A program made the translations under genes and the position numbers. Below are positions 1 through 64,000 of a stretch of DNA of 64,000 nt, in pieces. The stretch's first letter is position 1. Every line of letters begins with the position of its first letter. The notes beneath the pieces were generated by a model that saw nothing but the letters and a program-made list of their open reading frames with translations, was not told the DNA's origin and searched no databases. Source of the stretch: Adineta ricciae (Eukaryota > Rotifera > Eurotatoria > Adinetida > Adinetidae); contig CAJNOJ010000201.1 in NCBI GenBank assembly GCA_905250025.1, positions 1-64,000 of the forward strand, given 5' to 3'.

Positions 1-1522
1 AGCTTTTCCATTGGTAAAAAACCTTTTGTATTTGGAATACTACTCCGCAGTCAAATAATGTGGAGAAATCATCTGGTAGTAATTCAGTCGAATGAAATCG
101 TTCAATAGCATCATCTTACCTCACTTGAGAGTTGGAACAACTGATATTACTTATATCTCTTGGCTTGAAAGATTATAATGCATATTTTCCTTTATTGTAA
201 ATTAGTTTTCATTGAATGTATTTACCAATCTGAGTCAAAAATAAACTTAATTGTTTCGTTTGCTACTACCAACAAGTAGCGCTCATCTGTTGGATTCGCT
301 GACCCTGTTCTGAAAGAATTACAAGACTCAGATAAAAACTCTAACGTATATCTCACTCTAATCCGCTTCGAATTAAAGCCACTTTTATGCACATTCTTTT
401 CTTTTAATCCTTTTCTACTTTATTCATGTCAAACTGCTTTCAATTCATTTGTCCAAAGATGTAAGCAAAAGGAACACTGTTTCTAAAGATTTACTAATCG
501 ACTCTCTTCCGACTATTTACAATCAAAAGTCAATTTACTTACACTTATTTTATCTCTTCTAAGCCACCCAAACAAACGCCTGGTCGCTCGTCGGTCTGCC
601 TCCGATCGGCCACTCGCGGCTAGCCGTTACATATCCAACTTTCATTCTTTCATCTAGCTTAAATCTCCTTCAAATTCAATCAAACCATTTCCTTTCATTC
701 CCTGTTAAAGAATCACCAATGTTGTGCCATTGTGACTGTCCAAAACAGCATTTGTTAGAGGAAGTATTATTTCGAGTGGTTAGCAGCAGATAATGTTTGT
801 GTAATATAGCTGTTTATATAATTGTAATGTTGTCAATATACTGATGAGTACGAGTATCCAGCCGGCGGACGCTAATCAGCTATTTGGTTTTATTCTACAT
901 ATTGCTGCTTCAAACACTATCGCCCACAAAAAATCTTTCTTGCAAAAAATCGTACTTTTTCTGAAAAAACAGAACAGAATTTTTCTACAGAAAAACTAAC
1001 ACCAGATTCGATATCTTCGACGCCGATTATCCTTCGGTCGAGTCTTACTCAACAACCAAAAATTTTTTCATTGCCTAATTAGTAATTAACTAATTAGCTG
1101 TCAGAAGTCTCGAAAAACTGACATCGGATTCGTAATCCTAGACCTCGGTTAGCTCATCAGTGGTCAATCTTTGATGATTATAGATAAATTTCGTTGATTT
1201 ATAATATGCTGCAATCTGATTGAATTATGCAAACAAACAAACTTTATGCATTTTCACGACTGTATTTATGTCGCTATAACCCTTTCTTTCAGAAAAGGGA
1301 ATTAATAGGTAAATTTATCAGCATTTTGTTTATTATATGTATTTAGATGTGCACCAGTACAGTTCGAACTGGAACTGACCACATGCTTATATGTATTAAG
1401 CTTTATGATAAATGAATCAAATGAGATAAGAAGAGCACGGAATTGACATTGATTATTATCCTGTATCATTCAAGTAGATTCACACATGAAGAGAGAAGAG
1501 AACAGGAACGAGTAGGAAAGAT
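1..1522. other. Intergenic, no gene recognised
   Basis: AT-rich sequence with stops in all frames and no recognisable protein domain, RNA gene or repeat. A short more GC-rich patch near 580-630 and another near 855-880 stand out by composition only. It probably holds the 3' flank of the minus-strand PHD-finger gene at its right end. Confidence 0.5.
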
Positions 1523-2184
1523 TTATGACATGAATTTAGTGGGTAATACACGTTGCTGTGCAAAGCATTTATCGCATATCCACTCGGCATAAATCTCTTG
1601 TTTGAGCATTTGAAAGACTTGTTTTGTTAATCCAATGCATGTTCGATGATAGAAAAGCCCACAGCCCGATTGACAACGTATCATCTCGTCATTGTCTTGA
1701 GCTTCTTTCCAACATGAACCACATTTCACAATTGAAGGCAAATTCGAATTCCGTGCATGATACTTATGTGACGAATAAGTACATGGCATTAATTGTGTTG
1801 GTGATACATATGTAGACATCATACCACGTGCATCAGAAGAACATTCTGGATGTAGTAAATTATCCATATGTATTTGATGGTGGTGATGACGGCAAGGTAT
1901 GGATTCTATTCCATACAAATCATAAATACACTGGTCTGAATGTGGCGAAGAAAGACTCACGAAGCGTTATCTGTGGATATGGAAGATCATGTGGACCAGA
2001 GGAGCATTCGAGTGGCAACGACTGTTGTTTTAACAGTTGCATATCTTCACTACAAGATGCTTGAGTACTGTTAACTGACGGTAATTGACTGTCATTATCA
2101 CGAAAATATTCATTGATAATGACGTTTTTGAACCCATTGAAATATCCATATAAGATACGTTCCAATTCGTCAACTTCATCAAAT
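1523..2184 (-). CDS. PHD-finger protein, Pygopus-like, 5' end unresolved
   Basis: The last exon encodes a C-terminal PHD finger with the Cys4-His-Cys3 pattern: CGSC, then CQSGC, FYHRTC and WICDKC. The spacing and the segment between the second and third ligand pairs most resemble Pygopus PHD fingers, which read H3K4 methylation in Wnt/beta-catenin transcription; this is a family inference. Upstream on the minus strand an exon can start after an acceptor at 2185-2186 (reading FDEVDELERILYGYF) and end at a GTGAGT donor at 1960. It joins in phase to an acceptor near 1851. No ATG was found, so a further 5' exon is needed, or the gene is 5'-truncated by the repeats that begin at 2262. The Pygopus N-terminal homology domain was not seen. 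Confidence 0.55.
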
Positions 2185-2261
2185 CTGTAAGAGAATACAA
2201 GGACTTTTTCACCAACAGTCCCATCTTACTCGAATTTTCGAATAACGTTTTTCATGTGCTT

Positions 2262-2543
2262 CCCAGGTCAACAAATCCGATCGGATTCCGGGAAACGGAA
2301 TTGCATTGGAATCCGACTAGAAAAATCCCGTCGGTTGTTGCAAATTTTATGGGCGATCTTTTTAGCTATGTTCTATGATGACCCTTAGAAAATCCAGGGA
2401 ATCCATGTTTTGGATCCGATCGGATTGGAGACCGTCAGAATCCAATGTGATTCCGTCACCAGGATTTCATCGGATCCGCCGAATTTCTGTAGGATCTGAT
2501 AAAATCCTATATTGGATCCGAGTATGGGATTGTTCGACCTGGG
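2262..2543 (+). mobile_element. MITE-like element, copy 1
   Basis: About 282 bp bounded by inverted ends: CCCAGGTCAACAAAT on the left and TTGTTCGACCTGGG on the right. It is filled with short GGATCCGAT/ATCCGATCGG-type words and has no coding capacity. The second copy at 2922-3112 has the same ends and interior in the opposite orientation. This copy has extra sequence near 2315-2405 that the other lacks. No convincing target-site duplication was seen. Confidence 0.6.
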
Positions 2544-2921
2544 TTGTCAATGTCGAGGGTAATCTGCTGTTTTAAAAACGTGTCTTCTATCTAAAACTGA
2601 CAAATATTCATACGCTATTTTTAAGCAAAATATTCCCTTTACTTGAATGGTCAAAAATATTTTGTCTGTTTTTGATTTTGCTTCCAGTTTAATATCCATA
2701 TTGTAGTATTTAAAATGACGAAGACACCGCTTGGTAGTAAGTGATTCGCAATGGCGTTGTTCTGGCTTAAATAGAAAAAAGTGTGTGAGTAAAAGTTTTC
2801 ATTTTTCTTACTAGATTTGAAAGATCAAAGAAATCGTTTTTTGCGAGAGTTGATTGCACGTATTTGGCCATACTTAGGAATTCATTAGGGTTTGAACTTT
2901 TATTTATATACGACATTAGTA
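2544..2921. other. Spacer between the two inverted MITE-like copies
   Basis: 378 bp of AT-rich DNA with no long reading frame. Together with the flanking inverted copies it would form a large hairpin-like arrangement. I see nothing else in it. Confidence 0.4.
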
Positions 2922-3112
2922 CCCAGGTCGAACAATCCCATACTCGGATCCCATCGGATCCAATATAGGATTTTATTAGATCCTACAGGAATTCCACGCA
3001 TCCGATGAAATCCTGGTGACGGAATCGCATTGGATTCTGACGGTCTCGAATCCGATCGGATTTTGTCGGATGGTCGGATCCGGTGAGATCCGATCGAATT
3101 TGTTGACCTGGG
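2922..3112 (-). mobile_element. MITE-like element, copy 2 (inverted)
   Basis: 191 bp beginning CCCAGGTCGAACAATCCCAT and ending TTGTTGACCTGGG, the reverse complement of copy 1. The element is flanked by TA on both sides (2920-2921 and 3113-3114). This fits a TA target-site duplication of the Tc1/mariner type, though two bases are weak evidence. It is non-coding. Confidence 0.65.
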
Positions 3113-3610
3113 TACATAATGGAGAATAAAAAATCCTACTGAAGAGATTTGAATGCGTTCGTCGTGTTGAATTTGATTCGAGATTCCGTACTTAATACGT
3201 GAGACTGTATAAAGCCTAACGCGTGGTAAGAACAGAAAACGAAAGAATTTCGCTATGTAGTATATGCATAAGCGAATAAATCACAACAATACCGAATATC
3301 TATTGGTTCGTATGTTACGCAATTGTTTGAATAGAAAGAGAGTGCCGTTGCCGATAGATTGAGGAAATCTATGCAATAATTCACGATGAATATTCTTCAT
3401 TTATTCTTCTAAAGCACTGCTATCTATTCAATTATCTGTTTATTTCTGAGGAAAAGCACTCTATATGTGCCACTTAGAGAGTAAAAAGTTAAAGAGAAAA
3501 TGCTTTATCATGGAAGGGTTGACACTAGTGCAATCACTGAAGAGCAAGGATTTTTCAATAACAAAAAACAAATCGTGCAATTTTCGACAACGAAATTGTA
3601 GAATGTGAAC
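3113..3610. other. Intergenic, no gene recognised
   Basis: AT-rich DNA with no Rel-domain sequence, so the ankyrin piece that follows lacks the partner domain it has in gene A. Confidence 0.4.
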
Positions 3611-4138
3611 ATGAAAATATATGTGCTAATCGAATGCATTCCGGGCACTAACATCGACCTGTTTCAGTCAACAAATCACAATGGTGAATCATTTCTACTT
3701 CACGCTGTACGACTCAACCGTCTCAGTGTGGTCAAAGCTCTTTTCGAGTTGAAGAACTCTGCTGAACTACTCGATGCGGTGAACAATGAAGGAGAGAACA
3801 TTGTTCATTTGATGGCAAAAGACAAGGAGCTGAAGGAGATGCTCGATGTATTTGTTGATTACTGTGAGAGAAAATCGATAAATATGCAAGACAAGTTCGA
3901 TAAGGTGGAGAAAACCAATCGGGGACTCTTAGAATCAGCAATTGTGCACAATAATCTCTGGGCTGTGCGAGCTCTCCTTCCAAGCTTCAATAAAGATGTT
4001 TGTAAGAGTAATGGCGACAATCTTATTCATCTTGCTGTTCGCTTTGGTGATCTTGAACTACTCAAATGCTTATTAGATAATGAAGAACTGAAGAAACAGG
4101 GAAATGGGCCAATGATTCCAACCGAACTAGCAGAATAA
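3611..4138 (+). pseudogene. Detached ankyrin-repeat fragment of an NF-kB p105/Relish-like gene
   Basis: The open frame encodes about 175 residues of ankyrin repeats (NHNGESFLLHA, NEGENIVHLMA, NGDNLIHLAV). Bases 3638-3921 match 8331-8614 of gene A with only about 11 differences by my count. A long internal stretch is identical including third codon positions, so the duplication or conversion is recent. The two copies diverge after that: this one adds a further complete ankyrin repeat (SNGDNLIHLAVRFGDLELL) before stopping, whereas gene A stops early. Upstream homology breaks at about 3637, and the 13 or so N-terminal residues after the ATG look like fortuitous coding. An AATAAA lies at 4248-4253. 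It may be a 5'-truncated pseudogene or a stand-alone IkB-like ankyrin protein; I lean to the former. Confidence 0.6.
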
Positions 4139-5388
4139 TTGGAACATGATGGATTTCCATAAAAAAAACTGATATTTTATCTGAGTCGTGACTAAAAAGG
4201 AAAGACAGTGGAAAATATTTATTACAAATAATAACGATTCATTCAATAATAAAGTTTACTCGTTTATCTTATCATTAAATGCGCTTTAAATAGGAACGAT
4301 TCATATGTGGGAAAGAAGATGTTGGTATTTGGTTAATATTAATTTTGAAAAGATGATCGTATTCGAATAGGGAACCGTGATTCATGCGACCGTCCGTCAC
4401 ACAATCACGTAAAGAACAGTTGATTTGACTCTCGATCATACGAAAAACTAACAGGTCAATGTACACCTTTCGGAAGACGTCTGATATTTCATTCATTAGG
4501 AGATAAACATTGGATTAAAAAAGTAACTATTCAAAAATAGAGTTGTGGATCGTGATTCATATATTGTGTCTACTTTAAGAACTGTGTACGATTATAGTAA
4601 AAGAATTAAATATGACACAGCGATACTCATCTTGGACCGTGATTATCATCAGCTGTTGTTTTATTTTATAATGCGATTCTAACGTTCTATTCTATACAAT
4701 GATATTTTGGTTATTCACTTTATAAGATTTCTTGATGTGCAGCCATTCGCAGTTAATCTTTCATATCCATGACTACATTTTCCCTGTGCAACGATTATTA
4801 GTAGTCTGTTCACAGTCAGATATTCGTATATACATGGTTTTTGACTATGTGGCTGATTTCTAGCTGAAGGAATAACCTTGACAGCAGTTGAATCTATTTT
4901 CTCAAATCTGTGATTGTAGCTCTCATCTTTGTAAATGTATGAATTGTACATTACTATATCGTGAAAATATAGGGAAAGTAAAAACTAACAGCTAGGTTTA
5001 TTCTGTTGAACGAGCATCTGGGGATTTAAAATGCAGCTTAACTGCTCGAAGATTCATAGTTGTTTTTAGTAGAGATCTCGCACAAACCCCAGGAACACTT
5101 TCTGCGGTAGCGGATATGTCGGCAGTTTCCAGTTTTTCCAAAAGTTTAGACGCGACTAAATACCAAACTGAATTTCACGTATTCAAAATGACCTTGTGTT
5201 CATTGATATGCCATTGAAGAAAGTTCTTGATTCAATAGAAGCACTGGTAATGCATTATGCAGAAGCCGATAATGAAAGCATCTAGATTCGTAGTACTGAT
5301 GTTCTTGATATGAGGTATTTATTTCTGTTGAGAGCAAATATTAGTTTTCCTTGAACAAGTCGGAAATAGAATCGAAGATTTATTGCCA
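4139..5388. other. Intergenic with two short unassigned minus-strand frames
   Basis: No convincing gene. Two minus-strand frames of 70-80 codons (4275-4496 and 4715-4951) match no family I recognise and lack clear splice links. They may be remnants or chance. Confidence 0.35.
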
Positions 5389-5808
5389 TTATATATGTGA
5401 AAGAAAAATTAGTATGATAACTACAAAATGTCTATGAAAACTTTTTCTTACATCTATCGCACCATTCAAATGTTGATTATTACAATAGTTCGTGAAACAG
5501 CATGTTACACTGGCAAATTTCTGCGAAGTCTGTAACATTTGCTGGCATGTTGTGTTTGACACTATCATCCACATCCATTTCCGTGCTTGTGACTGCTGTT
5601 CTTGTAATGTACAAATTGTATCATTTGTACTACAGATATATTTATAACTTGTACATGTACACGTACCATTGGTACACCTTCCTCCCCAGAAATCACTGTT
5701 CAAGATTATGATAGGAGTGAGAAAATCTGACGTTCCATGATAACAGATCAAACTTGACACATAGATAGTAGTGCATGTAAGGAGAGTAAGTAGAGTAAGC
5801 AGTTTCAT
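5389..5808 (-). CDS. Ly6/uPAR-like three-finger domain protein, GPI-anchor type
   Basis: A 139-residue single-exon protein. Residues 1-20 form a signal peptide (leucine/threonine-rich). The mature part is cysteine-rich and ends with the Ly6/three-finger signature CCFTNYCNN. A hydrophobic tail (HFVVIILIFLSHI) at the extreme C-terminus fits a GPI-attachment signal. Such proteins are small extracellular modulators or adhesion factors at the outer membrane; the specific role here is unknown. The start is a true ATG directly before the signal peptide. The TGTACA/GTACC-rich stretch inside (around 5607-5680) encodes Cys/Thr/Tyr-rich sequence. No operon-like partner is present. Confidence 0.7.
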   Translation of the reverse strand: MKLLTLLTLLTCTTIYVSSLICYHGTSDFLTPIIILNSDFWGGRCTNGTCTCTSYKYICSTNDTICTLQEQQSQARKWMWMIVSNTTCQQMLQTSQKFASVTCCFTNYCNNQHLNGAIDVRKSFHRHFVVIILIFLSHI

Positions 5809-6520
5809 ATGTACTGTGAGTGAAATGAGAGGTCTATTAAGTCACATTTATGCGCTTTTATGATGCCGTTTTGATTACTTTGATTGAATCTAATATACAG
5901 TTTTTCTCTTGTACATCTAGATCATAAGTCATTTTTTTGCCTATAGGAAGTTTAGTGTACGATTGACTTTTATAAATGAATGAGTGTTGAAAGGAGAGAA
6001 GAAAAAACGTACAATATTAGTATGGCTTATAATGTTTGTAACACGATAGGTTGAAGGTTGCCCAGGAAAGAACCTCTCTCAAATTCAAGGTATAGATAAT
6101 CGATGCAATCCATTCCCTCAAGTAGTGAAAATGAAACTATTGATGTTCGTTTAAAACCCCAGTTCGAACGTACCGAAATTGTATGAATCATGCAGGTTAG
6201 AAATGGGGAAGAAAAATAGTGACTGCTCTACCTAAAACACGTCTTTTCATATACGGCTATATTGAAGAATGTTACAAAATAAGTTTAATGCTTACGAAAG
6301 TATTCTTTCAACGTAAACAACACGAAGGATGACTATTTTTCCACTGTGGGAATCATGATGTCACGCGGGAAGGATAGAAGATACCAATTAAAGGTAGACT
6401 GGGAATTTTTTCGTTTTCTTCCCAAATGCGTCTAAACATATGTATATATATACAAACTAGCATACAGTAGACTTCTAATTGTTATTCGTTCATTTCCAAA
6501 TACGCAAACGCCATTCTACA
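5809..6520. other. Divergent promoter region between Ly6-like gene and Rel gene A
   Basis: 712 bp without a reading frame of interest, separating two divergently transcribed genes, so it should contain both promoters. A GGGAATTTTT word near 6400 is close to, but not, a kappa-B consensus. Confidence 0.4.
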
Positions 6521-8687
6521 ATGAATACAAATAGTGCAGCTTCGTCGTATAGTATGTTTCGATTATTATCAACCAAAGTTTACTTACCGCATCTTTTCCA
6601 GCATTCACACCTTTCTCATCTCTCCCATCCGTGGAAGCACTGGAAATAATTGCACAACCGTATCATTCGTCGAAACTGCGATACCGTTCGGATTACAAAA
6701 GTAACCAAAATCGACGTGGAGTTCTCCTGAGCCAAAATAATCCAAATTACAAAAATCCAGCTATTCGTGTACGTTGTCTATCTCCATTAGGCGTATTTAA
6801 TCTAAATATTTGACTCTAGATTCCAAAAGTATATCTAAATTCTACGGAGCAGTACTGCATACGTGTTTGTTTGGTAACTGTTGTAAATGAGAACACTAAT
6901 CATCGCTACATACATCCGTATGATCTGGAAGACATTCAAAATGAAGAATATAATGACCGTCAAAACCAAGCTGTTTGGTATCCGATTTTAGAAGAAGACG
7001 TTGGCGGCATCAAATGGTATGAGGGAAAAAGAATTTTTTTGTGATGATATAATTTGGTTTGTTTAAACATAGTTTTCCGAATTTACGAGTAGTAAAGAAA
7101 AAAGCAGATGACATAAAAGCGTATGGTGATTTACGAGTACTCGACTCTATGAGTAAGTTCTTGTCTATGTTTTTAAGAAAGGACTGAAATGATGTGATTG
7201 TTGCAGATGAACAGTCAACCCCACAATTAACAACCGCTAAAGAAACGATCAAAGAATTTAACCTTGAAATATCTCAACTAACATTTACAGTTGGCAAGAA
7301 AGTCTCCAATGATGGAGTTCCATCGTTGATTTTATTTTCTTCGACGACAATATTCTCTGACCGAATGACTGAGCATGTCACTCGAGATGTTGACTCAGAT
7401 ATTATGTCTAGAGAGTCAAACACCTTAGAATCTCCAACATCCGCATTAGGTACTCCTTGCCATATGTACCAGTATGCACCGCGATATGGTTATCAGGATA
7501 CGAATGAGACTGTATTGATTTTTTATACATCGAAACTAAAGCCAAAGATATATGGAGGTTTGATCATGTTGCATGTGTCAATTATTCTATTAATCAAGTT
7601 TTTCTCACAGATTTAGAAGTAAAATTTGAATGTAAAAGAACAGATAGCTTATGGTCACAACATGTTCTAAATCTCGAAGTTAAGGATCAAATGGTATCAT
7701 TTCAAACACCAATATATCCATACCCTATCAACCAGATAACACCTGTGACAATTGTTTTGCAACAAAGAAAAAGAAGTCTAGAATCACTTGTATATCATTA
7801 TCTTCCTACAGGTAAATATATCAATGATATGATTTTGTCCTTATTAATACGATTCTATCGGTTTAGATCGGTGTGCGAATTGTCACAAACGAACTATGTC
7901 ATATACGACTTCGGTGGAACGAATGAATTTGAATAAACGACACAGGTCTACGCCATTCGACGACGAAGAAACAACTGATGATGCTTGCTTCAAGCAAGGA
8001 CCGTCTGAAGAGACAGTCAGTGAACTTTATCCATAAAAGTCGTAACTTATTGCTTTGTTTAGAAATATTCAGCATCAAATGCATCCATTGGATGTAAGTA
8101 TTGTGCTAAATAGTAATTTTTCACCTGTTGGTTTTATAGTTTCTTCACTATCGATCATTGATGATGTGGATCGAATACTATTAAATAAAATGGACGACAG
8201 TATTGAGGCTTTATTTTCCGATAATGATTTGAAACCGTTCTTGCGCATCTCTCGAGCATTCATTCGAAAACAACCTCAACTACTTCACATAGCCACTCAA
8301 CGCAATCATTCAGATCTTCTCGTCAAATTCATTCCGGGTACTAACATCGACCTGTTTCAATCAACGAATCACAATGGTGAATCATTTCTACTTCACGCTG
8401 CACGTCTCAACCGTCTCAGTGTGGTCAAAGCTCTTTTGGAGTTGAAGAACTCTGCTGAACTACTCGATGCGGTGAACAATGAAGGAGAGAACATTGTTCA
8501 TTTGATGGCAAAAGACAAGGAGCTGAAGGAGATGCTCGATGTATTTGTTGATTACTGTGACAGAAAATCGATAAATATGCAAGAAAGATTTGATAAGGTG
8601 GAGAAAACCAATCGAAGACCATTGGAATTAGCGTTTCTGAATCAAAATCGATCGGCGATGCGTATTCTGTCGAAAATGTTCCATTGA
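6521..8687 (+). CDS. Rel gene A: NF-kB p105/Relish-like, RHD + IPT + ankyrin repeats
   Basis: Nine exons join in frame: 6521-6551, 6602-6768, 6820-7016, 7073-7152, 7207-7557, 7611-7811, 7867-8015, 8063-8093 and 8140-8687. They give about 584 residues. The N-terminal half is a Rel DNA-binding domain (AQPYHSSKLRYRSDY at the recognition loop, IRVCLVTV, KEFNLEISQLTFTVGKK). An IPT/TIG dimerisation domain follows (LEVKFECKR, VSFQTPIYPYPI, QQRKRSLESLVYHYLPT). Then comes a DRCANC motif, a basic stretch (NKRHRS, likely nuclear localisation) and C-terminal ankyrin repeats (PQLLHIATQRNH, NGESFLLHAARLNR). This is the class I NF-kB layout, in which the ankyrin part restrains the Rel part in the cytoplasm. 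The ankyrin array is short, roughly three repeats. If the 8016-8062 intron were retained, a stop at 8034-8036 would yield an ankyrin-free form. Confidence 0.8.
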
Positions 8688-9573
8688 TCGTAGGTCTCCT
8701 TCACCCCAAACTCATATTTGAAAGAAAAAAAGAGACGACTTCAGAAAATAAAATTATTGCATTTGCACAAACCAATCGTATGTATGCTGCGTTATTTTTC
8801 TGTGTATTCACCCACATCCATCACAGTAAAACTCTTGAATCCTTTGACATATGTCGGTGATTATTTGCTTGAATCGATTCATTCTTTCCCACGCAAAAGT
8901 ATTAATAATAAATTTTTCTTTTTCGAAAAAAACACGAAACCAAAATCGGAAAATTACTTTGACACACTCAGTCAATATTTGCAAATAAAATGTCGAGTCG
9001 AATGTTGTCTCCAAACGTCTAACTCACATAAGTCGCACATAGCATATCGTGGGACTTTATCGTTCAGAAAGGGATTTTTGTAGTTCTTTTGGACGTCAGA
9101 CGGGCAAATTGATACTAAGAATGAAAGTTTATTTTAGATATTATTGAGAAGACTTTAAAAAGATGGAAATTTACCTTGTTACAAAGATCTGTGCATTGTG
9201 ATAGTATAATTTGTTATGAATTATAATTTGAAGTGTCTCCAGCAAATGCCCTGAAGGAAATCACAACGATGGTTTTTCATTTCGGAAGTCATTTATAGTA
9301 CAACATTTTCGTTCTTTTCGATTGCACCTCAAAATAAAACAACAAGGGAAGCAACTACTGCGTGGCGTTGTCTCTTGTGTCAACAGAACGTATGAAAAAA
9401 CGAATGACGATAGGTTATATCCAAACACGTGCTAATAGAATAACAAAAGATGTCATAGGCATTTTCAGTCTAGGTCTTTTCCTAGTCTCTTGAGCCATAG
9501 TTATATATATCATCGTATATGTGGATGACGAAAGACTTAAAACGATTCAATTGATTGAGTTTCATTTGAACTC
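8688..9573. other. Intergenic between Rel genes A and B
   Basis: 886 bp. An AATAAA near 8746 can serve gene A. A plus-strand frame of about 120 codons at 8718-9083 has low-complexity, charged and Phe-rich content and no family resemblance; I regard it as chance. No further Rel exon was found. Confidence 0.4.
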
Positions 9574-10835
9574 ATGGCAACAAACTGCACCCAACAAGTG
9601 CGTATCCTCGCACAACCGCAAGCGTTCTGCAGAGAACGATATAACAGTGAAATGAATCACGACAATCACAGAGCGAATCGATTTCTACGTAGCGATCAGC
9701 CTGATTTCGATTATCCGACAATCGAAGTAGATATTCTTGCCATTGTTTTGTGATCATTTTATGATTCATTTTGCTTAGATTCCCGACATATGGAGACAAA
9801 ACTGTACACATATTCGAGTAACATTAGTGACCGTTCCATGGGAACAAGCACCAGAAAGATGCATACATCCGTATCCAATTATTACACCGGACTCAGATGC
9901 AATCTTACACAAGGAAATGAACACGATTTATTTTGCAGTATCAGACGATGAACGTCAAACAGGCAGGAAAAGGTAAGTATTGTATCCATAGCAATGCTCG
10001 GTTGGAATATTAATTTTCGTTTCCATTTTAGTTTTCGTATCAGGCGTGCAAAATTAACCCAGAATGATTTAAGAAATATCGGATCGTTATACATTCTGGA
10101 TACTGATCGTCGAGATGAAAATCGTATCGGTCCTGTCGTTGATCCTCGACAAATCATTAATACTTACCAATTAGGAAAATCTCAATTACTATTTTCTGTT
10201 GTCGGAAGCGAAAATGGTTCGCCATTGGTTATATATGGTACGACTTCTGTATATTCGGTCATTATGAGCGCACCTGTGAATACAACTAATGATGAAAATA
10301 CATGCATTAGATTTGCACCATCTAAAGGTTCTTGGGATGGCGGTGAAACTATTTTGATGTTCATACCAGACTTAGATAAACGAAAACGTGAGTGATTCGA
10401 TTTTCATTATAATGTCAGTTTTGCTGGTAATGTATCGTCTTTTTAGCCTGTGAGATCTATTTCGAATATCCTGGCAGTCCAAATGCTTCAGTCACATTTA
10501 AATATATCGATGTGAAAACACTTGAATTTAGAACTCCACGATGTCCATTTCCAGAAAATAGTCAGCATAGTGTCGTAGTGCCTATTGTTATCACGTACAG
10601 TGGAACAAAAGTGAAACGTGTTAACTTTCTCTATCACACCCGTACGTATCGAACTGATTTAATTGAAAATATTTTTATTTTGTATTTCTTTTTCTTTGAA
10701 GCAGACAGATGTTTAAACTGCGATAGACAAGCAATTTTTGATTCATGTGAAAGTTCAAATTCATCCAGTGCACAATCAACAACAGTCGATCAACTGTATC
10801 TTGAAGATGACTTTGATTTGGATGATAATGAATAA
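9574..10835 (+). CDS. Rel gene B: NF-kB-like, RHD + IPT, no ankyrin repeats
   Basis: Five exons (9574-9726, 9779-9972, 10032-10387, 10447-10641, 10702-10835) give about 343 residues. The Rel DNA-binding part aligns with gene A (VRILAQPQAFCRERYNSE; IRVTLVTVPWE; TYQLGKSQLLFSVVG). An IPT dimerisation domain follows (WDGGETILMFIPDLDK, EIYFEYPG, LEFRTPRCPFP, VNFLYH). It ends with PDRCLNCDRQ and an acidic tail (EDDFDLDDNE). The last acceptor at 10700-10701 was chosen because it restores the CLNC alignment with gene A. An upstream in-frame TGA at 9556-9558 supports ATG 9574. The protein resembles a Rel/RelA-type subunit without ankyrin self-inhibition, though no clear transactivation domain beyond the acidic tail is seen. 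Confidence 0.75.
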
Positions 10836-11720
10836 ATGAAGTATACGTTTTGTTTACTTAAATTCGTCAGTTATATAATCGGGAATTTACCGGATTAATT
10901 TTTTCTAATAAATAGAAAATTTGCATTCCATAAAAAATTTCGAAGTTTGTGTCAATGGCTGAGAAAGTAATAAACGTCACGTTTTTAACCTACGGAAAAC
11001 TGTTTGCATCAGTTATTCGAAAGACGTAAAGACACATTTATTATCAGTGTCCCAATCAGAATAATATTCGATCAAATATTTGCGAATAAAGTACTCGCAG
11101 GAAATGACACTATACTTTTACAAGTTACACGGTTTATTTGCATCACAAATCTACTTCAGTCCTACAAGTCTGCATTTCATTCGTTTTCTCAATAGAAATT
11201 TCCATGAAAACGATTTATCGAGTATCGACTATATGCAAACATTTTCTTATGGTACACAGTCGTATATTTGTCAATGATTATGGAAGAAAATGCTTCCATT
11301 TACTCGCTCTTGTTTTTCATATTACTCACAAACTCTTTGTCAAAGTGTTACTTTACCATAATAAATGCTTTTTTTACTCATTTGGTTCACTTGGATTTTA
11401 CCGAGCCATCTTTCGTTGCCGTTCTCTTACTCTCGTTTATTTGTCTTCCGTCATTCTATTTGTAATTTAATGTAAACTGACGATCTGTTGCTCTCACCAC
11501 AGTGTAGTTTCTTCGATATATTGAGAATGCTTTCGCTTGCATTACAATAGGATTTCGGGTCCACCAATCATATTCCTTCTTGCAAAGCGAAGCATGATAC
11601 GTTAGTTTGGGAAAAAATGAGTTTCTGTTTTATGAGATGGATTGTGACTGGCAATCATTGCTCGAAATACATTGAAGATCAGTTGTTTTTGTTATTCTAG
11701 ATACTTTTTTTTATACAACC
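10836..11720. other. Intergenic between Rel genes B and C
   Basis: 885 bp. An AATAAA lies about 70 bp past gene B. Several overlapping plus-strand frames at 11004-11470 encode Phe/Ser/Cys-rich low-complexity peptides in three frames at once, which marks them as chance. The promoter of gene C should be at the right end. Confidence 0.4.
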
Positions 11721-13320
11721 ATGGCGTATCAACCGTCTGATGATAGTAAGCGATACTATAAGATACGAAATTATGTCACTTTAATCTATTGATTTCAGTT
11801 CTACAATGTACTTATGACCATAGTACATTTCAAAACCTTGAGGAAAAATTCGCTGGCTTGGATGAGCCTCAAAACAGAAACGATGGCCTACTTCAAGATG
11901 ACGATCCTTGCCTGCCAAGATTTTTAAACACACAATTCTCGATCAACGAGAATGAAGAGATTGACAATGAAAGTAACGATCTAGTAGCGGCAACAGACAC
12001 GCCTACAGACTATAACAGTGATCAGTTGTTGCTCGGTGACGACATGAGCACGGTCGAACCCTATCAAAGTAATCTAGTTATTTTTACGTACTATATAAAT
12101 CAACTAATTTTGATCGAATTTAAGGTATATCGCATGAAGTTACTATCACAACGACTCCGTGCGGTATGTCTAAATAGTCTTTTCCTCCGTTATGACGATA
12201 GATGCTTTGCTATTGTGCTAGAATTGGCACCAAACGACCCATCACAAACAGATTATACAATGTCAGAGCTGAACTCGAATAAAAATGGTTTGGTAAGTAA
12301 TATGTACTTTCGCATATGTTGACAAGTGTGTCTGATCAATATTTTAGACACTTGACGAAATGACCAAATCGGTACAGACAGCAATCGATAAGCTGCAGTT
12401 GCAAGACATCGATAGATCGATTGGAGAACGCACCATGCTAGTCTTAGTTGAGCCGTTAACCAATCCTCGCATTCGTTACAAAAGCGATGGGCCAAGACAA
12501 ATTGAGAAGTGTCGCACCAAGCCTATAGTCATCCAGGTAGAATAGCTTTTCTCTTCTTTACCACGACTTATTTTCTTGTTCAGTTACCTGACCTAAAAAA
12601 AGTAAAACTGACATCTGGTCAGCAGTTTTATCTTCGGCTTATACTTCTAACGGACAACGATGATCCGTCGGCTTCTGTATTTCTTCATCCTAACAAATTG
12701 GAATATCATTCCAGCAACACAACAACATTAAATGACGGAACTGTTTGCGTCCCCATATCCGTTGATGAAATCAACAATGGGGTGAAAAGGTAAGGAAACT
12801 CGCTTTCGCCAAGAAATCTTCTGTACATTAAACTTTTATGTTTAGTTTACCTCGATTATCCTTTATTAAAACAAAGTTAACAGACTACAGACGTAGCTTG
12901 GCTACGTTCGATCTATGGAATACAGGGAGCAGTACGTACGCATTCTCTTTTCTTCATCTTAATCCCGAACAAATGCATTTTAGATGACGATGAAGAACAA
13001 ACACTGACTGTGGCCGAAGCAAAGACTTTCTTCGAGCAACATAATTTGAAAGCTAGTCGAATCAATTGTCAATTGTTAATTGAACAAAATAACACGTTTC
13101 ACTTTACCGATATAACTTGCAAAACTAAGAAGATGGAGGAAAGTACGTCGTATGCAATAAATTTTATTTCAGTAACATTTATTTCGCATTATTTATCTTA
13201 GAAAAAGCGCCAGTTGCGAAGAAAAAACGTCCGATTGAGACCGACAAAATCGATGATGACGAAGTTGCTGATTCTCGTCCATCGACATCAAAATCGACCA
13301 AGCGACGAAAACATTCATAA
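11721..13320 (+). CDS. Rel gene C: divergent RHD protein with C-terminal nuclear localisation signal
   Basis: Ten exons (11721-11745, 11799-12068, 12125-12158, 12202-12292, 12348-12536, 12584-12789, 12846-12931, 12984-13142, 13202-13320, with splice sites read by eye) give about 392 residues; the list shows nine segments, so one count is uncertain. An acidic N-terminal region of about 150 residues precedes a diverged Rel DNA-binding half (LVEPLTNPRIRYKSDG, VIQLPDLKKVKL, FYLRLILLTDNDD). No IPT domain or CxNC motif follows. The C-terminus is strongly basic in two patches (AKKKRP and TKRRKHS), a bipartite nuclear localisation signal. The intron phases 0, 2 and 1 within the Rel part match genes A, D and E. 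One donor (12159, GTGCGG) is weak and was chosen by frame. Confidence 0.65.
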
Positions 13321-13845
13321 ACTTAATCAAAACTAACTTTTTTCAAAAAGCTTTGCTGAAAGGCCTCTACCGCGTTCCATCAATTAATTTTAGTAATTTA
13401 TTTCGCAGAAATTCTTGTGTAATTCAATTGCACTTGTTATCTTTTTTGTCGTTCTTCATTCAATACACGAATAAAAAAATATTTTGACGAGAGCATTACG
13501 AAAAATTTCACAAACAAACGAAACTGGCTGATGCGCCATAGGAAACAGAAACAAAGGTCGACAAAAACACGAGTGGTTTGTCTTCAATCATTCAAAGTAC
13601 ATAGACATGTTATTACGACAGACGAGTTGGTTTTTTCCATCTTCATCTGTGGCTATATATAACTTTTTTCTCCTATTGTCGATGCTCTTTTTTAGCTGAC
13701 TCATGACAGAGAACGAAACAAAAAAGTCGCCCAGACAGGGGAGAAAAGGATTGTTAAAAGAGACGTAGACAGTACGCTGCGGCTTCTTATTTTTACAAAG
13801 CCTTTTCATACAACACAGTTAACTACGCTTTCACGATTATAATTT
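13321..13845. other. Intergenic between Rel genes C and D
   Basis: 525 bp with an AATAAA near 13470 for gene C. A minus-strand frame at 13588-13809 has no family resemblance and lies where the gene D promoter should be. Confidence 0.4.
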
Positions 13846-15382
13846 ATGTCGGACATAAACAACGCATTACTGGATTTATTTTCTGACGGAGATTTTTCCA
13901 ATGCTTTTGACGATATCTCTTTCAACTCGAGTGAGTGGAAATATCATCAAAACAATTCATAAAACTTCAAGTTGTTTAGATCAAGCTCCAGAGATTGATA
14001 ATATTCTGCCTGATTGCTTTTCTCCATTTCAATTCGATGACATAAATACTGAAATAGAGATCGGAAATGGCACCGCAGAGCTAAACCAAGTGGAGATAGG
14101 TTAGTTTCTAAAACTAGTACTTTGTATCATCTATATCTTGTCCTAATTGTAGACGACTTTGAAAATATTTTGCAAATCATAGAAAATGATCCGTTCGCTG
14201 AAGACTGGGACGCGAATCAACCGCTAGCAATAGCACACAATCCACCAGTTCCACGACAAGCTTATGGCAATGAAAGCGGTATAATGTATCAAATACACCC
14301 GACGTTGTTGGGTTTCATTACTGGCAACGTGTCTATTTCTCAGCAACCGAAAGGAAACAATCGCTCACGCTATGCATGTGATGGTCGTCGGTATTTACCC
14401 GATTCACGCTACCATCCAATGACTGTTAAAGTACGTTTTGTCTTTCTAGTACAAAAAATATTTTCATGCGACTTCCAATGTTTTAGTTACCGGATTTGCG
14501 ATCAATCGTACTAGAACAAAACCAAACCCTAGGTATTGTTATGACCATCGCAACAGATGCCAACAACCCAATGAACCAAAGTATGGTTCATTCACATGAT
14601 ATTATGTGCCATGAAAATGGCGTGGAAAAGATTGGGCATGGATGCTTATTCATACCACTCGTGCATGCCGATATTGACGCGTCACAGAAAAGGTATGTAA
14701 AATATTTCGAAAGATCTGTTCGTAAATTATTCTTTGGATTCGATAGATTTCCGCATGTATCGATTTTATACAAAAAGTATGAAGAATATACATTCAACCT
14801 GATTCCATTCGATGCGAATACCATGTTTGGACCACAGGAAAACTGTTCGTATACATTCGGCGACCTTTTGCTCATTTACAATCATTTGTTCTATGAACTA
14901 TAGATACCGTTCCAAACGAGCCAAATATGGATAACGTGCCCAGAGGGAAGCGTTTCAAAGCAGAGTACAACCTGTCGGTCTACAAATTCGTATTTCATCT
15001 GGCGATGAAGCAAGACCAAGTTGTTTACATTACGAACAATACATGCGAAACCAATTTGATCGATGAGAGTAGGCTTTTATCTGACTTTAGCGTGTGCATA
15101 TTTTCATGACTTTTTCTTATGTTTAGCGATCATCCCAACAAAGCCGAAGAAACGATTGGCATCAGACTCGGTCGCAAGTGTCTCCTCCGATGACGAAGTT
15201 AGTTCGAATTCACAAATATCGAACTCACCGAAACGATTGCGATCATCAACATCGGGACTACCGGTATTGAAACTTGTAATATAAGCCATTCTTCTATGAT
15301 AAAATCGTTTTTCTTTCAGGTAACTCGTGTACACAGTAGTTCTATAACGTCCGATACGGACAGCAACAATGCCCCAAGCTGA
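13846..15382 (+). CDS. Rel gene D: divergent RHD protein
   Basis: Nine exons (13846-13930, 13980-14099, 14153-14430, 14487-14692, 14747-14844, 14904-15068, 15127-15275, 15320-15382) give about 387 residues; eight segments are certain. After an acidic N-terminus comes the clearest Rel recognition loop of the C/D pair: QQPKGNNRSRYACDGRRYLP, then TVKLPDLRS. Further motifs are HSHDIMCHENGVEKIGHGC and FPHVSILYKK, which follow the canonical Rel order (HxH...C...G.C...NLGI..KK). A last Rel segment (AEYNLSVYKFVFHLA) leads into a basic/serine-rich tail (TKPKKRLASDS, SPKRLRSS), a likely nuclear localisation signal. No IPT domain is visible. The 3' end lies about 130 bp from the retrotransposon tail. 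Confidence 0.7.
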
Positions 15383-15515
15383 AGGGGCTCATCCGCGCAT
15401 ATTAAGCAAACTTCTTTGGCCAAGCTGGGAAGAAAAATTATTTATACTTATACCACTTCTTTTTCTTTGACTTTCATCCAATGGAAATTTCATCTATTCA
15501 TGATTTTCTTATGAA
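15383..15515. other. Short flank between gene D and the retrotransposon tail
   Basis: About 130 bp of AT-rich sequence that should carry the 3' UTR of gene D. No obvious target-site duplication could be paired with the far flank. Confidence 0.3.
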
Positions 15516-15520
15516 ATAAA

Positions 15521-15536
15521 TTTATTTATTTATTTA
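15521..15536 (-). repeat. (TAAA)n tail of the retrotransposon
   Basis: A TTTATTTATTTATTTA run on the plus strand, read as AAAT repeats at the 3' end of the minus-strand element. It marks the likely 3' terminus. Confidence 0.6.
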
Positions 15537-15773
15537 AATACCCTTACCGTCCCCGGTGTTGGGTGAGAAACAAAAAACAACAAAAAATATAAAAAAGAAA
15601 GAAAAAAATGTACAGTAAAGTCTATTGTTTAATTTTCGACGAGCACCACGTTGATCACCACCAGCGTTGAAAAGAAGATATTATCAGGCTATTACCCTCT
15701 GATGAACAGTTTAGGTAATAACCATCATGTGAATCCCAATTCAATTATAGTAGTTGAAAAGCCATCATTTCAT

Positions 15774-18700
15774 TTACTTGATTTTATTTGCGTTGCACCA
15801 TCCTTTTGCTGCCACACATGATTTGACATGATTTGTGATACCTTGTGGCTTAAAATTCGTTTGACAACCAGGACATCTGTATTTATCATTTTCTTTTACC
15901 AAAATTTCTGTTACTTTCAATTTTGTTAAACCGTGCAATGCGGCTAACTCCGTTTTTCTTCTTTGAGATGATTTATCTCTATATTTATAGATAATATCTT
16001 TGATATTTACAGAGACTGGCTTTACATAGACATTTTTGTTTATTACTTCCCGCCATTTTTTCCTGTCCAGCGTTAGTCTACGCCAGTTCTGTATTTGTGT
16101 GTCGTGAATGTCTTTTAGGATTTTATCTTCCCATTGTTTGTACCGCCCTATGTTGCTAGGTCTCTTTTCATCATGAAAATAAGAGAACATCGTTTTTTTA
16201 ATTAAAGATGGCGAACCATCCGGATTAATAGAGCGATTGACGTGCCCAAACCATCTTAATCTATTTCTACGTATGATGTTTTCAATTGGTGGTTGACCTG
16301 TGATGTTTAATAAGGTTTCATTTGACATCCTGTCACCTAAGTTTACTCCTATGATTGTCCGTAAACATTTATTATAGAAAGTAGTTATCCTTTTTTCTTG
16401 TGTCGTGGTAAGAGCCCAAGTCTCGCTACCGTACAATAAGACTGGCAGTACGCAAGCTCTAAAAATTCGAAGTCTTGCTGTTATAGAGACTGATTTTCTA
16501 TGCCATATGATATGTCTTAGTGAATTGAAAGCTTTAGAAGCTTTATTTAGCCTTATAGAAATCTCTGTATCATGTCGCTGATCTTTCGTTATAGTGCAAC
16601 CTAAATATGTGAAAGATTCAGCTATTTCAATTTTCTGATTTCTAATAGTTATATTAATATCATTGTCATAGTTGATTGTTTGTCCTATTACAACCTTTTT
16701 CTGTTGATCTTCTTTCAGGTGTTGTAGTGACATCACGCAGGTTTTTTTAATACTCATAGTCAAACCATATTGCTGTGTTACTTTTTCAAAACAACAAATG
16801 AATTTTTCTAGATCACATATTTTGTCACACATTACAACTAAATCATCAGCATATAATAATGCTAATATGTCGAAATCACTGTGTTTTTCGTGTTTTCCGT
16901 GACAGAAGTCGTTACTACCATAAGAGAATCTCACTCCTGATACAGCAGCTTCATTAATAACTTCTTTTATGATGAAGTCAAATAGAATGTTGAATAGGAT
17001 TGGAGATGGAATACCTCCTTGCATTACCCCTGTATTCATTTCGAAACTATCAGACAGTTCACCATTTATTTTCACTTTTGCTATTGAATCTTTGTATAGC
17101 ATTTTTAATAGGTTAACCAATTTATCAGTAATGCCGTAACTACGACATACTTTCCATAAGAGTTCACGGTTCACTGAATCATAGGCCTTAGTTATATCAA
17201 TGAAACACATGAATAGAGGTTTATTGAATGCTTTTCTCTTTTCCATTGTCATTTTCAAAGTGAAAATCTGATCTATGGTCGATCTGTTTGATCTGAAACC
17301 AGATTGTATTTCTAATAGCTGACAATCTACTAAATCTTGAATACGGTTGAGTATAATACGTGAGAATATCTTACTAGTTGTATTCAGTAGTGCGATGCCT
17401 CTATAGTTGTCACAAATTTTCCTATCACCTTTATTTTTGTATAATTTTATTAGAGTTGTCATGTTCCATTCTTTTACCATATGCTCGTTCTCCCATACAT
17501 CAGTAAAGAATTCGAACAACCATTGTATTATTGGTTCACCTCCAGCTTTTAGGATGTCCACTGTGATCTCATCGCTACCTGGAGCTCTTCTAGATTTCAT
17601 TTGACTTAGTGCTTTTCTCACTTCTTCAATATATATTGGAGAGTTTTGTCGCCGCTCTTCAGTTATTGACAGAGGCGGTGTGTCAATTAGATCAATGAGA
17701 CTTTGATCGATCGATGAATTTACGTTGAGTGTATCATGAAAAAATTCACGCCAACGTTTCAAGGTATCCTTTGAATTTACCAAGAGTTTACCACTTTTAT
17801 CTTCCACTGGCATATTTTCGTCTCTTTTACATCCACCTCTGAGACGTCTGATGATGGAAAAAGCCGTCATAGGATCATTACTCTTCATAGACTTTTCTAT
17901 ATTTTCGCATATTTCATCCCAATATTCTTCTTGGCGATGTTCTGTCATTATTTTGACAGTTTTTCTCAGGCGTTTATATCTATTGCGAAATTTATATTCT
18001 GATTTAGAACCACGATTATTTTGCCATTCGATAAAAGCTATCGATTTTTGATCGATAGCTTGCATAATGTCGTTTGTCAACCATTCCTTTCTTTTTCGAT
18101 TCTTATTCTTGTCGACAGGAAAATGATATTTGGCCTTTTCTTTTATCTGTGACAGAAAAAGTTCGTATTTCTGATCAATGCTAATTGTGTTTACATTTGT
18201 ATTGTCAAATGTGTTCTGAAGATCCTTTTGAAACGCTTCTAGTAATTTGTCATCTTTTAGCTTGGCACTATCAACGTTTATTTTCTTCGGATTAGCATTT
18301 TTTCTTCTGCTTTTTAAATGCAATCGAATTTTGACACGCATAAGATGATGGTCAGTTCCTATTGTACCTGCTGCCCCTCTTAGCATTCGCACATCTTCAA
18401 CGCTTGACCGAAACTTCTTATTTACAAGAGTAAAATCGATCATGTGCCATTTTTTATTTCTTGGATGCATCCAAGATGTTTGATGCACTAGTTTATGTTT
18501 GAAAAATGTGTTAGAGATTAAAATGTTGTTAATCTCGCAGAAGTCAAGAAGCTTTGTTCCATTTTCATTTTCTATATCAACTGTAAATGGCCCTATTCCA
18601 TTTCTCAGTACGTGTTGATGTCGTTTTTGTTGATCATTTCCAACTCTCGCATTTAGATCACCCATAATGATGATCATGTCTTTCGTAGATACATCGTTTA

Positions 18701-19166
18701 ATGCATCTTGTAGGTCATTATAAAATTTGTCACTTTCATCGCTCATTTGTTTTGTTTTCGGATTAATAGGAGAGTAGACTGCAATTACAGTAATGTAAAT
18801 TGGCGCACAGTAGAGTCGAATTTTAATAATCCGTTCATTTATTGGTATCCATTCGCTCCCTGAATCCTTCCAAACCTTTGTGGCAACCGGATCGAGACAG
18901 ATTGCCACACCATGAGCTTTTCGTGTTTTTCTGTCGTTTGGTGCACCTGAATAGATCATCGTGTAGTCGCTTACTAATTTTATGCCGGAATCACACATAC
19001 ACGTTTCACTAAGTGCGGCTATTTTTATTTGATATTTCTTTAATTGTTTGACTATGATCTCCTTCTTTGATTGCTTTGTACAAGATCGAACGTTCCACCC
19101 GCCGAAAAAAACATGATTTTGTGCATTTACGCACTTATAATGTTTCTTTTCATTAGCAATGATTGT
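15774..19166 (-). CDS. Retrotransposon ORF: AP endonuclease + reverse transcriptase + zinc finger
   Basis: The open frame runs about 1130 codons. The N-terminal endonuclease has GGWNVRSC, the catalytic Glu in LSETC, GDLNARVG and GTDHHLMRV. The reverse transcriptase has RRAPGSDEI, IDITKAYDSV, VMQGGIPSP and the catalytic LLYADDLVV. Then come thumb and C-terminal motifs (LLYGSETWAL, RNRLRWFGHV) and a final C-x2-C-x11-H-x3-C zinc finger at CPGCQTNF...HVKSC. The first ATG (18996-18998) lies inside the endonuclease, after WNVR and the catalytic Glu. The frame stays open a further 56 codons upstream, to a stop at 19167-19169, with no ATG. Either a non-AUG start is used or the true start was lost. 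All key catalytic residues seen are intact. Confidence 0.85.
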   Translation of the reverse strand, partial: TIIANEKKHYKCVNAQNHVFFGGWNVRSCTKQSKKEIIVKQLKKYQIKIAALSETCMCDSGIKLVSDYTMIYSGAPNDRKTRKAHGVAICLDPVATKVWKDSGSEWIPINERIIKIRLYCAPIYITVIAVYSPINPKTKQMSDESDKFYNDLQDALNDVSTKDMIIIMGDLNARVGNDQQKRHQHVLRNGIGPFTVDIENENGTKLLDFCEINNILISNTFFKHKLVHQTSWMHPRNKKWHMIDFTLVNKKFRSSVEDVRMLRGAAGTIGTDHHLMRVKIRLHLKSRRKNANPKKINVDSAKLKDDKLLEAFQKDLQNTFDNTNVNTISIDQKYELFLSQIKEKAKYHFPVDKNKNRKRKEWLTNDIMQAIDQKSIAFIEWQNNRGSKSEYKFRNRYKRLRKTVKIMTEHRQEEYWDEICENIEKSMKSNDPMTAFSIIRRLRGGCKRDENMPVEDKSGKLLVNSKDTLKRWREFFHDTLNVNSSIDQSLIDLIDTPPLSITEERRQNSPIYIEEVRKALSQMKSRRAPGSDEITVDILKAGGEPIIQWLFEFFTDVWENEHMVKEWNMTTLIKLYKNKGDRKICDNYRGIALLNTTSKIFSRIILNRIQDLVDCQLLEIQSGFRSNRSTIDQIFTLKMTMEKRKAFNKPLFMCFIDITKAYDSVNRELLWKVCRSYGITDKLVNLLKMLYKDSIAKVKINGELSDSFEMNTGVMQGGIPSPILFNILFDFIIKEVINEAAVSGVRFSYGSNDFCHGKHEKHSDFDILALLYADDLVVMCDKICDLEKFICCFEKVTQQYGLTMSIKKTCVMSLQHLKEDQQKKVVIGQTINYDNDINITIRNQKIEIAESFTYLGCTITKDQRHDTEISIRLNKASKAFNSLRHIIWHRKSVSITARLRIFRACVLPVLLYGSETWALTTTQEKRITTFYNKCLRTIIGVNLGDRMSNETLLNITGQPPIENIIRRNRLRWFGHVNRSINPDGSPSLIKKTMFSYFHDEKRPSNIGRYKQWEDKILKDIHDTQIQNWRRLTLDRKKWREVINKNVYVKPVSVNIKDIIYKYRDKSSQRRKTELAALHGLTKLKVTEILVKENDKYRCPGCQTNFKPQGITNHVKSCVAAKGWCNANKIK

Positions 19167-19300
19167 TTAATGTCCAGCTAGAGATTGCTAGCCTCATGAC
19201 CAGACGGTTGGCTACTAGCAGCCCAGGGTCGCCTCCTACAACCGCTCGAAAGTAGTCGTAGGACCCTGTGAAAGTTAAAAACTTTCCTAGCAGGCGTTAT

Positions 19301-20061
19301 GAAATAAAACATATTAAAAACATCACTTTTTTTCTTTCGATATTTACGAATCATGACATTATGCTTGCTTTGGATACTCAATTTCCGAGTATATTGAAAT
19401 TTCTCATGAAACCATATCCATCGTTTTACGTATGTGTTACGGTAAACAACATATACTAAGAGAAAAGGCCAGAGTAGAATAAGAACGATGACAGAATGAG
19501 TCAAAGGTAAAAATACCTATTTGAATTATATGTTGGAAAAAACCAAGAAGGGAATAAAAGCAAGATCAATATAAAATGGTATGTCAAAATAGAAGAATTA
19601 TAAAGCTGTAGACGTACTTTTCTTTAATTATCATTCTGAAATATAACTTCACGTGTTTTAACCCTTCGTTATCGTTCTCATTTTTCGCAAATTTCGACTG
19701 TTCAAAAATCTTCCCAAAACATCAAGGGTAATATGAATTTTTTTTGCTTGCTGTTCTACTCCAACATAAAGCTACTAAATATATCCACTCTGTAAATAGT
19801 TTATTTCTCAGAGACGAGAATAGCCAAAACAAAACTTTTAAGTGGGTCTGCCCAGACTCAACAACACTAACGCAGGGTTGATATATTGTCAATAAGCACA
19901 TGACACCGTTTTCTTCATAGCACACTGATTTCATGTCTTTTTTGCCATTCTGTTCGATCTTTCAGTATTTATCGATGTCCAGAGTGGTTTGCTGGAGTTG
20001 TTAAGCAAGTCGAACGAGCTAATTGAGAAATAGTTCGTCTACAAGCGTCAGAAGACTTGAA
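19301..20061. other. Intergenic between the retrotransposon and Rel gene E
   Basis: About 760 bp of AT-rich DNA. I see no missing exon of a Rel gene. The right part should hold the gene E promoter. Confidence 0.4.
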
Positions 20062-21825
20062 ATGAGCTGCAACCTATCGTTTACAGTCGATCTTTCAGGT
20101 ATATAGCACCTACAATTTGGAAATCATGTGTGTCTACTCATTATTTTGTTTAGATTTTGACAAAAGTGGAACAGGTACCACGGACGGCAGTAATATCAAT
20201 GCAAAAGGAAATTCTAATCTTTACTACGAGATTTTTCACTTTAGACGTGCAAGTAGTCGACTATTGTAATTCATTAGAAACCACGCTGATTGGTATCATT
20301 GGACTATGTATAGGCGATACATTACGATTTTATCTATTTAGAATCTATTACAGAATCATGGAGCAGTGACATCGACAGTCTTCCAGATATTGATGGGCTA
20401 CCTCTAAGATCGCCCATACTCAGTTTGTTTGATTAGTAATCAATTCCACGTTTTTGTGTTTCTATCTCTAGCCTCTGTTGATGGAGTATATCAATACTTG
20501 ACAACTTCTACCTCGTGTTTTTCTACAGTTGGATGCACATCTGATAATTCTCTGCCTACATGTCGAACAAATTCTAAGCCATGTATAGAATTCACTTCAC
20601 AATGTATTCTTTGAGATAACCGTTCATCTTTAGCATCGATTCTATCGGTACCACTTTCTGCCGATGTTCATATAATAGACTCGACTTCAACGAAATTAAA
20701 ACTCGTTTATCCAATTGAAGAAACCTATCGCGGACGTTATAAAAGTGATTATTTTCCTCAGACTGGCGCAGTTCGCCATCCACGATATGTCGCTGATCGA
20801 GAGCACAATCATCACATAACACTACAAGTAAAATCTCATTCATATAATGAAGTCTGTCAGATTTATTTAGTTGCCAAGTGTATATCATTCTGATTTAGCG
20901 AACAAGTACATTCGCATTGCATTAATTACTGTGTCCATCGACGGGCACGGTCATTTCTATAGTCCATATAAATTCCAGAGAGATCATATGGATATTAACA
21001 TTTCAGATGAAAATCCGATTTATGTCAAAGTGGACACTAATGCAAAAGAAGCGTTTATCATGAGGTTTGATATACAAACGACAAGAGTTATTTCATTACA
21101 CGATGTGTGACTTTTACCGTAGGCTACAGCTTGTTTTAATCAAATCGAAATTAGATCAACTTAATTACTGTCAACCACTGAAGTGTTTTTCCGTTACCGA
21201 CAATACGAAACAGAGTAATGCATACGCATGGAAGAGAATTCTCTGTCACGGATATTCTAATATAATTTAGATCCGATTCATGAAGGCATTTTATCACCTA
21301 AAGACTTAATCAATCGATATCAACTCGATAAATCTCACATAGCGTTTACGCTATGTACACAAAAGTCCGACGGGACTTATGAGCCTCACCCACAAACAAC
21401 AGTTGTCTCCACCATTATCAGTGAAGTCTCATCGACGAAAAAGACGAGCAATAAAGTTGCTTCGGAAGAAGCTTCTGCTACAACTGTATCACCACTAAGT
21501 AGACAACATTATTTTCCTCGACCATAATCATTTCTGCGAATACTATTTTCTATCTTCAGTCGATACTGACAAACACTTATGCTGTCCGAATTGTTGCTAT
21601 CATTTCAATGCTGTTTCTAATTCCACATCTAACACGAGTAGCAAACGTTCGTTCGACGACGCGATCTCATGTTCAAGTGCCAAAGTAATCCATGCTAATC
21701 AGTTATTAATCGATACGTCTTATTCAAATATTTATAGTCCACAACCAAGAGAAATAGCAAAAGAAGAAAGAAGAACAAATAAATACGAATCTGATGGATG
21801 CCGAAAAGTTATTTTTCTATTATGA
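20062..21825 (+). CDS. Rel gene E: RHD without IPT domain, CPNC motif
   Basis: Nine exons (20062-20098, 20154-20252, 20342-20422, 20472-20582, 20634-20827, 20871-21064, 21123-21214, 21271-21498, 21560-21825) join in frame to about 433 residues. The N-terminus contains an acidic Ser/Asp stretch (SSDIDSLPDIDGLP). The Rel DNA-binding half follows: IEETYRGRYKSDYFPQ, RHPRYVADR, KYIRIALITV and NRYQLDKSHIAFTL. There is no IPT dimerisation domain: after a Ser/Thr-rich linker the protein goes straight to HLCCPNCCYHF, then a serine-rich tail. The intron at 21499-21559 was inferred because reading through it stops soon after and loses the CPNC motif. Genes E and F are closest to each other. A role as a DNA-binding antagonist or partner of A or B is inference. 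Confidence 0.7.
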
Positions 21826-22582
21826 CTATAAATGAATTTATGAAAGTTTCCAAAGCAGAACGAACTATCGCATTGTTTTATTTTTCTCGAAGAAAGAAAA
21901 ATACGCATGAATTTCTGTTTAGATAAACATGCACATATTATCGCGTTCTTTTCGTTTTCATCTCACTACCAATAACTATGCATGATAGAATGCGAAATGA
22001 CGTTGTTCGATAAGGTTTTTTCCCCAACAAAGTCAGTCGCCAAAAGCACGCTGATATATGAAACGTGTTTTAGTCATTTCATAATACTTTTCATGACGCC
22101 ATAGCTACGTCTTGTTGACATTCTCTTCTCACGCACATGTATTTATCGAAAGAGCAATAGACACTTCAGTATACGGCTGCATTTAATGCACATCAAAGAA
22201 AACCGTTATAAATATTCTGATGGATTTAAACAATGTTTTGATAGTTTCTGCCGTTATGAATAAATGATTCTCATATATATGTCACGTAACTATGTTGAAA
22301 TCCAAGTCACTGGCAACATTGCATGTTTATGTGCTTTTTCTGTTCTGTCTTTTTTATTTCTCTTCTTCCGCATATGACTCACTGCTTGGAAAAAACCCCA
22401 AGCTAACAAGTACCTATGTGTATAAATATGCTGCGCAACAAGGTTTGTATAGAAACCCTTTTGGAAATATATACAAAGAATTTCAGTCGCAAACAAACCT
22501 TCTTTATACAACATAGTGTTAATGTGATTTACTTTCCCGTGTATTCACAATAATTCCAAGGGAAAGTTAGTAACAAACCAAT
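21826..22582. other. Intergenic between Rel genes E and F
   Basis: 757 bp, very AT-rich. A 74-codon plus-strand frame at 22292-22516 starts with a hydrophobic, signal-like stretch, but a frame of the same length lies opposite it and no family is recognised. The promoter of gene F should lie near 22500. Confidence 0.35.
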
Positions 22583-24156
22583 ATGAATGGAAATGACTTT
22601 ATGTTAAGTGCAACGGCTCAAGACATACATATTGAATCAGGTTGCATCGATCTTTCGTTTGAAGATTATTCGTTCGGTACGCTGGTTGACAGTGGAGCTG
22701 GATTCGGCTTACCTAATGATTTTTTCGACGATATTCCCATATCGGGCAGCTGCAATGAACAGAATTTAGCTAGTAGGATCAGATGAAATTTTATAGGAAA
22801 TCTATCTCTAAAATAAATATATAGACTCGCTTGCTATTTCTGAACCAAATGAACTAGAACAACTGTTCCTATCACCGCAATCCATAATCAATGGTAAACT
22901 AAACATATAAAGAATTCTTTGAGTGATCATTAAATTTTAGATTTTGTACCGGAAATTGATCAAAATCTGCTTGTCTTACCGATTGAGCGAGTTTACACTC
23001 CTGGTAAGTAAATAAGAATCTGTTTTCAATGGATGGTATTCTATATAATAATATGAATAGAGAAAGCGAAAAAGAAAAGCGACAGTAAAAAATCAATAGC
23101 GCTTTCATCATCCGTGGGTGTGGGCTTTTCTCAACGCTTACCACTAACATCCTCTAAAATCGAGATCGTTTATGATCTTGAAGAAAAATATCGACCACGG
23201 TACAAAAGTGATTATTTTGGACAAAATGGGAAGAATCGAAAACCCAGATATGTGGCTGACCGTAGGGGTAATCATTTCATATGCATAAAAGTAATTAACA
23301 TTCAAAGATTTACTATTACTAATTCGTCTTATATATTCGTTCGATAGGTACCTCTCGGGCATCAAGGAGTTGTTCGAATTGACTGGGTGACAGTACCCGA
23401 TGTGAATAATGATCGTTATGTGATGCCATACAAATTTCAAGCTAGTAACGACTCGTCGGAAATCTCGGATTGTAATCCAATATATGAGTCAATTCGATGT
23501 GATAAATTGGGAATCATGAAGTAAATATCATTGTCGTTTTCAATAAGCATCCAACTGAAACACGTGTTTACAGGATCTATCTGGTTTTAATCAAAACCAA
23601 ACAAGATGCTTTGAAATCGCTTCAACCATTGCAACCATTTCATCCATATCAAGACATGCTTGGTTCATCTGATAAACAAACACCTGGACAAAGTCAGAAA
23701 TTAACACCCAAGCAACTGATACAAAAGCATCAGCTTACTAAGTCTCAGTTGGCTTTTACACTATGCTCAATAGCTACTGATGGCCATACACCCATTCCGA
23801 ACTGGGATACAATGGTCTATTCAACAGTTTTAGAAGGTAAAATATCATAATGAAAGCGTTCGAGAACAATTTATCCTACGTTTGTTGATAGAAGAAGCAG
23901 GCGAGAATACATCGGTCAAAACAATATCTTGTCCGAATTGTTCATGCTCGATTAAGATGAACGAGGACACTACCCAATACGCAGAAATACCAATCACAAA
24001 AAGAAAAAAGACGGCTGGTAAAGTAGAGACATCGTCAGGAGTAAAAGTATGAATTTATTATCCTAAAAACTAATTGCTTCATTTGTGAAATCCGGATTTT
24101 GATTTTAGAGACAAAAAAGTTTGCCTGAAGAAATCCGTTTGGCATACTGTTCATAA
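22583..24156 (+). CDS. Rel gene F: RHD without IPT domain, CPNC motif
   Basis: Eight exons (22583-22772, 22825-22893, 22941-23003, 23061-23290, 23348-23520, 23574-23836, 23892-24046, 24109-24156) give about 396 residues. The acidic N-terminus (FFDDIPIS, ELEQLF) is followed by a basic patch (EKAKKKSDSKKS). Then comes a Rel DNA-binding half almost parallel to gene E (LEEKYRPRYKSDYFGQ, KPRYVADR, VVRIDWVTVPD, QKHQLTKSQLAFTL). As in E, an IPT domain is absent and a short linker leads to ISCPNCSC, then a basic TKRKKT that may be a nuclear localisation signal. Its phase-0 and phase-2 introns match the other cluster members; the third, phase-1 Rel intron is missing, as in gene B. This is the last Rel gene of the cluster. 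Confidence 0.7.
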
Positions 24157-24479
24157 AGTATCAATTTAACTTCATTTTAACCATGATTCACATTAATATT
24201 TCCACTACAACATTATATAATCACGGAACATTTTCTTAATGATGACATTTGGCGAACGTCTCGTTCAGAGAAGAAATAAATCTGATAAAAAAACATAATA
24301 TAATACGACGGTGTCATCTGTTCTAGTGATTGCTCTATTAGATTAGTGAAGATTTTCGTGTTATTGTTGTATATAAAAGATGAATTCTCTCGTTAATTTA
24401 TTACCGAATCTAATATAAAATACACAAAAAGTATTTTACTTAGCGATGTCAAATGTTCATTGAAGTTGTATGTTTTTAT
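24157..24479. other. 3' flanks of Rel gene F and the NHL gene (tail to tail)
   Basis: 323 bp of AT-rich DNA between convergent genes. It contains AATAAA-like words on both strands and nothing else I can support. Confidence 0.4.
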
Positions 24480-25980
24480 TTATAAATTTGTACTTGAATC
24501 GATATTAAACCGTTGTACTCGACAATTACCGTTGTCAACGACGTACAAATTGCCTTGTTGATCAAGGTGTAAACCTAAAGGATTGAATAGTTGATTTGCT
24601 TGATCTCCTCTACCATTCTTTCCAACGAGAATACTACCCTGCTTAGCATTCTTTAACCAACGCATGATGCGATGATTGTTTTGATCTACTACGTAAATAG
24701 TGCCCAACTTATCAACAATCACCCCTTTCGGACGCGATAGTTGAGATAAACTTGCTCCTTCTTTATGACCACCAGCGACGACTATACCATGCTTGGCACC
24801 TTGTGTCCATTTAACGACTCGATGATTGTCTTCGTCCGAAACGTATACAGACTGTTCTTCGTCAACACAGATATAAAATCGTCCACTAAGTTGATCTAAA
24901 CGATTACCCTTTCCATTGCCACCAGCTACTAGTACGCCTTTGGAATCACCTATGCGCCATTTCCGAACTTCGCACTTATTGTAATCAGCCACATAGAGAT
25001 AACCGTTGTTGTCCATGGCCAAACCCCAACAATCGACGTTAGAGACAATGACTTGTCCAGTCGTCGAATTAGAACGTGGCCACCTTACGACACGTTCATT
25101 GCCGTGGTCAGCAATGATCAAACAATCATTAAGTTCATCGAGAATAACATCAGCTGGAGCATACAATTGATTCATTTGATTTCCCCGTCCATTTCCACCA
25201 GCGACTACTCGGCCAACATTTTCATTTAATTTCCATTCTACAACACGATTATTTGAGTATTCCGCAATATAAACTGCTTGATTCGCGTCAATGCATAGAC
25301 CCCAGGGATTCGACAGTTGATTCAAACCACTGCCGTCTCTGTTACCGCCTGCGACAGTGATACCATGCTGTATCCATTTTGCCGTTGGGTCAATCGTTGG
25401 CATGGAGAGCGATGCTAGAATATAAAAACTAGTTCAATGATCTTTGTTAATCGGTTAAAACAGTAGAACACGAACTGGATCCTGTATCGATAGTTATTTT
25501 CATAATAAGAGCTGTGGTATCTTCTTGTAGTTTGATATGAGATGATTTCGTTAGTTCTTGTGTGAGACGAGTTAACTCTTCATTCCAACGGTAGATATCG
25601 GCTTCAAAAAAGTCATCTTCTTCTCTGCTTTGGCGCAATTGATCAGTTAGGCTGTTTAATCGAAGTTCCAATTGTTCCATACGCTCACCAACAGATTTTA
25701 GTACGATTTGTCTTGTTTGCTCTGCTGTTGCTTGAATTTTTCCTATCGCATCCGATTCCCACCGATCAATATCTGTCAACACTGAATGTTGCCGTAGATT
25801 ACTCTGCTGTTCGATCAGCAATTGTCGGAATACGTTCCGGTGGCCTTCGACATCATCAAGTTGTTTACCCAATTCCATTTTATGATCTGTCAGATGATTG
25901 TAACAGAAATCCCTTAAACACCCTCCGCATTTAAATGTTGCTTTTTGTTTGTCGCATTTGACGCACAACGTTCTATCCAT
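24480..25980 (-). CDS. B-box / coiled-coil / NHL-repeat protein (TRIM2/3-like without RING)
   Basis: Two exons join across an intron of about 61 bp that runs from a donor near 25476 to the acceptor at about 25416. Residues 1-45 form a B-box-type zinc finger (CVKCDKQKATFKCGGC, FCYNHLTDH). A coiled coil of about 120 residues follows (RMEQLELRLNSLTDQLRQS). The C-terminal 300 residues are an NHL beta-propeller of about six blades, each with the pattern VAGGNGxGxxxNQLxxPxG...D...YVADxxNxRVxxW. There is no RING, so ubiquitin-ligase activity is not expected; protein or RNA binding by the propeller is a family inference. NHL proteins with this exact blade consensus are greatly expanded in bdelloid rotifers, which supports the taxonomic call. 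Confidence 0.85.
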
Positions 25981-26647
25981 TGTTTTCGTCGTATATTTTT
26001 ATATTACTCTTATTACAAAATATGAGAAAGAGCAAGCAATGATCAAAGAAAATACAAACGTTCTTGTACTTTATTACTTTTGGCCGCGCAGGTGTCTAGA
26101 AACATGGCTTGTCGACGAAATTACAGAACGAAAATATATCCATCCCAGTACAAACATCAAAATAAACCCGTTTGCATAATACTGCTCATATAAACAACAT
26201 TCTATAGTTTTCTCTGCAGTTAGTATGAGGCAAAATAAATTATCCTTGAATTGGAACGCGCGTATAAAACTGTGCTCAATAAGATCAAGAAGTTTTGTGA
26301 CGGGTTGAGTGCAATTCTTTCAATGATCCATTCGACGTTTCGATTATTTGATCACTCTTAATAACATGAAGAAGTCGAGTTTATTACCGACGGTGGACCA
26401 AAGCGACATCTATAATTAATAAATCTAAAGAAGAGAGCGTCATTTTCGCAAAATGTCATATTTCGATTTTACACGAAAAATATTTCCAGTAAGATGAAAT
26501 CTCCAAAACAGGATTTGCGACTGATTTCTTATTGGATATGATGACTGTTTCCTAATATGGATACTGATACTCACGCGAACGTTCCTATATATTCATCTAT
26601 CATTAATCGACACATTCTATTCGTGGAATCGATACTCTTACTCTAGC
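25981..26647. other. Divergent promoter region of the NHL gene and PDCL3
   Basis: 667 bp between divergently transcribed genes. No reading frame of interest; AT-rich with no motif I can name safely. Confidence 0.4.
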
Positions 26648-27566
26648 ATGCAGGTATGTTGCATTTGTGTCGAATTTCTCTACACATCGCCTCTACTTTT
26701 CGACTCTTCAAGGATCCGAACGCCGATACTCAATGGAATGACCAATTACGGCGATTCAATATCATCGAACCAAAAGAGGAGATCAAAACTGAAGAAGAAC
26801 GATTCGAAATCTCTCGTGGTAAGGATAAACCAAAAGATAGACACATCAATTTATTCAGTATGTTTGTATTTCAGCGGAACAGTTAGATAAGAAAACATTA
26901 GACGAATTAGACGAGCTCGAAGACGAAGAAGACGAACGTGTCCTACAAGAATATCGGTAAAGTCACTCAGTAATACATGCCTGACATTCTCGATCCCATT
27001 TCAGACGAAAGCGACTATTGGAATTGCAAGAAAAAGCTGCACGTGCTCGATTTGGTGAGGTGATTGAAATCTCTGCCATCGACTACGTTAAAGAAGTTAA
27101 TCAAGCTGGAGCAGATATTTGGGTTGTACTTTACCTTTATAAATCAGGGTAAACCCAGTATATCCACAAGCACATTTGATTCCTTTCTGTTTTTAGGCTT
27201 CCTATTTGTTCACTCATCGGTGATCATCTACGTTCACTCGCCATAAAATATCCTCAAACGAAATTCGTCAAAAGTGTCTCAACTGTCTGTATTCCTAACT
27301 ATCCAGACAAAAATCTACCAACAATATTCGTTTACAACAATGGCGAACTAAAACATTCACTCATTGGTCCATTTGCTTTTGGTGGAATGAACTGCCGTTT
27401 TGAGCATTTAGAATACAAATTGTATGAATTCGGTGCAGTTGAAACAGGAGAGAAACTACAGAAACCGACTGATATGAAAACATTCGGCATGAATGATGCT
27501 GCTGATGAATTTCTTCGGTCATCGATCCGTCAAAGTATGAAAAATGAAAGCGATGATGATGATTAA
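26648..27566 (+). CDS. PDCL3: Phosducin-like protein 3 (chaperonin co-factor)
   Basis: Five exons encode about 220 residues. Exon 1 is only ATG CAG, followed by an intron and QDPNADTQWNDQLRRF, the classic PDCL3 N-terminus. Then come an acidic helical region (LDELDELEDEEDERVLQEY), the thioredoxin-like domain (FGEVIEISAIDYVKEV, WVVLYLYKSGLPICSL, CIPNYPDKNLPTIFVY, FIGP-type LIGPFAFGGMN) and an acidic tail ending SDDDD. The family assists CCT/TRiC-mediated folding of actin, tubulin and other clients in the cytosol and has been linked to caspase modulation. The length and domain order are normal. The two-codon first exon explains why the start is easily missed. Confidence 0.9.
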
Positions 27567-27900
27567 GTTGTTATTGCATGATTTTGTTGAAGTTTGTCGT
27601 GTGAAACAGTTTTTTTTATTATTGATGTGACTTTTTTTACTATAATATATATAATGGTGCTCTTAACCATAGACCATAAAATCGTACGATTTCTGAGATC
27701 CTTTGTTGAATGAAATTACTTTTGATTCTACGAGTACGAACAAACTCAAGGCGGATGTTTAAGGACTAGAAACTACAGTTAATTGCTTTTTTTTTCTTAT
27801 AATCGTCGACAGTTTCATCGAACAAAAGAGCCGTTTCCTACGTGCATATAATAATAGTTGAATTTATCGAAGAAGAACACTAGTTTAGATATTGCTGAGC
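27567..27900. other. Intergenic between PDCL3 and the EF-hand gene
   Basis: 334 bp of AT-rich sequence; it should hold the PDCL3 3' UTR and the EF-hand gene promoter. Nothing else seen. Confidence 0.4.
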
Positions 27901-28542
27901 ATGACATCCGCGCAACAAAATGGATTGATGCATAAATATTCTAAATCTGTCAAAACAATCCGAAATCGAATTGTTCAAGGTTTGGTATTTGAGTTTGTCG
28001 AAGGGAGCCAAGATTATTTTTTTGGTTATTTAGTCGAATTTCGCTGGTCACGAGCCGATCCTTGTCAAAGTTATCGTTTGCAAATACTCGAAGAACGATT
28101 TCGTCAAGCGCAGAAGAATATTCGTTCTAAAAGTAATGAACAACGAAAGATTATTCACATATAAACCATTTAAATTATCTCTAGAGTTAGCTCATATGCG
28201 ATTTGAACAGTTCATCGATTTGATAACACCATTGTTCGCTAACGATGCAGTGGAAATCAGTCATTTTGTGTTACGTTCGACGTTCGATTACTTATTTGAT
28301 CAAAATTCCAATGGATCGATTGAACCACAAGAGTTCGAACCACTTTTTCTATTACTCCATGGAAATGATGCATCCAAACTGAATTTATTCCATGAACATC
28401 TACGACAAATATTCAGTAATCGATCAAATCATATTTCATTCAAAGGTAAGAACATCAAACAGTGTCAACATATCTCAATACTCTCTTAGAATTCGCCGAC
28501 TTTGTCAAGTATGGTTATCTACGTGAATTATTTATGTGTTAA
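27901..28542 (+). CDS. Small EF-hand calcium-binding protein
   Basis: Three exons join in frame (introns near 28132-28181 and 28446-28490), giving about 180 residues. One canonical EF-hand loop is clear: DQNSNGSIEPQE, with Asp, Asn, Asn-Gly, Ile and the terminal Glu in the right places, flanked by helices. A second, degenerate hand may follow at SNRSNHISFKEFADF, with Asn/Ser replacing the acidic ligands. The N-terminal third is rich in Arg/Lys/Gln with no known domain. ATG 27901 is preferred to upstream non-ATG codons. Calcium sensing is the likely role, but I cannot assign a specific family. The next gene starts only about 80 bp downstream on the same strand. Confidence 0.65.
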
Positions 28543-28621
28543 TTCATTGGAGAATTTCAAGGCAATGCGTTATCTTTCACCATGCAAAATAGACTAAAGA
28601 GTATCTCTATCTCTGGTGACT

Positions 28622-29390
28622 ATGAAAGGACGAACAGCGCTTATTTTTAGCGGTTTAAACAGTTTCAGTGTGAACCTGGCGCATCGATTTGCTAAACTTG
28701 ATTGTGATCTTGTTATTCACGGTCATCCGAGTAAGGAAAATGTTTATCGGAACAGCCAAGTTAAGTTTGTATCGAATCAAATACGAAGTATCGCTGATGT
28801 GCAAAGCTTAGCCGAAGATTTTCAGCACATTGATATCTTGATTATTAATCAACCACATCGAGGGTATCACAGAGGTTCGATTGAGGAATTTCCAGTCGAA
28901 AAATGGACGGAAAATATCGACTCGAACCTTCATACAACTTTTGCATTGGTAAAAACTCTATGGACACGGATGAAACGTCAATATTTCGGACGAATTATTC
29001 ATATCGTAAGTAAGATTTTTTTTTGCGATTGTAAAACCTTTCTCATATTTATTCAATCATCAGGCCAACGAGCATAATTTCATCGCCAACGAATATCAAT
29101 CAGCATGTACAACTGTACACTATGCATTGATTGGCCTAAATAAAGCTTTAGCAGTCGAAGGCAGTCCATATGGAATCACATCAAACATTATTTGTCCCGG
29201 TATGAAAATTCGCATATATCTTCATATTTTTCTCTTCATGATATTCCATGTAGGATCGATATCGGCAAAACCTTTCGAAGGCAATGATCATGTTCAAACA
29301 TTAACCGATCTTGTCTTATTTTTATGCACTGATCAAGCTCGTTCGATCACCGGTCAACTGATCCCGTGGACAAATGTAGAAAACATTTAG
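28622..29390 (+). CDS. Short-chain dehydrogenase-like protein, catalytic motifs lost
   Basis: Three exons give a protein of about 220 residues with the overall SDR fold order. It resembles 3-hydroxybutyrate-type dehydrogenases (IEEFPVEKWTENIDSNLHTTF region; ALIGLNKALAVEGSPYGITS; NIICPGSI). Key residues are altered. The TGxxxGIG cofactor motif reads SGLNSFSV. The YxxxK active-site pair reads CTTVH at the position aligned by the conserved GLxK that follows. It is therefore probably a pseudoenzyme, although the frame is intact over three exons with good splice sites and an AATAAA at 29404-29409. ATG 28622 follows a non-ATG in-frame extension. A binding or regulatory function is inference. Confidence 0.7.
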
Positions 29391-29443
29391 TTTCTGTTGA
29401 GTAAATAAAACTTGACGGAGAAAAATATCTCGAAAAAATCTAT

Positions 29444-30430
29444 TCAGTTCACTTTACTCTCTTCACGTAAATTATCCTTCGTCGTCAAAAGCGAAACATT
29501 CAATGGTATCTTTTCAGCGCGATTATTATAATTCGTCGAGTGTTGATGCTGATCTATCAGAATATTGATATCAGTGCGTTGTTGAAGATGAATCAATTCG
29601 AGAAATCGTCTCTGAACAAACGAATTACTAAACAATAATGCTAACGATTCTAATGCAGCGGACAAGGAAATACATAAAATCGAGAGCGAATACCATGGCC
29701 AAGGAATTTGCGTAACACGGTTCATCATTACACAAATAAAATAAGGCGTGCCACCAATGGCGAGTATGCAAACAAACATCAGAATCATCTGAAAAACTTT
29801 CAAATTCCGTCGCAATCGCATGGTGTTAAAAACATTCAGATGCCGACGACTTGTTGTTGTATGATAGAGAATCAGAGCGTAGAGAAAGATAATGGCCAAA
29901 AATGGAAAACAAAAAGCGATCATAACGCCGATGATTGAAGTGTGAAAAACTTTACTAGTAAGCAAACACATCCGAGATTCGTATTCGTACTGCAATGCCA
30001 ATGGTATGAATAACAGAATCATACCGAAAAATCCACTGACGAACCAATTTAGAACGATTAATATCCAGTTCATATGAAACGTTAAAAGAATCTTATGTTG
30101 GTAACGAATGGTGATGAAATATCGAGATATGGCATGAATTAAATACGAATAACTTAATGATATACACGAAGAATAGTAAATGTAGGCCCGAATTCGACAA
30201 AATATTGTGTTAACTGGAAAAGGTAGAAACAAAATTTCGAGTAGCGTTGCTAGTGAGTGATAGAGCAGGGTAAAACATGAATTGCAAGTTAAAAGATTCG
30301 TTATTGATCGTGTTTGACTTTTCCAATTGTAAACAATAATTAAAATGGTGATTAATGCAAATGTAATGGTAATTAACGTCAAAAAAATGAACAGCGCCGA
30401 TGTAATTAAGAAAAATGATTCTCTAGCCAT
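29444..30430 (-). CDS. Seven-transmembrane receptor (rhodopsin-like GPCR)
   Basis: Single-exon, about 328 residues, with seven hydrophobic segments. TM1 is FLTLITITFALITILIIVY and TM3 has CRIRAYIYYSS. The end of TM3 is HAISRYF, where Ser-Arg-Tyr replaces the DRY motif. TM6 is ILMFVCILAIGGTPYF and TM7 lies near residues 255-280. The N-terminus is very short. The cytoplasmic tail carries Arg/Gln-rich sequence. Intronless, diverged rhodopsin-like receptors of this kind form large lineage-specific families in rotifers. No ligand can be inferred. The frame is open upstream to 30538, but that extension is highly basic, so ATG 30430 is preferred. Confidence 0.75.
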   Translation of the reverse strand: MARESFFLITSALFIFLTLITITFALITILIIVYNWKSQTRSITNLLTCNSCFTLLYHSLATLLEILFLPFPVNTIFCRIRAYIYYSSCISLSYSYLIHAISRYFITIRYQHKILLTFHMNWILIVLNWFVSGFFGMILLFIPLALQYEYESRMCLLTSKVFHTSIIGVMIAFCFPFLAIIFLYALILYHTTTSRRHLNVFNTMRLRRNLKVFQMILMFVCILAIGGTPYFICVMMNRVTQIPWPWYSLSILCISLSAALESLALLFSNSFVQRRFLELIHLQQRTDINILIDQHQHSTNYNNRAEKIPLNVSLLTTKDNLREESKVN

Positions 30431-31895
30431 TGTTAGAAGATGAATATGCAGGCGCTTCAGACTGAAATGAGTTTCTCGTCTGTCAACTTGTTTTTTTTTT
30501 CTTAGAAATTTCTTGGAATAAGAAAAAAAACTTAACAACGTAATAGTTTTAAAGCATTTCTACTCTTGTTGCTTAGTTCATTGAAACGATACATGAAAGT
30601 TAATTTCATGTGCGAGGTAATTGATTACTTGGTGTAGACAGCATAATTGTATAGTGTCAATCAAATTGAATCACCGTTGTGTGTTCTAAGTGTATAATAA
30701 AAACGTGCTCATGCCTACAATGTTGAGATTGACAATGAGGCAACTGCTAGAGACAATAACATGTGTATTTAGCCATGAGGAACTTTTATGTCCTTTTTCT
30801 ATTGTAAGCGTCAATCGAGGATGTCTGAAAATATCATGAATTTCTTTAAATAGGAGCATGCAATTCAAGAAACGAATGATTCTGGGAGTAATTAACTAAG
30901 TCAAACGTATTCTTTTGTTATTGAGATTCATCACACGCGGAAATGAATAGAATGCTATCAACAGTTTGTTTTCTTTCTTGTGCTTTATTGGCAATTAAGG
31001 TCTTTTCCGTTGATGATTGAGAAGATAAACAAGTCACGAAATTGAAGCAAGCGCGTATAGATGTTAATCTTCTCGTTTGGATGTGAAACAAACTAATTCT
31101 ATTATTTGATCGACATTCTAAAATTTATCCTTGTGATCCAATAACACGCAAAACGTTTTAACAAGTCTTGGATGATAGTATCTACATCCCAATGACATCA
31201 TCCTCTTGAGCATGCGACGAAGATCACGATTGAAGAACCATTCTCTACACAGATGTTATCACCTTCTGCGCATCCGTCAGAAATCATTTCGATCAAGTAT
31301 AGTTGAGAAAATTGCATTGACGTTGGCAAGCAAATCATGTGTATACATCAATGTGTTATCAGGAAAAAATAACAACATAGAAAAAAGCTGACAACACGTT
31401 CAATAAATAGATGAGAAAAAACGCCAATGATAACTGACTCTTGTTCTCACACCAGACATGATTCTATCAGTCAATTAATTTTTCTCGTTGTTGTTTTGTG
31501 CGCTATCTGATAGACGAACAGTCATCGTGTAGATGATGTGTTTACTGAATGCATGATAATTCTTCTCGCTAATTCCCTGCAGGTATAATGTATTTTTCGA
31601 TAGAGTCATCGACTAGCGCCATCTGTCTGTGGACATTTGTTGACGTGTTTATTTTCATTGAAAAGAAATCTTTTTTCAATAATTGAACTTTGTTGTTTTT
31701 TAGTCGAAGATTTAAAAGTAAATATTTCGGAAGGATCGAAATATCTCCCTGCAAGAAAAAGAAAAATGGCTGCCAGATTTCTCATTCCTCTTGTTGTTTT
31801 TTTTCCCTTTCCGGATTTTGTCAACAGCAGCTGCAAATAGTCATGTTCTTATTCATCTTGCAAATTTAATCTTAGGCAAAGTTTTGTGAATAACA
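30431..31895. other. Large divergent intergenic region between the GPCR and PKC genes
   Basis: About 1.46 kb with only short chance frames on both strands. It includes the promoter of the PKC gene. An acceptor-like CTTAG at 31870-31875 just before the PKC ATG suggests that a 5' untranslated exon lies within this region. Confidence 0.4.
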
Positions 31896-35521
<3,626 letters not shown>

Positions 35522-36024
35522 CTTTCAAAAGGCATAATTTTCATACTTTATTTTGTCTTCTTCTTCTTTTTTCTCTCTAATGAACACTCTAGTCATTTCA
35601 TTGTTGTTTTTGTCTATGTGCGTGCAAGTTGTTTTTCTTTTGTTTTCGAGTTAATTTTATTCAATTACAGTATGAGTCTTTTCTTTCTATCTTTCTTCTA
35701 GTCATTCATCATCATCATCATGCTACTGCTGCCTTCTTTCTTTGTCTTTTTTGTGCAATTTTGCTTCGTTTGCGCATAATTTACACTAGACATGGTAGAA
35801 CATATATACACTCGTTTTGTTTTCTTTTTTTGTGTATATACCCATAATGTGTACACATGTGTACTCTTGGTGGTTGTCTATATATATTTATCGTCATCAA
35901 AACTTTTATATTTTCTAAAATTCTTCTTTCTTTGAAAAGCAAAATATATGAATAAATATATTTATCTTTGGAAAAACAAATTCATCTACATACATTCGTT
36001 GTCTTTTGAAAAGAATCAACCGAC
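35522..36024. other. Intergenic between PKC and FAN1
   Basis: 503 bp, T-rich with a short (TCA)n run near 35703-35718 and a TATA-rich patch near 35880. It holds the PKC 3' UTR and FAN1 promoter. No gene. Confidence 0.4.
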
Positions 36025-38866
36025 ATGCAACAAAGTCGATTGGATAAATTTTTCACGATTAAGAAGTGTTCAACGACGGAGAATAATGATCAGTCAACAG
36101 CGACGAAGAAACGTTTATCAACCAATGATGACGATGATGATGAGCAGAAGAAGAAATTGAAGCGCACCCGATCTGATACAAGTCTGCCAAGCAATGAAGA
36201 AAACTTCTCGTTAAATCAATTTTACTTGGATAGATTTCTATTGATCCTTTCGTCATTACTCCGTCATCACAAATGTTTGTTCAATGAAAATGAAATAATC
36301 TTATTTGATAAATTTCAGAACTTGTCCGGTTGGTAACTGTTTGTTTGTTTATTTTCTTTGAATCCATCTTTTCTGTTCAGCTTCGTCACAAGTCATTTTC
36401 GTTCGGTTATTAATGCGCCGATGTAAATGGATCCGACGTTCGACAATCAACTATGAAATTCCAGATTTAGCCAATGATGCAGATAATCTAACACCACTAG
36501 TTGCAAATGGCTTAGTACAAGACAGTAAGAAGTGTTTGATCTATTCGAATGACAAAAGTTTAGTTTTTGTTGATAATTAGTTTCGTCGTTGGATGATCTG
36601 GATGGTGGTCTTCGTTTGTTATCAAGTGATGAAATGCGTGACTTTTCTAAACGATTTCATTGTCAGTCGAAAACCAGCAAATCGAAAAAGACTTCGATCG
36701 AAAATTTGAAAAGTTTAACAAATCAATATAAATCCGTGTTTGGCTCGAGCACGACAACGAATCGCGATCATCTATTACTCAAAGAGTACGAAATTTCATA
36801 CAAACTAATACGAATCGATTATACTCATCAATTGATTTAGATTGAAACGAATCCTCAACAATTGTTACAAGATCTCGGAAGATATTCGTGGGTTATTCTT
36901 TCGAATGATGTTAACTTATCATCCTGTTGCACTGTTAGCAATGGACGATTTAGATCAAAATGGTTTTACTCTCCTGTAAGATGCAATGCACTCAATTGAC
37001 GTGTTTTCAAAGACTTGTTTAGGTATAAAACATTACAAATCATTCGTGGACAGATTCGACTGCCCTGGAATGAAGAACAGATTAGTCATGAGCATCTACC
37101 ATTCAAAACACCTGAACAACTTCAAGTGTAAGATGTCAATATGATTGTATGGAGCGAAAGATAGTGTTCTTTTACTTTATATCGTAGATATCAAGCAGCA
37201 ATTGATCTCGAAATGGAATACAATCAACTAGAACAAGCGAAAAAAACGGATAACTTAGTGGAATTTTACGAAAAGTACAATGAACAATGGCGTGCGATGA
37301 TCGATTCATCACCAGTCGAGTATTTGCTTATGAGTTTATGGAAAGCAGAACGCGTGAAGTTGATCATTTTAGTGAACAATTACCTGGTTATTTTCGTCGT
37401 TTTTCTCCAGATTATGTTCGTGCTCGGATTTTATCATCTCTAACCGAAGTTTTACAACGAGCCCGACGATATGAGCAGGCAATCGAACTGATTCAATATC
37501 TTCTAAGTCAATTTAGTTATATATGAAAGCAAAGTCAATAGTTTCATTTAATTTTAGATCGAACAATGTATAATCGGCATCGCCGAGGTAAATTATGGAA
37601 TCGTCTAGCATTAATACAAGAAAATTATATTAAAATCCATGGTCATCAGCAATGTTTAGACACTATATATGAGGCACTGAAGGATCCATATGTGAAACTA
37701 GGTGATCGATTAGCATTATGTGAACGTGCAAGAAAATTGATGGCGCGACCGAAGTCAAAAGAAACATTAGTCGCAACATGGATGGCCGATGAGGAAGAAA
37801 AACTCATGTGGAACATACCGATGCCGAAAGAAGTGAGATTTTTCTTTGGAAAAAGTCGGTTTTTCCTATCTCAATTGATTAGGTTGATGTTACTGGTCGT
37901 TTACTTGCAAACGACGCTCGAATGGGTAAAGTGACGTACACCATTCAAGATCCTGTCGATGGATCGATTCAATTTTGTACTGTCGAACAATTAGCCATTC
38001 ACCACTATCGCATACAAGAAGATTATACTTTCGGTAAAAGACCGAGTCCACTTGTACTTGAATGTATGTTAGATCTTGATGTTAAAGGTATTCATTCGGA
38101 AGGAGCAGTTATTCGAACAGTAGTTGGCCTTTTATTTCTTGATCTGATTTATACTCTGCCGACACCAGATTTATTGATTGATATATTTCAAACTGAACCG
38201 TTGGATTTTCAAACCGATAGTTTTTATAAATCCCGTCAAATGGAAATTGATCAACGAATTAGTTATTTGAATTGCGAAGAAGTAAGAACGAGGACATACT
38301 CGGCATGACGAACAGTTTACTTTCTAGAATATCCAAGAAATTGCCGAGAAAAACTGGGATATGTACAATTTGACAATGAGTACCGTCGTTAACTGGGAAT
38401 TATTCCAAACGAAACTCACATTATTAGTATGAACGTCTTTCGACTTGTGTTTTGAATTGAATGTTATGTTGTAGGATGCTCTGAAATGTTTAACTCCCGA
38501 ACAAATTCAATCGATCTCGACTTATACATTTGTACACAATCGGGCAGTCTGGAAAGGTTTTCCAGATTTATTTGTATGGAATCCGATTACGAAAAAATGC
38601 AAAGTAATGTAGTATTCGTTATCTTCGAATTTAACGTCCTTTTGATTAGTTTGTCGAAGTCAAAAGTCATAATGACCGTCTTTCATTTCATCAGATCGTT
38701 TGGCTCGATAAATTAGTTGAATTTCAAATCGATTGTGAAGTATGTAAAGTCGGTGGTAAGTCTTTCCACTCTTCTGCGTCATCCTCTCATCTCGAATTCC
38801 GTCATTGTAGCAATCGGTGCGAAGAAACTACTGCAAAGGACGCCATCTGCAATTGAACTAGATTAA
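36025..38866 (+). CDS. FAN1: Fanconi-associated nuclease FAN1
   Basis: About ten exons. FAN1 is a structure-specific 5' flap endo-/exonuclease for interstrand crosslink repair and repeat stability. The C-terminal VRR-NUC domain keeps the catalytic residues: Glu in GIHSEG, Asp in FPDLFVW, and Glu/Lys in VEVKSHNDRLS. The TPR-like region (RARRYEQAIELIQYLLSQ; RGKLWNRLALI) and SAP-like region (LDGGLRLLSSDEMRDF) are present in family order. The N-terminus differs from vertebrate FAN1: no UBZ zinc finger is seen. Instead the protein opens with MQQSRLDKFF, a canonical QxxLxxFF PCNA-interacting motif, followed by a basic/acidic low-complexity stretch that may hold a nuclear localisation signal (KKKLKRTR). 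The last exon ends KLLQRTPSAIELD; an AATAAA lies at 38897-38902. Confidence 0.9.
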
Positions 38867-38979
38867 ATTGTCATATGTATTTTATTATTGTTGTTAAATA
38901 AATCAATTTTCATGCTCAGATAATATTAATTACAGAAAACAGTGAAGTTTTTTTTAAATATATTGTTGTAGAAAAGAAA

Positions 38980-41412
38980 ATGTTTGCTAATGATGATGAA
39001 GATGAAGAATGGAATCAGGAAGATGAAAATGAGGAAGATCAACCACAAGGTTATGAAGCTTTATTAGATCCGGATGATGAAGGGTGAGAGCGAGAGAACG
39101 AACTTTAATCTTTGATATAACAGAATTTTTAAATCTTTTTAGAAGTTTTGCAATAGAAGACGACGAACCGGAGGAGGACGACCAGGAAGAACTTGAACAA
39201 GCAGAATCGATTGAACAGGAGACACCTGTCGACGATGGTCAAATTAAACCATTTATGTGTAAACTATGCTCAACATCCTTTAGTAAATTCGAAGGATATC
39301 GAGAACATTTCGTCTCTACAGAACATCGATACAAACGTCGTGATGAAAAAAAACGCTTAGGAGTATGTCTTTACTTTTCACCAAATTCAATTAACCTGTT
39401 CTCGGGAAATCTGTAGGAAGGCGGTGTTATTGAAACACCACCTGTTGAAGTATTTGTCAATTTGCTACTATACAACAAAGTAAGGCATACAATGTAAGGA
39501 AAAAGAGATGATTTTAGAATTATTTGTAGACTCCGTTTGAAAGTGTTCAAATAGTTGTTCAACTTGTCGATTTCAGTATGAGTGGTACATTGGAATATAA
39601 TCAGAATAAATATGAATATCAACATGCCGTGTCATATGATGAACTCTATCAAAATCTCGTGAATCAGTTCAATCAGGACTACGAAAAATATCGATTCAAA
39701 ATGCCACCCCAGAGTTTCTTCGTTGCTCGAGGTGTGAAATTACTGATCAGCATATAATATATACTGGATTTCTATCTTTGAAGATATCTGCCGCAAAGAA
39801 GTCGATCATGTTTGGACTGTTCCACGATATTGTGACGACACGGGAAAATCTGACGAGCAAATTGTCAAAGTAATTCTCTCTCAATCCATTGATTTAAAAC
39901 AACATCATACTTTCTCTTAGGAAGTATTAGACTTCTGTGTTTATACAAACGTTGAACCGGAACGTGAACGTTTGATTGGACATTCTATTCAAACGTGGCG
40001 TATGTTTCATCGTCAAGAAAGCAAACCGGGATTTTGGTTTGTGTTGAAATCGAAAGTTTGCTCTACCTGTAAATTATACATTTTTAAGGTGTGACATATG
40101 TAAGCAATGTTTTCGAAAACGGAAAGCAATCCTATGTGTAAGTTGAATTTTGTATACGACACTTTCGTTGAAGATGATTTGATTTCCATGTAGCATTTTG
40201 AATCAAGTGAAAAGCACGAGAAGAATCTCAAGCATCTTCCGCCATATCGGCGAGCCGTGCAGCATGTGAGTGTTCTTCTAAAGATATATCGATAGATGAT
40301 AGAATGTCTTTAGAGTTTGTTTACTGGCCGTTTGTTGAATGAATTCATTGAATTAGAGAAAGTGAATTATTACCGAAATCGTGTGAATGCTTACCGAATT
40401 CCGCCGTCGATTAAAAGTCTGAAAAATGCGTACTACTGCACATTTTGTAAAAAATCATTTGAATCAACGCATTCACTTGAGAAAGTAAGACATCAATCGA
40501 TAGAAATCATTTCATTATCCTCCATTTCATTTATCATAGCATCTTGGTTGGAAAAATCATCGAGATATACTGCGAAAACGTCGACAAAATGATCAAGACA
40601 ATATCCCCCGTCTTGCAGTAATCATTCAAATTCAACTTTGCCTAGTATTTATTTGGTTTTTCTTAGACGTATTTGAATTTCAATCAATTGTCTCACGAAC
40701 AACGCAATGGTGGTATTCAACAAATGCCTAAAATACCTGAAGAATATCGAATGAAGTATAATCTTGAGCCGATCACAGTGGAAAATATGCAAGAAGACAT
40801 CAAACGTTTCGATACTCAACTTGCTCAACAAGTCATGCAGAACATTTACAATCAGCAAGGAAATAATAATAATAATAATAATCAATTTAATCGTGGCGGT
40901 GGGCGAGGACGTGGCCGAGGAAGACAAACATTTCGTGGTCAAGGCTATCGACCACGCGGTAATTTTCACCAACAAAATCCGTCGCAATTCAATCAAGGTA
41001 ACTTGTAATGTGCGAAATCCGTAGAATATAGCTTTTGAGCATTTAGGAGAATTTAATCGTGCAGTAAACTACCAACCGCGATCGTTTAATAATAATCAAC
41101 AGTTCTATCCACAGAATAATTTCTATCTACCAAATACATTTCGGCCACGTATGTTCAGTTTCGCCTTTTAGAGTTGTTAATTTGTGTTCTCGAACATCTC
41201 TAGAAAATCAACAATTCGTCAATGGCAATAATAAACGTACTTATCAACAGAATAACAATTATTATAATCCAAGACAATCGTGGCAAAACAAACGGCCGCG
41301 ATTTGATCGCCCGCCAACATATCAACCACCACCATCATCATCATCCAATCGCATCGATTACCGCTACGTTGCCAACCAAAATACTTATCAACATCAACAG
41401 CAATTCCAATAA
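38980..41412 (+). CDS. Multi-zinc-finger, RGG-rich RNA-binding-type protein
   Basis: A gene of about ten exons starting with an acidic N-terminus (ANDDEDEEWNQEDENEED). It has at least two clear C2H2-type fingers of the U1/matrin kind: CKLCSTSFSKFEGYREHF-x5-H, and YYCTFCKKSFES whose His part lies in the next exon. A middle CDICKQCF...HFESSEKHEKNLKH segment may be a third finger. Between them is a globular region (VFVNLLLYNK, LVDFSMSGTLEYNQ) without a recognised fold. The C-terminal 200 residues are Gln/Asn-rich with an RGG box (GGGRGRGRGRQ) and an Arg/Tyr/Gln tail. The layout points to double-stranded RNA or RNP binding. I do not recognise an ortholog. The start may lie in an upstream exon. 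Confidence 0.65.
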
Positions 41413-41572
41413 TATTGTTTGTTATTTGCTAATTCATTGTTATTAGTACCGATTATTGTTAAGGAAATAAATCATGTTGAAATTTATTAGTCAGATTGAA
41501 AAAAAAGAAAAAGAAACAAACGAGTAGTTTTCTTCTGAACATAATCTATTACAGTGCTGTCAACTCTATAGT

Positions 41573-43673
41573 TCACATGGCGTCCGTTGTAGTAACAGCA
41601 GACGTTACTCTTGGTGCTAGTTGAGTGTTTTCAGATACAGTTGTTGAATTTGCTTCAGTCTTCGCCGAACTATACGGCCCATACATAAAAGCAAGAATAC
41701 TGCATCTTTTCACAACAAAACGAGCAAATATAACTTACGCTTCCAATTCATTTCTACATTCGATACCTGCTAGGATTTCCTTATCTTCATCTGCAAATCG
41801 TTCCGAATCTTTGATCATACGATCGATTTCTTCTGGTGATAATAGATTGGTATTTGAACCGAATGTAATACTATTCTTGTTTCCTGTGCCTTTATCTTCT
41901 GCAGTTACTTTCAAGATACCGTTGATGTCGATTTCGAAGGTGACTTCAATTTGTGGAACACCTCGGGGTGCTGGTGGAATACCGGTTAAATCGAATTTGC
42001 CCAACACATGATTGTCCTTGGTCATGGGTCGTTCGCCTTCAAAGACTTGAATGGTGACTGTTGGTTGATTGTCAGCGGCCGTGGAGAAGACTTGACTCTT
42101 CTTTAATGGAATGAGTAAGTTACGCGGAATGATCTTCGTCATCGCACCACCAACTGTTTCAATACCCATGCTTAACAAAGCCAAATCCATACAACACAGA
42201 ATATCAGACCCATCGTCTCTCGAAAGAAGATCAGCTTGAACAGCAGCACCGTAAACTACAAAAAAGGTTACATAGAATTCACTGATTATCGCAAACTAGT
42301 CACCTGAACCTACCAACAGCTTCATCGGGGTTGATACCACGGGATGGTTCTTTGCCATCGAAGAATTCTTTAACTAGTTCCTGAACTTTCGGAATATACG
42401 CTGATCCGCCAATGACAAGAACTTCGTCGACCATCGATTTATTAAAACTATTATCCTTTAACGTTTGTTCCATAATCTTCAATGTTTGTTCAAACAAATC
42501 CTCGTTTAATTGTTCAAATTCAATCCGTGTTAATGTTTCGCTAAAATCTTCATTGTCAAAGAATGATTCGATTTCGATCTTTGTTTGATGTTGAGATGAC
42601 AACGTTCGCTTCGCTTTTTCTACTTCTCGTCGGAGTTTTTGTACTGCACGGACATCTTTGCGAACATCCTTGCCAGTTTTCTTCTTGAATAGCTTGATGA
42701 AGTGTTCCATCACTCGTTGATCGAAATCTTCACCACCCAAGTGAGTGTCGTCATTGGTGGCAACCACTTCAAACACACCATTGTCAACGGTCACCAATGA
42801 CACATCGAATGTGCCACCACCCAAATCGAAGACAAGAATATTCTTTTCACCTTCTTTCTTGTCTAATCCATAAGCAATAGCAGCAGCTGTTGGTTCGTTG
42901 ATGATACGCATGACATTCAAGCCCGAGATGGTACCAGCATCTTTCGTGGCTTGACGTTGAGCATCATTGAAGTAAGCAGGAACGGTGACAACAGCGTGAG
43001 TGACTTTCTTTCCAAGGTACGCTTCCTACAACGAGCGAATGAACGAACGAACGAACGAATGATGCATGAGTAGCAGAGATGCGAAATGACTTACAGCGAT
43101 CTCACGCATCTTGCCGAGAACCATGGCTGAGATTTCTTCGGGTGTGAAAAGCTTTTGTTCCTTGCCAGTACTGATTTGGATGATTGGCTTTGAGTTCTTT
43201 TCGATGACTTTGAATGGAAAGTGTTTGATGTCTTGTTGAACATTTGGTTCATTGAAGTCACGACCGATGAGACGTTTGGCATCGAAAACAGTGTCTAGAA
43301 GGAGAGAAATCGAAATAGACGAGAGGAGAAGTAGAGATAGATGAAGAACTTACTTTCAGGATTCGAAGTGAGCTGATTTTTGGCAGCATCCCCAATGAGT
43401 CGTTCACCTTCGGGAGTGAATGCAACATAGGATGGTGTGATACGGTTACCTTGATCATTGGCAATAATTTCTACTCGTCCGTTTTTGAAAATACCAACGC
43501 GTGAGTTGCTTGTGCCCAAGTCGATGCCTACAATGGTGTAGTCGCCTAAAAAATGTGTTTTTAAAGACGGTTCATTGGGTTAGTATAGAGAGCGCACTTT
43601 TTGAATAGCTTGATTGGATAAAGGCAATGCCATAGAAAAGGATGAGCGAAAGGCAAAGTATGCAGTGTTTCAT
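41573..43673 (-). CDS. Diverged ER Hsp70 (BiP paralog) lacking lid and retrieval signal
   Basis: Minus-strand gene with a signal peptide ([17 protein letters not shown]), then [18 protein letters not shown]. Large parts of the ATPase domain are nearly identical in DNA to the neighbouring BiP, but functional motifs differ. GTTYSCVG is [18 protein letters not shown] is [20 protein letters not shown] is [10 protein letters not shown]; the interdomain linker [11 protein letters not shown] is [12 protein letters not shown]. After the beta-sandwich the alpha-helical lid is replaced by about 35 unrelated residues ending TTTDAM, and no KDEL-like tail is present. Seven or so exons have good splice sites and there are no internal stops. 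It is either an ER/secreted Hsp70 with altered chemistry or an early pseudogene kept alike by gene conversion. Confidence 0.75.
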
Positions 43674-43814
43674 TGCCGATGTGTGTTCAAGTGTAAGAAA
43701 GAAGAAAAATGGTTCTCGTAGTTCGCTCACTGCAGCTGCATATTATATACAACATGGAAAAGGAAAATGAGGCAATGTAATTGACATGATTTCAAATGCG
43801 ATGATGTATATATA

Positions 43815-43833
43815 CGTTGCCTCCTTCCATTGG
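43815..43833 (-). promoter_or_regulatory. ERSE-like element (CCAAT-N9-CAACG)
   Basis: Read on the minus strand: CCAATGGAAGGAGGCAACG. The vertebrate ER stress response element is CCAAT-N9-CCACG, so this differs at one base with correct spacing. It lies about 140-160 bp upstream of the diverged BiP start, next to a TATA-like sequence. Binding by NF-Y and ATF6-type factors is inference. Confidence 0.4.
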
Positions 43834-44006
43834 TTGGAATTGATCCAAGATATATTTGAATATATTACTACTTTTAACAGAGTCAACACTGGTTTCGAGC
43901 AGTCTTCATTAGCGGCAGACGAATGTTGAAGGCGAGGGTGACGGCGTGAGTGTCATCTTGTTATTAATATCCACATTCCTATCGCTTAGAATTAGAAATA
44001 ATCAAG

Positions 44007-44159
44007 ATGCATATTTCAGACACATTCGATTCAACTTCTAGAATCGATCCGAATGGGAAGCGGATGTGGTACATCCTCTATGAGAATGGTCAAGTAAAAA
44101 GGATGGACAAATCAGAAGCGTTGCGCAAATACACCCTCGCCCTCAAGATTTCGGCATAA
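44007..44159 (+). other. Small open frame, 50 codons, unassigned
   Basis: A frame from ATG to TAA with a balanced, charged composition (IDPNGKRMWYILYENGQVKR). I do not recognise it. It sits between the two BiP genes on the opposite strand. It could be a fragment of an old insertion or chance. Confidence 0.2.
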
Positions 44160-44575
44160 GTCAATGCGTGAATTGGTTGTACCAAGGCCAATACCGACCG
44201 CAACATTTCATGTCTACCAATGAAAATCTATTCAGCAATGTTTCATTGAGTAACGTGATGTTAACGAAAAGTAGTACTACGCATCGAGGTAGAAGTATGA
44301 TATGAATTATTTTAAGAGTTTTATTGTAGTGTCGCTGTAGATATATTTAAACAAAAAAAGTCGCACGGTTCGTATACTAATAACAATATAAATAAAACAA
44401 ACTAGACGGTGAACTAAACAAGCAGATAAACAAAAAGCGCGTTGGTACTCAATTATTTTGCTTCATGACAGAATGAGACACAAAAAGAGAAAACATTGGA
44501 ATGGACATAACAAGCATAAATAAATATAGACAAATCTGACCACCTCCTATCGTTTCATTAGCCTAATCTTGCTTG

Positions 44576-46847
<2,272 letters not shown>

Positions 46848-47567
46848 GTTTGCTAGTCGTCTTATTTCTCTAATGAATGATAGAGTTGTAGAAGGAGAGT
46901 CGTATTTATTTGAAATGAAGATTGTTCTAGTAGTACATACGTGTTTTTACTCTGTGATGATGAGTGGATATGCTGTCTGCATTTGATTGGTCCAGCGAGA
47001 AACTTTTCGGTGACGTCGATTCTGCGTGTAAGCAATGAAAAGAATACCAAAAGAAAACGAAAGTAAATATGAAAAAAATGAAGAAAAATATGATTCCGTT
47101 TGCTTCCTTGAGAAAGAAAATATTTTTCGTTGTCAAAACTAAAAAAGACAGTATGGATAGCATAATAAACGAGCGACATCTTTACGAATTATCATGAAAA
47201 TGCTCGAAAATTCGATGAAATTGACTAGGAGCAGATGGAAATTAGCTAAAGCAGATAATTACTTGAACGGATTCAGCATGATCAAAGTATCTAATTATAA
47301 TTGTTCGATTGAATGCACTAATCAAAAACGTTGAAACATTGATCATTTTTTGCTTGATAGTAATACACGAAATTTTCACATTAAACCGCTTCCAAAGATC
47401 ATCAAAGCAGATTATGATGCTTTGACTAGTATCTTCGCGTTCGAAAATAGTATCAGCTTTGAATATGTTCATGAAAATTCGATTTGCAGCTTTGAGAAAA
47501 CGAAAACGAAGAAAAAACAGCCGACAGAATTCGAATGAATCCCATACTTCTTTCTAGATTATTCATC
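46848..47567. promoter_or_regulatory. Divergent BiP / RBM19 promoter region with CRE/UPRE-like and CCAAT motifs
   Basis: 720 bp between divergent genes. On the BiP side a CCAAT box (minus strand, 46986-46990) is followed further upstream by TGACGTCG at 47011-47018, close to the cAMP/ATF and XBP1-type UPRE core TGACGT. An A/T-rich TATA-like stretch lies near 46900-46910. The rest, toward RBM19, is AT-rich with only short chance frames. Confidence 0.45.
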
Positions 47568-50500
47568 ATGTCTCGAGTAATTGTTAAAAACCTACCAAAA
47601 CAAGTATGTTTTATCTGATTTAGACACATATATCTCTGAGAAGAATACGTTTGTATCTAGGTAAAAGAAGATCAAGTTCGCAAACATTTCGAAGCATTTG
47701 GACCTATAACAGATCTTCAACTAAAATATACCAAAGATGGTATATTCCGTCGCTTTGCCTTTGTTGGTTATCTGAATGACGAACAAGCGCAACGAGCGAT
47801 CGACAAATTGAGTAAAACATACATTGGAACATCGAAGATCGTCGTCGAGCAATGTTTCGATTTAAACGATAGCAATCGACCTCGGCCATGGAGTAAATAT
47901 TCTCAACAAACAAATGAACTCGAAAAGAAGCCTGCCGACGAGAAGAAAGTCAAAACTAAAAAAGAAGGAAATAGTCAGCTAGTTGATGCCATCCTCGGCG
48001 ATCTTAAATATGACGACAAATTCAAGGAGTTCGTCAAAAATGTGGATTCAATGAAGAAAAGTGAACAAATTATTTGGAATGATTCAATGAAAAACACAGA
48101 AGACGAACCGAAACAATCATTGAAATCGAGAAAAAAACAAGAAACTCGTGCACCGTCGCCTATAAAAGAAAACAAACCACTCGGTCCTCGTTATTTCATC
48201 AAAATTCTCGGACTACCCTATTCCTCAAAAGAACGCGACATTCGCCAATTTTTCGCTCCCCTATCCATCATCCACTGTCGTATGATTCACAATCGTAAGA
48301 CAAACGCCCTTTCAGGAGTTTGTTGGATCGAGTTTGAAAACGAACATGATATGAATAAAGCGATGCTCAAGCAAAAATCCGTTTTGACCATTGAAAAGAC
48401 CGGTGAACATCGTTATTTAGAATTAGCACCGTATATCAAGAACAAACAATTACTAAACAAATCAGCATCAACTGCGATGAAACCATTGAAAACATACGAA
48501 CCTATTCCAGAATCCATCGGTGAAACAGGAGAATTGTTTGTGAGAAATCTTTCCTACCGAACGGCAGAGCAAGATTTAGAAACACTTTTCAGTCCATTTG
48601 GACAAATTACATCTATTAACATGCCAATCGATAGTCTCACAAAACAACCGAAAGGGTTTGCTCATGTAACATTCATGTTTCCTGAACACGCATTACGAGC
48701 TTTCAATGAACTTGATGGACATGCTTTTCAAGGACGATTATTGCATATTCTTCCAGGAAAAACACAACAACAACAATCTCAACCAGATTCATCTGAGTCG
48801 AATAACAATCAGGTATGGTCTGGAACATTTTCTCAAAGATTAGATTTAGTTTGAATTTGTTTTCTAGACACCAGCTTCTATCGCAACATCATCTGAGCAA
48901 AATTGGAATACACTTTTTCTCTCGACGAATGTCATTGCTGAAATCATGGCTGAACGATATGGTCTCGATAAGTCCTCGATTGCTAGTTCAACAAAAAAGA
49001 ACGACAGTCTTGCTGTGCGATTAGCCGTAGGAGAAACTCAGATCATACATGAAACTCGACAGTTCCTAATCGATAATGGCGTTCAATTAGATTCATTTAG
49101 CCAAGCATTATCTACCGCCAAACGGAGTAAAACAGTTATTTTAGCAAAAAATCTGCCAATCAAAACGCATGATCAAGATTTGAGAATTTTATTTGAAAAA
49201 TATGGCAAATTACAACGAATTATACTACCGCCATATGGTCATTGTGCATTAATCGTATTTGAATATCCACAGGAAGCACGACAAGCCTTTAAACAGCTGT
49301 CCTATCGCAAATTTAAAGATAATAAACCATTATATTTAGAATGGGCTCCAGGCAATGTGCTATCAACTCATATCAAAACAGAAGTTAAATCGGTAAGTTT
49401 GACCTCTGTAGAAAGAAGAACATCCGTTCTCATCAAATATGCGGCCAATATAATGAAAAATATCTCAGGCAAAACCTTCTACTTCTACTCAGTTCTATTC
49501 TGTATAGAAGCCTAATCCGATTAGGAGATTCTCGCGTAAGGATAACAAGCAAACATTTCCTATTCAACGGTAAATTAATGTGAAAGCTTTTATGAAAATG
49601 TAACGTTTATGATTATTTATTCATAAAAGAGAGTGTCAAACTGAGTACATAGTCCTCACGAGACGTGTATAGATTTTTTTCATGTCAAGCAATGATTTTC
49701 TCATCTCGTTCACGTTTCATTTAATAACGGCTGTCTTCCTATATCTTTCGTAAACATGCATGTAAATTAATCTTGTCTAGTTTATTTGAATCATGATCCA
49801 TTCTTAATTAATCTTTATAAATAAACCTTTTTTAGACTGACTCAGTCGTCGAAGAGCAAGTTCAACCAACAAACATAATCGAAGAGGAAAAGCAAGATCA
49901 AAAACAGGATGTAGCCGAGGAAGACGAGGAGACTTTTACGTTATTCGTTAAAAATTTGAACTTCGACACAACTGATACCGATCTGGAAAATGTAAGAGTT
50001 CCCAAATGATGACTTGCAAGAAGACTTTTGTTTGCTTCGTAGCATTTTTCGCTCATTGGTTCGTGTCGAGCGTATGTAGCTAAAAAGAAAGATCCTAAAC
50101 GGCCCGGCCAATTGTTATCAATGGGCTATGGCTTTGTTGAATTTCCGTCTTTGAAATTGCTCAACGAAGCGCTTAAACAACTACAACATTCTCAACTTCA
50201 AGGACATCAGCTGGAGTTGAAACGATCAGAACGTACGACAAAAGCAACGTAAATGACATCTCTTAGTACTCAATAAAGATTTGATTAAGTTTTCCTGTTC
50301 TACTTTGTAGTCCTGAAGCGAAATCAATGAAACGAAAACGACAGACCGAAAAAGAACAACAGACAAGCAAAATCTTAGTTAAAAATATACCATTCCAAGC
50401 AAATCTCAGAGAAATACGCGAATTATTTCGTGTGTTTGGTGAATTGAAATTTGTTCGCATGCCGAAAAAGATCGATGATGAACATCATCGAGGATTTGGT

Positions 50501-50887
50501 TTTGTTGATTTTGTCAGCAAGAATGATGCCAAAGTAAGGTCAACTCAAATACGATGGTTATACAAGCTATCAGTCCTTGACCTTGTTTTAGAATGCATTC
50601 GAAGCATTGTGTCATAGTACACATTTGTACGGACGTCGTCTGGTACTCGAATGGGCTGATGAGGAGAACGATACGATCGAAGGACTGCGGAGAAAGACAG
50701 CTGCTGAATTCGGTAATACGATGAGTTATTTATTTATGTAAAAGAAACATACTTTACTCTTATCGTAGATCTTAATTCAACTGGTAAACGTGTTAAACGA
50801 TCCGAGCTACTGGGTGATTTGCGTAAAATGGGTGGCAGTGATCAGACATCGGAAAGAAAAACTACTGAAGATGATAATGATGAATAA
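47568..50887 (+). CDS. RBM19: RBM19/Mrd1, multi-RRM protein of rRNA processing
   Basis: Seven or eight exons encode six RNA-recognition motifs in the RBM19 order. RRM1 starts at the N-terminus (SRVIVKNLPKQVKEDQVRKHF). The others contain FIKILGLPYSSKERDIRQFF, ELFVRNLSYRTAEQDLETLF, VILAKNLPIKTHDQDLRILF, TLFVKNLNFDTTDTDLENHF and ILVKNIPFQANLREIRELF. Charged linkers separate them. The C-terminus ends with the conserved basic/acidic stretch (TGKRVKRSELLGDLRKMGG). In yeast and vertebrates the protein acts in the nucleolus in 18S rRNA maturation. The intron at 49393-49835 (443 bp) is much longer than its neighbours. An AATAAA overlaps the end of the gene. Confidence 0.9.
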
Positions 50888-51556
50888 AATAAAGAATATT
50901 ATTTGCGTGTTTTGTTTTGTTATCGATCATTTATTTAGGTTTTTGTAACTTTCTTCAGATTAATTTAATCATGATCGATCAAATCTTTTGAACAAGAACC
51001 GACAAATGGAAGACTCTCGTACTTCTTTTATTAGCACCATTACTAATGGTATGACTGAATAGTGAGAAACCTGATGGCGATTAAGCTATTTTCCAAACGG
51101 CCAATTATTTTGCATTATAATAAGAAATACGCGAGAAAAAAAGCTGAACGAGAGAAAGAGATGGAGAAATAGAGGCTATTGTTACATACTAATATAACAA
51201 ATAAAGTGTTGGAAAGATCGTTTGGATTCTTTTCGGGTGTATTGTCGAGACGATTGCACTATGTTCCTTCGACATAGACTGAAGAAGTAGGCAGGCGTTA
51301 TGAAAGAGAGAAACAGAGAAAGTCAGTCCGCTATCGTAAAGAAGGAAAAGAAAAATTCTTCTCTCGATCTTTCTTAAACTTGTTGACGCACGAGAAGAAC
51401 ACATAAAAGAGGAAAAGATGAAGGGAATATAGAAATGTCCTTCGCGCTGTTCTTGACTAAGGCAATGAAAGAAGTACCAACTTCTATATCGTACTTAAGA
51501 TTATGTTAGATGTGAAAATCTACTCGTATTCTTATTTTTCTAGGTTTTTACTCATT
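50888..51556. other. Intergenic between RBM19 and the SLC17-type gene
   Basis: About 670 bp, A/G-rich near 51120-51420, with no supported gene. An acceptor-like TTTCTAG at 51537-51543 just before the next ATG suggests a 5' untranslated exon of the transporter here. Confidence 0.4.
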
Positions 51557-53487
51557 ATGGGTACGGGACAAACAATTATTCTTGTCGATGGTGAGGCTCC
51601 ACCACGTTTCATACCTTCGACACGTTTTACGCTGGGTTTACTTGTCTTTTTTGCTTTCATCGTTCAATATTCTCAACGTGTCAATTTACCCATTGCGATT
51701 GTTTGCATGGTTAACCGTACGAAAGCTGTTGAACATCCACTGTTATTTAATGGAACAACATCAGCCATTACAAATGATTTATCAAGATATTCAAACAAAA
51801 ATGACCTACTTGATTTGACGCCAACAACGCTAAAGCCTATTGTCAAAGCTTTGCACAAGCGAGGCTTTCTCGATGAAAAGAAGTTCAATTGGATTGAATT
51901 ACAACAGCAAATTCTCTTGGGAGGTTATTGGGCAGGATATATATTCACTCAAATGCCAGGTAATTTTGCTTTTCTCTGCTTATTCAATTAAAGAACAATA
52001 AATCCACATTCATTACTAAATTAGGTGGATGGTTGGCAACCACGATCGGCGCTAAATGGGTGTATGCCGGTTCGCTATTCACGAGTTCTGTTACTAGTCT
52101 TGCTATGACAAGCATGTATTTGATGCCAAGTACACATTTCACATTAATGTTCACTCTACGCTTCATCATTGGCCTTGCGCATGGTGTTCTCTTTCCAGCA
52201 ACGATTGCACTTTGGTCATTATGGGCTGTTCCACAAGAACGAAGTACTCTTGCGTCGATCGGATTCTGCGGTACACAATTTGGCACGTCATTAACAATGC
52301 TTCTTGGCGGGCTTTTATGTCGCTATCTATCTTCCGGGTGGATGTACTTGTTCTCTTTTACAAGCGTCATTGGTTTTATCTGGTTATGTCTATGGATAAT
52401 GCTAACATCAGATTCTCCAAATAACCACCGTACGATTAGTAGTCATGAACGAGATTATATCTGCAAACTAACTGGGAGCACGGGAAAGAAACGTTCAATG
52501 TCGTTAGGATCGATACCATGGAAAAATATCTTTACATCGAAACCATTAATTGCATTATTCATATCACATATCGCCAATTTATTTGGTTTATTCTTCTTTT
52601 TGACAAATCTTGGCAAAATTCTTACTGAACTTCTTCGCATACCAACACAATATACTGGTTATATCTTAGCTTGTGGATTCTTTCTCACACTTCTAAGTAG
52701 TCTATCATCAGGTAAATGATTTCCAAGCAAAAGACGCCTGTTAACTGGTGGACGAAAATTTCTTTCTAGGTATAATTGCTGATAATCTCGTTCGAAGCAA
52801 TGTTATGACATTGACTACTGCAAGAAAACTGTTCAATTCGTTAACATCGTTTATTCCTGTTCTATGCATGATATCATTCTATTTTTGCGATCATTCAAAA
52901 AAACTACTAGGCATTGCCACTGTGCTCGTGTACCTCGCTGGTTCCGGTAAGTCCGATCGAGCGAAAAAAGACTTCCTCTCACGTCTATTCGATGTCTTTC
53001 TGGTGAAGTGAAATACGAGCTTGCCTATTAACATCACTCTCACAGGAAGGAAAGTTAATAAATACGAGAAGACGAGAAATCATAAAAATTCGGTACAATG
53101 ACTCGAATGACGTCAGAGTGTCCTGACATTTAATTTGTTTTTCTAGGATTGGGTTACGGAAGCGGTTATTGTGTGAATTTTGCCGATATTGTCCCAGCAT
53201 ACTCAGGCGTCATTTTTGGTTTCGCCAATACATTTGCTTCATTGGCTGGTCTTATCGGAAACATCGTTGCTGGTATGGTTGTCACGAAACCAGTTTTAGA
53301 GCAATGGAGAAAATTATACGTTATGTTTGCCATTGTTTACTTTATTGGTGGTATTGCGTTTCTATTCTTCGGTACCGCAGTACCACGTAAATGGGCGAAA
53401 TTTCAATCAGCAGTTGCCGAAAAAGAGAAGAAATTGAATGATGAAGAAAGTGTGCCTATGAATGAGCAAAAGCAGATCAAAGCTTAG
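51557..53487 (+). CDS. SLC17-family organic anion / phosphate transporter (MFS)
   Basis: Four or five exons encode about 520 residues with 10-12 membrane segments. TM1 contains LGLLVFFAFIVQYSQRVNLPIAIVCMV, typical of SLC17 (sialin, vesicular glutamate and Na/phosphate type). A glycosylated luminal loop with N-x-T/S follows, then GGYWAGYIFTQMPGGWLA, the SLC17 hallmark. Later motifs are LRFIIGLAHGVLFPA, WAVPQERSTLASIGFCGTQFG and NFADIVPAYSGVIFGFANTFAS. The substrate cannot be told from the sequence; these carriers move anionic amino acids, sialic acid or nucleotides across lysosomal, synaptic-vesicle or plasma membranes. The acidic/basic C-terminal tail (EKEKKLNDEESV) is cytosolic. ATG 51557 is preferred; an earlier in-frame ATG at 51503 is separated by an acceptor-like site. 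Confidence 0.85.
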
Positions 53488-53877
53488 ATGAATATCTAGT
53501 CTTCTTTGTTGAACTTCCGTCCACTGTGATTAATCTCAATAGTCATTAATATCAATATTTCGCACAGTTAATTAGTATATGTGGCCAATGAAATTTATAC
53601 AATTTTCTTTTTCGTTGAATGTTAGTTACCGTTGTATTTTATTTATTCGTTGTATTTATTGGTGCAATGTCATTTAAGATGTATTTTTCCCCTTCTAGTC
53701 ATTTTATTTATAACACTCGTATATATATATATAATAAAAATAATTCTATGTTTGAAAGGAAACTTTGTTTTCTTTTTGGATGAATAGTTACGAGTTTTGA
53801 GATAATTGCATGCTGGAATAACCGTTGGAAGATTTGCGTTCTAGAGAAACTTGTTGTAATATTCTTCACGTTTCTAG
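53488..53877. other. Intergenic between the SLC17-type gene and MRPL58
   Basis: 390 bp, T/A-rich, with a (TA)n run near 53722-53734. It holds the transporter's 3' UTR and the MRPL58 promoter. Confidence 0.4.
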
Positions 53878-54757
53878 ATGAATCCAATCACTAATTTTGT
53901 CTATCGACAATGCTTAGCGTTATCTACTCGACAATTTTTAATAACTAGTCGAACGTATAAGTCGAATTTATCGTATGATAAATTGTTTCCTAAGTCCCAC
54001 TCACTTGACGTGCTATCCGGACCAATCCAAGCGGTAAGATGGAAATGTAAAGACTTGCTTGAATTGATATTACAACAACTTTTAGCCGACGAATGAATCG
54101 ACTGGAAAGGAAAAATTCAATGGATTTATTCCAATAGGTAAAAGGAGATTCGTTGAGAAATGTGATGGTTAATTCATTGTTTAGATAAACTCGACGTTAC
54201 TCATCGACATGCACGAGGCCCAGGTGGTCAGCATGTGAATAAAAGTAAGTTGTACAATGTATTTCGATAATTAGATTTCATGGTCTTTCAACTAGCATTA
54301 ACCGGAGTGGAAATTCGATTTCATGTCGAGTCAGCAACATGGATACCTGAGTCGATAAAACCTCGTTTTTGTGATATGGTTTGTTTCATTGGTATCTATT
54401 TCAGAGATGAAACTTGACATTGAACTTTATCTTTAGAATCACACACGTATTAACCGTGATGGTTACTTTATAATATTCTCCGATGAAACGCGTCATAGAT
54501 TGCTGAATCAAGCACACTGTTTAGATCGAATTCGCGCTCTGATTCGAGAAGCAAGTCTTATTCCGAAAGGATTGAGTGATGAGGAGAGAAAAACAATTGA
54601 ACAGAGGTAAATTACCGTTGAACAGAATGACTACGAATCTGATATTCTATGTATGTGTTTTAGAAAGAAAGCTGCATCTCAGGAACGTGTGATTCGTAAG
54701 CGAATTCAATCAATGCATAAACAAGAAAGAAAGCCGTCCTCGACAGACTTAAATTAA
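53878..54757 (+). CDS. MRPL58: Mitochondrial peptidyl-tRNA hydrolase ICT1 / mL62
   Basis: Six exons encode about 200 residues. The N-terminus (MNPITNFVYRQCLALSTRQF) is basic and Ser/Thr-rich, fitting a mitochondrial presequence. The second exon supplies the linker (NESTGKEKFNGFIPIDKLDV). The release-factor-like domain has the catalytic GGQ in RGPGGQHVNK, then GVEIRFHVESATWIP and INRDGYFIIFSDETRHR. A basic C-terminal helix (KKAASQERVIRKRIQSMHK) fits the mRNA channel of a stalled ribosome. The enzyme hydrolyses peptidyl-tRNA on stalled mitoribosomes and is an integral large-subunit protein. The length is family-typical. It is tail-to-tail with the ENaC-type gene, less than 200 bp away. Confidence 0.9.
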
Positions 54758-54948
54758 GACTTGAACATGGTTTGTTCTTTGTTTTTTATATATTTGTTGT
54801 AATAGAAAACAAGTGTTCACTTAGAAATAATATACTGAAGTGATATGCACACGATGGCAAAAGTGAAAAAAAAATTTCTCGATTGACATGGAAATCTTTG
54901 TTGTTCTTAGTAGATTTACTCTTCGTTGCTACATATCTCGCCGCATAG

Positions 54949-56624
54949 TTACAATCTTGTATTACGTTGTTTTTGCGTTCCGATGGGTTTTCGTTGAAAG
55001 AGAGTACATTGATGCCGAAGCAATCGGTAAATCATCTCCGCAACTTCCATTAATGAGAGAAAGCTGATACCAATCCAGAGACCTGTCTGGCCACCGATGT
55101 TTGAAATAATATCAACAGCACCAAGTGTGGCTTGTTGTGTGTAACTTTCGACAGTTGTAGATTCACAAATAATGTCGAGACTAACAAAATTCTCTCGAAT
55201 TTCTTCTTTCCATGTTTCATTCCAAGTCGACGTTAATGGAATAGAAGTTGACTCAACAAATTGTTTGATACTATTCATGGACCAACGAGGCGGTGCTAAG
55301 CCAGAAGATATTTTCAATACAAATTCAGTGCTTGAGCATTCCAAACCACAATCTCCAGCATATTTCTCATAAATAGAAGCGAAACTTTGAAAGACAGAAA
55401 TTGCCTCTGCATAACATGGATCGGATGCGTTGCATAAACTAGCGTAAACTGTTGTCGTAGATCCAAATGGAATAATATAACGACTCCCCCATTGAAAAGG
55501 GTTCACACAGCCACATTGTTGGTATCTAAGAATAAGGTAGTGCATGAAAAAAAGAGTTAATTCTGTCCGGAATATTCATACGTATACGCCTGCATAGCAA
55601 CATCATAGCATAACTGTTGCGAATAACTATAGTTAGCTTCGGAAAATTGATCATAAAATGTTTGCAATCTAGGTGTAATCTGATCAGCACAGGTCGTGTA
55701 GGGTGATGGCAAGAAAGTGTTTTGTCTCTTGTAATAGCCAAGTCTATGTTTACGACCAGGGGCCAATTGAATGCCAAAAGCTTCTACACGAGGCAGCTCT
55801 GTATTATCGTGTACCATTGCTACTAAACTTATAGCTAAATATGAGTGATAACAAACGATAGATGAACCACCATCACAAAATCAGTTAGTTATCTTACCAT
55901 CACTGAGATGCGGAACGTATTGTTGACTATGTATGTAAAGATCCAAATGAAGTTCGCCACTATATCCGTTTTCATTATTATAATGTATGGTATTATTATT
56001 AATACGAGGCGATTGAGCATTGAATGTATAACATGAACCGTATACAGGCGAAGCGAATTGCACGAAATCATTGACGGAACAATTCATACGATTGTAAGTA
56101 CATTTAATCAACATTGAACTCAACGGATAATAGAACTGATTCAACGATCCGTTTCGATTGAGTATATACTGCGTGTAATCCATGATGTATGATGCTTGTT
56201 CCTCAGTAAATGTCGTGATATCATTTGTATTAGTTAGATTCAATGCATTTGTATAATTAAGAAAAGGTTCTATGAATTGATCATACCGCAATGGAGAATT
56301 GTTACAGATGGTCACAGCAGCGAACGTCTGTGGCCATATATCAGCAAATCCTATTAATGTTAGTGTAGGATATTGGAAATAGGCAAGAACTGCTTGAATG
56401 ATAAAGTAGCACATAATGCCCAGAAATGCTAAGAATGAAATGAGCCAAAAAATTCGGTTGTGCATACTTTTACTGCGCGCAATACCGGGGATGCCATGGG
56501 TTGAAGTATTTAGACTAAACTCTTTGATGATGTCCCGATGTTGATTGTACCTTGCAGGTGCGTGTAATGCGCTACGGTCTATCGGAAATACAGTAGTAAT
56601 ATTCTTGATCGTAGGATTCAACAT
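54949..56624 (-). CDS. DEG/ENaC/ASIC-family cation channel
   Basis: Three exons join in frame (introns near 55816-55899 and 55524-55580). The cytosolic N-terminus has the conserved His-Gly gating motif (STHGIPGIARS). TM1 is IFWLISFLAFLGIMCYFII. The extracellular domain is large and Asn-glycosylated with Cys-rich finger and thumb regions (QQCGCVNPF, GDCGLECSST). TM2 is GLWIGISFLSLMEVAEMIY and contains the GxS selectivity motif (GIS) near its start. The C-terminus is short and basic. The channel should be trimeric, sodium-permeable and amiloride-sensitive; it may be peptide- or proton-gated, as in FaNaC and ASICs, which is inference. ATG 56624 is the first in frame; an acceptor-like ATAG just upstream suggests an additional 5' exon. 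Confidence 0.85.
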
Positions 56625-56678
56625 TGAGAATCTCTGTTCTCTGGATGTTTTCTCGCTCTCTGTTAACGCCGCTGACAA

Positions 56679-58269
56679 ATAAGTTTCGATTCTCTATCAA
56701 TATAGCACTCGCCACAATGTTTATATAATTCAATGAAAGAGACCGGTGACATAATTTCTCTGATATATTAACTGAATAAACTATATAAGTGCACAAAATA
56801 TCATGCGTTCCGACCTCTTAAAATCATGACACTGAATCAATATTTGTTAAAAAAAGAGAGGCTTGTTTTTATTCACAACTCTTGTAACGTACTCAAACAG
56901 GAGAACCAGTTGTTAAGCATAATTACACATCTGTGAAAATGTGACGAATAATCTAATTCAGTAAAACAAGTTTTAATAGAACAGAATAATAACTCGTTAC
57001 CGATCTGTAAATCTGTTCAAGTATCAAAACTTGGAGTGACAACGGCAACATCGAGTATCGTCTGTTACGTACAACGCTCTAGATGAAGTTCATTGCTTTA
57101 TTTAGCTTCGCAGACGATACGGGTGACTCATACTCGTAAGTATATCTGCACTTATATATCTTTTATATTTATCACATATAGGCAATAAGCGAAACTATAT
57201 TATTTTCGTGTTCTAGGCCTTAATAACGACTAATGCCCATGTGAATGATACTCCATACACAATCTAATACATTACGATACCAATATTAACACTTCCGGAT
57301 TTGTACTTCGAGTGCAAATACATATTCTGTAGCAAATTAGTAGTATCGAAACAGCTACGAATACAAAGCTTGAATACTTATAGTGACCATCACAAGAATA
57401 AATGCTTGGTCTTCAGTCTCATCAACTTCCACTTAATAATAATCATCCGCAGCGATATATTTTCTCTTTGTAACTGGTACTACACGTTTATTTTTCGTTA
57501 ATTTAAATACATGGACGATCAAGTCCAATACTTCCAATTTACATTTGCCATACACGTAATTTATAGCCTATTTCTCACGTAGCATAAGGTTCTGCTTGAT
57601 CGCTGCAAGTTCGCGATCTTCTTCAACATCTCGCGCTGACAATATTTCGTATATTAGATGTAAATGAAGCAGTTTTGGGATGGATATGTATCAAAGCGCT
57701 AGGGAAAAAGTAATTGAAGATAAATAAAGCTCTTATACAAGTATTTCAACGACTTACTTTCAGTTGATATCAGCTAGAAATAGATTATCGATAGGACTGA
57801 CTTTTTTCGAACAAAAAACACTGATTGACCTAAATCATCTTTGATTTGATCATTGTTTTTAAGTGAGCATATCTTCACCGAAACTATGTATCGGCGAATG
57901 GCTGCTGCTTCTCTCATAGTGTCGATGTTCGTGTACTGAATATAAGACTATTTACAAAATGTATGCAAGATTAAATCTGATCTATGCAATTTCGTTGTTT
58001 TCCTCTGTTTTATTTCTATTGCTTCTTCATTTTGACGGCTAATATTGAAAGTTGAGTCCTTCTCTTTTTTTCTTTTGCTTCGACATAATTTTTCAGATAT
58101 CATTTCTGAACGACTAAATACATAGTTACCATTGCTCGAGTAACGTAATAGAAGATTTTTTTCTCTAAACTTTTTAGACTCTCTACCTCGTTGATATCGG
58201 TAATCACTCAAATTATTTATAGAGAAAATATATGTGTATACAATGATTTCTTATTAATTTGTTTTCAAG
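56679..58269. other. Intergenic, no gene recognised
   Basis: About 1.6 kb upstream of the ENaC-type gene, very AT-rich. Short frames on both strands show no family resemblance. I see no repeat or RNA gene. Confidence 0.45.
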
Positions 58270-58418
58270 CATTGAAAGCACCGAATCCATCGATGCATAA
58301 TAAAAATAGTTCGCAATATATGCAAAAAAAGCAAATCGTAATTGATGACAATGGTGACCTAGTCGACTATTTTGAGAGTGATAGTTTATTTGGCTTCGAA
58401 AAGAAAATAATTGAATGA
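58270..58418 (+). CDS. Possible 3' exon of an unidentified small gene
   Basis: After an acceptor-like TTTCAAG a frame of about 49 codons reads through KAPNPSMHNKNSSQYMQKK and DDNGDLVDYFESDSLFGFE before TGA at 58416-58418. The composition is protein-like, but there is no recognised family and no matching 5' exon. It may be a remnant. It faces the GPCR gene tail to tail. Confidence 0.25.
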
Positions 58419-58513
58419 ATTTGCACTAATCGTATATATCAACAAATAATTCGATTTTTATTCAATACTTTAGTGAGCTTCATACTGGTGCACAACTGAA
58501 AAAAAGGAATGTA

Positions 58514-59674
58514 CTACACTTCTAGTTTTATTCTGTCATAGATTTCTCCTCTGATGTAATAATCGTTGAGTGTTGAGATCGTCATTACAGGTTCTAGTGC
58601 TGTTCCCTGTTGCCATGTCTTGTATTTCATTTCGAATTCTTGTACTTGGGCTTGTTTACTAGCTGCATGCAAACAACATAACTTTTTGCATATAAACGAA
58701 CGTTGAAATTCCTTCACGTAGTATCGATTCGGTAAAATATATATAAAAAACGTTAACATTTGTGGAATATGAACACAAAGAATGAATCCAGTATGAAGAT
58801 GCATGTAGAATCGATTTGACAATAGATCATGTGTATACAAAACATAGTGTAAGATGGCGTACGGAGCTGAACATAGAACAATGAGCAGTGATGGCCAAAG
58901 AATATCCTGATATAATAACCAATTTTGGAACCAGTTCTGCTTGTGCTGTTGTATTCTTATGAATAGAAATGTCATACATATTAAATGAATGATACACGCA
59001 GTAAATACATAAATATAAGAGATGAAATTGTTGAAATCGAGCCAAATCCGATGTGTATAGTCTTTAAAAGTGCAGTAAAATTGGTCCGTCCGATTAGTGA
59101 TTGCATGACGAGCGAAGATTTTGTCAAGATTCGATATTGAAACAATGATAAGAAGATTAAACGTAACAAACAAAGCACATTTACGAGATCGAAACCGATC
59201 GAAACAAAAACATCGACATAGAATGTTCTCAACAGTAATCGCTGCGCTCATCAGAATACTTGTATTACTGAAAATAAGAAACAAATATGGATAAATATGA
59301 CAAATCCATTGACTGAAGAAAAATCCATTCGGTAGAAACGTAATAAGGATGTTTATCAAAAACAAAGCCATAGTGATCAATCCACATAATGCATACATGA
59401 TCAAATAAACTCCACTTACAGTAAATCGTATACGATCATGTAAGAATGTTACCAAACTGATGATATTGTTCATTAAACCAAAACAAGCAAAGAAAATCAC
59501 AATGAGAAAGTAATATCGACGTAATACGGATGTATCATGGATCAATTCACTGAACGATGGCAAGGTTTGACCATTGTATCGAATCTCAAGAACTTTACCA
59601 GCTATATTAGCACACATATTCGTCAGACATGGACCATGTCCAATACAACTATCGGCATCCGCGCATAATTTCAT
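58514..59674 (-). CDS. Seven-transmembrane receptor with Cys-rich N-terminus (5' end probably missing)
   Basis: About 386 residues in the last exon. The N-terminal 30 residues are Cys-rich (CADADSCIGHGPCLTNMC), like the end of an EGF-type module, then NGQTLPSFSELIHDTSV. Seven membrane segments follow: TM1 YYFLIVIFFACFGLMNNII, TM2 YLIMYALCGLITMAL, TM3 LFLIFSNTSILMSAAIT, and TM7 HTGFILCVHIPQMLTFFIYI. TM3 ends with ENILCRCF in place of DRY. The C-tail is Cys/Lys-rich (KKLCCLHAASK). It is a diverged rhodopsin-like receptor of the kind expanded in bdelloids. ATG 59674 is followed directly by the Cys-rich stretch with no signal peptide, and an acceptor-like GTAG precedes it, so upstream exons with more extracellular domains are likely. 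Confidence 0.65.
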   Translation of the reverse strand: MKLCADADSCIGHGPCLTNMCANIAGKVLEIRYNGQTLPSFSELIHDTSVLRRYYFLIVIFFACFGLMNNIISLVTFLHDRIRFTVSGVYLIMYALCGLITMALFLINILITFLPNGFFFSQWICHIYPYLFLIFSNTSILMSAAITVENILCRCFCFDRFRSRKCALFVTFNLLIIVSISNLDKIFARHAITNRTDQFYCTFKDYTHRIWLDFNNFISYIYVFTACIIHLICMTFLFIRIQQHKQNWFQNWLLYQDILWPSLLIVLCSAPYAILHYVLYTHDLLSNRFYMHLHTGFILCVHIPQMLTFFIYILPNRYYVKEFQRSFICKKLCCLHAASKQAQVQEFEMKYKTWQQGTALEPVMTISTLNDYYIRGEIYDRIKLEV

Positions 59675-59952
59675 TGCGAAACGCGCTACGATCAAACGTC
59701 GAAAATAACTGATAACTTTATTCCGGACTCAATGAATGTTCGATTTGCATAGGAGAAAGCTTCTACTTCATTCGATATGAATAAGAACCATTTTCTATTC
59801 CAATTGTTTCTTTTTTTACTCTATGCTAATGTACTCTTTCACTTGATTTAACTATTGTTTGTACAAAAGTTTGTTTTCTCGGATTTTATTACTAAATAAA
59901 ACTTGAAATAAAATAACGGATGCTAAAAGAAAACTGTCTGGAAACAGCTTGT

Positions 59953-61006
59953 TTACAATCGCATTGATTCACTCATTGTATTCGCTAAATCTTGACGATA
60001 ATGACTATGTTCATCCGTGCTTAATGTATCATGCAAACAACGATCAAAGTTCGCATCGTGAATATGATTTATTGGCATAGCTGATTTGTATCGATAGAAC
60101 GAAAGATCTTCAACTAATACTTGAGCTGGTCCTACGAAATAGAAAGACGAGAGATCGTTTGAAAAATAAAATGACATTCAACTAACCTTTGCCGAGTGTT
60201 TTACAATGTTCTGTAAGTAAATTCAAAACCTTGTCATGACGATATTCAAGAAACGTTCGAATATCATCCAAAGAGAAATCTTTTTCCGCTGCATAATAGA
60301 TCGATGTCAAAGCGGGTGCCAGGAACGGCCATTTAGCACGAAGATTGACTAATTCTTCGTACATTCGATATCTTTCACCGTTGCCAAAGAAACCCTTCTC
60401 CCAGTCAGGTTGATCATTGATCGTTGATATATTCGAATCTGTATCACGTTCATGCTCATCATTTGCCTGTCTGTCGTCGAACATATTTGATGCGTACTTT
60501 GTTCGTAATTCGATGATTCGTTTAGCTGAAAGAAACTGTTCAGCTGATAAGGACCCTTTTAATTCTAACGCATCGTTATCGAATGTATTCAATGCGTCAG
60601 CTAAACGCGACAATTTCATTTGAGCACGATCATCCATGTATTGTAAAACATTTTGATTAGCTTCATTGATGCGTCTGATAATATCACGTTGCATAGCTTC
60701 CGCTTTGGCACGTGCATCAGCACGTTGCCGTTCAATAAATGAACGAACTTCATTTTGACTCTGTTGTCGATTGAGTTCCATCTACGAAGACGAAATGAAA
60801 TAGATACGATGATGATTTTGTTGAAAATGTACTTGTTTAGCGATGTCATTCATCTCTTGTAAAACATATCGTTTGTGTACTCGAACACACATATCACAGT
60901 AAGCTTTTTGGCAATGTTTACATCGATGCCTAGCTGGTGAGGTGCACGATGGTTCCACACAAGTTTGACCATCGAGCGATAAACGTTGAGCATGGTAATC
61001 AGACAT
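59953..61006 (-). CDS. B-box / coiled-coil protein
   Basis: Three exons (introns 60783-60833 and about 60133-60189) give about 315 residues. Residues 15-45 form a B-box-like zinc-binding segment (CVEPSCTSPARHRCKHCQKAYCDMC-x3-H; read in pieces). A long coiled coil follows (residues 55-150, with RQRADARAKAEAMQRDIIRR and LSRLADALNTFDND). The C-terminal part (WEKGFFGNGERYRMYEELVNL; TLGKGPAQVLVEDLSFYRYK) has no known fold. No RING or NHL domain is present, unlike the other B-box gene at 24480-25980. It is possibly a TRIM-derived scaffold. ATG 61006 is the first true ATG in frame. Confidence 0.6.
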
Positions 61007-61321
61007 TGTCAAATCTGAATAGATAAGCAGACGTCTTTTTCTTCTATAGTCAAAATTCGACTATATATTACTTACTATTGATGTTTAAATGGATATGTCA
61101 AGCGAATGCAATGAATGCATGCGATTCTTCTTCTCTAGTATATATGTACATCGAAGATCGAGGTATATCGATTCTATGCTCGACGATCCTAACCGCCGGT
61201 ATATGTTTGCACTCTCCTGTTCTGTTATAAATGATTCATTGATATGTCTACATGTTTATTTGAAATTCTTAGAATAGATTGCTTTTTACAATATGGACAT
61301 TTCGAGTTCATGTTCACGTCA
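61007..61321. other. Intergenic between claudin-like gene and B-box gene
   Basis: 315 bp that should hold the B-box gene promoter and the claudin-like gene 3' UTR. Nothing else seen. Confidence 0.35.
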
Positions 61322-61807
61322 TTAAAGACCTCGTGACGTCGGCAGGGTAATGGTGGGCGGTTGTGTAATTGACCTTGCTGCTGATTTTTCGTTTATTGTA
61401 GTTCCAAACCAGAAAGCAAGTATGATCGAAGCGAAATACGCGAATGCATGGCCAGTAACAACTAATTCATAACTATAGCCGATAATTTTCGCGTGACGTA
61501 AATAGCTTGCCGTAGAGATCAAAAGAAAGAGTGTACCAATGATCAGTAAACACAATGGAATGTATCGAAATTTCCGTGGAAATGCCCGGATAAGTAAAAT
61601 AATAAGTAGAATGAAGCTAGCCACAAGACAGAGAAGAGATAAAATTGTCAGTGTCGCTGTCGAAGGTGAACAAACATTGTTACAATTCCATAGACCGTAA
61701 CCATTTCTTAACCATTTCGGAGTAGTCAAACCGATTAATGTGAACAATGTTGCAACACCAGCAATACCTGCAGTGATTGCTAAGATTGTAGATTCACTTA
61801 GTTTCAT
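61322..61807 (-). CDS. Claudin/PMP22-like four-pass membrane protein
   Basis: Single exon, about 161 residues with four hydrophobic segments. TM1 is ILAITAGIAGVATLFTLIGL. The first extracellular loop contains PKWLRNGYGLWNCNNVC, the W-GLW-C-C signature of claudins and PMP22/EMP proteins. TM2 is LTILSLLCLVASFILLIILL, TM3 is YIPLCLLIIGTLFLLIS and TM4 is AFAYFASIILAFWFG. The loop between the signature and TM2 is much shorter than in classical claudins, so it is probably a diverged member. The function would be cell-cell junction or membrane organisation. ATG 61807 is used; the frame is open further upstream without ATG. Confidence 0.65.
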   Translation of the reverse strand: MKLSESTILAITAGIAGVATLFTLIGLTTPKWLRNGYGLWNCNNVCSPSTATLTILSLLCLVASFILLIILLIRAFPRKFRYIPLCLLIIGTLFLLISTASYLRHAKIIGYSYELVVTGHAFAYFASIILAFWFGTTINEKSAARSITQPPTITLPTSRGL

Positions 61808-62336
61808 ATCACGTATGGATGAAACAAAACAGGATGTCAACACGAATAAGACCGATGGCTCAAAGTAAAGTTCAGCGTGTAGAACAGTAGAAATGTAACA
61901 CGATGAGAAGAACGAACAAGGATGAAATAGATTTGTTTAATACTAAACACTTCCCACAACAATCGAATCAATTGTCTCCGAATTCGATTAATCTATTTCG
62001 ATAGCAAGTCGAAATGAAAAGATTAAGACCGGTTAGTCAGAAGTACCGAAGAAGCATGACAACGTTTTTTTCTTCAAAGGTCATTGAAAATCGCTTTCTT
62101 CAAGTGAGTTAATAATGAAATTAATTGTAAATTTAAAATAGAAAAACGAATGATTTATGTTCGTGACTTTTGTAGTAAAGATCAGTGTATAGTTTAATAT
62201 CAATTGAATACGTGACATTTGTACGCCTCTTCTCTCTAAGAGACGAACGAACGTATGACACCTACGATCTCTTGCGAACGATGTCCTATTTTCTCTTTTA
62301 CTTTTATTTCATAAGTAACAACAAGACAACGTTTTC
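61808..62336. other. Intergenic between claudin-like gene and POLR1H
   Basis: About 530 bp, AT-rich, no gene. It holds the promoter of the claudin-like gene and the short POLR1H 3' flank. Confidence 0.4.
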
Positions 62337-62901
62337 CTAAGAATTTTCGATTTCTTGAAATCTAAATACAAAACAAAATAAGAATGAAATATTCATCGAA
62401 TCTGTCATTATGAATACATACGAGCATTTCGGACACAAATAGAAAACTGTTTGTCCTTCTACAATACACATGAAAAACATACACTTAGTCATTTGAATTC
62501 AAATAACGAATAAATTACCATCAGCTGAACGTAATTGTCGCGTCGTAAACGCCATTTCGTCATTTCCACAACGTGGACATTTTCGTTGAATCTAATTTGT
62601 CACATTCGTCTATGGATAAAGCCAACTTCCAAATCTACTTACCATTGTTCCTTCAATTGTATCTCCAGCATCCGATTCTTTTCTTTCATCACGAGTCGAT
62701 CGAAAATCGACATGAACCGTCGATTGCGCCCCATGAAAAACTATTAAAACAATGTTCTTCCATCAAAATCAAAGATCGTTCCAAACCTGATATATCTTGA
62801 ATTTTCCTACACAATAAACATTGAATCATCGATGAGCCATCCGGTAATGGTAAAATCGTTCCGCAAGCTGGACAAAAGTCTTGATCGAATGTGTTACTCA
62901 T
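62337..62901 (-). CDS. POLR1H: RNA polymerase I subunit RPA12
   Basis: A gene assembled from five small exons, too fragmented to show as one long frame. Exon 1 gives the N-terminal zinc ribbon (FCPACGTILPLPDG, QCLLCRKIQDIS). Exon 2 is the linker (FHGAQSTVHVDFRST). Exon 3 begins IQRKCPRCGNDEMAFTTRQL and holds the first half of the TFIIS-like C-terminal ribbon, with RSADEGQTVFYLCPKC completed in exon 4. Exon 5 ends SFQEIENS. The acidic RSADEGQT loop that TFIIS-type ribbons use for transcript cleavage is present (Asp-Glu). The protein supports cleavage and termination by Pol I in the nucleolus. The length of about 125 residues is normal. All splice sites are GT-AG and in phase. Confidence 0.9.
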
Positions 62902-63054
62902 CTAATGAAATAAAACATCTCTCCTAAAACTTGTCGTAAAGGCGTATTTGATCAGAAATTGAAACTCTAGTTTGGTTTTATTTTCGAGAATAAAAGAAAT
63001 ACATCATACATGTGCATGGAAAAAGAAAAATAGAATTCTGCTTGTTCGTTTTTC

Positions 63055-63861
63055 TCATGGACGAAAGAAGCGTTTTGCTGCTAGTCTCGCGGTTTTCTTC
63101 GTGCCGCCTTGTTTCGAATCTGCATTACCGCTTAACATATTTGGTAAAGTTTGCAATGTGCTTGAATTATTATTATTTTCATTATTATCACGACGACCTC
63201 CGCTCTGGGCTTGTAAATCAACAATTTTGATCATGGATAACATTTCTTTATCGTATTTATCTTGTTCGTCCAATGCTTTCTTCTTCTGTTCATTGGCTTT
63301 CGTTGCTTCGTATTTCAGCACATTCAGTAAAGCAGAACAGTTCTTACACCATTTGTCTAAAACGTCTTCCATGCGATCGAAGGCAACGGAATTAATATCA
63401 CGTGCAATCGCATATTCGACATTCAATCGTTCATTCAATTGGTCTAATTTGCCGCGAATGACTTGAGCATAGATTCCATCGATGATCAAATCTTCCAATT
63501 CACGCACGCTTTCGATCTGCAGTTGTTTCAATAAAAGTGTATAAGGTAATATACGAGCATGCACGGCAAGTGATGCCAATGTTAACAATTGTAATTTACG
63601 TCGTGCTAATGGAGACAATGTGATAAAACGATCGCGATTAGATTCATAATCCGACAAAGTACCATAGGCGAATAATTCTAATGTTGACAAAAGTTGGACA
63701 TGATCGGCGGTGAGTGATTTAACAAGTGGTTCGAGACGGAGAAATTCGTCGAAACCGAAGATATCCGGATGTTCGAGCACACGAGTGACTAAGTCAACGG
63801 CAGCTGAACCACGTACTGATTTCGCTAGTAAAAGAAACTGTTGAGCGGCCTGTGAGGACAT
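63055..63861 (-). CDS. COPS7: COP9 signalosome subunit 7
   Basis: Single-exon, 268 residues. The N-terminal helical PCI region has QFLLLAKSVRGSAAVDLV, FAYGTLSDYESNRD, LTLASLAVHARILPYTLLL and ELEDLIIDGIYAQVIRGKLDQ, all characteristic of CSN7a/b. A coiled tail follows (WCKNCSALLNVLKYEATKANEQKK), then an Asn/Ser-rich stretch and a basic C-terminus (KKTARLAAKRFF). The protein is a core scaffold of the CSN complex that deneddylates cullin-RING ligases. It lies upstream of POLR1H on the same strand with about 150 bp between the two genes. The start ATG is at 63859-63861; the remaining sequence to the window end is its promoter. Confidence 0.9.
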   Translation of the reverse strand: MSSQAAQQFLLLAKSVRGSAAVDLVTRVLEHPDIFGFDEFLRLEPLVKSLTADHVQLLSTLELFAYGTLSDYESNRDRFITLSPLARRKLQLLTLASLAVHARILPYTLLLKQLQIESVRELEDLIIDGIYAQVIRGKLDQLNERLNVEYAIARDINSVAFDRMEDVLDKWCKNCSALLNVLKYEATKANEQKKKALDEQDKYDKEMLSMIKIVDLQAQSGGRRDNNENNNNSSTLQTLPNMLSGNADSKQGGTKKTARLAAKRFFRP

Positions 63862-64000
63862 CTGAAATTTATATAGAGAGGACTAGACTATAGGAAAAGA
63901 AGAGAAAGAAGAAAATTCGCGATGTGTGTAACAACAATATATTCGTTCGTCGATTCTTCGCTCGGACGTGAATGGCTGAATCATCAAGCGCGATTTTACA

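Follow-up and report, generated by a model that had tools for sequence, protein, structure and literature searches.

What kind of proteins does a row of six related genes in the bdelloid rotifer Adineta ricciae encode, and how old is the row? The question is raised by the window analysed here, a 64,000-nucleotide stretch of one contig, in which positions 6521–24156 are occupied by six spliced plus-strand genes (A–F) encoding Rel-type DNA-binding domains (Table 1). Rel factors are defined by two halves, one for DNA binding (here RHD-N) and one for dimerisation (RHD-C) (PMC8763368). All 44 introns of the six genes are of the GT-AG type (44/44; 43–62 bp). For genes C, D and E the models agree in every letter with A. 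ricciae database proteins (P0018, P0019 and P0029, respectively), and the model of gene A equals P0036 apart from the N-terminus. Among the matches obtained for genes B and F there was no identical deposited protein; their exon layout is matched on the sister contig C211, by P0001 (B) and the second half of P0028 (F).

Table 1. Features of the Rel gene row and its surroundings (positions within the window)
Feature	Position	Strand	Description
Ankyrin-repeat piece K, displaced	3611–4138	+	Ank_2 match; matches ankyrin end of C211 Rel gene A'
Gene A	6521–8687	+	9 exons, 584 aa; RHD-N, RHD-C, CANC motif, basic stretch, partial ankyrin tail
Gene A exon, most of RHD-C	7611–7811	+	201 bp; phase-1 intron on either side
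Gene B	9574–10835	+	5 exons, 343 aa; RHD-N, RHD-C, CLNC motif, acidic tail; without ankyrin
Gene B exon, most of RHD-C	10447–10641	+	195 bp; phase-1 intron on either side
Gene C	11721–13320	+	9 exons, 387 aa; acidic N-terminus, RHD-N, basic C-terminus; without RHD-C
Gene D	13846–15382	+	8 exons, 387 aa; acidic N-terminus, RHD-N, basic stretch; without RHD-C
12-bp target-site repeat	15509–15520 (left copy); 19297–19308 (right copy)		flanks the retrotransposon
Non-LTR retrotransposon, between D and E	15521–19296	-	open frame 15774–19166; not part of the Rel system
Gene E	20062–21783	+	11 exons, 396 aa; N-terminal region, RHD-N, CPNC motif, basic C-terminus; without RHD-C
Gene F	22583–24156	+	8 exons, 396 aa; N-terminal region, RHD-N, CPNC motif, basic C-terminus; without RHD-C

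The initial annotation had proposed that Pfam Rel domains be sought in the six joined proteins, and here the Pfam Rel models recognised none of them (0/6). An NCBIfam scan of seven relatives likewise gave no Rel match, and phmmer searches of the PDB returned nothing for gene B, only ankyrin and chance matches for gene A, and ankyrin plus a few chance matches for P0088, a relative that does exceed the Pfam threshold for RHD_dimer. The recognition loop, described earlier as variants of R-x-R-Y-x-[SC]-[DE] in all six genes, has this form in genes B–F, and gene A carries K at the first position; the loop present in 6/6 is R/K-x-R-Y-x-[S/C]-[D/E] (from A to F: KLRYRSD, RERYNSE, RIRYKSD, RSRYACD, RGRYKSD and RPRYKSD). 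Among the 85 bdelloid domains of our tree set, which were chosen via the pattern [RKH]xRY, the first loop residue is R in 69, K in 15 and H in one.

Genes A–F are connected to p50, p65 and p52 through a chain of profile matches, for which 15 reversed-profile decoys set the chance level (pairwise E 0.08–0.79). The canonical Rel profile aligns through RHD-C with gene A (E 2.2e-5, 273 columns) and gene B (E 2.8e-5, 250 columns), matches C and D weakly (E 0.033, and 0.0085 over 38 columns, respectively) and, when compared directly with E/F, gives an E of 0.27, no improvement on its own decoy (0.18); the three matches of the E/F profile in the PDB include no Rel protein. Within the cluster, six of ten profile pairs reach E ≤2e-9, the gene D profile matching gene C at E 4.7e-20, and there are intron positions common to all six genes. 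AlphaFold models of C and E match NF-kB/NFAT well above other folds (for gene E, by both Foldseek and VIA) and in this way answer the negative Pfam result for these two genes; the RHD-N fold of A, B, D and F rests on profiles and shared introns. The domains that come next in the structure lists are velvet and p53, which would be the ground for assigning C–F to another immunoglobulin-like DNA-binding family not derived from Rel. Rel/NFAT stands at least 2.5–3 Z units higher, although kinship is compatible with a lower rank, and two intron positions together with the profiles link C–F to A and B. A velvet or p53 origin of C–F, set aside on structure-list rank alone, is in our judgement hardly credible. 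Their sequences and, for C and E, their modelled folds show that the six genes stem from one Rel-type gene.

Only gene A of the six carries ankyrin repeats after the Rel region (Ank_2 in Pfam, E 1e-9), and its predicted product is NF-kB-like, with a Rel region and a partial ankyrin tail. Gene A and P0087 resemble Relish and NF-kB p105/p100 in the order of RHD-N, RHD-C, basic stretch and C-terminal ankyrin repeats; gene A differs from these in that its RHD lies below Pfam detection, its loop starts with K rather than R, its ankyrin tail is partial and a CxxC follows RHD-C. Of the class I NF-kB with an inhibitor tail that had been postulated, the NF-kB-like architecture and the ankyrin tail stand; the tail, which does not reach the length of the one in the Relish-like P0087, is a putative inhibitor. 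Gene B, which by its sequence keeps both Rel halves and is ankyrin-free, is comparable to the Rel/Dorsal type, and its best PDB profile matches are p65. It departs from that type in its very short N-terminus, its acidic tail and its CLNC motif, and its relatives on contigs C211 and C23 do have ankyrin tails. Some of the relatives are named 'RHD domain-containing protein' or 'Relish' in UniRef.

Eight RHD-C queries found no such domain at genes C–F, which are therefore classed as RHD-N-only derivatives and not as NF-kB proteins. Ankyrin-free and dimerisation-free relatives do, as the initial annotation had it, lie beside the NF-kB-like gene A, B being the ankyrin-free gene with a full Rel region and C–F those without RHD-C. 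The missing RHD-C also distinguishes C–F from the NFAT core DNA-binding domain. The 'RHD-only' NF-kB of medusozoan jellyfish are Rel proteins without an ankyrin tail, an absence that C–F share; we read the term (PMC13042239) as a full Rel region minus ankyrin, whereas C–F miss half of the Rel region.

Purifying selection acts on the DNA-binding half of C–F (pooled omega 0.30) but not clearly on the sequence outside RHD-N (pooled omega 0.90). In gene B the RHD-N is not the more constrained part (omega 0.52 vs 0.28 for the remainder). The lost domain, the fast divergence, the neutral-like change outside RHD-N and an upper bound above 1 for the whole-gene omega of gene E (1.12) might suggest that C–F are decaying remnants without function, but the frames are intact on contigs C201 and C211, RHD-N is constrained, and D, E and F are retained in Rotaria. 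Decay is accordingly very unlikely, and a reading as pseudogenes was rejected.

The gene row was found again on contig C211 (eight genes) and on C23 (ten gene models, in matching order), bringing the Rel-type gene models of this genome to 24 in three clusters (6, 8 and 10), two of which may represent homologous chromosomes. Since the gene order recurs on two further contigs, an assembly artefact is unlikely and was rejected. In the tree, Rotaria rows (orthologs) fall together with each of A, B, D, E and F, and C groups with a copy on C23 at an unstarred join (94/71). The proposed expansion of Rel genes is upheld but has to be moved back in time: with Rotaria orthologs of A, B, D, E and F, the cluster is old and looks like a maintained bdelloid expansion, and a recent species-specific burst was rejected. 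The tree also bears out that the paralogs are as far apart as separate subfamilies. As previously noted, a minus-strand retrotransposon interrupts the row, inserted between two 12-bp repeats; its frame contains RVT_1 (E 9.8e-33) and sub-threshold endonuclease matches, and the element is missing from C211. The detached ankyrin piece upstream of gene A was confirmed as Ank_2 (E 2.8e-12). Its match on C211 (C211:81725-82255, 88.7%) is the stretch where one more Rel gene ends in ankyrin repeats, out of order relative to the flanking alignment. The piece belongs to that member of the array, to which it is still attached on C211.

We consider it probable that the locus is a tandem array, old within bdelloids, of transcription factors derived from Rel/NF-kB. 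Gene A would encode a latent NF-kB-like factor that its ankyrin tail holds back; B would supply a partner free of ankyrin repeats, and the two would dimerise via RHD-C. Because they have no ankyrin repeats and possess basic C-termini, C–F would be nuclear by default; gripping kB-like half-sites as monomers through the R-x-R-Y loop, they would activate weakly via their acidic N-termini or compete with A/B. We infer that C–F are most likely nuclear half-site binders modulating A and B. Alternatively, and more doubtfully, C–F could be non-activating, dominant-negative decoys on half-sites or composite sites that tune A and B, as the loss of RHD-C and the selection on RHD-N amid a drifting remainder would allow; the acidic N-termini suggest an activating region instead, although composition alone is no proof.

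It is also conceivable, though improbable, that E and F still dimerise without RHD-C, via a zinc ion between two CPxC motifs (cf. the Rad50 zinc hook). CPxC is present in all 31 covering rows of the 34 in the E/F family, in a tail with a median column identity of 0.39, weak zinc-ribbon Pfam matches occur in 10/34 rows, and there is a single Rad50_zn_hook match (E 0.12). The motif falls, however, where the E model has low confidence, and CxxC occurs by position in 9/13 A-type and 13/22 B-type proteins despite their RHD-C (14/22 B-type with a looser pattern, one inside RHD-C) and in none of the 13 C/D-type proteins. A wider proposal, just as speculative, is that bdelloids gained a second kind of Rel factor through loss of the dimerisation domain, with E/F joined by the CPxC zinc hook and C/D acting as monomers, forming with A/B an enlarged Rel code in hosts reportedly without Toll-like receptors.

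Among published, mainly open-access papers, titles and abstracts on bdelloid, rotifer or Adineta NF-kB, Rel, Relish or innate immunity, on bdelloid transcription factors in desiccation and on Rel clusters gave no account of these genes. Exon-by-exon searches of the animal's own genome with PF16179 and PF18397 (IKK scaffold) gave no match and, the controls being uninformative, carry no claim of absence. The TIR domain gave 27 exon-level matches.

Toll-like receptors are reported missing from A. vaga and Rotaria tardigrada (PMC8609888), and it is despite this report on the host group that the genome holds its 24 Rel-type gene models. As Pfam missed all six window genes, bdelloid Rel genes are probably undercounted in domain-based surveys. 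Four of the six clustered members are reduced to the DNA-binding half, on which purifying selection acts; the abilities of a Rel domain deprived of its dimeriser thus become open to direct test.

The row of six Rel-type genes (A-F) proposed in the initial annotation of contig C201 is a genuine feature: all 44 introns of its spliced models (43-62 bp) are GT-AG, and the deposited A. ricciae proteins P0018, P0019 and P0029 are identical to models C, D and E. Model A equals P0036 from residue 12 onward, and for models B and F only the sister contig C211 provided a check. The window spans C201:1-64000 in an assembly that comprises 130 Mb in 1033 contigs.

Features of the Rel region of contig C201
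Feature	Position	Strand	Remark
PHD-finger frame	1523-1966	-	PF00628, E 8.9e-6
Ankyrin piece K	3611-4138		upstream of A-F
Small cysteine-rich frame	5389-5841	-	secreted-looking; no Pfam match
Genes A-F	6521-24156	+	six spliced models
Non-LTR retrotransposon	15509-19308		between D and E; includes 12-bp target-site repeat
NHL-repeat protein	24480-25998	-	adjoins the row; PF01436, E 3.3e-29

The retrotransposon is a clean insertion with an open 1130-aa frame; it is absent from C211 and apparently recent. A weak B-box match (E 0.0048) in the frame upstream of the NHL-repeat frame suggests that the gene beside the row is TRIM/NHL-like. The small cysteine-rich frame resembles, by eye, a Ly6/three-finger protein.

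A Pfam scan, by which the initial annotation had proposed to verify the Rel identity, was negative for the Rel domain in all six genes (0/6; final models B, C, D and E were scanned again) and detected only ankyrin, in A and K. Genome-wide, exon by exon, PF00554 gave two matches, both below the cut-off, and PF16179 none, with uninformative controls; the RHD_dimer cut-off was passed by P0088 of Didymodactylos. A B-family profile compared with PDB returned 21 sequences, the top 13 containing p65 (best E 0.011), followed by six unrelated sequences and then NFAT5 and RelB (ranks 20 and 21), and the E/F profile retrieved no Rel chain. In pairwise hhalign comparisons, the canonical p50/p65/p52 profile matched A (E 2.2e-5 over 273 columns) and B (2.8e-5 over 250 columns); the values were 0.0085 for D (38 columns), 0.033 for C (166 columns) and 0.27 for E/F, the last beaten by its own reversed decoy (0.18; range of 15 decoys, 0.08-0.79). 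Within the row, values were 5.5e-38 (A-B), 7.6e-24 (A-E/F), 4.7e-20 (C-D), 1.9e-15 (B-E/F), 1.8e-12 (A-C), 2e-9 (B-C), 6.9e-5 (C-E/F), 5.8e-4 (B-D), 6.6e-4 (A-D) and 0.052 (D-E/F). C-F are therefore linked to Rel via A and B, not directly.

Gene structure was compared by aligning A-F with 14 relatives. All six genes share a phase-0 intron (column 277) and a phase-2 intron (column 352). A, C, D and E also have a phase-1 intron at columns 388-393, and in all six genes one lies directly upstream of the CxxC exon (A, B, E, F) or the first-basic-cluster exon (C, D), its identity being inferred because the columns differ. The exon carrying most of the dimerisation half (RHD-C; 201 bp in A, 195 bp in B) is flanked on either side by phase-1 introns; its loss would thus leave the frame intact. 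Eight RHD-C queries against bases 1-26000 found no RHD-C at C-F, the plus-strand matches being A and B only, besides two minus-strand chance matches (E 0.02 and 0.37).

Genes A-F recur in the same order on C211 (184,046 bp, the length given for the contig of A. ricciae proteins P0001, P0021 and P0028) at 85.7-99.5 kb; two extra Rel genes, each with an ankyrin tail, precede them at 77.1-79.4 and 79.9-82.5 kb. The second of these, A', has a complete-looking ankyrin tail and a degenerate recognition loop, not recognisable in translation; it may be a partner or inhibitor without DNA contact. On the minus strand of C23 (689,530 bp, the length given for the contig of P0067 and P0087), ten gene models predicted here match this order, running from 241 down to 212 kb. 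The series opens with a B-type gene with ankyrin, followed by Relish (P0087), another ankyrin-bearing Rel gene and a second B-type gene with ankyrin, and continues with C, a pair of D-type genes, E and a pair of F-type genes. Model g8 was poor, P0067 providing a better one, and g10, which lacks the loop, was assigned to the F type by tblastn. Additional relatives occur on C400, C502 and C554.

Three database searches yielded 92 relatives (17 + 10 + 65 proteins); they are uninformative on distant kin because shared 5-residue words were required. All 70 with a named organism belong to Adineta, Rotaria or Didymodactylos. All three are bdelloid genera. In A. vaga, types A, B, C and F carry the tags I4U23_026144, 026145, 026147 and 026150. 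Among deposited Rotaria proteins, P0031 and P0032 combine D-, E- and F-type domains, P0043, P0049, P0055, P0061 and P0075 combine D with E, and P0008 combines B with a C/D-type domain. Real or not, these fusions demonstrate adjacency. A. vaga P0081 and P0090 join an F-type DNA-binding half (RHD-N) to a long downstream region, with weak LRR-like Pfam matches in P0090 (E 0.012).

The tree contained 87 rows (85 bdelloid, p50 and p65), with domains cut by the [RKH]xRY pattern; 59 of the 92 database proteins were selected, excluding fragments and metagenome rows without a name, and four of these 59 were then dropped as equal to window genes. The starred clades A (support 100/99), B (99/95), D (99/93), E (100/98) and F (99/91) each include Rotaria rows, and E also a Didymodactylos row. 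Clade C contains no genus but Adineta (100/97); support for its join with the C23 copy is 94/71. Deep joins, which have long branches, are untrustworthy. The recognition loop is KLRY in 11/11 A-clade rows.

Between C201 and C211 (dS 0.10-0.18), whole-gene omega was 0.22 (A), 0.39 (B), 0.48 (C), 0.61 (D), 0.60 (E; 0.37-1.12) and 0.56 (F). Values for RHD-N versus the rest were 0.11/0.27 in A, 0.35/0.64 in C, 0.35/0.94 in D, 0.16/1.45 in E and 0.34/0.82 in F; gene B was reversed (0.52 > 0.28). Pooled over C-F, omega was 0.30 (0.21-0.42) in RHD-N versus 0.90 (0.64-1.25) elsewhere, and thus the DNA-binding half is the part kept by selection in these genes.

CPxC occurs in 31/31 E/F-family rows reaching the motif (34 rows in total), within a tail of median column identity 0.39. 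By position, CxxC follows RHD-C in 9/13 A-type and 13/22 B-type proteins (five B-type proteins without it end short of the site) and is absent from C/D-type proteins (0/13). A would be a latent NF-kB held back by its ankyrin tail and B a full Rel partner; C-F may be nuclear RHD-N factors at half-sites, either weak activators or competitors, with E/F perhaps zinc-paired.

In the passages cited here, the Rel family is defined by DNA-binding and dimerisation domains plus an NLS (PMC8763368), no TLR is reported in A. vaga and Rotaria tardigrada (PMC8609888), A. vaga is described as having TIR and LRR genes and lacking canonical TLR, with no earlier reports on rotifer immune pathways (PMC6043800), and a fungal challenge study states that metazoan genes were not explored closely (PMC11258130). 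TIR-domain exons are numerous in the A. ricciae genome (27 places), and TIR-domain genes are a possible input to the Rel set. The Rel row is real, and it is both old and maintained. Its fold is not new; the novelty lies in the size of the set and in four members having lost the dimerisation half long ago and stayed without it.
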